The notes below the pieces were generated by a model. That model was not told where the DNA came from. It ran no database searches and saw nothing but the letters and a program-made list of their open reading frames with translations. A DNA stretch of 64,000 bases from Ensifer canadensis (GTDB taxonomy: Bacteria; Pseudomonadota; Alphaproteobacteria; Rhizobiales; Rhizobiaceae): the NCBI RefSeq assembly GCF_017488845.2, contig NZ_CP083370.1, forward strand, positions 2,356,001-2,420,000, in the 5' to 3' direction. Of the stretch, positions 1 through 64,000 are shown piece after piece. Each line of letters begins with the position of its first letter. Within the stretch, counting starts at the first letter, position 1. The position numbers and the translations under genes were made by a program.

Positions 1-554
1 GGAATGCACCATTGCTTGGCGTCTTCCGAACCGAGCGCCCCGCCCGGCTGACCGTTCCAGGCGCAGGAGTTCTTCACGCCGGCGAGGAAATCGTCCCAGT
101 TGTAGTTCGGGTTGGTCTTGGTCGGATCCTTGATCCATTCGTTGAGGTCGGCGATCCAGCCGGCCGGACCATAGGTCCAGGTCATGTAGGCGCCGGTCAT
201 GAAGGCGTCGTATTCGGACGAGCCCGACGAAAGCGCTGCCGTCACCTTGTCGAAATAGACGTCCTCCGGGAACACGTCATAGGTGACTTCGATACCGGTC
301 AGATCCTTGAAGGCCTGAAGGTTGGCAATCATCGCGTCAGCATAGGGATGCTTGTTCAGAAGCAGCTTCAACGACTTTCCGGAATGCGCCTTCCAGTCGA
401 AATCGGCGGCCAGCGCCTGGGTCGACATCATGTTGAAGAGCGTGCCGGCCGAACCGGCCGCAATCCCGGCAGCGCCGAGACCCTTGAGCATGCCGCGACG
501 ATCTACCTCTCCGCGCAGAAACGCGCTGATGAGGTCTTTCTCCTTCTCGTACAT
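1..554 (-). CDS. Sugar-type ABC transporter substrate-binding protein (C-terminal part outside window)
   Basis: Reading from an ATG at 554 towards 1, about 184 codons stay open and run off the window edge. The start is supported by a GAGGAGAAG ribosome site 4-5 bases upstream. The N-terminus has a twin-arginine-like export signal (EVDRRGMLKG, then an Ala/Gly-rich stretch ending TQALAAD), followed by the mature fold of family 1 extracellular solute-binding proteins (LKLLLNKHPYADAM, VTYDVFPEDVYFDKV). Such proteins capture sugars or polyols in the periplasm and pass them to an ABC permease; the permease and ATPase genes should lie beyond position 1. The SorC-type regulator gene just upstream on the same strand supports a carbohydrate substrate. 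Which sugar cannot be said from this fragment. Confidence 0.85.
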   Translation of the reverse strand, partial: MYEKEKDLISAFLRGEVDRRGMLKGLGAAGIAAGSAGTLFNMMSTQALAADFDWKAHSGKSLKLLLNKHPYADAMIANLQAFKDLTGIEVTYDVFPEDVYFDKVTAALSSGSSEYDAFMTGAYMTWTYGPAGWIADLNEWIKDPTKTNPNYNWDDFLAGVKNSCAWNGQPGGALGSEDAKQWCI

Positions 555-680
555 AAGTCTTCTCCTCCGTTGCGGGTATGATTGCATCATGCGATCACCG
601 GCTACCCGGCCGGTATTCCTCCCCCGAGGCGTTAGAGCGACACCTCCTCGCCCTCGCCTCTCGACTTTGTCAGGCACTCC

Positions 681-1649
681 TCATTTTCCGTCGGCGGCCA
701 GCGCCCGAGCGGTCTTTTCGTCGGTGATGAGGCCGCTCAGCAGGCCGCTGCCAAGCACGGCACGAATGGCAGGCGTCTTGATCTTGCCGCCGGCGACGGC
801 CACCGTGCGCCGATCCTTCAGGTCGTCGCGGCTGAGCGTGAAGGTGCGGTTCGACAGCGTCGTCTCGATCGGGCGACCATCCTCGTCGAAGAAGTGGCCA
901 AGCAACTCGCCCTTGCCCCCGCCCCTCTGAATTTCCTCGATCTCGCTCATCTCGATCATTCCGGTCGAAACCAGCGACGCCTCGCGCTCTGCCGTGCCGA
1001 TGCCAACCAACAAGAGGTCGGCGGTCTTGGCGAGATCGAACACTTCGCGCACGCCGCGCTGGCTGAAGAGCACGTCGCGATCCTCGACGGTGTTGGCGAA
1101 GAACGGCACGGGCATGACATAGGCTTCCGCGCCGGTACGCTCGGCCAGCCGGTGGATCACGTCATGCGGGTTTGCCGAGAACTTGCGGGTGAGACCGCCG
1201 AGCAGCGAGACGAAACGGGTGTTATTGCTGGTGGTGCGCGGCAGATACTCGACACAAGCAGCAAGCGTGCGGCCATGACCGACGCCGACGAGCGCAGTTT
1301 CGCCGCGTTCGATCTCGCGCTTCAGGAACTGCGCGCCAGAAATGCCGAGCGCCTTCAGCGGCAGATCGTCGGCATCGAAGTCGGGAACGACCTCGCAGTA
1401 GTCAAGTCCGTAGCGCGCGGAAAGCTTCTGCTCCAGCTCGACGCATTCCGACACTTCGCCATCGATATAGACCTTCACCAGGCCTTCCTGGTTGGCCTTC
1501 ATGATCAGGCGGTGGGCTTTCAGTGACGTCAGCCCCAGCCGCTTGGCAACCTCGGCCTGGGTCAGACCGCCGGCATAATGCAGCCATGCGGCGCGCGTCG
1601 CCATGCTGGTTTCGTCGTCGCGAAGGTTTGCACCACCGATGATCGCCAT
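681..1649 (-). CDS. SorC-family sugar-responsive transcriptional regulator
   Basis: A 322-residue protein with an N-terminal helix-turn-helix (about residues 15-55, GLTQAEVAKRLGLTSLKAHR) and a large C-terminal sugar-phosphate-binding domain typical of the SorC/DeoR family (GVGHGRTLAA near residue 125, VGIGTAERE, GEVLGHF-like segment GELLGHFFDEDGRP). Such proteins are usually effector-responsive repressors or activators of the neighbouring sugar operon. The gene lies 126 bases upstream of the binding-protein gene on the same strand, so it probably controls that transporter. The ATG at 1649 follows GGTGGAG; an in-frame GTG at 1658 is the alternative start. Near-repeated sequences just upstream could be its own operator. 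Confidence 0.85.
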   Translation of the reverse strand: MAIIGGANLRDDETSMATRAAWLHYAGGLTQAEVAKRLGLTSLKAHRLIMKANQEGLVKVYIDGEVSECVELEQKLSARYGLDYCEVVPDFDADDLPLKALGISGAQFLKREIERGETALVGVGHGRTLAACVEYLPRTTSNNTRFVSLLGGLTRKFSANPHDVIHRLAERTGAEAYVMPVPFFANTVEDRDVLFSQRGVREVFDLAKTADLLLVGIGTAEREASLVSTGMIEMSEIEEIQRGGGKGELLGHFFDEDGRPIETTLSNRTFTLSRDDLKDRRTVAVAGGKIKTPAIRAVLGSGLLSGLITDEKTARALAADGK

Positions 1650-1672
1650 CGTCTCCACCCAGGTTCGTTATG

Positions 1673-1745
1673 TTGCAACGCATGATACCTTTTGCATTGC
1701 ATGATATTTTTATCTCGTTGCTGAAAGAAATTTCATGCCGTGAAA
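1673..1745. promoter_or_regulatory. Candidate SorC operator cluster
   Basis: Two near-identical 15-mers, TTGCAACGCATGATA (1673-1687) and TTGCATTGCATGATA (1692-1706), lie 19 bp apart and differ at 2 positions. Further upstream of the gene is the inverted repeat TTTCA-TGCCG-TGAAA (1731-1745). Their place directly upstream of the SorC gene suggests autoregulation; no promoter elements could be assigned with confidence. Confidence 0.4.
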
Positions 1746-1908
1746 AAAATGTCAAGCAAGTACGTGCGCGGTGCGTTCATGGTTTGTGGATCGCGGCGAA
1801 TGACGAGGAGAAAGGACTGGCCGACGAGCGTGCAATGGGCCGAGAATCGATGGCGATGGGACTGCTGCCGCTGGCGGGCATAGGGAGGGCCGAGGGCGCA
1901 TCGAGACG

Positions 1909-2020
1909 CCTCATCCCTGTGCCTGTCATAGGGATCCAGCCAACCCAAGGCCTTGGGCTGGAAGGTCTTCTGACCTGACAGACGTCAGGTCGCTGGATTC
2001 CGGCACAAGGCCGGAATGAG
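1909..2020. repeat. 112-bp palindromic intergenic repeat, copy 1
   Basis: Begins CCTCATCCCTGTG and ends CCGGAATGAG. Inside are three inverted repeats, including GACCTGACAGACGTCAGGTC and a CCGGCAC...GGCCGG arm. Nearly identical to 2116-2227 and related at the ends to the elements at 8292, 23852 and 55295. Its general form resembles the rhizobial RIME mosaic elements; that family name is inference. Confidence 0.8.
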
Positions 2021-2115
2021 GGAGAATGGGATGCGCCGCACCTCCAACACAGCCATTCTCAGCCGACGCTTCACACTTTGGCAGTTCTCTGGGAACGCCA
2101 AGGGTGCAAAAACCT

Positions 2116-2227
2116 CCTCATCCCTGTGCCTGTCACAGGGATCCAGCCAGCCCAAGGCCTTGGGCTGGAAGGTCTTTTGACCCGACAGACGTCAGGTCGC
2201 TGGATTCCGGCACAGGGCCGGAATGAG
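2116..2227. repeat. 112-bp palindromic intergenic repeat, copy 2
   Basis: Same length and orientation as 1909-2020, with only a handful of substitutions, and separated from it by 95 bp. The tandem arrangement suggests local duplication or two independent insertions. Confidence 0.8.
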
Positions 2228-2317
2228 GGGCGACGGGGATACGCCGCCCGTCAAGCAAGGGCGCGCTCTTAGAATTTCGCCAACACGCCCCCCGAAAGAC
2301 TGGTGTGGCGCTGAACC

Positions 2318-3121
2318 CTACTGGCCGAGATTGCGCAGGTAGAGGGAAAGAAGCTGCGTCTGAGAGGAGATGCCGAGCTTACGGTAGACGTTGCGGCGGT
2401 GGACCTTGACCGTGCCGGTCGAGATCCCAAGCTTCAGGCCGATCGATTCCGACGAATGACCCTGCAGCACGAGTTCGATGATCGAGGCTTCGCGCTCGGT
2501 CAGATTCAGGTGCTGCCAGACGCCGTCCGCGGGAGGGTGCGCCGACTTTCTCCGGCTGCGGCCGGTCTTTGCCAGCGCCGTGTCGAACCGGCGCCCGAGG
2601 TCGGCCCAGTGGTGGCGCACAAGGGCGGAGACCAGCGGCTCGACCTTCTTCAGCAACGCGAATTCCGCCGTGCTGAACGGGCCTGTCGCCTCGCGCCGCA
2701 TCAGCGAAAGCACGACGGTGATCTGCTCGCTGATCGGCACGAAGAAGCCGACCTCCTCCGCCAGTCCCGTCTGCACGTAATAGGTCCGATAGTATTCGCT
2801 GGAGAAGAACCGGTCCGGCGCCCGCTCCCGCATGCGCCAGACACCCGGCTTGCCCTCGCAGGCCGCGTGGTAGAACGGATCAAGCAGATAGGGCCCGGCC
2901 TGGTAGAGGCTGACGAATAGAACATGGTCCTTGGCATTGAAGGTACTGTAGAGGTCGATCGGCCGTTCCTTGCCGCGATAGGCGAAAACCACGACATAAT
3001 CGAAGGTCATCAGCGTCGACATCAATTGCCGATAGGCCGCACCCACAGCCTCGTCGTCCATGGTCGCACCGTCGACCATGGGCGCCAAGACCTGAAATAA
3101 TCCCTCGAGATCGATGCCCAA
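2318..3121 (-). CDS. LuxR-type (GerE-domain) transcriptional regulator
   Basis: About 267 residues. The C-terminus is a clear LuxR/GerE helix-turn-helix (LTEREASIIELVLQGHSS, then LGISTGTVKVHRRNVYRKLG). The N-terminal 190 residues (TFDYVVVFAYRGKERP, GPYLLDPFYHAACEGKPGV) are a putative sensor region of a type often seen beside polyamine/opine-type transporters; it does not look like an acyl-homoserine-lactone or response-regulator domain. I place the start at a TTG (3121) because GGGAG sits 6-7 bases upstream and because longer versions would run back across the divergent ABC operon; an internal ATG (MVDGATM) is the alternative. It is divergent from the importer genes that follow and is their likely regulator. 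Confidence 0.8.
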   Translation of the reverse strand: MGIDLEGLFQVLAPMVDGATMDDEAVGAAYRQLMSTLMTFDYVVVFAYRGKERPIDLYSTFNAKDHVLFVSLYQAGPYLLDPFYHAACEGKPGVWRMRERAPDRFFSSEYYRTYYVQTGLAEEVGFFVPISEQITVVLSLMRREATGPFSTAEFALLKKVEPLVSALVRHHWADLGRRFDTALAKTGRSRRKSAHPPADGVWQHLNLTEREASIIELVLQGHSSESIGLKLGISTGTVKVHRRNVYRKLGISSQTQLLSLYLRNLGQ

Positions 3122-3150
3122 ACCGCTCTCCCGCCGATCCGGCCCTGTTC

Positions 3151-3210
3151 CGGGGTATACTCCTCCCACAAGCCAATTCGCGTTGAAATACCTCTCTCGG
3201 GGTATATACC
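3151..3210. promoter_or_regulatory. Paired GGTATA boxes between LuxR gene and ABC operon
   Basis: CGGGGTATAC at 3151-3160 and CGGGGTATATACC at 3198-3210 lie about 47 bp apart in the 186-bp divergent gap. The second contains the perfect palindrome GGTATATACC. They are plausible binding sites for the LuxR-type regulator. Confidence 0.4.
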
Positions 3211-3307
3211 GGCACCGGGCGCTTTGACTAGGCTGCCTGTCAATGACGGTGGAGCGCGGGGGCATCAGAGCCTTGGCGGTATCCGACAACAACCGCAGGG
3301 AACAGAC

Positions 3308-4396
3308 GTGACATCCGCTTCGACGAACGACATCGAATTCCGTTCGGTCGCCAAACGCTATGGCAGCGTGACCGCCGTTTCGGACATCAACTTCGCGGTG
3401 CCCCGGGGGGCCTTCATGGCGCTGCTCGGACCTTCCGGCTGCGGCAAGACCACCTGCCTGCGCATGATCGGCGGCTTCGAGCAGCCGAGCGAAGGCACCG
3501 TCTATATCAACGGCGAGGCGATGAACGGCGTTGCCGCCTATCGGCGCCCGGTCAACATGGTGTTCCAGCACTATGCGCTGTTCCCGCATCTCGACGTCGA
3601 GCAGAACGTCTCCTATGGCCTCAGGCAGATGCGGCCGCGCATCGCCAGTGCCGAGATTTCGCGCCGCGCCCAGGAGGCGCTGGAGATGGTCCGGCTCGGC
3701 GGCTTCGGCAAGCGCCGGATCCACGAAATGTCCGGCGGCCAGCAGCAGCGCGTCGCGCTCGCCCGCGCCATCGTCAACAAGCCGAGGGTGCTCCTGCTCG
3801 ACGAGCCGCTGGCGGCACTCGACAAGAAGCTGCGTACCGCCATGCAGATCGAGCTGCAGACCCTGCAGCGCGAACTCGGCATCACCTTCGTGCTCGTCAC
3901 CCACGACCAGGAGGAAGCGCTGTCGATGAGCGACTTCGTCTGCGTCATGAATGCCGGCCGCATCGTCCAGGTCGGGCCGCCGCAGGAAATCTACGATCGC
4001 CCTGCAAGCCTGTTCGTCGCCGATTTCGTCGGCAAGACCAACCGGATCGCTGCCACCGTCGACAATGGCGGCGCCTCCATCCTGTTTGCCAACGGCACGC
4101 GGTTTGCCGCCCCGGCCACCACGACACCGAGCGCCGGTGCTGCCATGGTCGCGTTGCGCCCCGAGGCGATCAGCCTGAAACGCAATGGTGCTGCCGCCAC
4201 TGCCGCCCTCACCGGCACCGTCACGCACCGCATCTTCCTGGGATCATCGGTCGAATACTCCATCGATGTCGATGGCCTCGGCGATTTCCTCGTCACCGCC
4301 GACCGCCGGGCGCTCGGCGACAGCGATCTCGTCGAGCCCGGCGACAAGGTCGGCCTCGCCTTCGATCCGAATGCGCTTCACGTCTTTCCGGCCTGA
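3308..4396 (+). CDS. Polyamine-type ABC transporter ATP-binding protein (PotA family)
   Basis: A 362-residue ATPase of the importer family that serves spermidine/putrescine, iron or betaine-like substrates. Walker A is GPSGCGKTT (about residue 40), the Q-loop is FQHYALFPH, the signature MSGGQQQRVALARA starts near residue 141, Walker B is LLLDEPLAALD and the switch histidine is in VTHDQEEAL. A C-terminal TOBE-type domain follows (VALRPEAISL). The start is the GTG at 3308, preceded by AGGGA; the frame is open upstream but has no better start. First gene of an apparent operon with the binding protein, two permeases and an SDR enzyme. Confidence 0.92.
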   Translation: MTSASTNDIEFRSVAKRYGSVTAVSDINFAVPRGAFMALLGPSGCGKTTCLRMIGGFEQPSEGTVYINGEAMNGVAAYRRPVNMVFQHYALFPHLDVEQNVSYGLRQMRPRIASAEISRRAQEALEMVRLGGFGKRRIHEMSGGQQQRVALARAIVNKPRVLLLDEPLAALDKKLRTAMQIELQTLQRELGITFVLVTHDQEEALSMSDFVCVMNAGRIVQVGPPQEIYDRPASLFVADFVGKTNRIAATVDNGGASILFANGTRFAAPATTTPSAGAAMVALRPEAISLKRNGAAATAALTGTVTHRIFLGSSVEYSIDVDGLGDFLVTADRRALGDSDLVEPGDKVGLAFDPNALHVFPA

Positions 4397-4467
4397 AATG
4401 TGTTTCCGGCCCGACCCGGCCGCCCCCTGAGCCTTGCATGAACGTCAACGATAAAGGGAACAGCGTC

Positions 4468-5628
4468 ATGACCAAATGGTACAGAGAAAATGCCCCGATC
4501 ACCGCCGAGCAATTGGCCGACGAGCTGATGCGCCTGAAGCGCGGCTCGGTCACCCGCCGCCACTTCCTCGGCGTCACCGGCCTTGGCCTTGCAACGGCGG
4601 TTCTGGCGCGCCAGCCGGGCCTCTTCAATTCGACGGCCTTTGCCGGCGATCTCGGCACGCAGATGTCGATCGCCACCTGGCCTAATTATCATGATCCTGC
4701 CACCTTCGAGGCGTTCCAGACGGCAACCGGCGTTGCCGTCGAGGTCAACGTCTTCGGCTCGAACGAGGAAATGCTCGCCAAGCTCCAGGCCGGCGGCACC
4801 GGCTGGGACCTGTTCGTGCCCACCAACTACACCATCTCCACCTATGTGAAGCTCGGCCTGATCGACGAACTCGATCTCTCCAAGCTGCCGAACTACGACG
4901 CCTCGACCGAGACCGCGCGCTTCACCAACGAGGGTGTCGTCGACGGCAAGACCTATGCCGTGCCGAAGAACTGGGGCACCACGGGCATCGCGCTCAACTC
5001 CAGCAAGATCAAGACACCGGTGACCAGCTGGAAGGACTTCTTCGAGATCGCCATGACCGAGGCCGACGGCCGCGCCATGGTCCACGACTACCAGCTGACC
5101 ACCATCGGCAATGCGCTCGTCTCGCTCGGCTATTCCTTCAATTCGACCAAGCCGGAAGAGCTCGCCAAGGCCGAGGAACTGCTGATCAAGGTCAAGCCGC
5201 ACCTCTACGCCATCAACAGCGACTACCAGCCGTCGATGCGCGCCACCGACGCCTGGATGACGATGTGCTGGACCAATGACGGCGCGCAGCTCAACCGCGA
5301 CATGCCGGAAATCCAGTTCGTGCTCGGCAAGGACGGCGGCGAAATCTGGTCGGACTTCTACGCCATCCCGAAGAGTGCGGCCAACAAGGCGGCCGGTTAT
5401 GCGCTGCTCAACTACCTGATGGCACCGGAAAACGCCGTCAAGGAACATATCGCCAATGGCGCGCCGACCACCGACAGCCGCGTGATGAAGCTGCTGCCGG
5501 CCGACGTCACCGGCAACAAGATCGTCTATCCCGACGAGGCCTCGCTGACGCCGCTCGAATTCGGCGCCGCGGTAACCTTGACCGATCCGGGCCGCGCCGA
5601 GCTGATGGCGCGGTTCAAGTCAGCCTGA
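4468..5628 (+). CDS. Polyamine-type ABC transporter substrate-binding protein (PotD/PotF family)
   Basis: A 386-residue periplasmic binding protein of the PotD type (MSIATWPNYHDPATFEAFQ, TGWDLFVPTNYTISTYV, DGGEIWSDFYAIPKSA, NYLMAPENAVKEH). The export signal is Tat-like: VTRRHFLGVTGLGLATAV. The ATG at 4468 follows AAAGGGAA and is preferred over an ATG 10 codons earlier. It lies 71 bases after the ATPase gene and delivers substrate to the two permeases that follow. The family binds polyamines and other cationic or zwitterionic compounds; the actual ligand here is unknown. Confidence 0.9.
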   Translation: MTKWYRENAPITAEQLADELMRLKRGSVTRRHFLGVTGLGLATAVLARQPGLFNSTAFAGDLGTQMSIATWPNYHDPATFEAFQTATGVAVEVNVFGSNEEMLAKLQAGGTGWDLFVPTNYTISTYVKLGLIDELDLSKLPNYDASTETARFTNEGVVDGKTYAVPKNWGTTGIALNSSKIKTPVTSWKDFFEIAMTEADGRAMVHDYQLTTIGNALVSLGYSFNSTKPEELAKAEELLIKVKPHLYAINSDYQPSMRATDAWMTMCWTNDGAQLNRDMPEIQFVLGKDGGEIWSDFYAIPKSAANKAAGYALLNYLMAPENAVKEHIANGAPTTDSRVMKLLPADVTGNKIVYPDEASLTPLEFGAAVTLTDPGRAELMARFKSA

Positions 5629-5648
5629 TTGAAACTTTGACGTGACCG

Positions 5649-5671
5649 CCCCTCATCCTCGCGGTGAGGGG
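5649..5671. promoter_or_regulatory. Hairpin over the permease ribosome site
   Basis: CCCCTCA (5649-5655) pairs with TGAGGGG (5665-5671). The 3' arm contains the GAGGGG that would serve as ribosome site for the ATG at 5677. It may protect the binding-protein mRNA and lower permease translation, which is a common arrangement in importer operons. Confidence 0.4.
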
Positions 5672-5676
5672 CCGAA

Positions 5677-6573
5677 ATGCCAATGAAACTTGACGGATCA
5701 ACTCACATGCCCGCGGCAACGAACACGAAGAGAAACCTGGTGACGGCAGCGCTGGTGGCGCCGGCGGCGGCATGGCTGATGATCTTTCTGGTCCTGCCGT
5801 TCATCGCCATGCTGGTCTTCGCCTTCGGCGAGCGCGCGCCCGAAGGCGGCTATCAGGCGGCGTTCACCTTCGCCCAGTTCGCCAGGCTCCCGACCCGGGC
5901 GGCCGCCTTCTGGAACACGATGGTGCTGGCGCCGGTCGGTGCGCTGCTCTGCCTGCTGGTCGCCTACCCCGTCGCCTATTATCTCGCCGTCAAGGCGGAC
6001 CCGCGGTACCGCCTTATCCTCGTGTCGCTGGTGGTCGTACCCTTCTGGACGAGCCTGCTCGTTCGCACCTATGCCTGGATGTATATCCTCGGCTCGCGCG
6101 GCATTCCGAACCTGCTGTCGATGATCGGCCTTGAGGATGTGCGCCTGCTCAATACGCCGGGCGCCGTGCTGCTCGGCATCGTCTATGGCTACCTGCCGCT
6201 GATGATCATGCCGATCTATGTCAGCCTCGAAAAGCTCGATCGCCGGCTGCTCGAAGCCTCCGCCGATCTCGGCGCGAGACCCGTCTCGACCTTCTTCGGC
6301 GTCACCCTGCCGCTGTCACTGCCGGGCGTGATGACGGGCGTGGCGCTCGTCACCATCCTGCTGCTCGGCGAATACCTGATCCCGCAGCTTCTCGGTGGCG
6401 GCAAGGTGTTCTTCATCGGCAACGCGCTGGTCGATCTCTTCCTGCAATCTCGAAACTGGCCTTTCGGCTCGGCGATCGCCGTGACGCTGGTGGCCGTGGT
6501 CGTGGTCATCCTGATGGTGGCGATGCGCATCGCCTTCAGGGTCGCCGGCACAAGACAGGTGGATCTCGTCTGA
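5677..6573 (+). CDS. Polyamine-type ABC transporter permease (PotB/PotH family)
   Basis: A 298-residue inner-membrane protein with six predicted hydrophobic segments, beginning near residue 22 (TAALVAPAAAWLMIFLVLPF). The cytoplasmic loop LLEASADLGARPVSTFFGVTLP is the EAA motif that contacts the ATPase. It forms a heterodimeric pore with the following permease. The ATG at 5677 has GAGGGG upstream; an ATG at 5707 (MPAATNTKR) is an alternative start. Its stop codon overlaps the next start (TGATG). Confidence 0.9.
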   Translation: MPMKLDGSTHMPAATNTKRNLVTAALVAPAAAWLMIFLVLPFIAMLVFAFGERAPEGGYQAAFTFAQFARLPTRAAAFWNTMVLAPVGALLCLLVAYPVAYYLAVKADPRYRLILVSLVVVPFWTSLLVRTYAWMYILGSRGIPNLLSMIGLEDVRLLNTPGAVLLGIVYGYLPLMIMPIYVSLEKLDRRLLEASADLGARPVSTFFGVTLPLSLPGVMTGVALVTILLLGEYLIPQLLGGGKVFFIGNALVDLFLQSRNWPFGSAIAVTLVAVVVVILMVAMRIAFRVAGTRQVDLV

Positions 6574-7391
6574 TGCGCGCCTTCATCTCCTCGGTCTATA
6601 TCTTCCTCTACGCGCCGATCGCGCTGGTCGTCCTGTTTTCGTTCAATGCCGGCCGCAGCGCCAGCGAGTTCACCGGCTTTTCGACCGCATGGTACGGCAA
6701 GGCGCTCGGCAATACCTTCCTGGTCTCGGCGCTGCAGAACAGCCTGATGATCGCCTTTACCAGCGCCACCCTTGCCGCCATCTTCGGCACCATGGCCGCA
6801 CTCGGCATGGAGCGGCTGGCGCCGCGCAACCGGGCGATCTTCGACGCGCTCTTTGCCGCGGCCATCGTCGTGCCCGGCGTCGTCATCGGCATCGCCACGC
6901 TTGTGGCGCTCGTCGCCGTCTTTTCCTTCGTCAATCCGGCGCTATCCGCCATCTGGCCGGGCGACCAGCCGCCACAGCTCGGGCTCGGCTATGGCTCGAT
7001 CATCGCCGCGCACGGGCTGTTCTCGATGGCGCTCGTTACCATGATCGTGAAAGCTCGCATCGCCAGCCTCGGGCGCGATATCGTCGAGGCATCGAGCGAT
7101 CTCTATGCGACGCCGCTCACCACCTTCCGCCTGATCGTGCTACCGCAGATCCTGCCGTCGATCCTGGCGGGTTTCCTGCTCGCCTTCACCTTCTCCTTCG
7201 ACGATTTCATCATCGCCTTCTTCGTCGCCGGTTCGAAGACGACGCTGCCGATCTACGTCTTCGCTTCGATCCGCCGCGGCGTGACGCCGGAAATCAACGC
7301 GATCGCGACGCTGGTGCTCGTCGCCTCGCTGCTCCTGATCCTGACCGCCCGCATCCTGATGCGGGACAAAAAACCGAAATCCGGGGAGTGA
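6573..7391 (+). CDS. Polyamine-type ABC transporter permease (PotC/PotI family)
   Basis: A 272-residue membrane protein, the second half of the importer pore. It opens with a hydrophobic segment (SSVYIFLYAPIALVVLFSFN) and carries the EAA loop IVEASSDLYATPLTTFRLIVLP and the family signature FTFSFDDFIIAFFVAG. Start and stop of the neighbouring genes overlap, showing translational coupling. Length and motifs are normal for PotC-like permeases. Confidence 0.92.
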   Translation: MRAFISSVYIFLYAPIALVVLFSFNAGRSASEFTGFSTAWYGKALGNTFLVSALQNSLMIAFTSATLAAIFGTMAALGMERLAPRNRAIFDALFAAAIVVPGVVIGIATLVALVAVFSFVNPALSAIWPGDQPPQLGLGYGSIIAAHGLFSMALVTMIVKARIASLGRDIVEASSDLYATPLTTFRLIVLPQILPSILAGFLLAFTFSFDDFIIAFFVAGSKTTLPIYVFASIRRGVTPEINAIATLVLVASLLLILTARILMRDKKPKSGE

Positions 7392-7395
7392 ACAG

Positions 7396-8157
7396 ATGAT
7401 CCTGAAAGACCGGGTCGCGATCGTGACCGGAGCGGGCTCCGGGATCGGTCAGGCGGGCGCTGCCATCATGGCGCGCGAGGGTGCGCATGTCGTCGTCGTC
7501 GACCGCAGCCCCGAGGCCGGCAGCCTGACCGTCGACACCATCCGCGCCATGGGCGGCAAGGCCGAGGCCGTCACCCTCGACGTTACCGACGATGCAGCGC
7601 TTGCCGACGGCATCGCCGATATCCTCTATCGCCACGGCCGCATCGATATCCTGCACAATCACGCCGGCGCGCAGGTTGCCGGCGATCTTGAAGAGGTCGA
7701 AGTCTCCGGCTTCGACCGCTCGTGGAACCTCAATGTGCGTGCGCATTTCATGGCCGCCCGCCTGGTCATGCCGTCGATGAAGGCCGCCGGCCGCGGCGTC
7801 ATCGTCAACACCTCGTCATCGTCGGGCGTGCTCTACGACCGCGAGATGATCGCCTACACCACCACCAAGCATGCGGTTATCGCCATGACCAAGCAGATGG
7901 CCGGCGACTACGCCCGCCACGGCATCCGCGTCAACGCGCTCTGCCCCGGTTGGGTCGATACGCCCTTCAACGACCCCTTCATCGCCCAGATGGGCGGTCG
8001 CGGCGCGATCGAGGCCTACATCCGCGAAAAGGTACCGCTCGGCCGCTGGGCAAGCGTCGACGAAATCGCCGAGTCGATCCTGTTCCTGGTGTCCGACCGA
8101 TCGTCCTACATGACCGGCCAAATCCTGGTGGTCGATGGCGGCGAGACGGTGGTGTGA
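7396..8157 (+). CDS. Short-chain dehydrogenase/reductase (SDR) family oxidoreductase
   Basis: A 253-residue classical SDR. The cofactor loop TGAGSGIG lies at residues 11-18, the NHAG motif follows (NNAG equivalent), and the catalytic Tyr154-x3-Lys158 is seen in AYTTTKHA with the active-site serine in NTSSSSGV. An acidic residue after the second strand (VVVVDRSP) suggests NAD(H) rather than NADP(H). GGGGAG lies 7-12 bases before the start, which is 4 bases after the permease stop, so it is probably the last gene of the importer operon and oxidises or reduces the imported compound or a derivative. The substrate is not predictable from sequence. Confidence 0.88.
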   Translation: MILKDRVAIVTGAGSGIGQAGAAIMAREGAHVVVVDRSPEAGSLTVDTIRAMGGKAEAVTLDVTDDAALADGIADILYRHGRIDILHNHAGAQVAGDLEEVEVSGFDRSWNLNVRAHFMAARLVMPSMKAAGRGVIVNTSSSSGVLYDREMIAYTTTKHAVIAMTKQMAGDYARHGIRVNALCPGWVDTPFNDPFIAQMGGRGAIEAYIREKVPLGRWASVDEIAESILFLVSDRSSYMTGQILVVDGGETVV

Positions 8158-8291
8158 CGTCCGGACGCTGAGGTACCCACCAGGCCTCGTTGTGAAGGCG
8201 CCGCCGCCCCACTCGCCTCATTTCCGCGCTGGCTCGGAGCGTTTTCCTCGCGTCCCTGGTGTCTGTGGTGCGCGAAGCGCTTCCTCCTTTC

Positions 8292-8432
8292 CCTCATTTC
8301 TGTGCTTGTCACAGAAATCCAGCCACGGCGCGTCTGCGCCGTGAAGGACTTGTGCCAGACGCCGGAACGAAGGAGCCTCTGGCGCCGCCGACGCGGCGCC
8401 GCTGGATCTCTGTGACAAGCACAGAGATGAGG
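8292..8432. repeat. RIME-like palindromic intergenic repeat
   Basis: Starts CCTCATTTCTGTG and ends ACAGAGATGAGG, so the ends are inverted repeats. Inner arms include GGCGCGTCTGCGCC and a CGCCGACGCGGCG stretch. Same family as 23852-24014 and 55295-55440, and related to 1909 and 2116. It lies between the convergent SDR and methyltransferase genes and could also act as a transcription stop. Confidence 0.75.
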
Positions 8433-8453
8433 TCGGCAAATGTTGACGCCCTA

Positions 8454-9260
8454 TCACACCTCCGGAACAATACCCCGGCATGCCCAGGCCACTGCCGCAA
8501 ACGACCGGGGGCCGTCGGGTTGGCCAGCCTCATAGGCGGCCTTCACGGCTGCATCGATCTTCACCCGCTGGGCTGGCTCTAGTGCCGAGACGTATTTGCC
8601 GAGAGGTCCCTCACCCGCGGAGATCGGCTGCCAGAAATCTGCGAACGACTGATAGTCCATCCGGATCATAAGCGACGTCTGCTCGATATCCACGAGGCCA
8701 TGCGCCGCGAAGCTCTGTATCATCTCTCCGGGCCGCATCATCGGCTGGAAACAATAGCGGGCGCGTACCTGATCGGCATTTTCATCGAGCATCGCCGCCG
8801 TATCGAGCACCATGCGCATGCCCGGCAGACCGCCGAAATGATCCCAGACCACGGCCGCAACCACGCCGCCCGGCCGCACCACCCGGCGCATTTCGGCGAC
8901 GGCCTTTTCCGCTTCAGGTACGAAATGCAGGACCAGCAGCGCCAGCGCCCGGTCGAAATAATCATCGGCAAAGGGAAGCGCGCAGGCATCGGCCTGCTGG
9001 ATCCTGATCCTCGGATCGGTGTTCGCCTTGATCGCCGCTTCGACGAAGACGGGCGAAAAGTCGATCGCCGTGATCTCACGGAGATCTGCCGCATGCGGCA
9101 GCGCAAAGGTCAGGCTTCCGGTACCACATCCGACGTCGAGGATCCGCTCGCCATCTGCAAGGCCTGAAAAGTTGATAAAAAGCGGCGCGAGCTGTTTGCT
9201 CCAACGCCCCATCAGTTGCTCATAGCCAGTCGCACTTTGAACATTGAAGCTTGATGTCAT
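8454..9260 (-). CDS. Class I SAM-dependent methyltransferase
   Basis: A 268-residue protein with the class I Rossmann methyltransferase motifs: ILDVGCGTGSL (SAM binding), the acidic end of strand 2 in ITAIDFSP, and a post-motif region VLHFVPEAEKAVAEMRRVVRPGG as in UbiE-like small-molecule methyltransferases. The ATG at 9260 is preceded by GGGGG five bases upstream; the TTG at 9272 has no such site. It lies downstream of the urocanase-like gene on the same strand, separated by 193 bases, so membership of that operon is uncertain. The methyl acceptor is unknown. Confidence 0.85.
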   Translation of the reverse strand: MTSSFNVQSATGYEQLMGRWSKQLAPLFINFSGLADGERILDVGCGTGSLTFALPHAADLREITAIDFSPVFVEAAIKANTDPRIRIQQADACALPFADDYFDRALALLVLHFVPEAEKAVAEMRRVVRPGGVVAAVVWDHFGGLPGMRMVLDTAAMLDENADQVRARYCFQPMMRPGEMIQSFAAHGLVDIEQTSLMIRMDYQSFADFWQPISAGEGPLGKYVSALEPAQRVKIDAAVKAAYEAGQPDGPRSFAAVAWACRGIVPEV

Positions 9261-9453
9261 GATCGCCCCCAAGCAGCAAAGCCAGCATTCTACCGCGTTT
9301 CCATAAATCGTATTCGATTTAAGGAAACATGCGGCAATTCAAAGTGCTACAACGACCTTCGCGCGTACGCGCGGCGCTGTAGCTCGCGCACTGCTCGATA
9401 CCAAGGCGTCGACGATCCTCTCGGAGAGACGGTGGCAAGACGCCGGCCCCTGG

Positions 9454-11115
9454 CTATGTCAGGGCAATGTGCCCGATGCCCTTGGCGGCGATCTCCTCAA
9501 AACTCTCGTCGTAGCCGGCATCGGCGTAGCGGATGACGCCGAGTGCGGTGTCGTTGGTGAGCGCATGGTCGAGCCGCTCGTCGGCAGCTTGCGTGCCGTC
9601 GGCCACCACCGTCACGCCGCAGCTCGTCATGTAGCCGGCATAGCCGCCGCCGCCCGAATGCACGACGACGAGATCCGCCATCGAGGAGCAGAGCAGCATG
9701 GCGTCGAGCAGCGGCCAGTCGGCGATCGCGTCCGATCCGTCCTTCATCCGCTCGGTCATGATGTTGGGATGCGCCATGGCGCCGGCATCGAGGTGGTCGC
9801 GCGAAAAGGCGACTGGTCCCTTCAATTCGCCCGACGCCACCAGTTCGTTGACGCGACGGGCCAGCGCTGTGCGCTCACCATGGCCGAGCCAGGCGATGCG
9901 CGCCGGCAGGCCCTCGAACGGGATGTGCTCGCGTGCAAGCCTGATCCAGTTGGTGACGATCTTGTTGTCCGGGAACATTTCGAGTAGCAGGTCGTCGATG
10001 CGCGCGATGTCGCTCTCCTCGCCGGACAGAGCCATCCAGCGGAAGGGGCCGATGGCGCGGGCAAAGAGTGGGCGCAAATAGGCCTCGGTGAAGATTGGAA
10101 TGTCGAAGGCGTTGGTAACGCCGCCCTCGCGCGCCTGGGTGCGGATGAGGTTGCCGTTGTCGAAGACTTCCGCGCCCTTTTTCTGAAACTCGAGCATCGC
10201 CGTAACATGCTCGACGATCGAGGCGCGGCTTGCGGCCATCAGCTGGCCCTGGCCGTCGTCACGCAGCGATTTCACCTGATCGACCGTCATGCCCTTCGGC
10301 ACGTAGCCGTAGACGAGGTCGTGCGCCGAGGTCTGGTCGGTAACCACGTCGGGCACGATGCCGCGCCGGGCGATTTCCGGGTAGACCTCGGCGGCGTTGC
10401 CGATGAGCCCGACGGAGAGCGCCCGCTTGTCCCGGACCGCCGCATCGATCATCGCAAGTGCCGTATCCAGATCCGGTGCGATCTCCTGGAGGTAGCCGAT
10501 CTCCCGGCGCTTCTTCGCCCGCTCCGGGTCGATATCGACGCAGAGGATGGCGGCGCCCGCCATGCGGCCGGCAAGCGGCTGCGCGCCCCCCATGCCGCCG
10601 AGCCCGGCCGTCAGCACGAAGCGGCCGGAAAGATCGCCGCCGAACCGCCGCTCGGCAATGCGCATGAAGATCTCGTAGGTGCCCTGGATCACCCCCTGGC
10701 TGCCGATATATTGCCAGGCCCCGGCCGTCAGCCCGCCCCAGCAGATCAGCCCCTTGCGTTGCAGCTCGTAGAAGACTTCGGCCTTGGCCCATTGGCCGAC
10801 GATGTTGCAGTTGGCCATGATCACCAGCGGCGCCTTGGCATGGGTCTTGAGCAGCCCGACCGGCTTGCCGGACTGGATGATCAGCGTCTGGTCCTCGTCC
10901 ATCTCGATCAACGTCTTGACGATGGCGCGGTGCGCCGGCCAGTTGCGCGCGGCCTTGCCGAGCGCGGCATAGACGATGAGGTTGTCCGGATCCTCGCCGA
11001 CAGAAAGCACGTTTTCGAGTAGCCGCAGCAAGGCCTCCTGCCGCCAGCCCTTGGCGCGCAGCACCAGTCCGCCGGGGATCGGAAAGTTCGGGTGACGGGG
11101 GTTGGCCTTGGGCAT
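9454..11115 (-). CDS. Urocanase-family protein, probable thiourocanate hydratase
   Basis: A 553-residue member of the urocanate hydratase family, close to the usual length of about 557. The NAD-binding segment GLGGMGGAQPLAG and the conserved blocks QSGKPVG, SQGVIQGTYE, GPFRWMALSG and DWPLLDA are intact. Expected active-site features differ: the position I recall as the conserved Cys in ARICW is Ala408 here (ARIAW), and the usual HHGGG is HSGGGG. With a MIO-less ammonia-lyase homologue, a DUF917 protein, a hydantoinase and a carbamoylase on the same strand, the best reading is hydration of thiourocanate in ergothioneine breakdown. Ordinary urocanase (HutU) is the alternative, but hutI and hutG are absent. 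An AGAGGAA ribosome site precedes the ATG. Confidence 0.82.
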   Translation of the reverse strand: MPKANPRHPNFPIPGGLVLRAKGWRQEALLRLLENVLSVGEDPDNLIVYAALGKAARNWPAHRAIVKTLIEMDEDQTLIIQSGKPVGLLKTHAKAPLVIMANCNIVGQWAKAEVFYELQRKGLICWGGLTAGAWQYIGSQGVIQGTYEIFMRIAERRFGGDLSGRFVLTAGLGGMGGAQPLAGRMAGAAILCVDIDPERAKKRREIGYLQEIAPDLDTALAMIDAAVRDKRALSVGLIGNAAEVYPEIARRGIVPDVVTDQTSAHDLVYGYVPKGMTVDQVKSLRDDGQGQLMAASRASIVEHVTAMLEFQKKGAEVFDNGNLIRTQAREGGVTNAFDIPIFTEAYLRPLFARAIGPFRWMALSGEESDIARIDDLLLEMFPDNKIVTNWIRLAREHIPFEGLPARIAWLGHGERTALARRVNELVASGELKGPVAFSRDHLDAGAMAHPNIMTERMKDGSDAIADWPLLDAMLLCSSMADLVVVHSGGGGYAGYMTSCGVTVVADGTQAADERLDHALTNDTALGVIRYADAGYDESFEEIAAKGIGHIALT

Positions 11116-11426
11116 CGTCTCGTTCCTCTTCGTTGTCGCGAGGCAGCTCGCTGCCCCTCACCCTAACCCTCTCCCCGCAAGGGGAGAGGGGATTGTTCAC
11201 AGCTTGCGGCGAACATCGCGTGCGAAGCCGCTATGGTCCATTGCCCACAGGCCGGGGGCGTAAACGGCTCCCCTGCTCGCTGCCAACGCGCCATCTCATC
11301 ACAATCGTGCCTCTCCCCTTCTCGGCGAGAAGAATAACCACGGCTTGCCGCCCCGGGTCGCAACGACGTCGCCTCTCCCCGCCTACGGGGAGAGGTTAGG
11401 GTGAGGGGCAAAACCACTCTCTGCAT
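11116..11426. other. Gap filled mainly by an inverted-repeat element
   Basis: The 311 bases between the urocanase-like and TfoX genes are mostly the element at 11154-11409. It separates the 3'-most gene from the rest of the cluster, so the urocanase-like gene may depend on read-through or on a promoter hidden here. No gene is visible. Confidence 0.65.
11154..11409. repeat. MITE-like inverted-repeat element (CCCCTCA ends), copy A
   Basis: Left end CCCCTCACCCTAACC with hairpin CCTCTCCCCGCAAGGGGAG; right end is its mirror, CGGGGAGAGG then GGTTAGGGTGAGGGG. The centre is unique. Same architecture as 22442-22587, 46258-46400 and 56754-56908. Confidence 0.75.
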
Positions 11427-11756
11427 TCACTTCGGCGGCAACGTTTCGACGAAGGCAGTCGCCGCATCGATGAGCCGCTTGCGCACGGCGTCGTCGCCAT
11501 AAGCGTCTGCCCCGGCCCGCACCCAGCCATGCATCGCGCGGCCGTTCATCACCATCAGTTCGACATCGGACAGCGCCAGCGCCCAGCCGTCATTGCCCTT
11601 GCCGAGCCGCACCAGCATCGATCCTTCGCGCGCGCCGCAGAGCAGGTTGCCGTTGAGCAGAAACGCCCAGCCGCCGAACATCGCCTTTTCCGACAGCCCC
11701 GGCCGCCCGGCGATCTCGTCCTTGATCAGTTCCTCAAGTCCCGCATCCCGCGCCAT
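11427..11756 (-). CDS. TfoX N-terminal-domain protein
   Basis: A 109-residue protein matching the TfoX/Sxy N-terminal fold (EKAMFGGWAFLLNGNLLCG, then VRLGKGNDGWALAL). It lacks the C-terminal helix-hairpin-helix half of true competence regulators, like many small alphaproteobacterial homologues of unknown role. The ATG at 11756 follows AGAGAGG and is preferred over the upstream start at 11786. It lies 111 bases downstream of the DUF917 gene on the same strand, inside the ergothioneine-type cluster, with no obvious enzymatic role there. Confidence 0.8.
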   Translation of the reverse strand: MARDAGLEELIKDEIAGRPGLSEKAMFGGWAFLLNGNLLCGAREGSMLVRLGKGNDGWALALSDVELMVMNGRAMHGWVRAGADAYGDDAVRKRLIDAATAFVETLPPK

Positions 11757-11867
11757 GACCTCTCTCCCCTGGCGTTTCCTGTGCACACGAAATCTGGAAA
11801 CGCTTTACCTCATTGTTCTCTTGCATTTCCGGACGGAAAACCGCTTCGCGCTTTTCCTGGACATGCT

Positions 11868-12965
11868 CTACGACCGCCCGGCCAGAGCGTAGCGGGCGAG
11901 CTCTATGCCCATCGCCTTTTCGACCGAGGGGTAGACCGTCGGGTCGAGCACGCTGGACGCAAGCGGGATCACCGACTTCGGCACATGCAGCACGAAGATC
12001 GTCATGCCGACCCGCAGTTGGCCGACGCTCAAGGGTTCGCCCTCTGATGACAACGTGGTGATGACGTCAGGGAAGGTGGCAAGCCTCCGGCCTTCCGCAG
12101 AGTCAACCGCCATGTATTCATTCATCACGTGCAATACCGTTGAGTCAGCCCCCTTCCCCAGCGTCACCGTGCCGATGTCGAAGGCCTCCTTGGTGTAGGT
12201 GACCGACTTGTCGGTGATCGTGCCTTCGGCAAGGATCGCGCCATTGGTCGTCTTGACGATCGCATCGATCACCGCGCTGCCGCCCTTGGCTTCCGCCGCG
12301 ATGATCGCCTCGCCGAGCGCCAGCGCCAGCGAGATGCCGCCGAGCGCCGCATTCGCCTTGACGTAGGACGCGCGGACCGGATTGCGGCACGAGGCGATGA
12401 AACCGCCGGACATGTCGGAGGCGGTGCGCAGGATCGGCGAGACCTTGGCGGTCGCGCCGCGGACCACCAGCTCGATATAGCGGTTCTCGTCGCGATTTCC
12501 CCCGACGGCGGTCTGGATCATCTGTTCAGGCGACCCGGCAAGGCCGATCGAGCCCATGTCGCCGGTCGGGTGCGCCCGGATGTCGCCGACCGCATCGACC
12601 ACCTTGGTCCCGAGGATCGCCGATGGCAGCCAGCCATTGAGCGTCGAGGACTTGCCGTTCTGGCCGATGATCAGGCCCGAAAGCTTCTCGCCGAGCGCCT
12701 CCTGCAGCAGTTGCACCGCCTTGACGTAGTCGACGCCGCGCATTTCCCAGGGGGTGGTCGAGGCCGGCGCGCCGATGGCGGCTGCTGTCGCCACCCAGTC
12801 GTCGGCATCAAGCTCGTCGACCGACACCAGTTCCGGTTTGCCGATCGAGACCGCGGCATAGCCGAGCATGCGGCCGTGATCGGCCCAGCCGCCGCCGCCG
12901 GCGGCATAGACGGAGCCGCCCTTGACCGCAGCTTCGACATCCTTCTCCGTCAATATCCGACCCAT
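11868..12965 (-). CDS. DUF917 family protein, probable thiohydantoin desulfurase
   Basis: A 365-residue member of the DUF917 family, whose Pfam domains are now named for S-methyl-thiohydantoin desulfurase. Recognised from the glycine-rich start (VYAAGGGGWADHG), the central LIIGQNGKSSTLNGWL and DVGDIRAHPTGDMG-like blocks (seen as AVGDIRAHPTGDMGSIGL), and GFIASCRNPVRASYV. In this cluster the expected reaction is removal of sulfur from 3-(5-oxo-2-thioxoimidazolidin-4-yl)propionate to give hydantoin propionate and sulfide. The start at 12965 follows AGGAGAAGG, and begins one base beyond the upstream gene's stop, so the two are translationally coupled. The family is certain; the substrate is inferred from neighbours. 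Confidence 0.82.
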   Translation of the reverse strand: MGRILTEKDVEAAVKGGSVYAAGGGGWADHGRMLGYAAVSIGKPELVSVDELDADDWVATAAAIGAPASTTPWEMRGVDYVKAVQLLQEALGEKLSGLIIGQNGKSSTLNGWLPSAILGTKVVDAVGDIRAHPTGDMGSIGLAGSPEQMIQTAVGGNRDENRYIELVVRGATAKVSPILRTASDMSGGFIASCRNPVRASYVKANAALGGISLALALGEAIIAAEAKGGSAVIDAIVKTTNGAILAEGTITDKSVTYTKEAFDIGTVTLGKGADSTVLHVMNEYMAVDSAEGRRLATFPDVITTLSSEGEPLSVGQLRVGMTIFVLHVPKSVIPLASSVLDPTVYPSVEKAMGIELARYALAGRS

Positions 12966-12966
12966 C

Positions 12967-14238
12967 TCAAACCTTCTCCTGCAATTGTTTGTCGAGCCTT
13001 CTGACGGCATCGAAGAGCACGGCAGTGCCTAGCGCGATATCGTCGTTCTCCGCCCACTCGTCCGGGGCGTGCGAACGACCGCCCCGGCACGGAATGAAGA
13101 TCATCGCCGAGCGGGTGATGCGCCCCATCCACGCGGTGTCATGCCCGGCTCCGGAGGCCATGCGCCGGTGGCGGGCACCGATCTGGCCGCAGCTTTCCTC
13201 CAGCGTCGAAAGCAGCAGCGGATCGCCGGGTGTGGGATGATTGTCGGAGATAACATTGGCGGGCGCGATGGTCACGCCGGCCTCACCGGCAACGCGCGCG
13301 GCAAGCGCGCCCAGTTCGACGATGAATTTCTCCATCTGCGGCTGCAGTTCGGCACGTGCATCGATCAGCAACCGCGCCCGCGACGGCACGACATTGGCGG
13401 CGTTCGGTTCGATCGAGAACTCGCCGACGGTCGCGGTGAAGTGTCCCTCGCCCTTGGAGAATTCGGTTGCCAGCGCCTCGATTGCCAGCACCAGCCGGGA
13501 GGCTGCGACAAGCGCATCGCGCCGGTGGTCCATCGGTGTCGTGCCGGCATGGTCGGCCTGCCCTTCGACGATGATCTCGATGCGGGTGATGCCGGAGATC
13601 GCTGTGACGACGCCGATATCCAGGCGCCCGGTCTCCAGCACCGGCCCCTGCTCGATATGCAGTTCCAGAAAGGCCTTGATGTCGGAACGCTTGAGCGCTG
13701 GCAGCCGCGACGGATCGCCGCCAACTTCGACGATGCCCTGCCGCAGGCTCAGTTCGCCCTGCACCCGGCTCAGCCAGCCATCCGGCAGGATGCCGGCCAT
13801 GCCGCGGCTGCCGACGCAGGAAACGCCGAAGATCGACACTTCCTCGGCAAGGAAATCGACGATCTCCAGGTCGTGATCGAGTTCGATGCCGCCGTCGGAA
13901 AGCGCGCGCGCCACTTCAAGTGCCGCGGCGACGCCGGCAATGCCGTCGAAGCGACCGCCCTCCGGCACCGTGTCGGAGTGGGAACCAAGCATCAGCGTTC
14001 CGAGCGCGGACTTTCGCCCCTTGCGCCGGCCGATGAGATTGCCGGCCGCATCGATGCGCGTCTCCAGCCCCGCCGCACGAAAGCGGCGATCGAGGAAGGC
14101 GCGGCCCTCCAGAAACAGCGGCGTGAAAGCCCGGCGGGTATAGGGCCGATCCGGCTCCGTGATCCCCGCAAGCCCGTTGACGATGCCGGCGATCCGGCTG
14201 GCATCCACCGGCAGATTGGTCTTGATGCTCGTGCTCAT
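12967..14238 (-). CDS. M20-type Zn hydrolase, probable N-carbamoyl-L-glutamate amidohydrolase
   Basis: A 423-residue amidase of the M20 family subgroup that includes N-carbamoyl-L-amino-acid hydrolase (HyuC), allantoate amidohydrolase and beta-ureidopropionase. Metal ligands are visible: His87 and Asp98 in GSHSDTVPEGGRFDG, Glu132/Glu133 in LAEEVSIFG, His194 in ELHIEQGPVLE, and the late His in GGRSHAPDEW. The dimerisation lid motif GQADHAGTTPM is present. In this cluster it would release L-glutamate, CO2 and ammonia from N-carbamoylglutamate. The ATG follows GCAGGAGG; it overlaps the hydantoinase gene by 4 bases (ATGA) and is coupled to the DUF917 gene. Confidence 0.88.
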   Translation of the reverse strand: MSTSIKTNLPVDASRIAGIVNGLAGITEPDRPYTRRAFTPLFLEGRAFLDRRFRAAGLETRIDAAGNLIGRRKGRKSALGTLMLGSHSDTVPEGGRFDGIAGVAAALEVARALSDGGIELDHDLEIVDFLAEEVSIFGVSCVGSRGMAGILPDGWLSRVQGELSLRQGIVEVGGDPSRLPALKRSDIKAFLELHIEQGPVLETGRLDIGVVTAISGITRIEIIVEGQADHAGTTPMDHRRDALVAASRLVLAIEALATEFSKGEGHFTATVGEFSIEPNAANVVPSRARLLIDARAELQPQMEKFIVELGALAARVAGEAGVTIAPANVISDNHPTPGDPLLLSTLEESCGQIGARHRRMASGAGHDTAWMGRITRSAMIFIPCRGGRSHAPDEWAENDDIALGTAVLFDAVRRLDKQLQEKV

Positions 14239-15614
14239 CGGGCCTCCTGCAAAGGCAAAGTCTGCAGCGGGCGAACGAAGGCGCCGGTGCCAGGCTTGGC
14301 GACGACGGCGCGCCCGTCAAAGGCAAGCGACCCGCGCAGATAGGTGGCAGACACCCGCCAGGGCAGCCTGATGCCGTTATAGGGCGACCAGCCGACGACG
14401 TTGTGACCGCTTGTCGCCGCATCATAGGTATAGGGCTCGGGCGTCATGACGATGATATCGGCGTCCTTGCCGGCCTCCAGCGCGCCCTTCTGGTGGTCGA
14501 GCCGGAAATGCCGCGCCGGGTTCAGCGTCATCAGCTCGGCCGCCCGCGTCAGCGGGATGCCGCGCTCAAGCGCGCCCTTGACGAACAGCGGCACCATGAC
14601 CTCCAGACCCGGCACGCCGGAGGCATTGGCGAGCATGTCCGGATTGGTCTTGCGATCCTCCGACCAGCTGACATGGTCGGTCGAAACCATCGTCACCGTG
14701 CCATCGGCCACATGCCGCCATAGCTTTTCCACCTCGGCACGCGGGCGGATCGGCGGATTGATCTTCGCCTTGCCGCCAAGCCGGCGAACGTCGTTCTCCT
14801 CGTCGAGCGTCAGATAATGGATGCAGCATTCGATCGTCGCCGCGTGGCCCTGGCGCCGGTAGGCGTCGGCAATCTCGTAGCCGCGCCCGAGCGAGCAGTG
14901 GACCACATGCGCCGGGCATCCGGTCGAAGCACCCGTTTCGTAGATCTGGTTGGTCGCCAAGAGCTCGGTGAGCGGCGGACGGGAAAGGCCATGGGCGCGA
15001 TAATCGGTGATCCCAGCGGCCCTGACCTTTTCGATCGCGCCGCGCACCGCCTCGTCGTCCTCGTTGTGCACCCCGGCTGTAAGCCCCGTCGGCGCGATCG
15101 CGCGAAAGCAATCCTCGAGCAGCGCTGCGGGAATGCGCGGAAAGCGCTTGGGGTCGGTGCCGAAGGTGGAGAACTTGAAGGCGGCAACGCCGGCCTCGAC
15201 CATTTCGAGGATGCGGGCCGGCCCCTCCTCGGGGTCGACCGTGCCGTAGAGGGCGAAGTCGACCCGCGCCTGCGGGCTCGCATGGGCGACCTTGCGCCCA
15301 ACGGCCTCCGCCGAGCAGACGAGATTGCCTTCGTCATAGGGCATGTCGACGATCGTGGTCACACCGCCGGCCGCGGCCGAGCGCGTCGACCAGACGAAAT
15401 CCTCCTGGTTCTTCTGCGACAGCGAATGCACCTGCGCGTCTATGGCGCCGGGAAGGATCATTGCGCGTCCGAGATCGTGGCGTTCACGGGCAGCCGGTGC
15501 CACCCCCTGCCCGACATGCACGACCTTGCCATCGCGCACGGCCACATGTCCGCCTTCGACGATCCGGTGCGGGAGAACGATGGTGCCTTTCAGGACAAGA
15601 TCGAAATCGGACAT
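14235..15614 (-). CDS. Hydantoinase/allantoinase-type amidohydrolase, probable hydantoin-5-propionate hydrolase
   Basis: A 459-residue cyclic amidohydrolase. It has the carboxylated lysine (Lys147 in AFKFSTFG), metal histidines His183 (GVHNEDD) and His239 (AHVVHCSLG), and the catalytic Asp313 (STDHVSW). The first metal motif, normally HxH after the second strand, is Gln61-Val-His63 (DAQVHS), so one expected metal ligand is replaced. The family opens cyclic ureides; beside a carbamoylase and a DUF917 desulfurase the natural substrate is hydantoin-5-propionate, giving N-carbamoylglutamate. A GGAGAG site precedes the ATG; the gene begins 42 bases after the lyase gene. Allantoinase or dihydropyrimidinase activity is the alternative. 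Confidence 0.85.
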   Translation of the reverse strand: MSDFDLVLKGTIVLPHRIVEGGHVAVRDGKVVHVGQGVAPAARERHDLGRAMILPGAIDAQVHSLSQKNQEDFVWSTRSAAAGGVTTIVDMPYDEGNLVCSAEAVGRKVAHASPQARVDFALYGTVDPEEGPARILEMVEAGVAAFKFSTFGTDPKRFPRIPAALLEDCFRAIAPTGLTAGVHNEDDEAVRGAIEKVRAAGITDYRAHGLSRPPLTELLATNQIYETGASTGCPAHVVHCSLGRGYEIADAYRRQGHAATIECCIHYLTLDEENDVRRLGGKAKINPPIRPRAEVEKLWRHVADGTVTMVSTDHVSWSEDRKTNPDMLANASGVPGLEVMVPLFVKGALERGIPLTRAAELMTLNPARHFRLDHQKGALEAGKDADIIVMTPEPYTYDAATSGHNVVGWSPYNGIRLPWRVSATYLRGSLAFDGRAVVAKPGTGAFVRPLQTLPLQEAR

Positions 15615-15656
15615 CGTGTTCTCTCCATCGGATCAGCCTTGTTGGATCAGCCTGGA

Positions 15657-17195
15657 TCACTTGCTCAGCGCAAAGAAGTCGTCGAACTCCGGCATCGGCG
15701 CCATGGTGACGAAGGTGCGCAGCAGGTCATGGCAGGTAAACGCGCCTTGCAACGCCTCGATTTCCTTCGATAGCGGCCGGTCCTTCAGATAGATCGGGCT
15801 GATCGAGCGGGTGCGCTCATGCGCGAGCTTGACGATGCCGTGTGGCGCATCGCCGACAAGATCGATCGCCTGCGACGACAGGATCGCCTCGATCGCCGCC
15901 AACTGCCGCAGATCGCGCACCTGGGTTTCCATGCGCTCGACGATCAAAGGCAGGAAGGTCGCCTCTTCCTCCAACCCGCCGGCAACGACGATCGACTGGG
16001 CCGAAAGCGGCACCGCCATCGACTGCACGCGCATGTAGAGCTCGACCGCAAGCTTCATCAGCGGGCCGAGGCCGGTGGCGATTTCGCCCGGCGCCACCAG
16101 ATTGACCGGCAGGTTGCGGCGCCCGCCGTTCGACAGAAGGATGCAACGGTTGAGCACGTTGCGCGCCACATGGGAAAACGCGATTTGCGCCGTTTCGACA
16201 TAGAGCGTCGTGGTCAAGGGCAGCGAAGCACCCGAGGCATGCACCTGGCCGCCGAGCACCACCGGATTGTCGTCGGAAAGATAGGTCGCCTCGACCAGAC
16301 GGCCGGCGGCAACCAGCAGCGTATCGACAACGGCGCCGAACACCTGTGCGGTCATGCGCAGGCTCAATGGGTCATGGATCGCCGTCGGCAAGGGCCAGTC
16401 GGAAACGCCCGATTGGCCGTAGAGCCAGGAGCCGACCAGCGCCTCGCCCCGCGTCGACAGCGTCGCGGCCACCCGCCACGGATCAGCCGAAGCGCCAAGC
16501 GCCTGCGACGACATCACGCCGGTCACCAGCAGCACGCGGATGGCCGCTGCCGCCTCGCGCAGCACGTCGGCGGCCGCCGAATAGGCAATCGCATTGACGC
16601 TGAGTGCCGCAAGCGCGTCGCGCGGCCGCATCACCAAAGGCGTCAGCCCGGCATCGGCAAGCGCCGTTTCGGCCGGAACCAGCCGGCCGCGATGATAGGC
16701 TTCGCCGACCCCGGTCAGAACGGCCGCGATCTGCCCCATCAGGCCGATATCGGCGCAGCCCATCGAGCCGTGCCGACGCACTGCCGGGATGATGTCGTGC
16801 TCGATGAGTGCGAGGAAGGCGTGGATCAGCTCGGGGCTGCATCCGGTATGCCCGCGCATCGCGGTGTTGCAGCGAATGGCGATGGCCTTGCGCACGATCG
16901 GCACCGCAAAAAATTCGCCGGTGCCGAAATGATGGGCACGCACCAAGGAGGTATTGAACTCCGCCAGATCGTCCGCCGTCCAGAGCCGGTCCTTCATCGA
17001 GCCGACGCCGGTGTTGGACCCGTAGACCGGCAGGCCGAGCGCGATGCGATCGGCGATCACCTTGTGGGCAGCCGCCACCCGCTCCATGCCGCCCTCGTCC
17101 GCGACCGGTCGCGCCGCACCCGAGCCGATTTCCTCGAGCGTCGCGAAGTCGAGCGGTTTTCCGCAGAGAACGATGGACTTGACCTGTTGCAGCAT
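15657..17195 (-). CDS. MIO-less histidine ammonia-lyase homologue, probable ergothionase
   Basis: A 512-residue member of the HAL/PAL superfamily, normal length for HAL. The active-site tyrosine loop is kept (Tyr58 in VYGSNTGVG), as are the substrate-contact block RAHHFGTGEF and the helical-core SSQAIDLVG. The cofactor-forming triad, Ala-Ser-Gly in GSVGASGDL of true HAL, reads Cys147-Ala148-Asp149 here (GSMGCADIG), so the MIO electrophile cannot form. That is the reported hallmark of ergothionase, which eliminates trimethylamine from ergothioneine to give thiourocanate and does not need MIO because the leaving group is quaternary. It is the first gene of the minus-strand cluster and divergent from a LysR regulator. 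Hercynine or another trimethylated amino acid is the alternative substrate. Confidence 0.85.
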   Translation of the reverse strand: MLQQVKSIVLCGKPLDFATLEEIGSGAARPVADEGGMERVAAAHKVIADRIALGLPVYGSNTGVGSMKDRLWTADDLAEFNTSLVRAHHFGTGEFFAVPIVRKAIAIRCNTAMRGHTGCSPELIHAFLALIEHDIIPAVRRHGSMGCADIGLMGQIAAVLTGVGEAYHRGRLVPAETALADAGLTPLVMRPRDALAALSVNAIAYSAAADVLREAAAAIRVLLVTGVMSSQALGASADPWRVAATLSTRGEALVGSWLYGQSGVSDWPLPTAIHDPLSLRMTAQVFGAVVDTLLVAAGRLVEATYLSDDNPVVLGGQVHASGASLPLTTTLYVETAQIAFSHVARNVLNRCILLSNGGRRNLPVNLVAPGEIATGLGPLMKLAVELYMRVQSMAVPLSAQSIVVAGGLEEEATFLPLIVERMETQVRDLRQLAAIEAILSSQAIDLVGDAPHGIVKLAHERTRSISPIYLKDRPLSKEIEALQGAFTCHDLLRTFVTMAPMPEFDDFFALSK

Positions 17196-17333
17196 GCCTC
17201 GAGAACCTTACCACGCGATCCGCCTCGACGCCGAAACGATGCGTGGATGCAAAGACTTGATGCGATCCCGCCTCTATGGGCGAGGGATCGTCTGCCAGCA
17301 TGCTATGCGTTTTGTTCGCTCTCGTGATATATC

Positions 17334-17367
17334 CCAAATCCGGAACGGCCGATGCCAAATTCTGAAC
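17334..17367. promoter_or_regulatory. Paired 13-bp direct repeats, candidate LysR operator
   Basis: CCAAATCCGGAAC at 17334-17346 and CCAAATTCTGAAC at 17355-17367 match at 11 of 13 positions and start 21 bp apart, two helical turns. They lie between the divergent lyase gene and the LysR gene whose product has two helix-turn-helix domains. Confidence 0.5.
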
Positions 17368-17404
17368 ATGGTGGCACCGACGATGCCGGCGGAGAACTTA
17401 CGCA

Positions 17405-18601
17405 ATGGATATCGCCACGATCCTGCTCGTCGAGGCCGTCATGCGCGAAGGCGGCATAAGGCGCGCCGCCACCTTGAGCAGCCGTGCGCCGTCGAGCGTC
17501 AGCGCCGCCGTTCGCCGCTTCGAACAGGCCGTTTCGATCCCGCTTTTCCGTCGCGACGGCGGCCTCGTGGCCCTAACGCTGGAGGCCCGTGCACGCCAGG
17601 CCGATGTGACCGAAGCAAGCGCCACAATCCGGGCGCTGCTGACTACGGCTAGCGGCGAACCACCGACTGCGATCCCGCCTGTCGGCCTCGTCGCCCTCGA
17701 CCGTTTCGTCCGGATCGCCCGGGCCGGCAGCATCCGGGCGGCCGCCCGCACCCTCGGCCTTGGCCAGCCGCAACTGACACGGCAGATCGCCGACCTCGAA
17801 CGTCATCTGCAATGCCGGCTGCTCGGGCGGTCCCATGGCGGCATCGTCTGCACCCCGACAGCCCTCGGCATCATCCCTGAAGTCGAACGCCTGCTCGACA
17901 TCTGGGCGCGGCTGACGCGCGCTTCGGCCGACCGGTTCCGCCGCGACGTCACCACCTGGCGCCTCGGCGCGGTCATGCCGCTCGGGCCGGAAAGCGAGAT
18001 TGCCCGCATGCTGGCGGCGCTGACGGCCACTTGGCACCGCTCCCGCCCGCGGCAATCGCTGTTCATCTCCAGCACCACCGCCGACGAGCTTCTCGCCGGT
18101 CTCAAGAGCCGGCGCTTCGACGCCGCCCTGCTCGATATCGCCGGCATTCCACCAGATTTCGACGGCCGTCTCGTGTCCGAAACCGCACTGGTGCTCGCCG
18201 GTCCGGCACCGGCCCTTTCGGAAATGGGCGGCGATCTCCCCCGGCTGCTCGCCACCTGCCCGATCGCCGTTCCGAGCGTGCGAAGCGGCCTGCGCCGGGA
18301 GGTCACCCGCTTTCTCGATGACACGCTCACGGAGCATGAGCACCGCCGCGTGACACTGGTCGAGGTCGATTCCATCCCCGTCATCATCAACCTGGTCAGC
18401 CACCATGGCTATCTCTCGGTGCTGCCGGAAACCTCGCTGTCGCGGGTCCAGCGCCCACCCGCCATGATCCGGCTAGGGCCGCTCTACCGCCAGTCGCTGA
18501 CGCTCATCTGGCCGCGCGGCGCCTTTTCCAGCGAGGTCGGCGACCTGATGATCGGCATGATGAAGACGGGTCCGCAGGCAGCGACAGCCTCGCCAGCGTA
18601 A
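17405..18601 (+). CDS. LysR-type regulator with two tandem DNA-binding domains
   Basis: A 398-residue protein, about 90-100 residues longer than usual LysR regulators. The surplus is a second complete LysR-type helix-turn-helix: the first spans residues 1-62 (GGIRRAATLSSRAPSSVSAA, LFRRDGGLVALT) and the second about residues 95-155 (GSIRAAARTLGLGQPQLTRQ, LLGRSHGGIVCTPTALG). An effector-binding domain of normal length follows (about 175-390). It is divergent from the ergothionase-type gene with 209 bases between and is the likely regulator of that cluster, perhaps sensing ergothioneine or thiourocanate. Codon use and composition are like its neighbours, so the double domain does not look like a frame error. 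Confidence 0.88.
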   Translation: MDIATILLVEAVMREGGIRRAATLSSRAPSSVSAAVRRFEQAVSIPLFRRDGGLVALTLEARARQADVTEASATIRALLTTASGEPPTAIPPVGLVALDRFVRIARAGSIRAAARTLGLGQPQLTRQIADLERHLQCRLLGRSHGGIVCTPTALGIIPEVERLLDIWARLTRASADRFRRDVTTWRLGAVMPLGPESEIARMLAALTATWHRSRPRQSLFISSTTADELLAGLKSRRFDAALLDIAGIPPDFDGRLVSETALVLAGPAPALSEMGGDLPRLLATCPIAVPSVRSGLRREVTRFLDDTLTEHEHRRVTLVEVDSIPVIINLVSHHGYLSVLPETSLSRVQRPPAMIRLGPLYRQSLTLIWPRGAFSSEVGDLMIGMMKTGPQAATASPA

Positions 18602-18730
18602 TCGGGATCGCCGGAATCAGTTCTTCACGATCTGCCGTCAAACAGCTGAAACGACTCAGGAATACCGCACCGTTGAATCAGCTCATGAGGTGCATCGTCG
18701 CCTCAAAGCCGGTGTCTCCACCTGAGCAGC

Positions 18731-18836
18731 TAAAGCGCGTCGCGATCTTTCGGATTCGCTTGCTGCGCTTTAAGCTCTTGTTTTTTCGCATGTCGTCATC
18801 GCAAAACCGCTGAACACTTTTGCGCGACGTGCCTTA
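18731..18836. repeat. Rhizobial intergenic repeat (TAAAGCGC...GCGCGAC type), minus-oriented copy
   Basis: A hairpin part (TAAAGCGCGTCGCGATC...GCTGCGCTTTAA) is joined to a second part reading GCAAAACCGCTGAACAC then TTTTGCGCGACGTGC. It is the reverse complement of the element at 32885-32992. The stop codon of the GlxA-type regulator gene lies at its edge. Confidence 0.75.
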
Positions 18837-19871
18837 GGGATGTCCAGTCGCCTTGGCCTTGCCGATCGCACCCTCCGGCGAACGGCCGCGATCCTCGGCT
18901 CCATGGCCAAGCTTCAGCCGACGACGCGTCTCGCTCGGGCTCTCGCGGTAATGGGCGCGGTAGCTGCGCGAGAAGGATGATGACGAATTGAAGCCGGTGA
19001 TCGCGGCGATGTCGGCAAATTCCATGCGCGTCTCGATCACCTTACGCCGCGCCGCATTAAGGCGCAGCGCCAGGTAATGTTCGTGCGGCCCCACCCCCAT
19101 CGTGTCGCGAAACAGGTCCCGCAGGTGCCGGGCACCGACGCCGATGCGGCGGGCGAGCCGCGCGAGCGTCAAAGGCGCCTCAACCGTTTCCTCCATCAGC
19201 TTGACCGCGGCGCCGACACGGGGGTCGAGGATGCGCATGTTGCCGATCGCCGGCATCTGCAGGAGGTCGCCGCGGGTGCGCTCCTGTTCGTAGATGAACA
19301 GGCGCGACACTTCGAGCGCCAGCGAATAGCCGTGCGCCCGGCGGATCAGCTCCAGCATCAGGTCGAGCGTCGGCAGGGAGCCGCCGGTGGTGATGCGCTT
19401 GCCGTCGATGACGAACCGTTCGCGCACCATCGTCACCTGCGGATAGGTGGCGGTAAAATCCTCGAAATCCTCCCAGTGGGTGGTGGCTTTGGAATTGTCG
19501 AGCAAGCTGGTTTCGGCAAGCAGCCAGGAGCCGGATTCGATGCCCGCCATCAGCTCGCGATGGCGCGCCGTCTGCGACAGCATCATCTTCAGCTGCGAGG
19601 TGGCGCTCCGCTGCCAATTGTAGCTCGACAGGATGAAGAGCGGCGCCGTTTCGCGCTGTGGTCGGAAAGCGCCTGCAACCGGAATGGGGATGCCGCTCTT
19701 GGTTTCGATCGGCTCGCCGTCAGGGCTGTAGAGCGTCCAGCTGTAGAGCGGCCGGCCGGCGATGCGGTTGGCAGCGCGCATCGGCTCGATCACCGAGGCA
19801 ACGAGGATCAGGTTGGTCTCCGGCAACACCAGGATGTCGGCGTGCTGCACCTGCGAAACGCTCTGATCCAT
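18834..19871 (-). CDS. GlxA-family AraC-type regulator, probable carnitine-catabolism regulator (CdhR-like)
   Basis: A 345-residue regulator with an N-terminal DJ-1/PfpI-like domain (residues about 12-180, HADILVLPETNLILVAS, GIESGSWLLAE) and a C-terminal AraC-type double helix-turn-helix (LTLARLARRIGVGARHLRDLF, FADIAAITGFNSSSSFSRSY). This domain pair defines the GlxA family, which includes the carnitine regulator CdhR and betaine regulator GbdR of Pseudomonas. It is divergent from the BKACE and carnitine dehydrogenase genes. GGAGAAG precedes the ATG at 19871; a TTG two codons earlier is possible. It probably activates the divergent operon in response to carnitine or a breakdown product. Confidence 0.87.
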   Translation of the reverse strand: MDQSVSQVQHADILVLPETNLILVASVIEPMRAANRIAGRPLYSWTLYSPDGEPIETKSGIPIPVAGAFRPQRETAPLFILSSYNWQRSATSQLKMMLSQTARHRELMAGIESGSWLLAETSLLDNSKATTHWEDFEDFTATYPQVTMVRERFVIDGKRITTGGSLPTLDLMLELIRRAHGYSLALEVSRLFIYEQERTRGDLLQMPAIGNMRILDPRVGAAVKLMEETVEAPLTLARLARRIGVGARHLRDLFRDTMGVGPHEHYLALRLNAARRKVIETRMEFADIAAITGFNSSSSFSRSYRAHYRESPSETRRRLKLGHGAEDRGRSPEGAIGKAKATGHP

Positions 19872-19894
19872 TCGCAAACTTCTCCTTATCGTTG

Positions 19895-19924
19895 CCGATA
19901 ATGTACAAGATAGAACCGATTATG
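19895..19924. promoter_or_regulatory. Direct repeats, candidate AraC/GlxA operator
   Basis: CCGATAATG at 19895-19903 and CCGATTATG at 19916-19924 are 21 bp apart, the usual two-turn spacing for AraC-type activators, in the gap between the GlxA-type regulator and the BKACE gene. Confidence 0.4.
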
Positions 19925-19979
19925 AAAAGCAGAGCCGCCGTTCTTGGCTCGTAATGGCTTTAATAAAAGGGAGACTGCA

Positions 19980-20882
19980 ATGCCGCTCAGCATGAACCGC
20001 GAGGTATTCATCACCTGTGCCGTCACCGGCGCCGGAGACACCGTTTCAAAGTCCAGCCACGTTCCGATCACGCCAAAGCAGATTGCCGATGCGGCGATTG
20101 AAGCCGCCAAGGCGGGTGCTGCCGTGGCCCACTGCCACGTCCGCGATCCGGACACCGGCGCCCCTGCCCGCAGGCTCGATCTCTACCGCGAAGTCACCGA
20201 CCGCATCCGCTCCGCCGATGTCGATGTCGTGCTCAACCTGACAGCCGGCATGGGCGGGGACCTGGTTTTCGGCAATGTCGAAAGCCCGTTCCCGGTCAAC
20301 GAAAAAGGCACCGACATGGCCGGCGCCACCGAGCGCGTTGCCCATGTCGCCGACTGCCTGCCGGAAATCTGCACGCTCGACTGCGGCACCATGAACTTCT
20401 CGCTCGGCGACTATGTCATGACCAACACGCCGTCGATGCTGCGCGAAATGGCGCGGCAGATGACGGCGCTCGGTGTCCGCCCCGAGATCGAGGCCTTCGA
20501 CACCGGCCACCTCTGGTTCGCCAAGCAGCTCGCCGAGGAAGGGCTGATCGAGGATCCGGTGCTGATCCAGCTCTGCATGGGCATTCCGTGGGGGGCGCCT
20601 GATGACCTCAACACCTTCATGGCCATGGTCAACAACGTGCCGGATAACTGGACCTTCTCTGCCTTCTCAATCGGCCGGAACGCGCTTGCCTACCCGGCAG
20701 CAGCAGTCCTTGCCGGCGGCAACGTCCGCGTCGGCCTCGAAGACAATCTCTATATCGGCAAGGGCCAGCTCGCGACCAACGGTCAGCTCGTCGAAAAGGC
20801 AGTCGGCCTCATCGAGGGCATGGGTGCCAAGATCATCGGGCCGGATGAGGTCCGCAAGAAACTGAAGCTGACGAAGCGCTGA
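19980..20882 (+). CDS. BKACE family protein, probable 3-dehydrocarnitine cleavage enzyme
   Basis: A 300-residue beta-keto acid cleavage enzyme. Family features are the start REVFITCAVTGAGD, the zinc-site motif AHCHVRDPDTG, LNLTAGMGGD, and the conserved Glu region RPEIEAFDTGHLWF. BKACE enzymes condense a beta-keto acid with acetyl-CoA; those beside carnitine dehydrogenase convert 3-dehydrocarnitine to betainyl-CoA and acetoacetate. The next gene, 11 bases downstream, is exactly such a dehydrogenase with a thioesterase domain. GGGAG precedes the ATG at 19980; an in-frame start at 19944 lacks one. Confidence 0.9.
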   Translation: MPLSMNREVFITCAVTGAGDTVSKSSHVPITPKQIADAAIEAAKAGAAVAHCHVRDPDTGAPARRLDLYREVTDRIRSADVDVVLNLTAGMGGDLVFGNVESPFPVNEKGTDMAGATERVAHVADCLPEICTLDCGTMNFSLGDYVMTNTPSMLREMARQMTALGVRPEIEAFDTGHLWFAKQLAEEGLIEDPVLIQLCMGIPWGAPDDLNTFMAMVNNVPDNWTFSAFSIGRNALAYPAAAVLAGGNVRVGLEDNLYIGKGQLATNGQLVEKAVGLIEGMGAKIIGPDEVRKKLKLTKR

Positions 20883-20893
20883 GCGGGGATATC

Positions 20894-22384
20894 ATGAGCC
20901 TTATAACGAAAGCAGCCTGCGTCGGTGGCGGCGTCATCGGCGGCGCCTGGGTAGCGCGGTTTGCGCTTGCCGGCATCGATGTGAAGATCTTCGACCCGCA
21001 TCCGGAGGCAGAACGCATCATCGGCGAAGTCATGGCCAATGCCGAGCGCGCCTATGCGATGCTGACCATGGCGCCGCTGCCGCCGAAGGGAAAACTCACC
21101 TTCTGCAAAAGCATCGAGGAAACGGTCAAGGACGCTGATTGGATTCAGGAAAGCGTGCCCGAGCGGCTGGAGCTGAAGCGCGGCGTCATCACTCAGATCG
21201 ATGCCGCCGCAAGACCTGACGCGCTGATCGGCTCCTCCACTTCGGGGCTGCTACCATCCGACCTGCAGGCCGAGATGAAGCACCCCGAGCGCATGTTCGT
21301 GGCGCACCCGTATAACCCCGTCTACCTGCTGCCGCTCGTCGAACTCGTCGGCGGCAAGAAGACGTCGAAGGCGACCATCGAGCGCGCCATGCAGGGCGTC
21401 GAACAGATCGGCATGAAGGGCGTCGTCATTGCCAAGGAGATCGAGGCCTTCGTCGGCGACCGTCTGCTGGAAGCGCTCTGGCGCGAGGCGCTGTGGCTGA
21501 TCCAGGATGACATCTGCGATACCGAGACGCTCGACAATGTCATGCGTTACTCCTTCGGCATGCGCTGGGCGCAGATGGGTCTGTTCGAGACCTACCGCAT
21601 CGCCGGCGGCGAAGCCGGCATGCGCCACTTCCTTGCCCAGTTCGGCCCCTGCCTGAAATGGCCCTGGACCAAGTTCACCGATGTCGTCGATCTCGACGAT
21701 GCGCTGGTGGAGAAGATCGGTGCACAGTCGGACGCGCAGGCCGCCGGCCGCTCGATCCGCGAGCTCGAGCGCATCCGCGACGAAAACCTCGTCGGCATCA
21801 TGCATGCGCTGAAATCGGGCAATGGCGGCGAAGGCTGGGGCGCCGGCAAGCTGCTTGCCGACTTCGAGGCGAAGCTCTGGGCCAACGCCAAGAAGCCTGA
21901 AGCCGATCTCGGCGACGTCAAGCCGCTGCACATTCTCGACACCAAGGTCAGCGCCGCCTGGGTCGACTATAACGGCCACATGACCGAGCACCGCTATCTC
22001 CAGGTGTTCGGCGATACCTCCGACGGCCTGCTGCGCCTGATCGGCGTCGACCTCGACTATGTCCGCGACGGCCACAGCTACTACACGGTCGAGACCCATA
22101 TCCGGAACCTCGGCGAGGCCAAGCTCGGCGATGCGCTCTATTCGACCTGCCAGCTTCTGTCGTCGGACGAGAAGCGCCTGCATCTCTTCTCGACGATCTA
22201 CAATGCCGAAACGAAGGAAGCCATCGCAACCGCCGAGCAGATGATGCTGCACGTCGACAGCAAGGCCGGCAAATCGGTCGCTGCCCCAGCCAAGGTCCTG
22301 GACAAGCTGAAGGCGATCACCGAGGCCCACGCCGGCCTGCCGACGCCCGAAGGTGCCGGACGGTTCGTCGGCCAGAAGCGCTAA
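20894..22384 (+). CDS. Fused L-carnitine dehydrogenase-thioesterase
   Basis: A 496-residue bifunctional protein. Residues 1-190 are a 3-hydroxyacyl-CoA-dehydrogenase-type NAD domain (CVGGGVIGGAWVARFALAG, HPYNPVYLLPLVELVGG), residues about 190-320 the helical domain, and residues from about 345 a hot-dog thioesterase (WVDYNGHMTEHRYLQVF). The first part oxidises L-carnitine to 3-dehydrocarnitine; the second would hydrolyse the betainyl-CoA made by BKACE, giving glycine betaine. Fusions of this type are known in Rhizobiaceae; stand-alone carnitine dehydrogenases stop near residue 320. Glycine betaine can then be used by the demethylation genes at 55-62 kb. Confidence 0.9.
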   Translation: MSLITKAACVGGGVIGGAWVARFALAGIDVKIFDPHPEAERIIGEVMANAERAYAMLTMAPLPPKGKLTFCKSIEETVKDADWIQESVPERLELKRGVITQIDAAARPDALIGSSTSGLLPSDLQAEMKHPERMFVAHPYNPVYLLPLVELVGGKKTSKATIERAMQGVEQIGMKGVVIAKEIEAFVGDRLLEALWREALWLIQDDICDTETLDNVMRYSFGMRWAQMGLFETYRIAGGEAGMRHFLAQFGPCLKWPWTKFTDVVDLDDALVEKIGAQSDAQAAGRSIRELERIRDENLVGIMHALKSGNGGEGWGAGKLLADFEAKLWANAKKPEADLGDVKPLHILDTKVSAAWVDYNGHMTEHRYLQVFGDTSDGLLRLIGVDLDYVRDGHSYYTVETHIRNLGEAKLGDALYSTCQLLSSDEKRLHLFSTIYNAETKEAIATAEQMMLHVDSKAGKSVAAPAKVLDKLKAITEAHAGLPTPEGAGRFVGQKR

Positions 22385-22441
22385 CGGACGGCTCCTTCGA
22401 CGTGGAAGGGGCAGTCTTTGCGGGAAAAGTCGGGCGACGGC

Positions 22442-22587
22442 CGCCCCTCATCCCGCTGCCGCGACCTTGTCCCCGTCAACGGGCGAAGGAACATGCTGCA
22501 GCCGCTCGCCCCTGTCTTCGGCAGTAGGAGCGCAGTCGCAAAGCGTCCCCTCTCCCCGCCTGCGGGGAGAGGGTTAGGGTGAGGGGC
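22442..22587. repeat. MITE-like inverted-repeat element, copy B
   Basis: CCCCTCATCCCGC at the left and CGGGGAGAGG then GTTAGGGTGAGGGG at the right, with a hairpin CCTCTCCCCGCCTGCGGGG. It lies between the carnitine dehydrogenase and acyl-CoA dehydrogenase genes. Confidence 0.7.
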
Positions 22588-22661
22588 AGGCAACCGCGCA
22601 TGCCAGCGGCCGATGGGGAGATCGGCCAGAGGGCAGGCAGATAAATTGCGAGGGAGAACAC

Positions 22662-23822
22662 ATGAATTTCGCACTGACCGATGAACAGCAGATGATCGTC
22701 GACACGGTCCGCAGCTTCGTCGAGACCGAAATCTATCCGTATGAGGACGAGGTCGAGCGCACGGGTATCGTGCCGCCCGAACTGGGCCAGGATATTGCCC
22801 GCAAGTGCAAGGAAATCGGCTTCTTCGGCTGCAATTTCCCCGAAGAGGTGGGCGGCGCCGGTCTCGACCATACGTCCTTCACGCTGGTCGAACGCGAGCT
22901 CGGCCGCGGCTCGATGGGCCTCACCGTCTTCTTCGGCCGCCCTTCGGGCATCCTGATGGCCTGCAACGACGAGCAGCGCGAAAGATACCTGCTGCCGGCG
23001 GTCAAGGGCGACAAGTTCGACGCGCTCGCCATGACCGAGCCGGATGCCGGCTCCGACGTGCGCGGCATGAAGTGCTTTGCCCGCAAGGACGGCGACGACT
23101 GGATCGTCAACGGCACCAAGCATTTCATCAGCCATGCGGACATCGCCGATTTCGTCATCGTCTTCATCGCAACGGGTGAAGAGGACACACCGCGCGGGCC
23201 AAAAAAGAAGATCACCTGCTTCCTCGTCGACCGCGGCACGCCCGGCTTCGAGATCCGCAAGGGTTACAGCTCCGTCTCCCACCGCGGTTACAACAACTGC
23301 ATCCTGACCTTCGACGACTGCCGCCTGCCCTCCGCCCAGATCCTCGGCGAAGTACACAAAGGCTTCGACGTCGCCAACGACTGGCTGTTCGCCACACGGC
23401 TGACGGTGGCTGCGACCTCGGTCGGCCGCGCGCGTCGCGCCTTCGATTACGCGCTGAACTACGCCGCCGAGCGCAAGCAGTTCGGCAAGCCGATCGGCGC
23501 CAACCAGGGCGTCTCCTTCAAGCTCGCCGACATGATCACCGAGATCGACGCCGCCGATCTGCTGACGCTTTCGGCCGCCTGGCGCCTCGACCAGGGCCTG
23601 CCCTCCAACCGCGAGATCGCCTCTGCCAAGGTCTACGCCACCGAAATGCTTGCCCGCGTCACCGACGAGGCGATCCAGATCTTCGGCGGCATGGGGCTGA
23701 TGGACGACCTGCCGCTCGCCCGCTTCTGGCGCGACGCCCGCGTCGAGCGCATCTGGGACGGCACCTCCGAGATCCAGCGCCACATCATCAGCCGCGACCT
23801 GCTGCGGCCGCTCGGAGCGTAA
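22662..23822 (+). CDS. Acyl-CoA dehydrogenase, probable gamma-butyrobetainyl-CoA dehydrogenase
   Basis: A 386-residue flavin acyl-CoA dehydrogenase. Standard signatures are AMTEPDAGSDVRGM (substrate/FAD binding) and the C-terminal QIFGGMGLMDDLPLARFWRD. In the closing motif, usually IYEGTSEIQ with the catalytic Glu of medium-chain enzymes, this protein reads IWDGTSEIQ, so the base may be Asp or lie elsewhere. A GGGAG site precedes the start. Set between carnitine dehydrogenase and CaiD, it most likely oxidises gamma-butyrobetainyl-CoA to crotonobetainyl-CoA; a different short-chain acyl-CoA is possible. Confidence 0.87.
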   Translation: MNFALTDEQQMIVDTVRSFVETEIYPYEDEVERTGIVPPELGQDIARKCKEIGFFGCNFPEEVGGAGLDHTSFTLVERELGRGSMGLTVFFGRPSGILMACNDEQRERYLLPAVKGDKFDALAMTEPDAGSDVRGMKCFARKDGDDWIVNGTKHFISHADIADFVIVFIATGEEDTPRGPKKKITCFLVDRGTPGFEIRKGYSSVSHRGYNNCILTFDDCRLPSAQILGEVHKGFDVANDWLFATRLTVAATSVGRARRAFDYALNYAAERKQFGKPIGANQGVSFKLADMITEIDAADLLTLSAAWRLDQGLPSNREIASAKVYATEMLARVTDEAIQIFGGMGLMDDLPLARFWRDARVERIWDGTSEIQRHIISRDLLRPLGA

Positions 23823-23851
23823 CGAATGATCGAGCGGCGCTCCTCCCCACC

Positions 23852-24014
23852 CCTCATTCCTGTGCCCGTCACAGGAATCCAGCAGCGGCACGTCCGTGCC
23901 GCGATTGACCCTTTGACGAACACCAGACCCGACACCGCCTCCAAGGCAGAAACACTCTTCACCGGCTTGCCGATGCAAGACGGCTGGATTCCTGTGACGA
24001 GCACAGGAATGAGG
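23852..24014. repeat. RIME-like palindromic intergenic repeat
   Basis: Begins CCTCATTCCTGTGCCCGTC and ends GACGAGCACAGGAATGAGG, an imperfect inverted pair enclosing GGCACGTCCGTGCC and a unique middle. Same family as 8292 and 55295. It fills the gap between the acyl-CoA dehydrogenase and CoA-ligase genes. Confidence 0.75.
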
Positions 24015-24052
24015 GCGTCGCGAAACACAGGAACGTGGGAGTGTCTGATTAG

Positions 24053-26119
24053 ATGACCCAAACACCCCGTTCCCTCGACAGGCTGATCCGACCAAAATCC
24101 ATCGCCGTCTTCGGCGGCAAGGAGGCGCGGCGGGTCATCGAACAATGCGACAAGATGGGCTTCGCCGGCGATATCTGGCCGGTGCATCCGAGGGAGGACC
24201 AGATCCTCGGACGCAGGTGCTACCGCTCGGTCGCCGACCTTCCCGGAGCACCGGACGCGTCCTTCGTCGGCGTCAATCGGCAGCTCACCATCGACATCAT
24301 CGCGGCGCTTTCGGCGCGCGGTGCCGGCGGCGCCGTCTGCTATGCCTCGGGTTTTCGCGAGGCGGCAAGCGAACTCGATGACGGCAACGACATGCAGGAA
24401 GCGCTCGTTGCCGCTGCCGGCGACATGCCAATCGTCGGCCCGAATTGTTACGGCTTCATCAACATGCTCGACGGCGCCCTGCTCTGGCCCGACCAGCACG
24501 GTATGCAGCGCGTCGAAAGAGGCGTTGCCGTCCTGACGCAATCCTCCAACATCGCTTGCAACATCTCGATGCAGACGCGCGGCCTGCCGCTCGCCTATCT
24601 CATGACCGCCGGCAACCAGGCGCAGACCGGCCTGTCCGACATCGCCTGCGCCGTGCTGGAAGATCCGCGCGTCACTGCCGTCGGCCTGCATATCGAGGGT
24701 TTCGACAGCATTGCAGCGCTCGAGCGGCTGGCAACGCGCGCCCGTGAACTCGGCAAGCCGGTCGTGACTTTGAAGGTCGGCAAGTCGGAGGCAGCCCAGC
24801 TTGCCACGGTCTCGCACACGGCCTCGCTTGCCGGCAACGACCGGGTCTCCTCCGCACTTCTCGCCCGCCTCGGCATCGGCCGCGTCGACACGCTGCCGGC
24901 GCTGCTGGAAACGTTGAAGCTGCTGCATGTCGCCGGCCCGCTCGAAAGCAGCGAGATTTCCTCGATGAGCTGTTCGGGGGGCGAGGCCTCGCTGATGGCG
25001 GATGCCGGCGTGCGCTATCGCGTCAACTTCCGGGCACTGAAGGAAGAACAGCGACGCCCCCTGAAGGAAAGCCTCGGCGAGATGGTGACGATCGCCAACC
25101 CGCTCGACTACCACACCTTCGTCTGGGGCAACCGCGAGAAACAGACGACCGCCTTCAGCGCGATGATGAAGGGCGGCTATGCGCTCAACCTGATCGTGCT
25201 GGACTTCCCCCGCCAGGACCGCTGCGACGCGGCCGACTGGGTGACGACCTGCGACGCGGTGATCGATGCGGCAAACGCGACCAGCGCCCGCGCCGGTATC
25301 GTCGCCAGCCTCGGCGAAAACATGCCGGAACAGACGGCACTCTCTCTGATGGCTGCCGGTGTCATCCCCTTCTTTGGGATCGACGAGGCGTTGGCAGCCG
25401 TCGAGACCGCTGCCGGCATCGGCGCGGCCTGGGCCAGACCCGCACCGCCGAAGCTCCTGAACGGCGGCGTTTCAGGCGGTGGCAATGCCATCACCCTTAG
25501 CGAACATGAAGCCAAGACCGAGCTTGCGGCTTCGGGCCTTAAGGTTCCGCCGGGCACGACCGCATCGACGCCGCAAGAGGCCGCCACGGCAGCCGAAAGC
25601 CTCGGTTTCCCCGTCGTGCTCAAGGGGCTGGGCGTCGCCCACAAGACCGAGGCCGGGGCCGTCAAGCTGAACCTTGCAAGCAGTGCCGAGGTGCTTAGCG
25701 CCGCGGAAGGCATGGCTGCCGTGGCATCGGGTTATCTCATCGAGAAGATGGTGGCAAAACCCGTGGCCGAACTCATCATCGGCGCGATGCGCGATCCCGT
25801 CGCGGGCCCGGTGCTGACCATCGGCGCCGGCGGCATCCTCGTGGAACTGCTGGATGATTCCGCAATCCTGACGCTGCCGACGACGCCGGAGCTGATCCGC
25901 GAGGCGATCGACGGACTGAAGATCAGGAAGTTGCTCGACGGCTACCGCGGCGGACCGAAGGGCGATTTCGCGGCCCTTGCCGACGCTGTCGCCGCTGCGG
26001 CATCCTATGTCGTTTCAAACGCTTCAAACCTCGAAGAACTCGATATCAATCCTTTAATGGTGTTACCGGAAGGCCATGGAGCCATCGCCGCCGACGCCCT
26101 GATCCGCCGGAGGAACTGA
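24053..26119 (+). CDS. Acyl-CoA synthetase of the ADP-forming (ACD/acetyl-CoA synthetase) type
   Basis: A 688-residue fused protein: an N-terminal CoA-binding Rossmann domain (LIRPKSIAVFGGKEARR), succinyl-CoA-ligase-like middle domains (VGPNCYGFINMLDG, LTQSSNIACNISMQ, LKVGKSEAAQLATVSHTASL with the phosphohistidine candidate) and a C-terminal ATP-grasp domain (LGFPVVLKGLGVAHKTEAGAV, ELDINPLMVLPEG). Such enzymes form acyl-CoA from the free acid with ATP -> ADP. Between an acyl-CoA dehydrogenase and CaiD the expected substrate is gamma-butyrobetaine, crotonobetaine or carnitine. It ends 4 bases before caiD, so the two are co-translated. Confidence 0.88.
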   Translation: MTQTPRSLDRLIRPKSIAVFGGKEARRVIEQCDKMGFAGDIWPVHPREDQILGRRCYRSVADLPGAPDASFVGVNRQLTIDIIAALSARGAGGAVCYASGFREAASELDDGNDMQEALVAAAGDMPIVGPNCYGFINMLDGALLWPDQHGMQRVERGVAVLTQSSNIACNISMQTRGLPLAYLMTAGNQAQTGLSDIACAVLEDPRVTAVGLHIEGFDSIAALERLATRARELGKPVVTLKVGKSEAAQLATVSHTASLAGNDRVSSALLARLGIGRVDTLPALLETLKLLHVAGPLESSEISSMSCSGGEASLMADAGVRYRVNFRALKEEQRRPLKESLGEMVTIANPLDYHTFVWGNREKQTTAFSAMMKGGYALNLIVLDFPRQDRCDAADWVTTCDAVIDAANATSARAGIVASLGENMPEQTALSLMAAGVIPFFGIDEALAAVETAAGIGAAWARPAPPKLLNGGVSGGGNAITLSEHEAKTELAASGLKVPPGTTASTPQEAATAAESLGFPVVLKGLGVAHKTEAGAVKLNLASSAEVLSAAEGMAAVASGYLIEKMVAKPVAELIIGAMRDPVAGPVLTIGAGGILVELLDDSAILTLPTTPELIREAIDGLKIRKLLDGYRGGPKGDFAALADAVAAAASYVVSNASNLEELDINPLMVLPEGHGAIAADALIRRRN

Positions 26120-26123
26120 CGCC

Positions 26124-26906
26124 ATGACCGGACCGATCCTTACCCGCCGCGAAGGCGGCATTCTCGAAGTCACGATCGACCGGCCGAAGGCGAACGCCAT
26201 CGACCTGAAGACCAGCCGGGTGATGGGCGAGATCTTCCGCGACTTTCGCGACGACGACACGCTGCGCGTCGCCATCATCACCGGGGCCGGCGAAAAATTC
26301 TTCTGTCCGGGATGGGACCTGAAGGCGGCGGCGGCCGGCGATGCTGTCGATGGCGACTACGGCATCGGCGGCTTCGGCGGCATGCAGGAACTGCGCGATC
26401 TCAACAAGCCTGTGATATCAGCCGTCAACGGCATCTGCTGCGGTGGCGGCCTCGAAATCGCGCTTTCCACCGATCTGATCCTCGCAGCCGAGCACGCCAC
26501 CTTCGCGCTGCCGGAAATCCGCTCCGGCACCGTCGCCGACGCCGCCTCGATCAAGCTGCCGAAGCGCATCCCCTATCACATCGCCATGGACATGCTCCTG
26601 ACCGGCCGCTGGCTCGATGTCGTCGAAGCCAACCGCTGGGGCTTCGTCAACGAGATCCTGCCCGCCGACAAGCTGATGGCGCGCGCCTGGGAGCTCGCCC
26701 GCCTGCTCGAGAGCGGCCCGCCGCTCGTCTATGCCGCCATCAAGGAAGTGGTGCGCGCAGCCGAGGGCGAGACCTTCCAGGCGACGATGAACAAGATCAC
26801 CCGCCGGCAGTTCAAGACTGTCGACATTCTTTATTCGAGCGAGGACCAGCTGGAGGGCGCAAAGGCGTTTGCCGAGAAGCGCGACCCGGTCTGGAAGGGG
26901 CGCTGA
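26124..26906 (+). CDS. caiD: Crotonobetainyl-CoA hydratase / carnitinyl-CoA dehydratase
   Basis: A 260-residue crotonase-fold enzyme. It matches E. coli CaiD closely at the oxyanion segment (PGWDLKAAAAG), the ALPEIRSGTVAD active-site helix and the C-terminus (FAEKRDPVWKGR). CaiD adds water to crotonobetainyl-CoA to give L-carnitinyl-CoA. Together with the ligase and acyl-CoA dehydrogenase upstream it would feed gamma-butyrobetaine or crotonobetaine into the carnitine route at 20-22 kb. The start is 4 bases after the ligase stop with GGAGGA upstream. Confidence 0.88.
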   Translation: MTGPILTRREGGILEVTIDRPKANAIDLKTSRVMGEIFRDFRDDDTLRVAIITGAGEKFFCPGWDLKAAAAGDAVDGDYGIGGFGGMQELRDLNKPVISAVNGICCGGGLEIALSTDLILAAEHATFALPEIRSGTVADAASIKLPKRIPYHIAMDMLLTGRWLDVVEANRWGFVNEILPADKLMARAWELARLLESGPPLVYAAIKEVVRAAEGETFQATMNKITRRQFKTVDILYSSEDQLEGAKAFAEKRDPVWKGR

Positions 26907-27246
26907 CAGACGCTGCCACGGGCGGCGCAGGACTGACGACGGGCCGGTGAACCGGCAAAGCGACGTCACGGAACGTGTGGGGTCTCCCGCGCGCCGCCGA
27001 AGGCCTATCCATAAATGTAGCTTATGGAAATGAATTATAATTTAGGACGTTACAAGGTGCAATCGAGCGATTAGGCTTATCGATCTGAAGCCAAGAGCGT
27101 CCGCCCGAGAAAGGAGAAACGAGGCAAGCGAAGACAAAAAATTGGCCCAAACGGCCGATCCGAAAGCCATCCGCAAGGTGGCGGTACGCAGCAATCTCTA
27201 CCAACCACAACGAACGGCGAATGCCGACACAGAAGGGAACAGGGGA
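26907..27246. promoter_or_regulatory. Upstream region of the peptide-type ABC operon
   Basis: A 340-base gene-free stretch. It contains the inverted repeat CCATAA-N7-TTATGG (27009-27027) and the AT-rich palindrome AATTATAATT (27033-27042), which stand out in this GC-rich sequence and probably mark the operator/promoter of the operon starting at 27247. Nothing else is recognisable. Confidence 0.45.
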
Positions 27247-28836
27247 ATGAGCGATTACAAGGATTACCTCACACGACAGGTCATGCTCGGCAGGATGAAC
27301 CGGCGTGAATTTCTCGGACGCGCGGCTGCAGCCGGCATCCTCGCATCGACGGCAGGAACACTGTTTGCCACCAGCGCCGCGGCCCAGGAGCCGAAGCGCG
27401 GCGGCCATCTGAAACTCGGCCTCGAAGGCGCTGCCGCGACCGACTCGAAAGATCCGGCCAAGGCACTCTCGCAGTTCATGTTCGTCGTCGGCCGCAACTG
27501 GGGCGACATGCTGGTCGAAAGCCATCCGACCACCGGCGCACCCGTGCCGGCGCTCGCCGAATCCTGGGAGCCATCTGCCGATGCCTCGACCTGGACCTTC
27601 GCCATCCGCAAGGGCGTGAAGTTCCACGACGGCAAGGAACTGACCATCGACGACGTCATCAAGACGCTGCAGCGCCACACCGACGAGAAGTCGGAGTCCG
27701 GCGCGCTCGGCGTGATGAAATCGATCGAGGAGATCAAGGCCGACGGCGACAAGCTGGTGCTGAAGCTGACGGAGGGCAATGCCGATCTGCCGCTGCTTCT
27801 GTCCGACTATCACCTGATCATCCAGCCGAATGGTGGCATCGACGCTCCCGACGCCATGATCGGCACCGGACCCTTCAAGGTGGCGAGCTTCGAGGCCGGC
27901 GTTCGCGCCACCTTCGAGCGAAACACCGACGACTGGCGGACGGATCGCGGCTTTGTCGATTCGGTCGAGCTGATTGCAATCAACGATGCCACCGCTCGCA
28001 TCGCGGCCCTTTCCTCCGGTCAGGTCCACTTCATCAACCGCGTCGATCCGAAGACCGTCAATCTCCTGAAGAAGGCGCCGACCGTCGAGATCCTGAACAC
28101 GTCCGGCCGCGGCCACTACGTCTTCATCATGCACTGCAACACTGCGCCGTTCGACAATATCGACCTGCGCATGGCGCTGAAATATGCGATGGACCGCGAG
28201 ACCATGGTCGAGCGCATCCTCGGCGGTTACGGCAAGGTCGGCAACGACTTCCCGATCAACGACACCTACGCCCTCTTCCCCGAAGGCATCGAGCAGCGCG
28301 CCTATGACCCCGACAAGGCGGCCTTCCATTACAAGAAGTCCGGCCACAGTGGCTCGGTGCTGCTGCGCACCTCCGACGTCGCCTTCCCAGGCGCCGTCGA
28401 TGCGGCCGTGCTCTACCAGGAAAGCGCGAAGAAGGCAGGCATCGAGATCGAGGTCAAGCGCGAACCGGGCGACGGCTACTGGACGAACGTCTGGAACGTC
28501 CAGCCGTTCTCCACATCCTACTGGGGCGGGCGCCCGACCCAGGACCAGATGTATTCGACAGCCTATCTGTCCACCGCCGACTGGAACGACACGCGCTTCC
28601 TGCGCCCCGACTTCGACAAGATCCTGCTCGAGGCACGCTCCGAACTGGACGAGACCAAGCGCAAGGACATGTATCGCACCATGGCGATGATGGTGCGCGA
28701 CGAAGGCGGCCTGATCCTGCCGATGTTCAACGACTTCGTGAACGCCTCCACCAAGCAGGTGAAAGGCTACGTCCACGATATCGGCAACGACATGTCGAAT
28801 GGCTACGTCGCGACCCGCGTCTGGCTCGACGCCTGA
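27247..28836 (+). CDS. Peptide/opine-type ABC substrate-binding protein (family 5)
   Basis: A 529-residue DppA/OppA-type binding protein. The N-terminus has a Tat signal (MNRREFLGRAAAAGILAST) ending near TSAAAQ. Mature family features include KRGGHLKLGL, LAESWEPSADASTWTF and GVKFHDGKELTIDDVI. It captures peptides, opines or other amines for the permease that follows. The ATG at 27247 lies after GAAGGG/AGGGG; the frame is open upstream but that part has no protein-like character. It shares length and most of its sequence with the second binding protein at 33940. Confidence 0.92.
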   Translation: MSDYKDYLTRQVMLGRMNRREFLGRAAAAGILASTAGTLFATSAAAQEPKRGGHLKLGLEGAAATDSKDPAKALSQFMFVVGRNWGDMLVESHPTTGAPVPALAESWEPSADASTWTFAIRKGVKFHDGKELTIDDVIKTLQRHTDEKSESGALGVMKSIEEIKADGDKLVLKLTEGNADLPLLLSDYHLIIQPNGGIDAPDAMIGTGPFKVASFEAGVRATFERNTDDWRTDRGFVDSVELIAINDATARIAALSSGQVHFINRVDPKTVNLLKKAPTVEILNTSGRGHYVFIMHCNTAPFDNIDLRMALKYAMDRETMVERILGGYGKVGNDFPINDTYALFPEGIEQRAYDPDKAAFHYKKSGHSGSVLLRTSDVAFPGAVDAAVLYQESAKKAGIEIEVKREPGDGYWTNVWNVQPFSTSYWGGRPTQDQMYSTAYLSTADWNDTRFLRPDFDKILLEARSELDETKRKDMYRTMAMMVRDEGGLILPMFNDFVNASTKQVKGYVHDIGNDMSNGYVATRVWLDA

Positions 28837-29951
28837 TGATGGAAAGCGGACCGATGACTGGTCCGGTTCCGACGGATGGGACCGCGGATGGAGCACATCC
28901 GCGGTCTGCCGATCTTTCCGGTGTACCAGCAAAACCCAACCCCGCCGACGCCCAGGGCGAACTCGGTGGCACCTTCAGGCGGCGCTTTATCTTTCGCCGT
29001 CCTCTCGCGGCGCTGATCCTTCAGCGCCTCGGCCTGAGCGTCGGCCTGCTCTTTGCCGTGTCGCTGATGATCTTCGGCGGCATCGAGGCGCTTCCCGGCG
29101 ACTTCGCCACCACCTATCTCGGCCAGTCGGCAACGCCGCAGGCGGTGGAAAACATCCGCAAGGACCTCGGCCTCGACAAGCCCTGGAGCGAGCGTTACCT
29201 CTCCTGGCTCGGCGGCGCCGTGCAAGGCGACTTCGGCACCTCCTGGGCCAGCAAGAACTCGGTCGGGGAACAGATCGGCAAGCGTCTCGGCAATTCGCTG
29301 TTCCTCGCTTTCTTCGCCGCGCTCGTCTCCGTGCCGCTTGCCGTCGGCTTGGGCATGCTGGCGGTGCAGTTCCGCAACCGGCTGCCGGACAAGATCATCA
29401 ACGTCGTCTCACTGGCGGCCATCTCGCTGCCCGAGTTCTTCGTCGGCTATCTCCTGATCATGTTCTTCGCCGTCAAATTCGGCGTCGCCACCTTCCCGGC
29501 GACGGTCTATGACAGCATGACCTTCAGCGAGCGGCTTTCGGCGATCGCGCTTCCGGTCGCAACCCTCGTGCTCGTCGTTCTCGCCCACATGATGCGCATG
29601 ACCCGAGCGGCGATCCTCAACGTCATGTCGTCGGCCTATGTCGAGACGGCCGAACTCAAAGGGCTTGGCATGTTCCGCATCATCGCCCGCCACGCCGCTC
29701 CCAATGCCGTGGCACCTGTTATCAACGTCATCGCGCTCAACCTTGCCTATCTCGTCGTCGGCGTCGTCGTGGTCGAGGTGGTGTTCGTCTATCCCGGCAT
29801 GGGGCAATACATGGTGGATGCCGTGACCGTGCGCGACATGCCGGTCGTGCAGGCCTGCGGCCTGATCTTCGCGGCTTTCTACATCTTCCTCAACATGGCG
29901 GCCGACATTATCGCCATTCTCGCCAACCCGAGACTGAGGCATCCGCGATGA
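28836..29951 (+). CDS. Peptide-type ABC transporter permease (DppB family)
   Basis: A 371-residue membrane protein with the DppB topology: first membrane segment at about residues 58-80 (LILQRLGLSVGLLFAVSLMI), periplasmic domain (DKPWSERYLSWLGGAVQGDF), then five segments and the EAA loop YVETAELKGLGMFRIIARHA. The N-terminal 50 residues (Pro/Gly/Asp-rich, cytoplasmic) are an unusual extension for this family. Its start overlaps the binding-protein stop by one base. Confidence 0.9.
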   Translation: MMESGPMTGPVPTDGTADGAHPRSADLSGVPAKPNPADAQGELGGTFRRRFIFRRPLAALILQRLGLSVGLLFAVSLMIFGGIEALPGDFATTYLGQSATPQAVENIRKDLGLDKPWSERYLSWLGGAVQGDFGTSWASKNSVGEQIGKRLGNSLFLAFFAALVSVPLAVGLGMLAVQFRNRLPDKIINVVSLAAISLPEFFVGYLLIMFFAVKFGVATFPATVYDSMTFSERLSAIALPVATLVLVVLAHMMRMTRAAILNVMSSAYVETAELKGLGMFRIIARHAAPNAVAPVINVIALNLAYLVVGVVVVEVVFVYPGMGQYMVDAVTVRDMPVVQACGLIFAAFYIFLNMAADIIAILANPRLRHPR

Positions 29952-30775
29952 ACCTGAGATCCATCCCCCTTAGCGCCTGGATCGGCATCGCCGGCATCGC
30001 CATTGCGATCTTCTGCGCCCTGTTCGCCCCTGTCATCGCCCCCTTCGGCGAACGCGAGGTCGTCGGCGACGTCTGGCTTCCTTCCGGTGGCGACTTCCTG
30101 CTCGGCACCGACAATCTCGGGCGCGACCTGCTGTCGCGCCTGATCTACGGCGCCCGCACCACCATCTTCGTGGCGCTGGCGGCAACCGTGCTGTCCTTCT
30201 CGCTCGGCATGATCCTCTCCTTCACCGCCGCGGTCATGGGCGGGTTCGTCGACCAGTTCTTCTCCCGCTTCAACGATCTGATGATGGCGATCCCGACGCT
30301 GATCTTCGCCCTCGTCGTGCTGGCGGTGCTGCCGCAGCATCTGTGGATCCTGATCCTGGTCATGGCCGTGCTCGATTCCACCCGCGTGTTCCGCATCGGC
30401 CGCGCGGTCGCGCTCGATGTCGCGGTCATGGAGTTCGTCGAGGCGGCCAGACTAAGAGGCGAAGGCAGCGTCTGGATCATCTTCCGCGAGATCCTGCCCA
30501 ACACGTTGTCGCCGCTGCTTGCCGAGTTCGGCCTGCGCTTTGCCTTTTCCATCCTGTTTCTTTCCACCCTCTCCTTCCTCGGCCTCGGCATCCAGCCGCC
30601 GGCCGCCGACTGGGGCGGCATGGTCAAGGACAACAAGGATGGCATCATCTTCGGCATATCAGCTGCCCTGATCCCGGGTGCTGCGATCGCGACACTGGCG
30701 ATCTGCGTCAACCTCGTGGTCGACTGGCTGATGAAGAGAACCTCCAGCCTGAAAGGAGGGCGTGGCGATGCCTGA
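29948..30775 (+). CDS. Peptide-type ABC transporter permease (DppC family)
   Basis: A 275-residue membrane protein with DppC features: FLLGTDNLGRDLLSRLIYGA, the EAA loop FVEAARLRGEGSVWIIFREI, and SFLGLGIQPPAADWGGM. It pairs with the DppB-type permease; the start overlaps its stop (ATGA), and its own end overlaps the ATPase gene by 8 bases. Confidence 0.92.
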   Translation: MNLRSIPLSAWIGIAGIAIAIFCALFAPVIAPFGEREVVGDVWLPSGGDFLLGTDNLGRDLLSRLIYGARTTIFVALAATVLSFSLGMILSFTAAVMGGFVDQFFSRFNDLMMAIPTLIFALVVLAVLPQHLWILILVMAVLDSTRVFRIGRAVALDVAVMEFVEAARLRGEGSVWIIFREILPNTLSPLLAEFGLRFAFSILFLSTLSFLGLGIQPPAADWGGMVKDNKDGIIFGISAALIPGAAIATLAICVNLVVDWLMKRTSSLKGGRGDA

Positions 30776-32420
30776 GGCTTCACCTGACAAGAACACGCTT
30801 CTTTCCGTCAAGAACCTGAAGATCGAAGCGACCAGCTATCCCCCGGGCGAGCCACCGAAAACCGTGACCCTGGTCGAAGGCGTTTCCTTCGACCTCCAGA
30901 AGGGCAAGGTGCTTGGCCTGATCGGCGAATCCGGGGCCGGCAAGTCGACCATTGGCCTGTCGGCGCTCGCCTATGGCCGCGGTGGCGTGCGCATCACCGG
31001 GGGCCAGGTGCTGCTCGACGGCAAGGATATCCTGCCGCTCGACAAGAACGGCATCCGCTCGATCCGCGGCGCCCGCGTCTGCTACGTCGCACAGTCGGCG
31101 GCCGCCGCCTTCAACCCGGCGCACCGGCTCGGTGATCAGGTGATCGAGGCATCGCTTCGCCACGGCATCATGAACCGCGAGGAAGCAAAAAAGCGTGCGC
31201 TCTACCTGTTCCAGGTGCTCGGCTTGCCGAATCCGGAAAGCTTCGGCGAGCGTTATCCTCACCAGGTTTCCGGCGGTCAGTTGCAGCGGGCGATGACCGC
31301 TATGGCGCTCTGCCCCAACCCGGAGCTGATCGTCTTCGACGAGCCGACGACGGCGCTCGACGTGACGACCCAGATCGACGTGCTCGCCGCGATCAAGCAC
31401 GCGATCGAGGAAACGCACACCGCAGCCCTCTACATCACCCATGACCTTGCCGTTGTCGCCCAGATCTCCGACGACATCATGGTGCTGCGCCACGGCAAGA
31501 CGGTGGAGTACGGCACCACCAAACAGGTGATCGAGGCTCCGGCCGAAGACTATACCCGGGCACTGGTCAGCGTACGCCAGACCAAGCGCGAAGAAGCGCC
31601 GGACCAGACCGGCACGCAATTGAAGATCGAGCATATCAGCGCTGGCTATGCCAACGGCTTCAAGGTGCTGCACGACGTTTCCATGCATCTGCCCAAGGGC
31701 CAGACGTTGGCGATCGTTGGCGAAAGCGGTTCCGGCAAGTCGACGCTGGCGCGCGTCATCACCGGCCTCTTGCCGCCGACCGAAGGGCGCATCACCTTCG
31801 AAGGCAAGGAACTGCCGCGCGCCTTGAAGGGCCGCAGCAACGACGAACTGCGCCGCATCCAGATGATCTACCAGATGGCCGATACGGCGATGAACCCGCG
31901 CCAAACGGTGCGCGACATCGTCGGCCGACCGCTGTCCTTCTACTTCGGCATGCATGGCGCCAAGAAGACGGCGCGGGTCAAGGAACTGCTCGACCAGATC
32001 GAGATGGGAACGAAGTTCCTCGATCGCTATCCGGCCGAGCTTTCCGGCGGCCAGAAGCAGCGCGTCGCCATTGCCCGGGCGCTCGCCGCGGAGCCGGAAC
32101 TCATCCTCTGCGACGAGCCAACCTCGGCCCTCGACCCGCTGGTGGCCGAAGGCATCCTGAATCTGCTTTTGAAGCTTCAGGAGGAAACCGCTGTTTCCTA
32201 TGTCTTTATCACCCACGACATCGCCATCGTCCGGGCGATTGCCGACAGCGTCGCGGTGATGCATCGCGGCCGGCTGGTGCGTTTCGGCCCGAAGTCCAAG
32301 GTGCTGGCACCGCCCTTCGACGACTATACCGACCTGTTGCTAAAGTCCGTTCCCGAGATGGAAATCGGCTGGCTGGAGCGGGTGCTGACGACCCGCCGCA
32401 TGGAAAGTGCGGGCAACTGA
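30768..32420 (+). CDS. Fused double ATP-binding protein of peptide-type ABC importer (DppD-DppF)
   Basis: A 550-residue protein with two complete ABC domains. Domain 1 (about 1-265): [43 protein letters not shown]. Domain 2 (about 280-540): [42 protein letters not shown]. DppD and DppF are usually separate genes; fusion is common in Rhizobiales. Neither half shows the Cys-rich C-terminal iron-sulfur-like tail often seen in DppD/OppD. The ATG at 30768 has GGAGG 8 bases upstream; a GTG at 30762 is possible. Confidence 0.92.
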
Positions 32421-32449
32421 GGGCCAGCGCCGAAAGTGCCTACGTAGTC

Positions 32450-32480
32450 CCCTCTCCCCGCCTGCGGGGAGAGGGCTAGG
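32450..32480. repeat. Half copy of the MITE-like element
   Basis: CCCCTCTCCCCGCCTGCGGGG then AGAGGGCTAGG: only one arm of the element found complete at 11154, 22442, 46258 and 56754. As a strong hairpin just after the ATPase stop it may end the operon transcript. Confidence 0.55.
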
Positions 32481-32501
32481 TTGGTCAAGACGATCCAGCC
32501 G

Positions 32502-32843
32502 TCACTTCACCTTGCAATCGACATCGCCCAATCGTTGCGCCGCTTCGCCCTCAAAGGTCACCGACGGCTCCGCCTTGGCGGTGCAGTCGCCGGTGGCGCC
32601 ACTGCCTGACCGGAAATGCACGACCGGCTGCCCTTCGATCATGATGCTCGGCACCACCTCGTAAAGCTCCGGCGGACAGTTGGCGACGTCGGAGAGCCGA
32701 AGCGCCGGCTGGCCGCCGATCATGACGCTGGTGGAGCCGGAAAGCGCGCAAGCCGGGATGGGCGGGCGCGCATCTTCGGCGGCAGACGGCATGGCCGAGA
32801 CCGCGAGCAGAAGTCCAGACATGGCGATATCTGCAGATTTCAT
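32502..32843 (-). CDS. Secreted small protein with PAAR-like repeats
   Basis: A 113-residue protein that begins with a Sec-type signal peptide (SGLLLAVSAMPSAAED, cleavage likely after about residue 22). The mature part has three short repeats of the PAAR type: STSVMIGGQPALRLSD, PSIMIEGQPVVHFRSG and PSVTFEGEAAQRLGD. PAAR proteins normally cap type VI secretion spikes from the cytoplasm and have no Sec signal, so this would be a periplasmic or outer relative of unknown role. GGAGAAG precedes the ATG at 32843. No type VI genes are in the window. Confidence 0.7.
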   Translation of the reverse strand: MKSADIAMSGLLLAVSAMPSAAEDARPPIPACALSGSTSVMIGGQPALRLSDVANCPPELYEVVPSIMIEGQPVVHFRSGSGATGDCTAKAEPSVTFEGEAAQRLGDVDCKVK

Positions 32844-32884
32844 CAGCTTCTCCTTCGACGGTGCAGACGCGGAATGCAACGCAA

Positions 32885-32992
32885 TCTAGAGCATGTCGCG
32901 CAAAAGTGCGCAGCGGTTTTGCGATAACGACATGCGTAGGAACAAGAACTTAAAGCGCAGCGAGCAAACCTGGAGATCGCGATGCGCTTTAA
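32885..32992. repeat. Rhizobial intergenic repeat, plus-oriented copy
   Basis: CTAGAGCATGTCGCGC, then GTGCGCAGCGGTTTTGCG, followed by the TTAAAGCGC...GCGCTTTAA hairpin. It is the reverse complement of 18731-18836 and lies between two minus-strand genes. Confidence 0.75.
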
Positions 32993-33016
32993 GTCGGCAA
33001 CGCCGCGCACGCTATC

Positions 33017-33811
33017 TCAATAATCGGTCGGCACCGTCAGCACGTCGGCATCAGGCGTTTCGAGAAAGGCCCTGACCGTCGAGGGCATCTGCCGCGAGCC
33101 TGTGGCCAGCACGCCGCAGCGCGACAGCATCTGCCGGATATCCGGCTCCTGGCCGAGGGTGCGCCAGATCATCCGCGAGGCATAGGGCAGGTTTTCCTTG
33201 CGCCAGGAAACGCCCATGGTCGTGCCGCGCAGATAGACGCGCTGATGCACTTCGAACGGCATCAGGATCGTCTGCGACAGCATCGGCTGGCGCCCGACGC
33301 TGCGCTCGGCGATGAAGATGCGATTGCGCCAGAAGGTGACGAGGCCGACATATTTCGAAAACTGCTGGATTTCGTTGGCGGCATCGCGGATGCGCTCAAT
33401 CGACTTCACCCGGATCGATCCGCTCTCCTCGTGAATGCGGGCGCAGGAACAGACGACGCGGCCGGGCCACGACGGCGAGAGATGGTAGGTCTGGTAATAG
33501 CCGATATGGCGGCGAAGCCCGGCCAGATCACCGGGAAATCCTTCAAGCAGCAGCCCGGCTTGCGAGCGGTCGCGATCGGGCCTGACCATGCGGGCTTCGA
33601 ACAGTTTCGACGACAGGGAAAAGTCCTGCGCCTGCAGCCCGAAGAAGCTGGCGATGCGCGCGACATTATGCGCCGACGGCCGCGCCTCGCCACTGATGTA
33701 GCGGTTGAACTGCTGACGGTTGATGCCGATCTCGCGACAGATCTGCGAGATCGAGCGCCGCGTCGCGCAGGCGAAACGAAGATTGGCGGCAAAGTTGTCG
33801 GCGTCGTGCAC
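33017..33811 (-). CDS. HTH (XRE-like) transcriptional regulator
   Basis: A 264-residue regulator with an N-terminal XRE-type helix-turn-helix (SISQICREIGINRQQFNRYI, GEARPSAHNVARIASFFGL) and a 190-residue C-terminal domain without a name I recognise (YYQTYHLSPSWPGRVVCSCA, IFIAERSVGRQPMLSQ), typical of a rhizobial regulator family next to peptide-type transporters. The start is the GTG at 33811, with GGGAG 6-8 bases upstream. It is divergent from a binding-protein gene with 128 bases between that hold four phased 10-bp repeats, its likely operator. Confidence 0.85.
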   Translation of the reverse strand: MHDADNFAANLRFACATRRSISQICREIGINRQQFNRYISGEARPSAHNVARIASFFGLQAQDFSLSSKLFEARMVRPDRDRSQAGLLLEGFPGDLAGLRRHIGYYQTYHLSPSWPGRVVCSCARIHEESGSIRVKSIERIRDAANEIQQFSKYVGLVTFWRNRIFIAERSVGRQPMLSQTILMPFEVHQRVYLRGTTMGVSWRKENLPYASRMIWRTLGQEPDIRQMLSRCGVLATGSRQMPSTVRAFLETPDADVLTVPTDY

Positions 33812-33840
33812 GAGCGGCTCCCAGCGATCCGGAACAGATA

Positions 33841-33882
33841 GCGTAAAGTCGCGTAAATCAGCGTCAAGTCGCGAAATTGTGC
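33841..33882. promoter_or_regulatory. Four helically phased 10-bp repeats, candidate operator
   Basis: Consecutive units GCGTAAAGTC, GCGTAAATCA, GCGTCAAGTC and GCGAAATTGT start at 33841, 33851, 33861 and 33871, followed by GC. A period of 10 bp puts each copy on the same face of the helix. The array sits between the divergent XRE-type regulator and the binding-protein gene. Confidence 0.6.
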
Positions 33883-33939
33883 AACCCGCCGCAGCCGTTA
33901 GGTTTTCCCTTGAAACAACACTTCAGAGGGAACCTGCAT

Positions 33940-35529
33940 ATGAGCGAATTCACCAAGCGTCCCGACGGCCTCATCGTGCCGACAGGCATCAACCGCCGCG
34001 GCTTCCTGGCGGGCACCGCGGCCCTCGGTCTGGCGGCAGGCTTGGGCGGCACGATGGTTGCGGGCGATGCACGCGCCGAGGAGCCCAAGCGCGGCGGTCA
34101 CCTGAAACTGGGCCTGAAGGGCGGCGCCACCACCGATACGCTCGATCCCGCCGGCTATAGCGGCTCGGTGTCCTTCGTCATCGGCCACCTCTGGGGCGAC
34201 ACCCTGGTCGAATCCGATCCGAAGACCGGCGCGCCGCTGCCGGCACTGGCCGAATCCTGGGAGCCCTCGGCGGATGCGTCGCAATGGACCTTCAAGATCC
34301 GCAGCGACGTCAGCTTCCACGACGGCAGCAAGATGACCATCGCCGATGTCATCGCCACGCTGAAGCGGCATTCGGACGAAGGCTCGAAATCAGGTGCGCT
34401 CGGCTTGATGCGCTCGATCAAGAACATCGAGGAAAAGGCCGGCGCGCTGGTGCTGACACTGACCGAAGGCAATGCCGACCTGCCGCTGCTTCTGACCGAC
34501 TATCACCTGATCATCCAGCCACGCGGCGGCGTCGACAATCCCGCCTCGCCCATCGGCACCGGCCCCTACAAGCTTGCAAGCTATGAAGCCGGCCTGCGCT
34601 CGACCTTCGAGAAGAACGCCAATGACTGGCGCCAGGACCGCGGCTTCGTCGACAGCGTCGAAATCATCGTGATGAACGACACGACCGCGCGCATCGCCGC
34701 GCTTTCCTCCGGCCAGGTGCATTTCATCAACAACATCGACCCGAAGACGGTGCCGCTCCTGAAGCGTGCGCCGCGCGTCGAGATTCTCCGGACCGCCGGC
34801 AAGGGCTTCTACAGCTTCCTGATGCATTGCGACACGGCGCCCTTCGACAACAACGACCTGAGGCTCGCACTCAAATATGCGGTCGACCGACAGGCGATTC
34901 TCGACCGCGTTGTCGGTGGTTTCGGCACGCTCGGCAACGACTATCCGGTCAACGAGAACTATGCGCTGGCGCCCGAGGGCATCGAGCAGCGCGCCTATGA
35001 CCCCGACAAGGCCGCCTTCCACTTCAAGAAATCGGGCCACGACCGGCCGATCCTTCTGCGCACCTCGGATGCCGCCTTCCCCGGCGCCATCGACGCCGCG
35101 GTTCTGTTCCAGGAAAGCGCCAAGAAGGCCGGTATCGAGCTCGAAGTGCGCCGCGAGCCGGAGGATGGCTACTGGACCAATGTCTGGAACGTCCAGCCGT
35201 TCTGCGCCTCCTACTGGGGCGGCCGGCCGACGCAGGATTCACGCTACTCCACCTCCTATCTCTCCAGCGCCGAGTGGAACGACACGCGCTTCAAGCGCGA
35301 GGACTTCGACAAGCTCCTGCTTCAGGCCCGCTCGGAGCTCGACGATGCCAAGCGCAAGGAGATGTACCGTACGATGGCGATGACGGTGCGCGACGAGGGC
35401 GGCCTGATCCTGCCGGTGTTCAACGACTACGTGAACGCCGCTTCCGCATCGCTGAAGGGTTTCGTCCACGACATCGGCAACGACCTTTCGAACGGCTATG
35501 TTGCCAGCCGCGTCTGGTTCGACAGCTAA
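33940..35529 (+). CDS. Second peptide/opine-type ABC substrate-binding protein (family 5)
   Basis: A 529-residue protein, the same length as the one at 27247 and similar along its whole length (KRGGHLKLGLKGG, LAESWEPSADASQWTF, VDYRQ-type helices, GFVHDIGNDLSNGYVASRVW). The export signal is again Tat-like (INRRGFLAGTAALGLAAG). The ATG at 33940 follows GAGGGA. No permease or ATPase genes follow, so it probably shares the importer at 28836-32420 and widens its substrate range. It is divergent from the XRE-type regulator, which likely controls it alone. Confidence 0.9.
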   Translation: MSEFTKRPDGLIVPTGINRRGFLAGTAALGLAAGLGGTMVAGDARAEEPKRGGHLKLGLKGGATTDTLDPAGYSGSVSFVIGHLWGDTLVESDPKTGAPLPALAESWEPSADASQWTFKIRSDVSFHDGSKMTIADVIATLKRHSDEGSKSGALGLMRSIKNIEEKAGALVLTLTEGNADLPLLLTDYHLIIQPRGGVDNPASPIGTGPYKLASYEAGLRSTFEKNANDWRQDRGFVDSVEIIVMNDTTARIAALSSGQVHFINNIDPKTVPLLKRAPRVEILRTAGKGFYSFLMHCDTAPFDNNDLRLALKYAVDRQAILDRVVGGFGTLGNDYPVNENYALAPEGIEQRAYDPDKAAFHFKKSGHDRPILLRTSDAAFPGAIDAAVLFQESAKKAGIELEVRREPEDGYWTNVWNVQPFCASYWGGRPTQDSRYSTSYLSSAEWNDTRFKREDFDKLLLQARSELDDAKRKEMYRTMAMTVRDEGGLILPVFNDYVNAASASLKGFVHDIGNDLSNGYVASRVWFDS

Positions 35530-35534
35530 GAACA

Positions 35535-35630
35535 CGGTTTCGCGTACGGAAGCGCGTAAAAACAATGCGTTAGAGCATTTCCAGCAGAAGTGTTTAGCGG
35601 TTTTGCGTCTGGAAACGCGTAAGAACAATG
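35535..35630. repeat. Rhizobial intergenic repeat, partial plus full tandem copy
   Basis: A partial unit (CGGTTTCGCGTACGGAAGC, 35535-35569) is followed by a full unit beginning TAGAGCATTTCCAGCAGAAG at 35571 and repeating CGGTTTTGCGTCTGGAAACG. It relates to the first part of the elements at 18731 and 32885. Confidence 0.65.
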
Positions 35631-35651
35631 AGAGTGAGCGGAACAACCGAT

Positions 35652-37646
35652 ATGTCAGAGCGTGAATTCACCCTGATCGAGAACGAGTGGATCCGATTGA
35701 AGGACGGCACGCGGCTTGCCGCCCGCATCTGGATGCCGGATGGCGCCGACGCTGAGCCGGTGCCGGCCGTGCTCGAATACCTGCCCTACCGCAAGCGCGG
35801 CGGCACGAGTCTCCGCGATGAATCGACCTATCCGGTCTTTGCCGCCGCCGGCATTGCCGGCGTGCGCGTCGACATTCGCGGCTCGGGCGAATCCGATGGC
35901 GTCATCGATGGCGAATATACGCCGCGCGAGCTTTCCGACGGCTGCGAGATCATCGAATGGATCGCCGCCCAGCCGTGGTCGAATGGCAAGGTCGGGATGA
36001 TGGGCATCTCCTGGGGCGGCTTCAACTGCCTGCAGGTGGCAGCCCTCAAGCCGCCGGCGCTGAAGGCGGTGATCTCGATCGCCTCGACCGTCGACCGCTA
36101 CAACGACGACATCCATTACAAGAATGGGTGCCATCTCTCCGCCCAGCTTTCCTGGGCGGCGACCATGCTTGCCTATCAATCGCGCGCGCCCGACCCTGCG
36201 ATCGTCGGCGACCGCTGGAAGGAGATGTGGCTGGAGCGCCTGGAGAACGAACCCTACTTCATGGAGGAATGGCTCGAGCATCAGCGCCGCGACGCCTTCT
36301 GGCAGCACGGCTCGATCTCGGAGGATTTCGGCGGCTTCGACACTCCCGCGCTCGTCATCGCCGGTTGGGCCGACGGTTATCGCAACACGCCGCTGAAAGC
36401 CGTCGAGGGCCTCGGCGCAAAGGCCAAGGCGCTGATCGGCCCCTGGGTGCACAAATATCCGCATTTCGCCTGGCCAAAGCCCCGCGCCGATTTTCACGGC
36501 GAGGCGATCCGCTGGTGGAACCGTTGGCTGCGCGACGAAAAGAACGGCGCCGAAGGCGGACCGCAGGTGCGCGCCTATATCCTCGACGGCCCGCGCCCGG
36601 CCGTCCGGCGCGACAACGACCCTGGCCGCTGGGTCGCCAAGGACGTCTGGCAAAAGCCGGAGATGCAGGTTCTCGGCATCACGCTCGACGGCAGGCTTTC
36701 CACCGACGCCAAAGATATGGGCACCGGCGAGGTCTATCTGAAATCACCGCTCGATACCGGCACGGCTTCCGGCGAATATTTCACCCTGAAACCCGATGCC
36801 GAAATGGCCGGTGACCAGCGCATCGACGATGCCGGAGCGCTGACCTTCGAAACGCGGCCGCTGCTGGAGGCTGAAGACTATCTCGGCCAGCCAAGCCTCT
36901 CGGTCGATGTCACCTGCCCGGCCGACACGGCCAACCTTGTCGCCCGCATCGTCGACGTGCACCCGGATGGTACCGCCACCCGCATCGCCTTCGGCGTGCT
37001 CAATCTGGCGCATCGCGACGGCAATGCCGAACCGCGGGCAATGGAAAAGGGTCGCCGCACGCGGATCACACTGGTGCTCGACGCCTGCGGCTATCGCGTG
37101 CGCGCCGGCCACCGCATCCGGCTGTCGCTGTCGACGTCCTACTGGCCGATGATTTTGCCGCCGCCTGATGATCCCGGCCTCACCATCGACACAGCGAGCC
37201 TGACGCTTGCCCTTCCGCTGCTCGGCCAGCACAACGAGGTCGTCGTGCCGGAGCCGGAAAATCCGGATCCGCTGCCGAAATACATCGAGCGGACGGCCGG
37301 CAGCACCAGCCGCACCGTCGAACGCGACATGACCAACGGCGTCACCCACTATCGCATCTACGAGGATGGGGGCTTGAGCGAGCATCCGGATACCGGGCTC
37401 GCGACGCAGGACATCCGCGACGAGACCTGGTCCATCGCTCCCGACAATCCGCATTCGATGATCGGCACCTCGACCTGGACCTGCATTTCCAAACGCGAGG
37501 GCTGGTCGGTGCGCACGGTCTCGACCTCGGTTCTCACCTGCGATGCCGACGACTGGATCACCGAAGCCAAGATCGTCGCCTATGAAAACGACGCGCCCAT
37601 CTTCGAGAAGAGCTTTGCCAAGCGGGTCGCACGCGACCTGATGTAA
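35652..37646 (+). CDS. CocE/NonD family hydrolase (X-Pro dipeptidyl-peptidase type)
   Basis: A 664-residue serine hydrolase. The alpha/beta-hydrolase part holds the nucleophile elbow GISWGG, the oxyanion motif region EYLPYRKR, and the late acid/histidine region (ALVIAGWADGYRNTP, GPWVHKYPHF). A C-terminal jelly-roll domain (SVDVTCPADTANLVARIVDV, LSTSYWPMILPP) completes the CocE/X-Pro dipeptidase architecture. No signal peptide is seen, so it is cytoplasmic and may act on peptides or esters brought in by the peptide-type importer next to it. The ATG at 35652 is preferred; one at 35628 lies in the repeat. Confidence 0.88.
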   Translation: MSEREFTLIENEWIRLKDGTRLAARIWMPDGADAEPVPAVLEYLPYRKRGGTSLRDESTYPVFAAAGIAGVRVDIRGSGESDGVIDGEYTPRELSDGCEIIEWIAAQPWSNGKVGMMGISWGGFNCLQVAALKPPALKAVISIASTVDRYNDDIHYKNGCHLSAQLSWAATMLAYQSRAPDPAIVGDRWKEMWLERLENEPYFMEEWLEHQRRDAFWQHGSISEDFGGFDTPALVIAGWADGYRNTPLKAVEGLGAKAKALIGPWVHKYPHFAWPKPRADFHGEAIRWWNRWLRDEKNGAEGGPQVRAYILDGPRPAVRRDNDPGRWVAKDVWQKPEMQVLGITLDGRLSTDAKDMGTGEVYLKSPLDTGTASGEYFTLKPDAEMAGDQRIDDAGALTFETRPLLEAEDYLGQPSLSVDVTCPADTANLVARIVDVHPDGTATRIAFGVLNLAHRDGNAEPRAMEKGRRTRITLVLDACGYRVRAGHRIRLSLSTSYWPMILPPPDDPGLTIDTASLTLALPLLGQHNEVVVPEPENPDPLPKYIERTAGSTSRTVERDMTNGVTHYRIYEDGGLSEHPDTGLATQDIRDETWSIAPDNPHSMIGTSTWTCISKREGWSVRTVSTSVLTCDADDWITEAKIVAYENDAPIFEKSFAKRVARDLM

Positions 37647-37712
37647 CACCGTCTTGGCTCCAAAAGCGTATGACTGCACCAATCGGTGAACATTTTACTG
37701 ATAGTTACAGTC

Positions 37713-38207
37713 GTGCGCCATTTCTTCAATTGCCACCAACCTGCCGTCCATATCGGCCGCGGCCTCGTTGCCGGCATGGGTGGCCTCGTGGCCATCGCCG
37801 CCGTCGGCGCGCTCACCAATATCGTCGGCGAACCGCTTCTGATGGCGCCGTTTGGCGCCAGCTGCGTGCTGATCTTCTCGGTCGACGGCAGCCCGCTCTC
37901 CCAGCCCGCCAATGTCGTCGGTGGACATTTCTTCGCGACGCTGGTCGGCCTCGTCATGCGCGCAGTCTTCCCCAATGAGTGGTGGGCGGTCGGCCTTGCG
38001 GTCGGTGCTGCGATCGCGCTGATGGCAGCGCTGCGCATCACCCATCCGCCGGCGGGCGCCACTCCGCTCGTGGTCTTTGCCAGCGACCCCGGCCTCGACT
38101 TCCTGCTTTTCCCCGTTCTGACCGGCTCATTGGTGCTGGTTGCGGTTGGAACGCTGTTTCATCGTTTTGGCAAGGTCGAGTATCCGCTGCCGAGGAAACC
38201 CGCATGA
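37713..38207 (+). CDS. HPP family membrane protein
   Basis: About 164 residues with four hydrophobic segments and the family signature THPPAGATPLV, plus APFGASCVLIFS and PLSQPANVVGGH. HPP proteins are small membrane proteins; plant and cyanobacterial members are linked to nitrite transport, bacterial ones are little studied. The start is uncertain: GTG at 37713 fits the usual N-terminus (RHFFNCHQPAVHIGRG); GTG at 37686 is longer. Its stop overlaps the next start (ATGA). Confidence 0.8.
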   Translation: MRHFFNCHQPAVHIGRGLVAGMGGLVAIAAVGALTNIVGEPLLMAPFGASCVLIFSVDGSPLSQPANVVGGHFFATLVGLVMRAVFPNEWWAVGLAVGAAIALMAALRITHPPAGATPLVVFASDPGLDFLLFPVLTGSLVLVAVGTLFHRFGKVEYPLPRKPA

Positions 38208-38771
38208 GCCGCGTCGTCGCCGAGCGCCAGGACGTCATCGCCACGCTCGCGGAGGTCTTTCGCGAACACGGCTATGATGGCGCGAGCCTCAACCTGATCA
38301 CCGAGAAGACCGGGCTCGGCAAGGGCAGCCTCTATCACTTCTTCCCTGGTGGGAAGGAGGAGATGGCCGAGGCGGTGCTTGGCGACATCGCCCTATGGTT
38401 CCAGACCAACATATTCGACCTGCTGCGCAACAGCGAAAGGCCGGCGGCTGCGATCGACGACATGTTTGCCTCCGTCGACAGCTACTTTCGCCGGGGACGC
38501 CGCCTCTGCCTGATGGGCGTCATTGCCCGCCAGCGGCGCCCATGATCGCTTCTCCGTCGAGCTCACCCGATACTTTGCCGATTGGCGGACTGCCCTCGCC
38601 GAGGCGCTCGGCCGCCAGGGTATCGCCGAGAACGAGCGGCAGGCGCTGGCCGAAGAAGTGATCGGCGGCATCCAGGGGGCACTCATTCTTGCCCGCAGCC
38701 TTGGTGACGCCGAAGCTTTCGGCCGCGTGCCCCTCCGCCTTAAGGGCCGATGCACCCTGTCGCATAACTGA
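38204..38771 (+). pseudogene. TetR-family regulator gene broken by a frameshift
   Basis: The first frame (38204-38545) gives a TetR DNA-binding domain (VIATLAEVFREHGYDGASLN, LGKGSLYHFFPGGKEEMAEA) and stops early at residue 113. The matching C-terminal half continues in another frame from about 38523 to 38771 (HDRFSVELTRYFADWRTALA, GGIQGALILARSLGD). Joining the two frames near CATTGCCCGCC (38520-38530) restores a normal TetR of about 188 residues. This is either a real one-base change or a sequencing error. It overlaps the HPP gene stop. Confidence 0.75.
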
Positions 38772-38835
38772 CAAAAATCAGATCTCAGGCCTCGGCCGCC
38801 TTGACAATTCCCCGCGCGCCCAGTTATTAACCATC

Positions 38836-38849
38836 AAGTTAAATAACTT
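38836..38849. promoter_or_regulatory. AAGTTA-AA-TAACTT palindrome upstream of SRPBCC gene
   Basis: Perfect 6-bp arms around AA. It overlaps a direct repeat, TCAAGTTAAATAAC and TCAGGTTAAAGAAC (38834-38863). AT-rich in a GC-rich region and 55 bases before the SRPBCC start, it looks like the operator of an ArsR- or TetR-type repressor. Confidence 0.5.
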
Positions 38850-38904
38850 TCAGGTTAAAGAACGGCCGCGCCAAGCGACAGCGCTGGCTGCGGGAGGAAT
38901 TGTT

Positions 38905-39372
38905 ATGGCAATGACCAGTGAAAACGCATCGCGCGAACACAGACTGAGCCTCGAAATCACCAGGATCTTCGATGCGCCGCGCAGCCTGGTGTTTAGGGTA
39001 TGGTCAACGCCCGAGCATGCCTTGCGCTGGTGGGGACCGCGCGATTTCAGCCCGCACTCGCTGACGATGGATTTCCGCCCCGGCGGCGCCTGGCGCGCCT
39101 GCATCCGTTCGCCGGAAGGGCGCGACTATTGGATGGGCGGCGTCTATCGCGAGGTGATCGAGCCGGAGAAACTCATCTTCACCTTCGCCTGGGACGAAGA
39201 AGGCAAGCCGGGTGCCGACACGCTGATCACCGTTTCATTCGTCGATGTCGGCGGCAAGACCCGTCTGACCTTCCACCAGACCCCCTTCGACAGCGTCGAC
39301 GAGCGCGACTCGCACCAGGAAGGCTGGGGCGAGTGCCTCGAAAGACTGGAGGAGTATCTTTCCGATGTCTGA
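38905..39372 (+). CDS. SRPBCC (AHSA1-like) domain protein
   Basis: A 155-residue protein of the START/AHSA1 fold: EITRIFDAPRSLVFRVWSTP, ALRWWGPRDFS, GEYREVIEPEKLIFTF-like segment (GGVYREVIEPEKLIFTFAW), and the closing EGWGECLERLEEYL. Such proteins bind hydrophobic small molecules and are often paired with ArsR regulators and efflux or resistance genes. GGGAGGA precedes the ATG at 38905. It overlaps the MFS gene by 8 bases, so the two act together, perhaps in handling a toxic compound. Confidence 0.87.
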   Translation: MAMTSENASREHRLSLEITRIFDAPRSLVFRVWSTPEHALRWWGPRDFSPHSLTMDFRPGGAWRACIRSPEGRDYWMGGVYREVIEPEKLIFTFAWDEEGKPGADTLITVSFVDVGGKTRLTFHQTPFDSVDERDSHQEGWGECLERLEEYLSDV

Positions 39373-40960
39373 GACAATGACCACCGCGGACAACACACCG
39401 GGCCCGAAGGCCACGCGGCGGGAGTGGATCGGCCTTGCCGTCCTCGCCTTGCCCTGCATGCTCTATTCGATGGACCTGACGGTCCTGAATCTCGCGGTGC
39501 CGCAACTGACCGAGCAGCTGAAGCCATCGGCCTCGCAGCTCCTGTGGATCGTCGATATCTACGGTTTCATGGTGGCGGGCTCTCTGATCACCATGGGCAC
39601 GCTTGGCGACCGCATCGGCCGGCGCCGGCTCTTGATGATCGGCTCCATCGCCTTCGGCATCGCCTCGGTGCTGGCCGCCTTCGCCTGGAGCGCCGAAACG
39701 CTGATCCTCGCACGTGCTGTCCTCGGCGTCGCAGCAGCAACCTTGGCGCCCTCGACGCTGTCGCTGATCCGCAACATGTTCCTCGATGACAAGCAGCGCA
39801 CGCTGGCGATCGGCATCTGGATCGCCAGCTTCTCCGCCGGCGGCGCCATCGGCCCTGTCGTCGGCGGGCTGATGCTGTCTCAGTTCTGGTGGGGTTCGGT
39901 GTTCCTGCTCGCGGTGCCTGTGATGATCCTGCTTCTGATCCTCGGTCCCATGCTGCTGCCGGAGTTCCGCGATCCGAATGCCGGCCGGCTCGATTTCATC
40001 AGTGCCGGACAGTCGCTGGTTGCCGTGCTGTCGGTAATCTATGGCATGAAGCGCATCGCCGAGGACGGTCTCGACGTCACCGCCGTGTTCTTCATCCTGC
40101 TCGGGCTGATCGTCGCCATCCTGTTTGCCCGGCGCCAGAGCCGGCTTGCCGATCCGTTGATCGACCTCGCCTTGTTCAGGACCCCGGCTTTCAGCGCCGC
40201 CCTCGGCGTTAATATTCTCGGCCTGTTCGTCGGCTTTGGCGCCTTCCTGTTCGTGGCGCAGTATCTGCAGCTCGTGCTCGGCCTGTCGCCCTTCGTCGCC
40301 GGTCTCTGGTCGGTGCCGACAGGGGTCGCCATGGTGCTCGGTTCGATCCTGGTTCCGTCGCTTGCCGCCCGCTATGCCGCCTCGAACCTGATTGCTGCCG
40401 GCTTCGTGCTGACCGCCATCGGCTTTGCGATCTGCACCCAGGTCGAAACGACGAGCAGTCCGCTGCTCGTCACGACGGGCCTCGTCGTTCTCTGCCTCGG
40501 CTTTGCGCCAGTGGGCACGCTGACGACGGACCTGATCGTCGGCTCCGCCCCGCCGGAGCGCGCCGGCGCTGCATCGGCGATCTCGGAGACGAGCTTCGAG
40601 TTCGGCGGTGCGCTCGGGATCGCCGTGCTCGGCAGCATGCTGACATCAGCCTATCGCACCCGCATGGACGCCGTGATCGTCACCGGCCTTCCGACTGAGA
40701 CCGTGGAGGCCGCACGCCAGACGCTTGGCGGCGCCGTCGCCATCGCCGAGCAACTTCCGGGCGAGCAATCCGAACGGCTGCTCAATGCCGCCCGCGACGT
40801 GTTCACCAATTCGTTTGCCTTCACCGCATCGATCTGCGTGGCCCTGTCGCTGCTGACGGCACTGCTCGCCTTCCTGCTCTTGCGCAAGGCAACCGGTGAC
40901 GGCGCCGACAGCGATCCGGCAATTGCCGACGAGGCGGAGGCCTCGGTCAAAGCCGGATAA
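39365..40960 (+). CDS. MFS drug-efflux transporter (DHA2, 14 membrane segments)
   Basis: A 531-residue major facilitator of the DHA2/SmvA type. Motif A is GTLGDRIGRRRLL, motif C is IASFSAGGAIGPVVGGL, and YSMDLTVLNLAVPQL is the characteristic first segment. Hydrophobic segments continue to the C-terminus, fitting 14 passes. Such proton-driven pumps export quaternary ammonium compounds, dyes and antiseptics. It is coupled to the SRPBCC gene and lies downstream of the broken TetR gene. Confidence 0.9.
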   Translation: MSETMTTADNTPGPKATRREWIGLAVLALPCMLYSMDLTVLNLAVPQLTEQLKPSASQLLWIVDIYGFMVAGSLITMGTLGDRIGRRRLLMIGSIAFGIASVLAAFAWSAETLILARAVLGVAAATLAPSTLSLIRNMFLDDKQRTLAIGIWIASFSAGGAIGPVVGGLMLSQFWWGSVFLLAVPVMILLLILGPMLLPEFRDPNAGRLDFISAGQSLVAVLSVIYGMKRIAEDGLDVTAVFFILLGLIVAILFARRQSRLADPLIDLALFRTPAFSAALGVNILGLFVGFGAFLFVAQYLQLVLGLSPFVAGLWSVPTGVAMVLGSILVPSLAARYAASNLIAAGFVLTAIGFAICTQVETTSSPLLVTTGLVVLCLGFAPVGTLTTDLIVGSAPPERAGAASAISETSFEFGGALGIAVLGSMLTSAYRTRMDAVIVTGLPTETVEAARQTLGGAVAIAEQLPGEQSERLLNAARDVFTNSFAFTASICVALSLLTALLAFLLLRKATGDGADSDPAIADEAEASVKAG

Positions 40961-41084
40961 TAACCGGCGTCCGCACAACGGACGCCAACACATAAATCGC
41001 ATCAACGTTCAACTCGCCAGCGTCGTTTCCCCGGTCGAAAGACCAGGGACAGCCGACGACTGTCCAAAGACAGGAGCCCGTCCG

Positions 41085-41504
41085 ATGAAAAAGCGCTATC
41101 GCGGCAGCTGCCACTGCGGCACCGTTGAGTTCGAATGCCAGCTCGACCTTGCCGAAGGCATCCGCCGCTGCAATTGCAGTTTTTGCGCCAAGACGCGCAT
41201 GCAGAAATCCTTCGCGCTGCGCGACGAGTTTGCCATCACCAGGGGCAAGGAGGCGTTGACGAGCTATCGGGCGGAGCCTTCGAACTGGCGGGAGGGCGAC
41301 GTCGATCACTACTTCTGCAGCCGCTGCGGCATCCGGCCGTTTTCGCGCGGCTATCTCGAGGATTTCCTCGGCCATTTCTACGCCGTCAACGTCGCCTGCG
41401 TTGACGGCGTCAGCGACGAGGAACTCGGCACGGCACCGATCATCTACGAGAACGGTCGTCACGACGACTACGAAAACCCGCCGCGCGACATCCGCTTCAT
41501 GTGA
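41085..41504 (+). CDS. GFA (glutathione-dependent formaldehyde-activating) family protein
   Basis: A 139-residue zinc protein of the GFA/CENP-V fold. Zinc-binding cysteines appear in CHCGTVEFEC, CNCSFCAK and FCSRCGI. Members include the S-hydroxymethylglutathione synthase Gfa, though most bacterial relatives are uncharacterised. CAGGAG precedes the ATG at 41085; open frame further upstream has no start signal. Confidence 0.87.
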   Translation: MKKRYRGSCHCGTVEFECQLDLAEGIRRCNCSFCAKTRMQKSFALRDEFAITRGKEALTSYRAEPSNWREGDVDHYFCSRCGIRPFSRGYLEDFLGHFYAVNVACVDGVSDEELGTAPIIYENGRHDDYENPPRDIRFM

Positions 41505-41519
41505 TCGCCGAGGCGATCA
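41502..41519. terminator. Convergent stop-codon hairpin
   Basis: TGATCGCC-GA-GGCGATCA is a perfect 8-bp stem. Its two ends are the stop codons of the GFA gene (plus) and the ACT gene (minus). It may end transcription in both directions, though no T-run follows. Confidence 0.45.
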
Positions 41520-41918
41520 GGCCGGGCTCAATGCCAGCAGCGCCTCGAGCGCACGCTCGGCATCGGCCTCCGGCACGAAGATGTGGTCATGATAATAGGC
41601 GGCCACGACGTTGGCACTGATGCCCTCCCGCGTCAGCGCCGTCGCCACCGCCGCCGTCAGCCCGACCGCCTCAAGCGCCGAATGCACATTGAGCGTGATG
41701 CGGCGAAGCAGCGGACCATAGGAAAGGCCGGCCGCATCGGCAGCATGACGCTCCAGGATCAGCGTCAGCCCCTCGTCCTCGCGATAGGTGGCAAGCGGCT
41801 CCACCGGCATGTAACGCTGCGCCTCGTCATGGGGCACGGTGCAATAGACATAGGTCTGCGGAAACAGAACCGGCGCCATCGTCGCCAGCAGCTTCGTCAA
41901 ATCCGTTTCGCCAGCCAT
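41517..41918 (-). CDS. ACT-domain protein
   Basis: A 133-residue protein with two ACT-like halves (VYCTVPHDEAQRYMPVEPLA; GLTLILERHAADAAGLSYGP; LEAVGLTAAVATALTREGIS; VAAYYHDHIFVPEADAERAL) like the ACT_7 group of small amino-acid-sensing proteins. There is no attached enzyme domain. The ATG at 41918 follows GAGGAGGGG. Function unknown; amino-acid binding is inferred from the fold. Confidence 0.8.
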   Translation of the reverse strand: MAGETDLTKLLATMAPVLFPQTYVYCTVPHDEAQRYMPVEPLATYREDEGLTLILERHAADAAGLSYGPLLRRITLNVHSALEAVGLTAAVATALTREGISANVVAAYYHDHIFVPEADAERALEALLALSPA

Positions 41919-42090
41919 CACCCCTCCTCTAACCTTCCACAGTCCCCGCTATGCGGGATCAAGTCGCCAATGCAGTGGTAGCGGATCGTCACATTGCCGT
42001 GAAGCACGCTCTTGCGATTTGCATTCGGCCGGGTCCGCGAAAAACATGGGTTCACACGGCCGCCGCCCGAACGCGGCAGAGGAAGCAACC

Positions 42091-42828
42091 ATGTCTTCGA
42101 CACGCAACATTCTGCCGTTCGCTCCGGCTATCAACCACCATCTCTGGCTGATGGCTCCGGCACTTGCCATCTGCGCCGCCCTTTCGATTGCGCCCTCAGC
42201 CCGCGCCGCCGAACCGGCCGTATCCATTCCCCCGCCGTCGCTGGATGAGAAAGCGGCCAGCGGTCCGGAAACGGCGGTATTTGCCGGCGGTTGTTTCTGG
42301 GGCGTCCAGGGCGTCTTCCAGCATGTGAAGGGCGTGACCAACGCTGTCTCGGGCTATGCCGGCGGCAGCCGCGACACGGCGTCCTATGAGGCGGTCAGCA
42401 ATGGCGACACCGGCCACGCGGAATCGGTGGAAGTGACCTACGATCCGAGCCAGGTCAGCTACGGCAAGCTGTTGCAGATCTTCTTCTCCGTCGGCCACAA
42501 CCCGACGCAGCTGAACTATCAGGGGCCGGATCACGGCACGCAGTATCGTTCGGCTCTGTTCGTTGCCACGCCGGAGCAGAAGAAGATCGCCGAGGCCTAC
42601 GTCGCCGAGCTCGGAAAATCAGGCGTCTTTCCGACCGAGATCGTCACCGAGATCGCGCCGCTGAAGGGCTTCTATGTCGCGGAGGGCTACCATCAGGATT
42701 TCCTGACGCGCAACCCGACCTATCCCTACATCGTCTACAACGACATGCCGAAGATCGAGAGCCTGCGCAAACTGTTCCCGCAGAGCTTCCGCCCCAATCC
42801 GGTGCTGGTGTTCAAGGCGAAGAGCTAG
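42091..42828 (+). CDS. msrA: Exported peptide methionine-(S)-S-oxide reductase
   Basis: A 245-residue MsrA. The catalytic Cys68 is in AGGCFWG, with YAGG, GHAESVEVTYDP and the conserved FFSVGHNPTQLNYQGPDHG block. An N-terminal signal peptide (LWLMAPALAICAALSIAPSARAAE) predicts a periplasmic protein, unlike the main cytoplasmic MsrA. It repairs oxidised methionine in envelope proteins. No methionine-R-sulfoxide reductase gene is adjacent. GAGGAAG precedes the ATG at 42091. Confidence 0.92.
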   Translation: MSSTRNILPFAPAINHHLWLMAPALAICAALSIAPSARAAEPAVSIPPPSLDEKAASGPETAVFAGGCFWGVQGVFQHVKGVTNAVSGYAGGSRDTASYEAVSNGDTGHAESVEVTYDPSQVSYGKLLQIFFSVGHNPTQLNYQGPDHGTQYRSALFVATPEQKKIAEAYVAELGKSGVFPTEIVTEIAPLKGFYVAEGYHQDFLTRNPTYPYIVYNDMPKIESLRKLFPQSFRPNPVLVFKAKS

Positions 42829-42871
42829 CGCGTTTCCGCCCGCAATTGCGCTCCGGTGAAAACTGGAGCGT

Positions 42872-43795
42872 TCAGCCGGTTCCGACAAGCACCGCAATAC
42901 CTTCGGCCAAGCGCCGAAAGCCTTCGCGCGCACCCTCACTCATGTGCCGTGCCCGCAGCCAGGCGTGGATCATCTGCGGCTCTTCGCGAAAGGTGACGTT
43001 GACGCCGGCCGTCGCAAGCCGCGCGGCATAGAGGCGCGCGTCATCGCGCAAGGGGTCGAAATAGGCACCAGCGATATAGGTCGGCGGTAAGCCGGAAAGA
43101 TCCTTCTCCGCCAGCGGCACCGCAAACGGGTCGTCGGCCGGCGCCTGCAAAATCTTTCGGTAGTAGCTGGTATCGGCAGTCGTCAGTCCCGGCGCATCGG
43201 ACATTTCGAGATAGGAACCGGAAGCCAGGTCACCGCCGAGGCCAGGATAGATCAGCGCCTGCCCGACGATACCAGACACCCCGTCCGCCCGGGCCTTCAA
43301 CACGATGCCTGCGGTCAGGTTCCCGCCGGCACTGTCGCCGACGACCACCACCGGTCGGCCATCGGCCACCAGGAAATTCAAGACCGCGTAGCAATCCTCG
43401 AAGGCGGCTGGCCAGACGTGGTCGGGCGCCAGCCGATAATCAACCGACACCAGTTCTGCCCTTGCGAAATCGGCAAGCTCGGCGCAGATGGCGTCATGGC
43501 TGTCGAGCGAGCCGACGACCCAACCGCCGCCGTGAATGTAGTAGATTCGGGTGTCGGTCGAAACGCTCGCCGGCCGATAGCGCCGGATCGGGATCCGGCC
43601 GTCGACAAGCTCGTCCTCGCGCGTCAGCCCCGCCGGCGACGGCGCGTCGAACTCTGCGCAGAGCGCATCGTACCATTTGCGCTGCTGTTCGATCGACGCA
43701 TCGACCGCATCGGCGGGATAGAATTCTTCGCAGCGCCGGTGAAAGGCGAGGATGCCCTCCTCCGTCGGCATCGGTTTCGATACAGCCTGAGCCAA
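42872..43795 (-). CDS. Alpha/beta hydrolase of the hormone-sensitive-lipase family
   Basis: A 307-residue esterase/lipase. The oxyanion motif is IHGGGWVVG and the nucleophile elbow is VGDSAGGNL; the acid is in YFDPLRDDARLYAARL and the histidine in QMIHAWLRAR. The start is a TTG at 43795 with GGGAGG 6-7 bases upstream; the ATG at 43771 lacks such a site. It is divergent from the LysR gene at 43956, its likely regulator. Natural ester substrate unknown. Confidence 0.87.
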   Translation of the reverse strand: MAQAVSKPMPTEEGILAFHRRCEEFYPADAVDASIEQQRKWYDALCAEFDAPSPAGLTREDELVDGRIPIRRYRPASVSTDTRIYYIHGGGWVVGSLDSHDAICAELADFARAELVSVDYRLAPDHVWPAAFEDCYAVLNFLVADGRPVVVVGDSAGGNLTAGIVLKARADGVSGIVGQALIYPGLGGDLASGSYLEMSDAPGLTTADTSYYRKILQAPADDPFAVPLAEKDLSGLPPTYIAGAYFDPLRDDARLYAARLATAGVNVTFREEPQMIHAWLRARHMSEGAREGFRRLAEGIAVLVGTG

Positions 43796-43955
43796 AGTCC
43801 GCCTCCCTGATCTCTCCGGCGGAAGTCTAGCAGCAGGCCGCCGGTCTTCTATCCGGAAACCGACATAACCGGACAAATCCCGCCGCAGTTGCGTTGTCGG
43901 GGACGATCTCTTGGCAGCGCTTGCAAGCGCGCCTCCACAACGATTAACTGCACGG

Positions 43956-44864
43956 ATGGCCTTCACCTTCAGACAGTTGCAGTATTTCGTCGCCGTCGCC
44001 GAGCAAGGCTCGATCACGCGGGCGGCGCAGAACCTCTCGATCTCGCAATCCTCGATCACCGAGGCGATCAAGGAGCTTGAAGGGGACCTCGGCGTCGAGC
44101 TGTTCGACCGGCATCCGCGCGGTCTTTCGATCACCCACAACGGCCATCAGTTCCTGCGGCATGCGACCAAGATCCTCTCCGATGTCTCCGACGCCCGGCG
44201 CAGTTTTTCCGACAGCCGCGAGGAAACCGGCGGCAAGCTCAATCTCGGCGTCACCTCGCTGGTTGCCGGTTACGTCCTCTCCGACCTGCTCGCTCGCTAT
44301 CGCCGCGCCTGTCCCGGCGTCGATGTCAGTGCCATCGAGGACAACGGCTCATATCTCGAACACCTGCTGATCGGCGGCGAACTCGACGTTGCCGTCATGG
44401 TCATTTCCAACCTGCGCGACCGCATGGCGCTGCAGGCTGAGATTCTCGAAACCTCGCCCTATCGCCTCTGGCTGCCGATCGGCCATCCGCTTGTCAGCGC
44501 CGACATCATCTCGATCAGCGATATCGCCAAGGAGCCGCTGATCATGCTGACGGTGGATGAAATCGAGGAGAACACCGGCAAGCTGCTGTCGGCGCTCGGC
44601 GCCCGCCCGCATGTCGCCTTCCGCACCCGCTCGGTCGAAGCGGTGCGCAGCCTGGTGGCGACTGGCGCCGGCATCGCGCTCCTGCCCGATCTCGTCTACC
44701 GCCCCTGGTCGCTTGAAGGCGACCGCATCGAGAGCCGCGACGTCTCCGGCGCCCTGCCCGTCGTCCAGGTCGGCATGGTCTGGCGCAAGGGCTCCAGCCT
44801 GCCGCAATCGGCCCGCGATTTCGTCGGCATAGCCGAAGCGCTTCGCAGCGCCCGGCCGCGCTAA
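43956..44864 (+). CDS. LysR-type transcriptional regulator
   Basis: A 302-residue LysR protein: helix-turn-helix at residues 1-62 (FTFRQLQYFVAVAEQGSITR, LELFDRHPRGLSIT-type wing) and an effector domain (KLNLGVTSLVAGYVLSDLLA). It lies between an alpha/beta hydrolase (divergent) and a polyamine-type ABC operon (same strand, 205 bases downstream). A T-N11-A palindrome at 44952 before the ABC operon fits this protein class, so it may control the importer, the hydrolase or both. Confidence 0.88.
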   Translation: MAFTFRQLQYFVAVAEQGSITRAAQNLSISQSSITEAIKELEGDLGVELFDRHPRGLSITHNGHQFLRHATKILSDVSDARRSFSDSREETGGKLNLGVTSLVAGYVLSDLLARYRRACPGVDVSAIEDNGSYLEHLLIGGELDVAVMVISNLRDRMALQAEILETSPYRLWLPIGHPLVSADIISISDIAKEPLIMLTVDEIEENTGKLLSALGARPHVAFRTRSVEAVRSLVATGAGIALLPDLVYRPWSLEGDRIESRDVSGALPVVQVGMVWRKGSSLPQSARDFVGIAEALRSARPR

Positions 44865-44951
44865 AAATCCCGGTGCGATCCAGAACCACGAGTAAAATCA
44901 TGTAGCTACTCGGCATTTGCCGGGCACGTTGGAGCCTTGACACGGCCCTGA

Positions 44952-44968
44952 TATCGGTAAAACCGATA
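44952..44968. promoter_or_regulatory. TATCGGT-AAA-ACCGATA, candidate LysR box
   Basis: A perfect 17-bp inverted repeat containing the T-N11-A core of LysR-type sites, 102 bases before the start of the binding-protein gene and just after the LysR gene. Confidence 0.5.
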
Positions 44969-45069
44969 GCGGCATTCTGATTAATGAATTTGCGAATGCG
45001 GAGAAATCAAGGCACGTTTCAATCTGGGAACGAAGCCGTAAAATGCGGCTCAAAATTGGGAGAATTCAG

Positions 45070-46230
45070 ATGAAGCAGATCCTGAAATCCTGCACCGCGC
45101 TGACGTTGTCGCTCGGCCTCGTGGCGCCCGCCTTGGCGCAGGAGCCGCTGAAGGAACTGGGCAAGGGCGAAGGCGAACTGTCGATCGTCGCCTGGGCTGG
45201 CTACATCGAGCGCGGCGAGACCGACAAGAACTACGACTGGGTCACCGATTTCGAAAAGCAGACCGGCTGCAAGGTCAGCGTCAAGACGGCCGCGACCTCC
45301 GACGAAATGGTGGCGCTGATGAACGAAGGCGGCTTCGACCTCGTCACCGCCTCGGGCGACGCCTCGATGCGGCTCGTCGCCGGCAAGCGCGTCCAGCCGA
45401 TCAACACCGATCTCATCCCCAGCTGGAAGACGATCGACGAGCGCATGCAGAACGCGCCCTGGCACACGGTCAACGGCGTTCACTACGGCACTCCCTATGT
45501 CTGGGGTCCGAACGTGCTGATGTACAACAAGGATGCCTTCAAGGGCGAAGCGCCGAAGAGCTGGAACGTCGTCTTCGAGGAAATGAACCTGCCCGACGGC
45601 AAGTCCAACAAGGGCCGTGTCCAGGCCTATGACGGCCCGATCCATGTCGCCGACGCCGCCAACTACCTGATCAAGCACAAGCCCGAGCTCGGCATCAAGG
45701 ATCCCTACGAACTCAACGAAGACCAGTACAAGGCAGCGCTCGATCTGCTGCGCACCCAGCGCACGCTCGTCGGCCGCTACTGGCACGATGCGATGATCCA
45801 GATCGACGACTTCAAGAACGAAGGCGTCGTCGCCTCCGGCTCCTGGCCGTTCCAGGTCAACCTGATGGAAGCCGAAAAGCTGCCGATCGCCTCAACCATC
45901 CCGGAAGAAGGGGTCACCGGATGGGCTGACACCACCATGCTGCACGCCGAAAGCGCCCATCCGAACTGCGCCTATATGTGGATGGAGCATTCGCTGTCGC
46001 CAAAGGTCCAGGGCGACGTCTCTGCCTGGTTCGGCGCCAACCCGTCCGTCGGCGCAGCCTGCAAGGGCAATGACCTTCTGACCGACGCCGGCTGCAAGAC
46101 CAACGGCTACGAGGACTTCGACAAGGTCAAGTTCTGGAAGACGCCGGTGACGAAATGCGCAAGCCAGGGCGAATGTGTGCCTTACCACCGCTGGGTCTCC
46201 GACTACATCGGCGTTATCGGCGGTCGCTGA
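45070..46230 (+). CDS. Polyamine-type ABC transporter substrate-binding protein
   Basis: A 386-residue periplasmic binding protein. It has a Sec signal (SCTALTLSLGLVAPALAQE) in contrast to the Tat-type signal at 4468. Family features: LSIVAWAGYIERGETD, GFDLVTASGDASMRL, GVHYGTPYVWGPNVLMYN. GGGAG precedes the ATG at 45070. The downstream importer genes and an aminobutyraldehyde dehydrogenase point to putrescine or a related diamine. Confidence 0.9.
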   Translation: MKQILKSCTALTLSLGLVAPALAQEPLKELGKGEGELSIVAWAGYIERGETDKNYDWVTDFEKQTGCKVSVKTAATSDEMVALMNEGGFDLVTASGDASMRLVAGKRVQPINTDLIPSWKTIDERMQNAPWHTVNGVHYGTPYVWGPNVLMYNKDAFKGEAPKSWNVVFEEMNLPDGKSNKGRVQAYDGPIHVADAANYLIKHKPELGIKDPYELNEDQYKAALDLLRTQRTLVGRYWHDAMIQIDDFKNEGVVASGSWPFQVNLMEAEKLPIASTIPEEGVTGWADTTMLHAESAHPNCAYMWMEHSLSPKVQGDVSAWFGANPSVGAACKGNDLLTDAGCKTNGYEDFDKVKFWKTPVTKCASQGECVPYHRWVSDYIGVIGGR

Positions 46231-46257
46231 GCCGCCACGACCATATCGCAAGCATCG

Positions 46258-46400
46258 CCCCTCACCCTGACCCTCTCCCCGCACGCGGGGAGAGGGAACG
46301 CCCCCGGCAAACCCGCCGGGTGAGCTTTGGGCGAGACGCCAACCGCACGTTCCCTTCTCCCCCCGAGCGGGGAGAAGGTTGCGGCAGCGGGATGAGGGGC
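46258..46400. repeat. MITE-like inverted-repeat element, copy C
   Basis: CCCCTCACCCTGACCCTCTC at the left and GGGGAGAAGG...GGGATGAGGGG at the right, each with a CTCCCC-GGGGAG hairpin. It lies between the binding-protein and ATPase genes of the importer. Confidence 0.7.
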
Positions 46401-46420
46401 TGGAATCCTGGAGCAATTTG

Positions 46421-47419
46421 ATGTCCACCGCCGTTCTTTTCGACAATGTTTCCCGCCACTTCGGCGCCGTACGCGCGGTCGATGGTGTGGACCTCGAAGT
46501 CGCCGAGGGCGAGTTCTTCGCCATGCTCGGCCCCTCGGGCTCGGGCAAGACCACCTGCCTGAGGCTGATGGCCGGCTTTGAACAGCCGACAGGCGGTCAT
46601 ATCGAAATCTTCGGCGAAACCGCGGAGGGCGTGCCGCCCTATCGCCGCAGCGTCAACACCGTGTTCCAGGACTATGCGCTGTTCCCGCATCTCTCGATCC
46701 TCGACAACGTTGCCTACGGGCTGATGGTCAAGGGCGTCGGCCGCGAGGAGCGCCGCAAGGCGGCGGCAGATGCGCTCGCCATGGTCAAGCTGCCGGACTA
46801 TGGCAGCCGCCGCCCCGGCCAGCTCTCGGGTGGCCAGCGTCAGCGCGTGGCGCTCGCCCGCGCGCTGGTGAACAAGCCCAAGGTGCTTTTGCTCGACGAG
46901 CCGCTCGGCGCGCTCGACCTGAAGCTGCGCGAGCAGATGCAGGAGGAACTGAAGACCCTGCAAAAATCGCTCGGCATCACCTTCGTCTTCGTCACCCACG
47001 ATCAGGGCGAAGCGCTGTCGATGGCCGACCGCATCGCCGTCTTCAACGACGGCCGCATCCAGCAGCTCGGCAGCCCAGAAGAAGTCTACAAGCAGCCGAA
47101 GACACGCTTCGTCGCCGATTTCGTCGGCTCGTCAAACGTCTTGCCGGCAAAGCTGTGCCAGAGGCTGGGCGTCAGATCCTCCTATGCCAGCCTTCGCCCC
47201 GAGGCGATCGCGCTGTCGGCCCCGCGCGAAGGCGCGCTCAGCCTCAACGGCACCGTGTCGGCCCATAGTTTCCTCGGCGCGGTCAACCGCGTCGTCGTCG
47301 ACGTCGAAGGCGCGCGCATCGCGGTTGCAAGCCCCGCCTCGCTCGCCGTCCCGCAAATCGGCAGCCCCGTCACTATCAGCTTTGCCGCCGACGAACTGCA
47401 CCCGATGGAGGACGCATGA
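46421..47419 (+). CDS. Polyamine-type ABC transporter ATP-binding protein
   Basis: A 332-residue PotA-type ATPase: GPSGSGKTT, FQDYALFPH, LSGGQRQRVALARAL, LLLDEPLGALD, FVTHDQGEAL and a short TOBE domain (SYASLRPEAIALSAP). The ATG at 46421 follows TGGAG; earlier in-frame codons fall inside the repeat. Its end overlaps the permease start (ATGA). Confidence 0.93.
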   Translation: MSTAVLFDNVSRHFGAVRAVDGVDLEVAEGEFFAMLGPSGSGKTTCLRLMAGFEQPTGGHIEIFGETAEGVPPYRRSVNTVFQDYALFPHLSILDNVAYGLMVKGVGREERRKAAADALAMVKLPDYGSRRPGQLSGGQRQRVALARALVNKPKVLLLDEPLGALDLKLREQMQEELKTLQKSLGITFVFVTHDQGEALSMADRIAVFNDGRIQQLGSPEEVYKQPKTRFVADFVGSSNVLPAKLCQRLGVRSSYASLRPEAIALSAPREGALSLNGTVSAHSFLGAVNRVVVDVEGARIAVASPASLAVPQIGSPVTISFAADELHPMEDA

Positions 47420-48366
47420 CCGCCGTCGCTGAAAATCTCGCAGTCCCGGATCGCCGCGGCCCGACCGGCCGGCTCTCGGACTTCTTCTGGAAGCACCCGC
47501 ATGTGCTGCTTGTCGTCATGCTGGCGCCGCCGCTCTTATGGCTCGGCGTCGTCTATGTCGGCTCGCTCTTTGCTCTCCTGCTGCAGAGCTTCTTCTCGAT
47601 CGACGACTTCTCCGGCCTGATCAATTACGAGTTCACCTTCGCCACCTACCGCCAGCTGCTGAGCGAAACCAATCTCGACATCATCCTGCGCACCGTATCA
47701 ATGGCGGCAATCGTGACGCTCGCCTCGGCGCTCATCGCCTTCCCGATCGCCTATTACGCGGCGCGCTACGCGCAGGGAAAATGGAAGGTGCTGTTCTATC
47801 TCGGCGTCATGCTGCCGCTCTGGTCGAGCTACCTGGTCAAGATCTATGCCTGGAAGCTGATCCTGGCCAAGGAAGGCATCGTCACCTGGTTCCTCGCGAA
47901 GCTGCATCTTCTGTGGGTGCTCGATGCCTGGCTCTCGCTTCCCGTCGTCGGGGGCAACTCGCTCTCGGTCAGCTACACCGGCACCTTCATCGTCTTCGTC
48001 TATGTCTGGATGCCGTTCATGATCCTGCCGATCCAGGCAGCGCTGGAGCGCGTGCCGACCAACCTGATCGAGGCCTCCTCCGATCTCGGCGGCACGCCGG
48101 CCCAGACCTTTCGCCACGTGCTCTTCCCGCTGGCGCTGCCGGGCATCGTCGCCGGCTCGATCTTCACCTTCTCGCTGACGCTCGGCGATTACATCATTCC
48201 GCAGATCATCGGCTCCTCCCGGCTGTTCATCGGTCAGGCGGTCTATGCCCAGCAGGGCACTGCCGGCAACATTCCGCTTGCCGCCGCCTTTACCGTGGTG
48301 CCGATCGTCATCATGGGCGCCTATCTCTGGATGGCCAAACGCATGGGGGCCTTCGATGCGCTCTGA
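47416..48366 (+). CDS. Polyamine-type ABC transporter permease (PotB family)
   Basis: A 316-residue membrane protein with six hydrophobic segments and the EAA loop [20 protein letters not shown]. The leading 30 residues are cytoplasmic. Overlaps both neighbours, confirming one operon. Confidence 0.92.
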
Positions 48367-49171
48367 CCGCCTCAACCGCTCGCCCCTCGGACTGAAGATC
48401 GCAGCTGCCGCCGGCCTCGCCTTCATGCATGTGCCAATCCTGCTGATCTTCCTCTATGCCTTCACCACGGAGGAAAAGAGCTACCAGTTCCCGCCGCCGG
48501 GGCTGACGACACAATGGTTTGCGGTTGCCTGGAACCGGCCGGATGTCTGGGCGGCGCTGACGCTCTCGGTCAAGGTCGCCTCGATCGCGACCGCGGTCGC
48601 CCTGGTGCTCGGCACGCTCTGTGCCGCCGCCGTCAGCCAGACCCGCTTCTTCGGCCGCGAGACGATCTCGCTGCTGGTCATCCTGCCGATCGCGCTGCCC
48701 GGCATCATCACCGGCATCGCGCTGCGCTCGGCCTTTTCCATGGCGGAGATGCCATTCTCCTTCTGGACGATCGTGCTCGGTCACGCGACCTTCTGCATCG
48801 TCGTCGTCTACAACAATGCGGTGGCCCGTTTCCGCCGCATATCGGGCTCGCTGATCGAAGCCTCGATGGACCTGGGTGCCGACGGCTTCCAGACCTTCCG
48901 CCACATCATCCTGCCGAACATCGGCACCGCACTTCTTGCCGGCGGCATGCTCGCCTTCGCGCTGTCCTTCGACGAGGTGATCGTCACCACCTTCACCGCC
49001 GGCCAGCAGTCGACGCTGCCGATCTGGATGCTCGAAGAACTCATCCGCCCGCGCCAGCGACCGGTGACCAACGTGGTCGCCATGATCGTGGTGCTGGTCA
49101 CTTTCCTGCCGATCCTCGGCGCCTACTACCTGACCCGCGACGGCGACCAGATCGCCGGTGCCGGCAAGTGA
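48356..49171 (+). CDS. Polyamine-type ABC transporter permease (PotC family)
   Basis: A 271-residue membrane protein; EAA loop [20 protein letters not shown] and PotC signature [16 protein letters not shown]. The ATG at 48356 overlaps the previous gene by 11 bases. Partner of the preceding permease. Confidence 0.92.
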
Positions 49172-49196
49172 ACTCGACTTTCAAGGGAGAACAGAC

Positions 49197-50624
49197 ATGG
49201 ACACCCAGCTTTTGATCGGATCGCGCTTCGAAGCCGGAACCGAGGCCGAAGAGCATATCCTGAACCCGCGCACCGGCGGAAAGATCATCGACCTCGCCGA
49301 AGCCTCGCACATTCAGGTCGAGGCGGCGGTGAGGGCGGCAGAACGCGCCTTCGTCTCCTGGTCGATGACGACACCCGGCGAACGCTCCGGTTACCTGCTC
49401 AGGATCGCCGACGCGATCGAAAAGCACGCCGACGATTTCGCAGCCCTTGAAGCGCTCAACTGCGGCAAGCCGATCAATGCGGTGAAGAACGACGAACTGC
49501 CGGCGATCGTCGATTGCTGGCGCTTCTTTGCCGGCGCCATCCGCAATCTGCACGCGCCGACATCGGGCGAGTATCTGCCGGGGCATACCTCCATGGTTCG
49601 TCGCGATCCGGTTGGCATCGTCGGCTCGATCGCGCCCTGGAACTACCCGCTGATGATGATGGCGTGGAAACTGGCACCGGCGATTGCCGGCGGCAACACC
49701 GTCGTTTTCAAGCCGTCCGAACAGACGCCTTTGACGGCGCTGAAGCTCGCCCGTCTGCTCGCCGACATCCTGCCGGAAGGCGTGGTCAACGTTGTCACGG
49801 GCCGCGGCGAAACCGTCGGCAACGCGCTGATCAACCACCCGAAGATCGCGATGGTCTCGATCACCGGCGACATCGCCACCGGCAAGAAGGTGCTGACGGC
49901 CGCCGCCAAGACGGTGAAGCGCACGCATCTGGAGCTCGGCGGCAAGGCCCCTGTCATCGTCTATGACGACGCCGACCTCGAAGCCGTCGTCAACGGCATC
50001 CGCACCTTCGGCTATTACAATGCCGGCCAGGACTGCACCGCCGCCTGCCGCATCTATGCCGAAGCCGGCATCTACGAAAAGCTCGTCGCCGACCTGAGTT
50101 CGGCCGTCTCCACCATCCGTTACAATCTCGCCGACGACACCGAAAACGAGATCGGCCCGCTGATCTCGCGGCGCCAACGTGATCGCGTCGCAAGCTTCGT
50201 CGAACGTGCGGCCGACCAGAAGCATATCGAGATCACCACCGGCGGTGCTCCTGGCAGCGCCGACGGTTTCTTCTTCCAGCCGACGGTGATTGCCGGCGCG
50301 ACGCAGGAAGACGAGATCGTCCGTCGCGAGGTGTTCGGCCCTGTCGTCTCGGTCACCCGCTTCACCGGCAAGGACGATGCCGTCGGCTGGGCCAACGACA
50401 GCGATTATGGCCTCGCCTCTTCGGTCTGGACGAAGGACATCTCCAAGGCGATGAAGGCCGCCTCGCGCCTGCAATATGGCTGCACCTGGATCAACACCCA
50501 CTTCATGCTGACCAACGAGATGCCGCATGGCGGCGTCAAGCAGTCGGGCTATGGCAAGGACATGTCGGTCTATGCGCTCGAGGACTACACTGCTGTCCGT
50601 CACATCATGATCAACCACGGCTGA
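49197..50624 (+). CDS. patD: Gamma-aminobutyraldehyde dehydrogenase
   Basis: A 475-residue NAD-dependent aldehyde dehydrogenase. Catalytic Glu is in [11 protein letters not shown] and the nucleophile Cys in [11 protein letters not shown]; the Rossmann segment is [12 protein letters not shown]. The [20 protein letters not shown] and [19 protein letters not shown] ([17 protein letters not shown]) blocks match E. coli PatD (YdcW), which oxidises 4-aminobutyraldehyde from putrescine to GABA. It follows the importer by 25 bases with AAGGGAG before the ATG, which supports uptake and oxidation of diamines. Betaine aldehyde is a possible alternative substrate. Confidence 0.85.
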
Positions 50625-50691
50625 CGCCGGCAGGACGTTGGCCGCGGTGCGGACAAAGCATGCAAACGAAGATAAACGGGAGGAAAATGCC

Positions 50692-51183
50692 ATGTATCGC
50701 CGTCAACTGCTTGCTGCTGCAGGTGCATTGGGTCTGAGCACACTTCTTCTGGCGCCCGCCGGCCTCGCCGCCGACGCGGCGCCTGATGTCGTCGGTGCCT
50801 ATGTCGCAGCGTGGAATGCCCATGACTCGAGCAAGGCCGCATCCTATTTCGCCGACGACGTCACCTATTACGACGCGTCCGTCGGCAAGCCTGTCACCGG
50901 CAAGGATGCCGCCAAGACCGGTGTCATCGACAATTTCCTGAATGCGGTTCCCGACGCCGTCTGGACCATGAAAGGCGACCCCATCGCCGCCGGCGACAAG
51001 GTCTCCTTCGAATGGGAATTCTCCGGCACCAACTCAGGCGCCTGGGCCGATGGCACGGCCGCGACCGGCAAGAGCTTCAAGTTCACCGGCGCCTCGGTCT
51101 TCACGGTCAAGGACGGCAAGATCGCCACTCAAAGCGACTATTACGACGCGCTCGGCTTCTACAAGCAGCTCGGCCTGATGTAG
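50692..51183 (+). CDS. Exported SnoaL-like (NTF2-fold) protein
   Basis: A 163-residue protein with a signal peptide (MYRRQLLAAAGALGLSTLLL, then AGLAAD) and a SnoaL/ester-cyclase-like domain (VVGAYVAAWNAHDSSKAASY, DVTYYDASVGKP, FTVKDGKIATQSDYYDALGF). Members bind or isomerise small molecules; here it would sit in the periplasm. GGGAGG precedes the ATG. It may be the last gene of the importer operon or independent. Confidence 0.83.
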   Translation: MYRRQLLAAAGALGLSTLLLAPAGLAADAAPDVVGAYVAAWNAHDSSKAASYFADDVTYYDASVGKPVTGKDAAKTGVIDNFLNAVPDAVWTMKGDPIAAGDKVSFEWEFSGTNSGAWADGTAATGKSFKFTGASVFTVKDGKIATQSDYYDALGFYKQLGLM

Positions 51184-51217
51184 GCGGCCGTCGAGCCCGC
51201 GGCACCGGCCCTTCAGT

Positions 51218-51241
51218 AGCCGCAAGCCCGAGCTTGCGGCT
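51218..51241. terminator. Hairpin after the SnoaL-like gene
   Basis: AGCCGCAAGC-CCGA-GCTTGCGGCT, a perfect 10-bp stem 35 bases after the stop codon. No T-run follows, so it is a weak factor-independent terminator or an mRNA-protecting hairpin. Confidence 0.5.
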
Positions 51242-51312
51242 GTCTCGCGCCTCGCCCGCGCATTAAAACATGCGGACAAAACTCATAAAATAACTTGCAC
51301 AACGAATAAACA

Positions 51313-51327
51313 TGAGTAACACGATCA
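51313..51327. promoter_or_regulatory. Candidate iron-responsive operator (IRO box)
   Basis: TGAGTAACACGATCA has the TGA-N9-TCA form described for the iron regulator RirA of rhizobia, and lies upstream of the siderophore-iron genes fhuF and fhuP. Confidence 0.5.
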
Positions 51328-51472
51328 TCTTATGAATGTCTGACCCGTTCAGAAGGTGTCGCATGGTTGCAAGATGGCGTCTGTCCGCCCCCGCATTTGT
51401 GTTCGCGACGGCTCCGCGCGGCAGGCCTCGCAACGGCAGTGGGCCGGCCACGGGCCACACGCGGGTGCCCCA

Positions 51473-52225
51473 ATGACTGCCGTATCCGAAGCGATCATGG
51501 AGACAGGCGCCCCCAAGGTTCTGTCTGCTGCCTTTTCCGGCCCGCACGCCTGGTGCAACGAAAAGATGGTGCTGTCGGACGATCTTTCCGACGGCATGGT
51601 CCTGCCCGAGTTCTTCGCCTCCGGCGCCTTCGACCGCGCCCTCGACACCTACGCTGAAAGGTCCGGCGGCACCGACCGCCGCGCGATCGCCTCCATGTGG
51701 TCGCTCTACTACTTCTCGGCGCTCACCATCCCCTATCTCGTTGCTCGCGTGCTCGACCATCAGGTGTTGCCGGTCGCCTTCAACCGCATGAAGGTGGCGC
51801 TGGCAGAAGATGGCCTGCCCCGCGCCTTTGGCGTCGCCGATGCCGGTAACTGGCAGGCGGGCGATGACGACGACGTGTTTGCCACCCTGGCGCCGCTGAT
51901 GGGCGAGCACCTGCGCGAAGTGGTCGGCTACCTCAAGTCGAGTGGCGGCATCGCGCCGAAACTCGCCTGGAACAACGCGCTGGTTTACATCGACTATGCC
52001 CTGCGCGCCGCCGGCGTCGAGCCGCTTCATGCCCAGGCCGAAGCCCTCATCGGCAGCAGATCCCTGCCCGACGGCTCGCCCAACCCCTTCTTCGATTGCC
52101 TGCGTCACGAGGAAGAGGACGGTGCGCGGGTGTGCCGGCGCAAGATCTGCTGCCTGCGCTATCTGCTGCCGGGGGTCCGCAGCTGCGGCAGCCTCTGCGC
52201 CCTTCCCACCCAACGGAAACAGTAG
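51473..52225 (+). CDS. fhuF: Siderophore-iron reductase FhuF
   Basis: A 250-residue protein (from the ATG at 51473; longer frame open upstream to 51356). The C-terminal cysteine cluster CC-x10-C-x3-C (ICCLRYLL...RSCGSLC) is the [2Fe-2S] site of FhuF-type reductases; in E. coli FhuF the last spacing is x2 as I recall. The body (SMWSLYYFSALTIPYLVARV, GIAPKLAWNNALVYIDYALR) fits the family. It releases iron from hydroxamate siderophores in the cytoplasm by reducing Fe(III). It is followed after 2 bases by a siderophore-binding protein, the same pairing described as FhuF-FhuP in S. meliloti. Confidence 0.87.
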   Translation: MTAVSEAIMETGAPKVLSAAFSGPHAWCNEKMVLSDDLSDGMVLPEFFASGAFDRALDTYAERSGGTDRRAIASMWSLYYFSALTIPYLVARVLDHQVLPVAFNRMKVALAEDGLPRAFGVADAGNWQAGDDDDVFATLAPLMGEHLREVVGYLKSSGGIAPKLAWNNALVYIDYALRAAGVEPLHAQAEALIGSRSLPDGSPNPFFDCLRHEEEDGARVCRRKICCLRYLLPGVRSCGSLCALPTQRKQ

Positions 52226-52227
52226 TT

Positions 52228-53373
52228 TTGCTTCTCCTATCGCGATCCACGGTCCGGGCCTTGCTGGCCATCTTCGTCACCACCACGCTTTTCGCCACTG
52301 GCGCCCGGGCCGAAAACCGATGGCCGCTGACGGTGAAGGACGCGGCCGGGCGCGAGGTGACGTTAGCGGAAAGGCCAAAAGCCATCCTGCTTGGCAGCGG
52401 CTTCAACCTGGTCGCGCTTTCGCTCATTCATCCGGACCCCGTCAGCCTGCTGGCCGGCTGGTCCGGAGACATGAAGGGCGACAACCCTGAGATCTACGAG
52501 AGCTTTCGCAAAAAATTTCCTGCAATCGCCGACGTGCCGCTGATCGACGACGGCGGCACCGGCGCCGCACTGTCTTTCGAAACGCTGCTGACGCTGAAGG
52601 CCGACCTCGCGATCCTCGCCAACTGGCAGGCCGACACCGAGCCGGGCCAGCGCGCCATCGACTATCTCACCAGCACCGGCGTGCCGGTCATCGTCGTCGA
52701 CTTCAACAGCGATCCCCTGAAGAGCACGCCGGATATGATGCGGCTCCTTGGGCGTATCTTCGAACGCGACGAGCAGGCCGAAGCCTTCGCACGCTACTAC
52801 GAAGACAAGCTGGCGCTGATCCGCTCCCGTGTCGCCGCCAAGCCCGAACCGCGCCCAACCGTGCTGATGGATGCGTTTCCCAAGCCTGACCGTTGCTGCT
52901 GGGCCTATGGCGTCGGTGGGCTCGGCGAATTCCTGACGATCGCCGGCGGCCGCAACATCGCCGAAGGCGCGCTGCCGCGCGTCGGCGGCACCGTCAATGC
53001 AGAAGCGGTGATGGCGGCAAACCCCGACGTCTACATCGCCACCTCTTCGCCCGGCGGCACCTATAGCGGCTTCTCCATCGGTCCCGGCGTTGCCAGGCAA
53101 GAGGCGCAGCAGACCTTGGCTGCGGCCGTCGCAACGCCGGCGCTATCGAGCGTTGCGGCGGTCGAGAACGGCCGCGTCCATGGCGTCTGGAACTTCTTCA
53201 ACGCCATCCCGCTCAATATTGTCGCTGCCGAAGCCTTCGCCCACTGGCTGCGGCCCGACATCTTCGCCGATCTCGACCCGGAAAAGAGCCTCGCCGACAT
53301 CAACGAACGCTTCGCAGCCGTTCCTTTCGAGGGCACCTATACCGTCAGCCTTGGGGCCGTTACGCCCCGGTAG
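52228..53373 (+). CDS. fhuP: Hydroxamate-siderophore ABC transporter periplasmic binding protein
   Basis: A 381-residue protein of the FecB/FepB class (TVKDAAGREVTLAERPKAIL, GVGGLGEFLTIAGGRNIAEG, VMAANPDVYIATSS). A signal peptide (RALLAIFVTTTLFATGARAE) sends it to the periplasm. The start is probably the TTG at 52228, just past the fhuF stop; longer frames overlap fhuF. It hands ferri-siderophores to an inner-membrane permease encoded elsewhere. The S. meliloti gene next to fhuF is the ferrichrome/ferrioxamine protein FhuP, hence the name; no outer-membrane receptor gene such as foxA is present here. Confidence 0.83.
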   Translation: MLLLSRSTVRALLAIFVTTTLFATGARAENRWPLTVKDAAGREVTLAERPKAILLGSGFNLVALSLIHPDPVSLLAGWSGDMKGDNPEIYESFRKKFPAIADVPLIDDGGTGAALSFETLLTLKADLAILANWQADTEPGQRAIDYLTSTGVPVIVVDFNSDPLKSTPDMMRLLGRIFERDEQAEAFARYYEDKLALIRSRVAAKPEPRPTVLMDAFPKPDRCCWAYGVGGLGEFLTIAGGRNIAEGALPRVGGTVNAEAVMAANPDVYIATSSPGGTYSGFSIGPGVARQEAQQTLAAAVATPALSSVAAVENGRVHGVWNFFNAIPLNIVAAEAFAHWLRPDIFADLDPEKSLADINERFAAVPFEGTYTVSLGAVTPR

Positions 53374-53533
53374 AAGCGCCCAAAAGCCCGCAACATTTGC
53401 AATCGCCGCAAGGGGTTGACGAAATCGCTCGCCGTTCAATCCACCAAATGTCGCAAGCGTGACCTTCGACCAGAGCCACGCGATGTTGCCACCCGCTCCT
53501 CACACTATATAAGGGTCGACGAGGAGGAGCTTC

Positions 53534-54055
53534 ATGCTTTGGTTGGTAGCGTTGGTTGGCGTGGCGATCGTGTATCTGGCGGCGCGTTTCAGCCGCTTTC
53601 GCCGGTGGGCCGAGCCCATCCTCTCGGTCGCAGTGGCGATCGCCCTGCTCTCTGCCTTCGTCGTCTGGATCAGCGACCGCGGCGAGCGCAAGGCTGCAGC
53701 ACCTGAGCCGGTGGCGACGGCCCCGGCGGCTCCGGCCGCCCAGAACATCAGCCTCGACGGCATGACGTTCGAACAAAGCCAGCCGGAGCGCAGCTTCCGC
53801 CTGCGCGGCACCGTCAGCAACAATGGCGCAACACCGCTCGAATATTTCCGGCTTTCCGTGACGCTCGAAGACTGCCCGCAGGACGCATGCGCGAAGATCG
53901 GCGACGACTCAGCCCTGGTTCTCGCCCGCGTGCCCGTCGGCCAGGCAAGGCCTTTCGAGACTTTCCTCACTTTCCCGAGCCGAGAGGGCGAAAGCCTGAC
54001 GACGCCGAAATGGACCTACCAGGTGCTGGAAGTCCGCGGCGCCGCCAGCCGATAA
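53534..54055 (+). CDS. Membrane-anchored protein of unknown function
   Basis: A 173-residue protein with two N-terminal membrane segments (residues 2-18 and about 27-47), an Ala/Pro-rich linker and a periplasmic domain of immunoglobulin-like character (RSFRLRGTVSNNGATPLEYF, LSVTLEDCPQDACAKIGD) resembling FxLYD-type folds. Two cysteines six apart could form a disulfide. GAGGAGGAG precedes the ATG. I do not recognise a family. Confidence 0.72.
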   Translation: MLWLVALVGVAIVYLAARFSRFRRWAEPILSVAVAIALLSAFVVWISDRGERKAAAPEPVATAPAAPAAQNISLDGMTFEQSQPERSFRLRGTVSNNGATPLEYFRLSVTLEDCPQDACAKIGDDSALVLARVPVGQARPFETFLTFPSREGESLTTPKWTYQVLEVRGAASR

Positions 54056-54079
54056 GCCACTGCACGCGTTGCGGCGTCC

Positions 54080-54664
54080 TTACGCTGCCGACGCCGGCCG
54101 CATGGCCGAAATGATTGCCGCCGTGGTCGTCACCTCCGCGAATTCCGCCCGCAGCGTTGCGACATGGGCACGGTGGATGTCCCGCGCCGGGATCATGTCG
54201 CCGTCGCCATCCGGCTGGTCGAAGCAGTCGCAGGCATCTTCCACCAGGACCACCCGGTAACCGAGATTGGCGCCGACCCGCACCGAGGTCGAAACACACA
54301 TATCAGTCGAGATGCCGAAGAGGACGATCGTATCAACGCCGAGCCGGCGCAGGCGAAGATCGAGATCGGTGCCGATGAAGGCGGCGTTGACGCTCTTGTT
54401 GACGAGCGGTTCGTCGCCAACGGGCTCGAAGCCCGGGCGCGGCGCGTTGCCAGACGCACCCGGCCTCAAGGTCGAGCCCGGCGCGACGCTGTCGTGCCGC
54501 ACATGGATGATCGGCCGGCCGGCCGCGCGCCAGGCGGCAAGCAAGGCGCGGCCGTTGTTGTCAACGTCCCCGTTCCAGCGTGGCGGCCAGGGAGCGGCAT
54601 CAAATGCCTGCTGCATGTCGATCGGGATGAGGACGGCATTGTCGGGAAGTCTCGGAATGGTCAT
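54080..54664 (-). CDS. Isochorismatase-fold cysteine hydrolase
   Basis: A 194-residue member of the isochorismatase-like amidohydrolases. The catalytic triad is complete: Asp16 (IPIDMQQAF), Lys90 (LVNKSVNAAF) and Cys123 (STDMCVSTS). The family includes nicotinamidase, carbamoylsarcosine amidase and isochorismatase; the substrate is not clear here. It is divergent from an AsnC-type regulator with a palindrome between, which is probably its regulator. Confidence 0.87.
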   Translation of the reverse strand: MTIPRLPDNAVLIPIDMQQAFDAAPWPPRWNGDVDNNGRALLAAWRAAGRPIIHVRHDSVAPGSTLRPGASGNAPRPGFEPVGDEPLVNKSVNAAFIGTDLDLRLRRLGVDTIVLFGISTDMCVSTSVRVGANLGYRVVLVEDACDCFDQPDGDGDMIPARDIHRAHVATLRAEFAEVTTTAAIISAMRPASAA

Positions 54665-54738
54665 GGCTAACGCTCCTTGATTGCCTCGGGAAGCTAGCCG
54701 TCCTATCGTCCGGTTTCACTGGACATGATGGCGGAAGA

Positions 54739-54754
54739 CCGGACGATTGTCCGG
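54739..54754. promoter_or_regulatory. CCGGAC-GATT-GTCCGG, candidate AsnC/Lrp operator
   Basis: A 16-bp inverted repeat with 6-bp arms in the gap between the divergent hydrolase and AsnC genes; a half site TCGTCCGG occurs nearby at about 54706-54713. Confidence 0.5.
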
Positions 54755-54778
54755 CAAAATGACCAAGGGGACGACACA

Positions 54779-55222
54779 TTGACCGAACTTGATGAAAAGG
54801 ACCGGCTGCTGGTGGCCGCCCTGCGGCAGGATTCGCGCCAGAGCCTGGTGGCGCTTGCCCGCCATGCCGGCTTGTCACGCAGCGCCGCCCATGAACGTCT
54901 GCGCCGGCTCGAAACCAAGGGCGTCATCGCCGGCTATACGATCCGCATCGGCATCGAGGACAAGGCGCCGGTCGTGCGCGCGCTGATCGCGATATCCTTC
55001 CAGCCCGGTAAGAACTGCGACCACATCGTACCGCATCTCGCCGGCATGCCGCCGGTCGTCAGCTGCTGGTCGCTCGCCGGAGAGACCGACCTGATGCTGC
55101 TGGTCGAATGCGCTTCGAACGGCGATCTTGACACCATCCGTCGGCAGATCTCGTTGATATCGGGCGTCGCCACCGTGCAGACCCATGTGGCGCTGCGCAC
55201 CCATTTCGATAGGCGTGACTGA
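54779..55222 (+). CDS. Lrp/AsnC-family transcriptional regulator
   Basis: About 147 residues from a TTG start at 54779 (AAGGGGA seven bases upstream, giving the typical N-terminus LTELDEKDRLLVAALRQDSR); an ATG at 54728 would add 17 residues encoded by the operator palindrome, so I prefer the TTG. The helix-turn-helix is VALARHAGLSRSAAHERLRR, followed by the RAM ligand-binding domain (SCWSLAGETDLMLLVECASN). Likely controls the divergent isochorismatase-fold gene and itself. Confidence 0.85.
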   Translation: MTELDEKDRLLVAALRQDSRQSLVALARHAGLSRSAAHERLRRLETKGVIAGYTIRIGIEDKAPVVRALIAISFQPGKNCDHIVPHLAGMPPVVSCWSLAGETDLMLLVECASNGDLDTIRRQISLISGVATVQTHVALRTHFDRRD

Positions 55223-55294
55223 TCGCGCTGCGCCGATAGACGATGCCTGGCGTTGTTTCGGCCTCCATGCCGCAACTGAGACCACGGATACCTA

Positions 55295-55440
55295 CCTCAT
55301 TCCTGTGCTCGTCACAGGAATCTAGCGACGGCGCGTCCGCGCCGTCAGTGACATTCTTCGTCACATCAGGCGTTTTCAGAATTCTTTCACACCGCCGACG
55401 CGGCGCTGCTGGATCCCTGTGACAAGAACAGGGATGATGG
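55295..55440. repeat. RIME-like palindromic intergenic repeat overlapping a gene end
   Basis: Begins CCTCATTCCTGTGCTCGTC and ends with ATCCCTGTGAC and GGGATGATGG. Same family as 8292 and 23852. It reaches into the 3' end of the Rieske oxygenase gene (55387-56673), which takes its last residues and stop codon from the element. Confidence 0.75.
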
Positions 55441-56673
55441 TTGCGAAGGCCGGCTGATCTCGTCGAGATACCAGTTGATGTAGCGCAGCTCGTTCTGCTC
55501 CATCGGCGCGATCGGGCCCGGCACGAAATAATGCGAGCGCACGCCGCGCGAGGTGTGCTCGATGATCGCCTTGTCCTCATCGGTCGTGACCTTCCACAGC
55601 CAGGTGAGCTTTTCGAGGTCGTAGTCCTGCCCCTCCTCGGCCTTGCCGTCGACAAGCCAGATCAGCTCCATTTCGCAGGTGCCCGCCGTCTTCGGAATGA
55701 AGCGGTAGATCATGCCGTGATCGGGATAGCAGACGAGGAAGGTCGTGCCGCCGAGGTGGATGGAGGTGACGCCGCCGTCGAAATCGCTGAACCGGCCCAT
55801 CAGGGTGCTAAGCGGCTGGCCGTCCTTGCTGCCGGTCTTGACGCCGTCATAGAGCGCATAGCGGAAGGCATGCACCGTCTCCTTGCCGCCGGCGGAACTC
55901 TGCCAGTGATCGCCGGAACCGACCTCGATGCCGAGAGCGCAGGTGCGCGCCTCCATCTTGGCGTTCAGCTCCTCGATCATGTGCAACGGCTGTTCGAGCG
56001 CGTGCGTCTCGGAATACTCAGGATGCGCCGGGCCGCAATGGTAGCACTCGACATAGTTCTCGACCGCGAGCTTCCAGTTGGCGTCGACAGGATAGGACTG
56101 CCGGTGCGCGACCTTGGCCTCGGCCCAGCCATATTGGCCGCAGGTGGCATGCAGCAGGTTCTCGACCTCGGTGAAATCGAGCGGCTGTTCGGCAAAGGAG
56201 ATGAAGATCAGCCCCTCGACGACGCGCACATGAAGCTTCTTCAGCCCATGGTCCTCACGCTTGAAATCCTTCGGCATCAGCCGCGCCGCCTTCAGCGCAC
56301 CGTCATTGCCGTAGGTCCAGGCGTGGTAGGGACAGACGAAGGCGCGGGCGTTGCCCTTTTCCTTGGTGCAGACCTCGGCGCCGCGATGGCGACAGACGTT
56401 CAGCATCGCATGGATCGCGCCCGTGGCCGTGCGGGTGACGATCACCTGCTCGGCGGCCATGCGAAAGACTTCGAAGTCATTGGGGTTGGGGATCACGCTT
56501 TCATGCGCGACGCAGTGCCAATGGCGGCGAAACACCCGGTCGAGATCACGCTCGTAGATATCCTCGTCGTGGTAGAAGGCCCGCACCAGCCCATGGCCCG
56601 GCCGATGCGCAGCGACCAGCTGATCGATGCGGTCGCCCGCGACAGTCGTATTGGAAAGGTCCGATGCGAACAT
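55387..56673 (-). CDS. gbcA: Rieske oxygenase alpha subunit, probable glycine betaine monooxygenase
   Basis: A 428-residue aromatic-ring-hydroxylating-type oxygenase. The Rieske [2Fe-2S] ligands are Cys94/His96 (NVCRHRGAEVC) and Cys114/His117 (CPYHAW). Mononuclear iron ligands include His212 and His217 (ECYHCGPAHPEY). The GbcA/stachydrine demethylase group removes an N-methyl group as formaldehyde; the two dimethylglycine/sarcosine dehydrogenase-like genes upstream on the same strand fit glycine betaine. The reductase partner (GbcB) is not in the window. The last 15-20 residues (SSLFLSQGSSSAASAV) are encoded by a repeat. Proline betaine is an alternative substrate. Confidence 0.85.
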   Translation of the reverse strand: MFASDLSNTTVAGDRIDQLVAAHRPGHGLVRAFYHDEDIYERDLDRVFRRHWHCVAHESVIPNPNDFEVFRMAAEQVIVTRTATGAIHAMLNVCRHRGAEVCTKEKGNARAFVCPYHAWTYGNDGALKAARLMPKDFKREDHGLKKLHVRVVEGLIFISFAEQPLDFTEVENLLHATCGQYGWAEAKVAHRQSYPVDANWKLAVENYVECYHCGPAHPEYSETHALEQPLHMIEELNAKMEARTCALGIEVGSGDHWQSSAGGKETVHAFRYALYDGVKTGSKDGQPLSTLMGRFSDFDGGVTSIHLGGTTFLVCYPDHGMIYRFIPKTAGTCEMELIWLVDGKAEEGQDYDLEKLTWLWKVTTDEDKAIIEHTSRGVRSHYFVPGPIAPMEQNELRYINWYLDEISRPSQPSSLFLSQGSSSAASAV

Positions 56674-56753
56674 GGCCCTGAACTCCTGAAAGAAGAACCG
56701 GAAGAACCGCGTCCCGGCGCGCGCATGCTAAATTTGCCTTGATGTACGAGGCT

Positions 56754-56908
56754 GCCCCTCACCCCCACCCTCTCCCTGCACGCGGGGGAGAGGGAGAGCG
56801 CTCCACCCGCACCTCAACCGCGCCCTTACTCAGGCACGGCGGTCGCCACACGTCTCCTTCTCCCCGTCAAACGGGGAGAAGGTGGCCGGCAGGCCGGATG
56901 AGGGGCAG
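56754..56908. repeat. MITE-like inverted-repeat element, copy D
   Basis: CCCCTCACCCCCACCCTCTC at the left; GGGGAGAAGG...CCGGATGAGGGG at the right. It fills the gap between the Rieske gene and the flavoprotein gene upstream of it on the minus strand. Confidence 0.7.
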
Positions 56909-56923
56909 CCTCAAACGCCGTCG

Positions 56924-59371
56924 TTACATCCTCACCCGCTCGGAACGCGGATCGTACATCGCCTTCAGCGACGCCTCCGCCTTCACCCGCGTGCCGGCGA
57001 TCTCGATCTCGAAGCTGGAGCCGAGCACGTCGGCGTCGCTTTCGCCTTCCGACGGCACATAACCAAGGCCGATGGCACCGCCGAGATGGTGGCCGTAGTT
57101 GCCCGAGGTGATGGTGCCGACGATCTGGCCGTCGCGCACGATCGCTTCGTTGTGGAAGAGCAAAGGCTCGGGATCGGCCAGCCGGAATTGCACCAGCCGG
57201 CGCGAAAGCCCGCGATTGTGCTTGGCCAGCACCGCCTCGCGACCGATGAAATCGCCCTTGTCGGGTTTCACCGCAAAACCGAGCCCGGCTTCGAGCACAT
57301 GGTCCTCGTCGGTGATATCGTGGCCGAAATGGCGGAAGGCCTTTTCGATACGGCAGCTGTCGAGCGTGTGGATGCCGCAGAGTTTCAGCCCGACATCCTG
57401 CCCCGCCTCCTCCAGCGCCTCGAACACATGCGCCGTCTGGTCGGTCGAGACGTAGAGCTCCCAGCCGAGTTCGCCGACATAGGTGACGCGGTGGGCGCGG
57501 GCGAGCCCCATGCCGATCTCGATTTCGCGCGCCGTGCCGAAGGGATGCGCCGCATTCGAGAAATCGTTCGGGCTCACCTTCTGCATCAGTTCGCGCGCCT
57601 TCGGCCCCATGACGCAGAGCACGCTTTCGCCGGCACCGACATCGGTGATGACGACGAACTCGTCGCGCACATGCTTGCGCAGCCAAGCAAGATCACGTTG
57701 AAGCGTGGCGCCCGGAACGACGAGCAGGAACGCGGTTTCAGAAAGGCGCGTGACCGTGAGGTCGCTTTCGATGCCACCACGGCCGTTGAGCATCTGGGTG
57801 TAGACGATACGGCCGGCCTCGACATTCATCTCGTTGGCGCAAAGCCGCTGCAGGAAGGAAAGCGCATCGCGCCCCTCCACCCGGATCTTGCCGAAGGAGG
57901 TCATGTCGAACAGGCCGACGCCGTTGCGAACCGCCAGATGTTCGGACTTCTGGTTCTCGAACCAGTTCTGCCGTTTCCAGGAGTAGCGGTATTCGCGCTC
58001 CTGGCCGTCATTCGCAAACCAGTTGGCTCGCTCCCAGCCGGCCACTTCGCCGAAGACCGCGCCACGCGCCTTCAGATGCTCGTGCAGCGGCGAGCGGCGC
58101 ACGCCACGCGCCGTCGCCATCTGGCGATAGGGGAAATGGTCGGCATAGAGCAGCCCCAGCGTCTCAGAGACCCGATCCTTGAGGTAAGCGCGGTTCTTCT
58201 GGAAGGGCTGTGCCCGGCGGATATCGACCTCCCAGAGATCGAAGGGCGGCTCGCCGTCGTTCATCCATTGGGCGAGCGCCATGCCGGCGCCGCCTGACGA
58301 TACGATGCCGATCGAGTTGTAGCCGGCCGCGACCCAATAGCCTTTCACTTCCGGCGCCTCGCCGAGATAGTAGCGGTCGTCCGGCGTAAAGCTTTCCGGC
58401 CCATTGAAGAAGGTATGGATGCCCGCCGTCTCCAGCATCGGCATGCGGTTGACGGCCATTTCGAGGATCGGCGAGAAATGGTCGAAATCGTCTGGCAACT
58501 GGTCGAAGCAAAAATCCTCACGGATACCGTCCATGCCCCAGGGTTTGGCCTTCAGCTCGAAGGCGCCGACCAGCATCTTGCCGGCATCCTCCTTGTAGTA
58601 AGTGCATTCATCCGGCACGCGCAGCACCGGCAGGCGCTTGAGGCCGGGGATCGCCTCGGTGACGATGTAGAAGTGCTCGCAGGCATGCAGCGGCACGGTG
58701 ACGCCGGATTGTCGCGCGAACTCCCTGCCCCACATGCCGGCGCAGTTGACGACGTTGTCGGTTTCGATCGTATAGCTTTCGCCGTTCTGCTCGCAGGTCA
58801 CGCCCGTTACCCGGCCGTCCTTCTTCAGAACCGCGGTCACCTTGACGCCCTCGATGATCGTCGCGCCGTTCTGCCGCGCACCCTTGGCGAGCGCCATGGC
58901 GATGTTGGCCGGGTCGCACTGGCCGTCGAGCGGCAGATGCACCGCCGCCTTCACATCCGAGGTGTTGAGATGCGGATACATCGCCTTGACTTCGTCAGGC
59001 GTGATTTCACGCACATCGACGTTGAAGGCGCGCGCCAGCGAAGCCTGGCGGTAGATCTCCTCCTTGCGTTCTTCCGTCAGCGCCACGGTGATCGAACCGT
59101 TCTGGCGCATGCCGGTGGAGATGCCGGTTTCGGCCTCCAGCTTGACGTAGAGGTCGGCGGAATATTTTGCCAGCCGCGTCATGTTCTGCGAGGCGCGTAG
59201 CTGGCCGATCAGGCCGGCCGCATGCCAGGTCGTGCCCGACGTCAGCTGCTTGCGTTCGAGCAGCACCACGTCGGTCCAGCCGAGCTTGGCGAGGTGATAG
59301 GCGACCGAACAGCCGGAGACGCCGCCACCGATGATGACTGCCCGGGCTTTCGAGGGAATCGGCTTGGTCAT
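56924..59371 (-). CDS. FAD-dependent dimethylglycine/sarcosine dehydrogenase-type protein (with GcvT domain)
   Basis: An 815-residue two-part enzyme. The N-terminal 430 residues are a DAO-type flavoprotein (VIIGGGVSGCSVAYHLAKLG) with His50 in GTTWHAAG, the position that binds FAD covalently in dimethylglycine dehydrogenase. The C-terminal 380 residues are a folate-binding GcvT-type aminomethyltransferase (GLFDMTSFGKIRVEGRDALS, YVGELGWELYVST), which captures the released one-carbon unit on tetrahydrofolate. Beside the Rieske gene it would remove methyl groups from dimethylglycine or sarcosine. The start overlaps the next gene's stop by 4 bases. Confidence 0.88.
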   Translation of the reverse strand: MTKPIPSKARAVIIGGGVSGCSVAYHLAKLGWTDVVLLERKQLTSGTTWHAAGLIGQLRASQNMTRLAKYSADLYVKLEAETGISTGMRQNGSITVALTEERKEEIYRQASLARAFNVDVREITPDEVKAMYPHLNTSDVKAAVHLPLDGQCDPANIAMALAKGARQNGATIIEGVKVTAVLKKDGRVTGVTCEQNGESYTIETDNVVNCAGMWGREFARQSGVTVPLHACEHFYIVTEAIPGLKRLPVLRVPDECTYYKEDAGKMLVGAFELKAKPWGMDGIREDFCFDQLPDDFDHFSPILEMAVNRMPMLETAGIHTFFNGPESFTPDDRYYLGEAPEVKGYWVAAGYNSIGIVSSGGAGMALAQWMNDGEPPFDLWEVDIRRAQPFQKNRAYLKDRVSETLGLLYADHFPYRQMATARGVRRSPLHEHLKARGAVFGEVAGWERANWFANDGQEREYRYSWKRQNWFENQKSEHLAVRNGVGLFDMTSFGKIRVEGRDALSFLQRLCANEMNVEAGRIVYTQMLNGRGGIESDLTVTRLSETAFLLVVPGATLQRDLAWLRKHVRDEFVVITDVGAGESVLCVMGPKARELMQKVSPNDFSNAAHPFGTAREIEIGMGLARAHRVTYVGELGWELYVSTDQTAHVFEALEEAGQDVGLKLCGIHTLDSCRIEKAFRHFGHDITDEDHVLEAGLGFAVKPDKGDFIGREAVLAKHNRGLSRRLVQFRLADPEPLLFHNEAIVRDGQIVGTITSGNYGHHLGGAIGLGYVPSEGESDADVLGSSFEIEIAGTRVKAEASLKAMYDPRSERVRM

Positions 59372-61815
59372 GCGCGCAGTCTTTCATTGGAGGGATCCCA
59401 GAGCGGCTGGTCGGCCTCGACGGTCGCCTTGAAGCGGTCGCCGAAGATCTCGACCTCGATCTCGTTGCCGGGCACGGCGAGATCGGCGCGCAGCATGCCG
59501 AGCGCAATCGACTTGCCGACGCGGTAGCCCCAGTTGCCCGAGGTCGTTTCGCCCACCACCTGGCCGTCCGACCAGAGCGTCGACATATACGGCGCGTCGC
59601 AGCCGTCGGCGGCGACTGTCAAAGTGACGAAACGTTTGCTGACACCCTGCTGCTTTTCGCGCTCCAGCGCCGCCTTGCCTTTGAAGCCGGGCTTTGCCCA
59701 GTCGACGAAGCGCTCCAGCCCGCCCTGCAGGATGGTGTAATCGGTGGAAAGGTCGCCCTTCCAGGCGCGGTAGCCCTTCTCGATGCGCAGGCTGTCGAGC
59801 GCCTCCATGCCGAAGGGTTTCAGGCCATGTTTCTCTCCGGCAGCCCAGACGGCATCGAAGATCGCGGCGGTATCGTCCACCTTGGTGTGGATCTCCCAGC
59901 CGAGTTCACCGGCAAAGGATACCCGCACCAACTGGCAGTAGCGCCCGGCAATCTGCGCTGTCTGGTGCGTGAGCCAGCCCTTGGCGAGATCCGCATCGCT
60001 GACATCGGCAAGGATGTCGCGCGATTTCGGCCCGGTGAGGATCTGGCAGCTAAACTGCGTGGTGACATCGTCAAGCGTGAACGCGGCATCGGCGGGCCGA
60101 TGTTTCTGCAGCCATTCGAGATCGTGCCACTGCGCCGTTGCCGCCGTGATCAGGACGAAGAAATCCTCGTCCAGCATCATCACCGACATTTCGGTGACGA
60201 TGCGGCCCTTGTCGTCGGAGAAATAGGCAAGGCCGATGCGGCCCGGCTTCGGCACCCGGCCGGTGATCAGGCCCGAGAGCCATTCGGTCGCGCCCTTGCC
60301 CTTGATCCGGAAGCGCGAGAACCCCGGCAGGTCGAGGATGCCGGCGGCATCGCGCACGGCGAGACACTCTTCCTCGATGCGCTTGGCCCACGGCCCCGCC
60401 CGCCCCCAGGTCTGCGTTGCCTCTTCGGAGGTGTCGTCACCTGATTTGGCGTACCACATCGCCCGTTCCCAGCCGTTATAGGGCTTGAATTGCGCGCCGA
60501 GTGCCTGGATCCGGTCGTGGATCGGCGACAGCTTCTTGCCGCGACCCGCCGCCCAATAGTGCTTCGGAAAATGCATCGCGTACTCGTGGCCGTAGATCTC
60601 CATGCCCTTGGCGATGCAATAGTCCTGGTCGGTATAGTCGGTGTACCGGCGTGGATCGCAGGACCACATGTCCCATTCCGTCTGGCCCTCGGTGATCCAC
60701 TCAGCCAGCACCTTGCCGGCGCCGCCGGCCTGGCAGATGCCGAAGGTGAAGACGCAGGCCTCAAACGCGTTCGGCACGCCGGGCATCGGCCCGATCAGCG
60801 GATTGCCGTCGGGCGCATAGGGGATCGGGCCGTTGATGATCCGCGACAGCCCCGCGGTCCCAAGGATCGGCACGCGCTCGACAGCGTCGTTCAGATACCA
60901 TTCCAGCCGATCGAGATCGTCAGGGAAGAGCTGGAACGAAAAGTCCTCGGGCATCGGATCGTCTGATGTCGTCCAGTGTGCCCGGCAGTTACGCTCATAG
61001 GGCCCGAGGTTCATGCCGTTCTTCTCCTGGCGGAGATAATAGGAGCTGTCGACATCGCGCAAGAGCGGCAGCTTGTGTCCGACCTCCTTCGACCAGGCGG
61101 CCAGTTCCGGGATCTCGTCGAACAGCACGTACTGATGGCTCATCACCATCATCGGCACGTCGCGGCCGAACATCTTGCCGACCTCGCGGGCATAGTAGCC
61201 GGCGGCGTTGACGACGTATTCGCAGCGGATTTCGCCCTGCGGCGTCGAGATCACCCATTCGTCGTTTTCGCGGCGCGCCGCCGTAACGGGACAGAAGCGG
61301 ATGATCTTTGCGCCCATGTCGCGCGCGCCCTTGGCCAGCGCCTGCGTCAGCTGCGCCGGGTCGATGTCGCCGTCATAGGGGTCGTAGAGCGCACCGGTCA
61401 GCTCGTGCGTTTCGAGGAACGGATAACGGCTGCGCATCTCGTCGGGCGTCAGGATGTCGAGGTCCATGCCCTGGTAGCGACCCATGCCGACGACACGCTT
61501 GAACTCCTGCAGCCGCTCCTTCGAGTGGCCGAGCCTTATCGAGCCGGTGACGTGGTAGTTCATCGGATAATCGACGAGCGCACCGAGATCGCGGTAGAGC
61601 GAGGCGGAATAGCGCTGCATGTTCATGATCGACCAGGACGACGAGAAGGTCGGCACGTTGCCGGCCGCATGCCAGGTCGATCCGGCCGTCAGCTCGTTCT
61701 TTTCCAGAAGCACGCAGTCGGTCCAGCCGGCCTTGGCAAGATGGTAGAGCGAGGAAGCGCCGATCGCTCCCCCACCGATGATCACGACACGCGCGTGAGA
61801 CGGCAAATTCGACAT
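59368..61815 (-). CDS. FAD-dependent dimethylglycine/sarcosine dehydrogenase-type protein, second paralogue
   Basis: Also 815 residues with the same architecture as its neighbour: FAD segment VIIGGGAIGASSLYHLAKAG, covalent-FAD candidate His49 in GSTWHAAG, and a C-terminal GcvT-type domain (AGILDLPGFSRFRIKG, FAGELGWEIHTK). The two proteins differ enough to suggest different substrates, for example dimethylglycine for one and sarcosine for the other. GAGGGAA precedes the ATG at 61815; the frame continues upstream to 61869 without a better start. First gene of this minus-strand operon, divergent from a LysR regulator. Confidence 0.88.
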   Translation of the reverse strand: MSNLPSHARVVIIGGGAIGASSLYHLAKAGWTDCVLLEKNELTAGSTWHAAGNVPTFSSSWSIMNMQRYSASLYRDLGALVDYPMNYHVTGSIRLGHSKERLQEFKRVVGMGRYQGMDLDILTPDEMRSRYPFLETHELTGALYDPYDGDIDPAQLTQALAKGARDMGAKIIRFCPVTAARRENDEWVISTPQGEIRCEYVVNAAGYYAREVGKMFGRDVPMMVMSHQYVLFDEIPELAAWSKEVGHKLPLLRDVDSSYYLRQEKNGMNLGPYERNCRAHWTTSDDPMPEDFSFQLFPDDLDRLEWYLNDAVERVPILGTAGLSRIINGPIPYAPDGNPLIGPMPGVPNAFEACVFTFGICQAGGAGKVLAEWITEGQTEWDMWSCDPRRYTDYTDQDYCIAKGMEIYGHEYAMHFPKHYWAAGRGKKLSPIHDRIQALGAQFKPYNGWERAMWYAKSGDDTSEEATQTWGRAGPWAKRIEEECLAVRDAAGILDLPGFSRFRIKGKGATEWLSGLITGRVPKPGRIGLAYFSDDKGRIVTEMSVMMLDEDFFVLITAATAQWHDLEWLQKHRPADAAFTLDDVTTQFSCQILTGPKSRDILADVSDADLAKGWLTHQTAQIAGRYCQLVRVSFAGELGWEIHTKVDDTAAIFDAVWAAGEKHGLKPFGMEALDSLRIEKGYRAWKGDLSTDYTILQGGLERFVDWAKPGFKGKAALEREKQQGVSKRFVTLTVAADGCDAPYMSTLWSDGQVVGETTSGNWGYRVGKSIALGMLRADLAVPGNEIEVEIFGDRFKATVEADQPLWDPSNERLRA

Positions 61816-61891
61816 GCACTGTTCCCTCGTTTTGCCGGAATTCTTGCCGTCGAAACGAGGCGCCATCAAGCGATGGAAACAGGCTTTATTG

Positions 61892-61906
61892 ATCGAAGAA
61901 TTCGAT
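61892..61906. promoter_or_regulatory. ATCGAA-GAA-TTCGAT, candidate LysR box
   Basis: Perfect 15-bp inverted repeat with a T-N11-A core, in the 122-base gap between the flavoprotein gene and the divergent LysR gene. Confidence 0.55.
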
Positions 61907-61937
61907 TAGATTGAGTGGAACTTCGAAACCGGATGGG

Positions 61938-62810
61938 ATGCCGATGCAAGTGGATCTGATCGAGACGTTTCTGGACCTGATGGAAACCCGTTCCTTCAAC
62001 CGCACGGCCGAGCGGCTGAACATCACCCAGTCCACCGTTTCCCACCGCGTCAAGGCGCTGGAGGCACAGTTCAATCGCAAGCTCTTTACCCGCAACAAGG
62101 GTGGAACCGTGCCGACAGCCGCCGGACTCAGGTTTCTAGACTACGCAATAGCCTTGCAAAACCAGTGGCATGAGGCAACGCGCGCGGTCACCAATGCCGG
62201 CGCGCTGGAGCGCTCCATGCGGCTCGGCATCCAGCACGATCTGGCCGAAGCCTTTGCCGGCGAATGGCTATTCACGATCAGGCGTGAGCTGCCGACAACC
62301 GAAATCTACATGGAAGCGGATTATTCCAACCAGATGAACCGGGATCTCGGCGCCGGCAACCTCGACCTCGCCATGCTCTATACCCCGCACTATCTGCCCG
62401 ATCTTCATTACGAAAGGATCGGCGATCTGCATTACATGATGGTGAGCACGGAAGCGGCTGCGCTATCGGATATCAGGGTCGAGACCTATATCCAGGCGAT
62501 CTATTCGCCGGCCTTCGATCGCGCTCACCGGCTGGCTCTGCCGCATCTCTCCGCAGCGCCTGTTGCGACCGGCCAGAACATGGCGATCACCATGCTCCTG
62601 CATTCGCTCGGCGGAGCCGCCTATGTCACCACCGCAACGGCCAGACGGCTGACGCAATCCGGCCACGTCGCCCTTGTTGCCGATGCGCCGGTGATCCCGC
62701 AGACGGTCTACGCCGCCACCAGTCTGCGCACCCGTCATGCCCATCAGCACCGCAAGATCATCGGTGCGATGGAGGTGCTGCTTTCCGCAGGAAATGAGGA
62801 GGAAGCCTAA
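61938..62810 (+). CDS. LysR-type transcriptional regulator of the betaine demethylation genes
   Basis: A 290-residue LysR protein: helix-turn-helix at residues 3-64 (LMETRSFNRTAERLNITQST, LFTRNKGGTVPTAAG) and an effector domain (SMRLGIQHDLAEAFAGEWLF, DLAMLYTPHYLPDLHYERIG). It is divergent from the flavoprotein operon and has a T-N11-A palindrome 32 bases before its start. The ATG at 61938 follows GGATGGG; an ATG at 61944 is equally possible. It ends 6 bases before a convergent permease gene. Confidence 0.87.
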   Translation: MPMQVDLIETFLDLMETRSFNRTAERLNITQSTVSHRVKALEAQFNRKLFTRNKGGTVPTAAGLRFLDYAIALQNQWHEATRAVTNAGALERSMRLGIQHDLAEAFAGEWLFTIRRELPTTEIYMEADYSNQMNRDLGAGNLDLAMLYTPHYLPDLHYERIGDLHYMMVSTEAAALSDIRVETYIQAIYSPAFDRAHRLALPHLSAAPVATGQNMAITMLLHSLGGAAYVTTATARRLTQSGHVALVADAPVIPQTVYAATSLRTRHAHQHRKIIGAMEVLLSAGNEEEA

Positions 62811-62816
62811 TGTACG

Positions 62817-63488
62817 TTACGCCATTCGGCGCTGGATCAGCCGCTGTAAAAACATCAGGATCGAGACGATCGCAAGATAGTAGACGAGTGCTGCCGAATA
62901 CCATTCGACGAAGCGGAAACTCGACGCGATCGCGTCGTTGACGACGGCCATGATCTCCCGCATCGAAATCACATAGGCAAGCGAGGTCAGCTTGATCAGG
63001 TTGATGAACTCGTTGACGAGCACCGGCATGACGATGCGCAAGGCCTGCGGCAGGACGACGAGGCCGAAGGTCTGCAGGCGGTTGAGCCCGAGCGCGCGTG
63101 CCGCATCTGTCTGCCCCTGGCCGATCGCCGTGAGCGCCCCGCGCATCGCTTCGGCCATATAGGCGGTCGTCACCAGCGTGAAGGCGATGAAGGCGGCGGC
63201 AAAGGGCGTGTACCAGGGCGCGCGCGTCAGGCCGGGAAAGAGCTGCGGCGCACCGTTCCAGACGATCAGCAGCACCAGGATGAGCGGCGACGAGCGAAAC
63301 AGCCAGACATAGAGCTGGGCCGCCGTGCGCCGCACCGCCGCCATCGAGTTCAGGGCGACGGCGAGCGGCAGGCAGAGCAGAAACGAGGCGACCTGAACCA
63401 GGATGGACAGCAGGATCGCGATGGCCGCCCCCTGCAACATGACCGGCATGGTCAGGGCATCCAGAAACAGTTTCGTGTCGAAGTTCAT
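62817..63488 (-). CDS. Amino-acid-type ABC transporter permease
   Basis: A 223-residue membrane protein of the HisM/GlnP polar amino acid family: VYVWLF-type opening (QLYVWLFRSSPLILVLLIVW), EAA loop ALTAIGQGQTDAARALGLNR, and LVNEFINLIKLTSLAYVISM. It lies 22 bases downstream of the binding-protein gene. A single permease is seen here; a partner and the ATPase may lie elsewhere. Confidence 0.9.
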   Translation of the reverse strand: MNFDTKLFLDALTMPVMLQGAAIAILLSILVQVASFLLCLPLAVALNSMAAVRRTAAQLYVWLFRSSPLILVLLIVWNGAPQLFPGLTRAPWYTPFAAAFIAFTLVTTAYMAEAMRGALTAIGQGQTDAARALGLNRLQTFGLVVLPQALRIVMPVLVNEFINLIKLTSLAYVISMREIMAVVNDAIASSFRFVEWYSAALVYYLAIVSILMFLQRLIQRRMA

Positions 63489-63510
63489 GCCCTGTCCACC
63501 TTTTCAAGCC

Positions 63511-64000
63511 TCAACGATCGTAATCGACGTCGAACAGCGCCGGGTCCAGCCCGTATTTCTTGGCGATGCCGGCAAAAAAACCCTGCTCCTTCAGGGCCTT
63601 CAGCCCAGCCTTGACCGCGGCCGCATCGCTGCCTTCCTGGCGGCTGTAGATGCCGTAGGTGAAATCCGATGCCCACGTGTAGGGAAGCTGCAGCGTCCCG
63701 TCGGAACGCGAGGCGCGGTAGGCGCCTTCGGCCTCTTCGGTCATCGTCGCATCGACGCGGCCGACGAGGACCTGCTGGTAGGCCGCCTGCTGGGTCGGAT
63801 ATTCCTGGACCTCGACCGGCGGCTGACCCTTGGCGATCAGTTCCTTGTTCAGGGGCTCGATCCGCTCCTGCTTGTAGTAGGCGCCGGCTTCGAGCGCGAT
63901 CACCTTGCCGCTCAGATCCTCCGGCGCCTTGATTGTGTCGCTACCGGCCTTGGTCACCATCGCGGTGGCCGATTTCATGTAGGACACGCCGTCATAAGTC
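63511..64000 (-). CDS. Amino-acid-type ABC substrate-binding protein (5' part outside window)
   Basis: The frame is open to the window edge, so only the C-terminal 162 residues are present. They match family 3 binding proteins (DLSGKVIALEAGAYYKQERI, GRVDATMTEEAEGAYRASRS, FAGIAKKYGLDPALFDVDYD). Such proteins bind polar amino acids, opines or related compounds for the adjacent permease. Its start and signal peptide lie beyond 64000. Confidence 0.87.
   Translation of the reverse strand, partial: TYDGVSYMKSATAMVTKAGSDTIKAPEDLSGKVIALEAGAYYKQERIEPLNKELIAKGQPPVEVQEYPTQQAAYQQVLVGRVDATMTEEAEGAYRASRSDGTLQLPYTWASDFTYGIYSRQEGSDAAAVKAGLKALKEQGFFAGIAKKYGLDPALFDVDYDR

Follow-up and report, generated by a model that had tools for sequence, protein, structure and literature searches.

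The window, i.e., the whole stretch of 64,000 nucleotides analysed here, harbors a row of five minus-strand genes, all of which are open at the coordinates given for them in the preliminary description. These genes code for a MIO-less lyase, proposed to be a cytoplasmic ergothionase and referred to below as type A (15657..17195, 512 aa), the hydantoin-5-propionate amidohydrolase ErtD (14235..15614, 459 aa), the N-carbamyl-L-glutamate amidohydrolase ErtE (12967..14238, 423 aa), the thiohydantoin desulfurase THD of the former DUF917 family (11868..12965, 365 aa), and the thiourocanate hydratase TUH (9454..11115, 553 aa). The tight spacing described for four of them was found as well: lyase and ErtD are 42 bp apart, ErtD and ErtE overlap by 4 bp, and a 1-bp gap lies between ErtE and THD, the start of the latter being set at 12965 and not at the mechanical ORF start, 13010, since its relatives begin with MGRIL. 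The TUH gene is separated from THD by 752 bp containing a minus-strand ORF for a TfoX_N-like protein (PF04993; 11427..11786). A chance grouping or an artefact is ruled out by the identical five-gene set in all 16 genomes of the genus searched (by THD; the 15 other loci were mapped, with the genes together in 15/15). The order lyase–ErtD–ErtE–THD–(TfoX)–TUH was found again in many other Rhizobiaceae loci, and THD itself in 26 of the 199 genomes of the wider family.

The roles proposed for these genes are upheld, as far as homology can assign them, for TUH, THD, ErtD, and ErtE by curated equivalog models and for the lyase by the absence of MIO and a position sister to the ergothionase clade. In NCBIfam, the respective cut-offs are exceeded by TUH (NF058530, 1061 bits vs. 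930), THD (NF058529, 607 vs. 440), ErtD (NF058538, 794 vs. 600), and ErtE (NF058540, 599 vs. 520); the general model NF009531, “Zn-dependent hydrolase”, scores ErtE higher (690, cut-off 486). The best PDB match of TUH is 7ned (826 bits), titled “Thiourocanate hydratase from Paenibacillus sp. Soil724D2”; the predicted structure of TUH is poor (pLDDT 64) and served only for reading PDB titles. The cluster might alternatively serve S-methyl-ergothioneine, following the same logic with methanethiol leaving instead of sulfide, since THD and TUH belong to the superfamilies of the S-methyl enzymes and match their models (288 and 744 bits, respectively). However, both scores are below the curated S-methyl cut-offs (450 and 880) while the non-methyl ones are exceeded, and 7ned outscores for TUH both the S-methyl enzyme 8q9u (581 bits) and 8q9v. 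The S-methyl variant was rejected on these NCBIfam cut-offs, and we regard it as very improbable.

The lyase belongs to family PF00221 but reads GSMGCADIG (aligned as GSMGCA-DIG) where MIO enzymes have GSVGASGD. The MIO-forming Ala-Ser-Gly is thus missing, in agreement with the earlier statement that this protein is unable to form the cofactor. MIO loss alone is no proof of an ergothionase, because PF00221 includes several further MIO-less subfamilies. The nearest PDB relative in both sequence and fold is the ergothionase of Treponema denticola (6s7j), to which the lyase is 25% identical; the fold Z values for this enzyme and for HAL are close (41.0 and 39.1). None of the four MIO-less lyases scanned (that of the window and those of loci L093, L099, and L106) matched an NCBIfam ergothionase model.

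The 103 ert loci compared divide into 56 with a type A lyase, 29 with a type B lyase, and 18 with no lyase nearby. The type A lyases, including that of the window, lack a signal peptide. The type B loci mostly combine a signal peptide with an MFS transporter gene, the signal peptide, called by our own rule, being present in 26 of the 29 full-flank loci. A first tree comprised 40 rows with few outgroups, after which the lyases of L221 and L223 were assigned to type B; a second comprised 58 rows. In the latter, the window lyase falls into a sister lineage (99/97) of the clade containing the T. denticola ergothionase, outside that clade and on a long stem branch (1.14). The T. denticola enzyme is the only one among the rows known to be a tested ergothionase. 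The idea that the type A lyase arose by convergence was rejected: a branch of the 58-row tree (99/97) has both types on the same side, hence a single MIO-less origin is preferred.

Residues were compared in 18 type A, 16 type B, 13 MIO (with ASGD), and 11 other MIO-less rows. Four positions are shared by nearly all lyases of both types and by none of the 13 MIO enzymes: N81 (17/18 type A, 16/16 type B), S199 (17/18, 15/16), D308 (18/18, 15/16), and K381 (18/18, 15/16). K68 is also present in three of the MIO enzymes. Some of the markers are not exclusive to types A and B, with K381 occurring in four and L277 in eight of the 11 other MIO-less rows. Type A is apparently a distant branch of the lyases with no tested members, and ergothioneine is the substrate that we infer for it.

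A different betaine could be the true substrate of the lyase, e.g., hercynine, ergothioneine sulfonate, or another trimethylammonium compound, with the lower four genes using thiourocanate from elsewhere. The 18 loci that have the lower genes but no neighbouring lyase indicate that the lyase is separable, type A is distant from the tested enzymes, and an ergothioneine sulfonate pathway is reported from bacteria, being cited for Agrobacterium radiobacter (Yan 2022) in a passage of PMC13405746. Against this stand the presence of TUH in 56/56 full-flank type A loci, the position of the lyase as the first gene of the row in the window, and site replacements matching those in the clade of the known ergothionase, so that a substrate other than ergothioneine appears improbable.

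Ordinary use of histidine, hydantoin, or purines was considered as well, given that the proteins are related to HutH, HutU, allantoinase, and allantoate amidohydrolase, and that TUH passes even the broader hutU cut-off (699 vs. 375). The same hydratase, however, gains 1061 bits with the TUH model, ErtD and ErtE exceed the ert-specific cut-offs, and ErtD falls short of the allantoinase cut-off (TIGR03178, 275 vs. 358). The cluster contains no MIO lyase, HutI, or HutG. The preliminary description had reported HutI and HutG as absent, which is correct for the cluster but not for the genome: hutI, hutH, hutG, and hutU are grouped elsewhere, on contig C2, each over its cut-off. Together with the missing MIO triad, this separate hut operon bears out the suggestion that the cluster is unlikely to serve histidine use. 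The hut and allantoin readings were therefore discarded, and their residual probability is negligible.

Hence, the locus in all likelihood specifies a complete cytoplasmic route from ergothioneine to L-glutamate. The chemistry of the five steps is established for the named families. Ergothioneine, a betaine, would enter the cell intact via a candidate ABC importer, and the MIO-less lyase would cleave it into thiourocanate and trimethylamine. TUH, with NAD+ as cofactor, would hydrate thiourocanate to thiohydantoin propionate, in which THD would exchange sulfur for oxygen with the release of sulfide. The hydantoin would then be opened by ErtD, and ErtE would take off the carbamoyl group, the predicted flux ending in glutamate, CO2, and ammonia. 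The egtD gene was found in 0/16 genus genomes, suggesting that ergothioneine probably comes from outside, although this indication is weak as 0/14 control genomes were over the cut-off either.

The operon is presumably controlled by the product of the divergent LysR-type gene (17405..18601, plus strand), which domain search and alignment found to carry two N-terminal HTH_1 stretches followed by LysR_substrate; its relatives in L098 and L099 likewise possess two HTH_1. The intergenic region between lyase and LysR, aligned from a fixed residue as the anchor, contains the proposed operator GTTCCGGATTTGGGATAT (17329..17346, minus strand; motif search). The pattern GTWY-N6-TGGGATAT occurs within the ert promoter of 43 of 121 loci (0 hits for the reversed control), and its version in the window, at which the tandem-HTH regulator would act, is GTTC-N6-TGGGATAT. 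Genome-wide, the motif search returned two hits, namely the window site and C1:15842 (reversed control, 1). This motif would be a conserved site specific to the LysR protein, whose inducer may well be ergothioneine or thiourocanate.

Profile search located PotA-PotD-PotB-PotC-like ABC transporter genes (3224..7391, plus strand) that run convergently towards the ert operon, followed downstream by a gene for an SDR oxidoreductase (7396..8157, plus strand). These ABC genes, kept in 19 of 22 clade-1 loci, are the importer candidates. The only cut-off reached among them is that of the polyamine ATPase subfamily (363 vs. 356), and the nearest PDB relatives of the binding protein are polyamine-type binding proteins. 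Since the binding protein resembles polyamine carriers and the genome-wide search found no putative site near the Pot genes, this transporter was not accepted as a proven ergothioneine importer. The operon of Martelella (L183) itself includes genes for a betaine ABC transporter of the OsmF/OpuAC type, placed after the lyase and before ErtD. On the other side of the locus are genes for an AraC-type regulator (18834..19877, minus strand; best model GbdR, 212 vs. cut-off 480), a BKACE-family enzyme (19944..20882, plus strand; 236 bits, below the cut-off of 382), and carnitine 3-dehydrogenase (20894..22384, plus strand; 915 bits, cut-off 592). The AraC-type gene is kept in 20/22 clade-1 loci and the TfoX_N gene is present in 18/22. 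The carnitine genes (18834..22384) are a conserved neighbour and not a part of the pathway.

The distribution of the lyase types suggests three spatial designs of ergothioneine catabolism in Proteobacteria, a generalization, including its LysR component, that may equally well hold or fail. In the first, represented by the window, the betaine would enter the cell uncleaved and be split in the cytoplasm by an ergothionase lineage of its own (type A), under a tandem-HTH LysR reading GTWY-N6-TGGGATAT, a motif found at little more than one promoter of this genome. In the second, an exported type B lyase would act beyond the inner membrane, with uptake of thiourocanate by an MFS carrier dedicated to it. 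The third has no lyase; here the cell may live on the thiourocanate of its neighbours, often with a UbiD-family decarboxylase.

Ergothioneine is a fungal antioxidant that some bacteria also produce and that plants and animals absorb; soil bacteria destroying it may therefore set its availability. The operon would very probably let a root-associated soil bacterium turn ergothioneine into glutamate. Such loci make testable the site of lyase action, the feeding of lyase-less species on thiourocanate, and the signal sensed by the tandem-HTH regulator. Passages of PMC13405746 describe ergothionase as limited to a few genera, caution about divergent homologues, and report that BLAST from the Burkholderia enzyme alone gave only HAL/PAL/TAL similarities. 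Type A looks like such a divergent homologue. The matches listed for a periplasmic ergothionase in the open-access literature, dominated by general papers on signal peptides, included none, and neither the three lyase arrangements nor the LysR site pattern was found in that literature. It yielded no rhizobial ergothioneine operon or LysR regulator for one either, a weak indication since most subscription papers were outside its scope.

The kind of locus as such can no longer be called possibly undescribed, as the preliminary description had it, because the five-step pathway has been published and four of its steps are named in NCBIfam. Beliaeva, Leisinger and Seebeck reportedly described in 2021 a five-step bacterial catabolism of ergothioneine with glutamate as the product. 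The locus very probably represents this pathway in an Ensifer-like genome; the same work is cited in PMC9732360. The five enzyme classes and the expected glutamate are common to the window and to that pathway (Paenibacillus, TUH 7ned), whereas the window operon is Gram-negative, its lyase belongs to a different branch than the solved ergothionase, it is accompanied by a tandem-HTH LysR with a likely site, and ABC transporter and carnitine genes adjoin it. With the T. denticola enzyme and the type B lyases (Burkholderiales, Serratia, and others), the window lyase shares the PF00221 fold, the MIO loss, and N81/S199/D308/K381. It differs in its identity of 29–30% to the type B rows L091, L098, and L106, in GCADIG where most of those lyases have G[EQK][AG]DI, and in the lack of the signal peptide that type B mostly possesses. 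The S-methyl-ergothioneine branch (8q9u, S-methylthiourocanate hydratase, Variovorax) has a homologous hydratase and desulfurase, yet the window proteins stay under its cut-offs. Compared with hut, the lyase and hydratase are related to HutH and HutU, while the lower half of the pathway in the window consists of desulfurase, hydantoinase-type, and carbamoylase-type enzymes.

All five minus-strand reading frames assigned to the ergothioneine (ert) operon in the preliminary description are open at their coordinates: the MIO-less lyase (15657-17195), the hydantoin-5-propionate amidohydrolase ErtD (14235-15614), the N-carbamyl-L-glutamate amidohydrolase ErtE (12967-14238), the thiohydantoin desulfurase THD, formerly DUF917 (11868-12965), and the thiourocanate hydratase TUH (9454-11115). 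Four of them are closely packed, as had been claimed, and TUH is set apart by a 752-bp spacer harboring a small TfoX_N-type ORF on the minus strand (11427-11786). The roles proposed for four of the enzymes also held, since TUH, THD, ErtD and ErtE passed the curated NCBIfam equivalog cut-offs (1061 bits vs. 930, 607 vs. 440, 794 vs. 600 and 599 vs. 520, respectively); the NCBIfam models of the S-methyl counterparts were not reached (hydratase, 744 of 880; desulfurase, 288 of 450). The top PDB match of TUH is 7ned, titled “Thiourocanate hydratase from Paenibacillus sp. Soil724D2”. As counter-evidence, TUH exceeds the broad NCBIfam hutU cut-off as well (699 vs. 375), and an unnamed NCBIfam hydrolase model outscores the ErtE model on ErtE (690 bits, cut-off 486). 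The window's lyase, 97% identical to that of Ensifer sp. HO-A22 (the best among named relatives), and three others scanned (loci L093, L099 and L106) matched no ergothionase model in NCBIfam. The doubt expressed earlier about histidine use was borne out: in the window's genome (8.09 Mb, 6 contigs; the host is an Ensifer-like rhizobium), hutI, hutH, hutG and hutU form one group on contig C2, all above cut-off, and, judging from gene content, the ert cluster is predicted not to serve this purpose.

THD was above cut-off in 16/16 genomes of the genus and 26/199 of the family, and TUH in 6/398 genomes drawn from the phylum (the window's own genome counted in each case); the complete five-gene set was present in all 15 other loci of the genus. 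Regarding the source of the substrate, the gene egtD had no match in the 16 genus genomes, a weak negative, since control genomes likewise gave none over the cut-off. Genome scanning with a THD alignment took 595 stretches, at least 320 with encoded relatives; the best 80 of 320, 38 further stretches and 10 of 19 plasmid records made up 128 mapped loci, or 121 after removal of identical THDs; both flanks extended 7.5 kb or more in 103 (full-flank). The sample, selected via THD, is weighted to Rhizobiaceae and Burkholderiales, and locus counts represent non-independent events because the rows are related.

Divergent from the lyase lies a LysR-type regulator gene (17405..18601, plus strand) coding for 398 aa with two HTH_1 domains, as in two scanned relatives. 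A motif is conserved in the gap between the two genes, the remainder of which is poorly conserved outside the genus. The exact pattern GTWYNNNNNNTGGGATAT occurs in the ert promoter of 43/121 loci and outside the defined promoter span in five more; its reversed version, used as a control, had no match in all 121. The promoter matches split into 30/38 loci with LysR nearby vs. 13/83 without, the former figure being partly circular because GTWYNNNNNNTGGGATAT was derived from LysR-locus sites that had been picked for matching TTTGGGATAT with no more than one mismatch, and its sole unselected part is the GT ten bases upstream. The 13 loci without LysR had no role in writing the pattern, and all belong to the set's 26 A2-type loci (Rhizobium and the like). 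LysR loci without GTWYNNNNNNTGGGATAT in the promoter span are L093, L094, L097, L098, L104, L105, L118 and L122; in L104, L118 and L122, it is present outside this span. The window's genome contains two matches, the window site and C1:15842 (control, one). The divergent LysR is predicted to bind the GTWYNNNNNNTGGGATAT site.

Among the 103 full-flank loci, 56 harbor a lyase of type A (the lineage of the window, a proposed ergothionase), 29 one of type B (the clade with the Treponema denticola ergothionase) and 18 none. N-terminal signal peptides, called by a simple ad hoc rule and not by a trained predictor, were detected in 0/56 type A vs. 26/29 type B loci; the misses comprise a start without signal peptide (L165), a hydrophobic stretch rejected by the rule (L168) and an incomplete sequence (L169). 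Reference MFS genes adjoin the lyase in L091 and L098 and lie downstream of TUH in L106; a gene resembling them is found in 27/29 type B and 0/56 type A stretches. The type B exceptions are L165, which lacks the signal peptide too, and L187, with the weakest signal-peptide call and an OsmF-type betaine ABC transporter in place of MFS. Type A loci feature OsmF-type genes in seven cases (L109 and L200 being apparently the same contig), placed between the lyase and ErtD in L183, a TRAP gene in one and a distinct MFS gene near one (L190); Pot-type genes (3224..7391, plus strand, in the window) accompany 19/22 loci of clade 1, the window's own branch. Plausibly, type A organisms would take up the betaine and cleave it in the cytoplasm; in the type B design, the betaine would plausibly be cleaved beyond the inner membrane and the resulting thiourocanate imported. 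Comamonas testosteroni (L166) carries a pair of type B lyase genes within one ert locus. On pSymA of Sinorhizobium meliloti (L223), a hutH-annotated gene (3929-5569) clusters with the type B ergothionases and has a gene labelled DMSP lyase in its vicinity. A separate branch of MIO-less lyases (GSIGAAD) occurs near or beside ornithine cyclodeaminase-family genes (L222, L224).

Of the 18 lyase-less loci, 17 retain TUH, eight possess an MFS gene resembling the reference ones, four a TRAP transporter and three an amino-acid ABC transporter. Ten carry a UbiD-family gene (L094, L108, L110, L157, L159, L164, L167, L185, L186 and L199), that of L185 only 29% alike; thiourocanate is an alpha,beta-unsaturated acid. 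UbiD-family decarboxylase genes are also present in L112, L207 and L211, and in L179 alongside an MIO-type lyase. Whole-genome lyase search (16-row query, one row in the wrong frame) returned a single match each, always a canonical ASGD HutH, in G557, G475, G458 (one flank only about 5 kb) and G289, all mapped as lyase-less, and in G555, which shares its genus with G475 and lies outside the mapped set. Scavenging of thiourocanate is a plausible reading of this gene content; thiourocanate cross-feeding among gut bacteria is reported by Zhou 2025, as summarised in PMC13405746. In Microvirga ossetica (L095), THD, ErtD and ErtE occur without TUH or lyase, with flavin reductase, racemase and dihydropyrimidinase genes nearby, possibly representing a route for other thiohydantoins.

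Carnitine genes (18834-22384) adjoin the operon in the window, and the AraC-type regulator on the carnitine side is found in 20/22 clade-1 loci; the operon and the carnitine genes constitute a conserved island for two betaines. Following TUH on the same strand, a SAM-dependent methyltransferase gene (8454-9272; 10/22 clade-1 loci) might, as a pure guess, serve the disposal of sulfide. A related cluster on pAt of Agrobacterium tumefaciens Ach5 (L278, 9878-20945) comprises genes for DUF917, GST, Zn hydrolase, urocanate hydratase, molybdopterin S/N-oxide reductase and amidohydrolase, then glycine-betaine ABC genes; perhaps it is a variant for oxidised or S-methyl ergothioneine.

The locus does not represent an undescribed kind, the five-step ergothioneine pathway being already known, reportedly from the work of Beliaeva in 2021. 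PMC13405746 names T. denticola, Burkholderia, Agrobacterium radiobacter and further organisms as sources of ergothionases, and states that BLAST yielded nothing beyond HAL/PAL/TAL similarities. Type A, the compartment split, and LysR with its putative site were not found in the open-access literature searched. Overall, the window locus very probably represents the known pathway; the wider pattern of designs and regulation would be a plausible addition to it.
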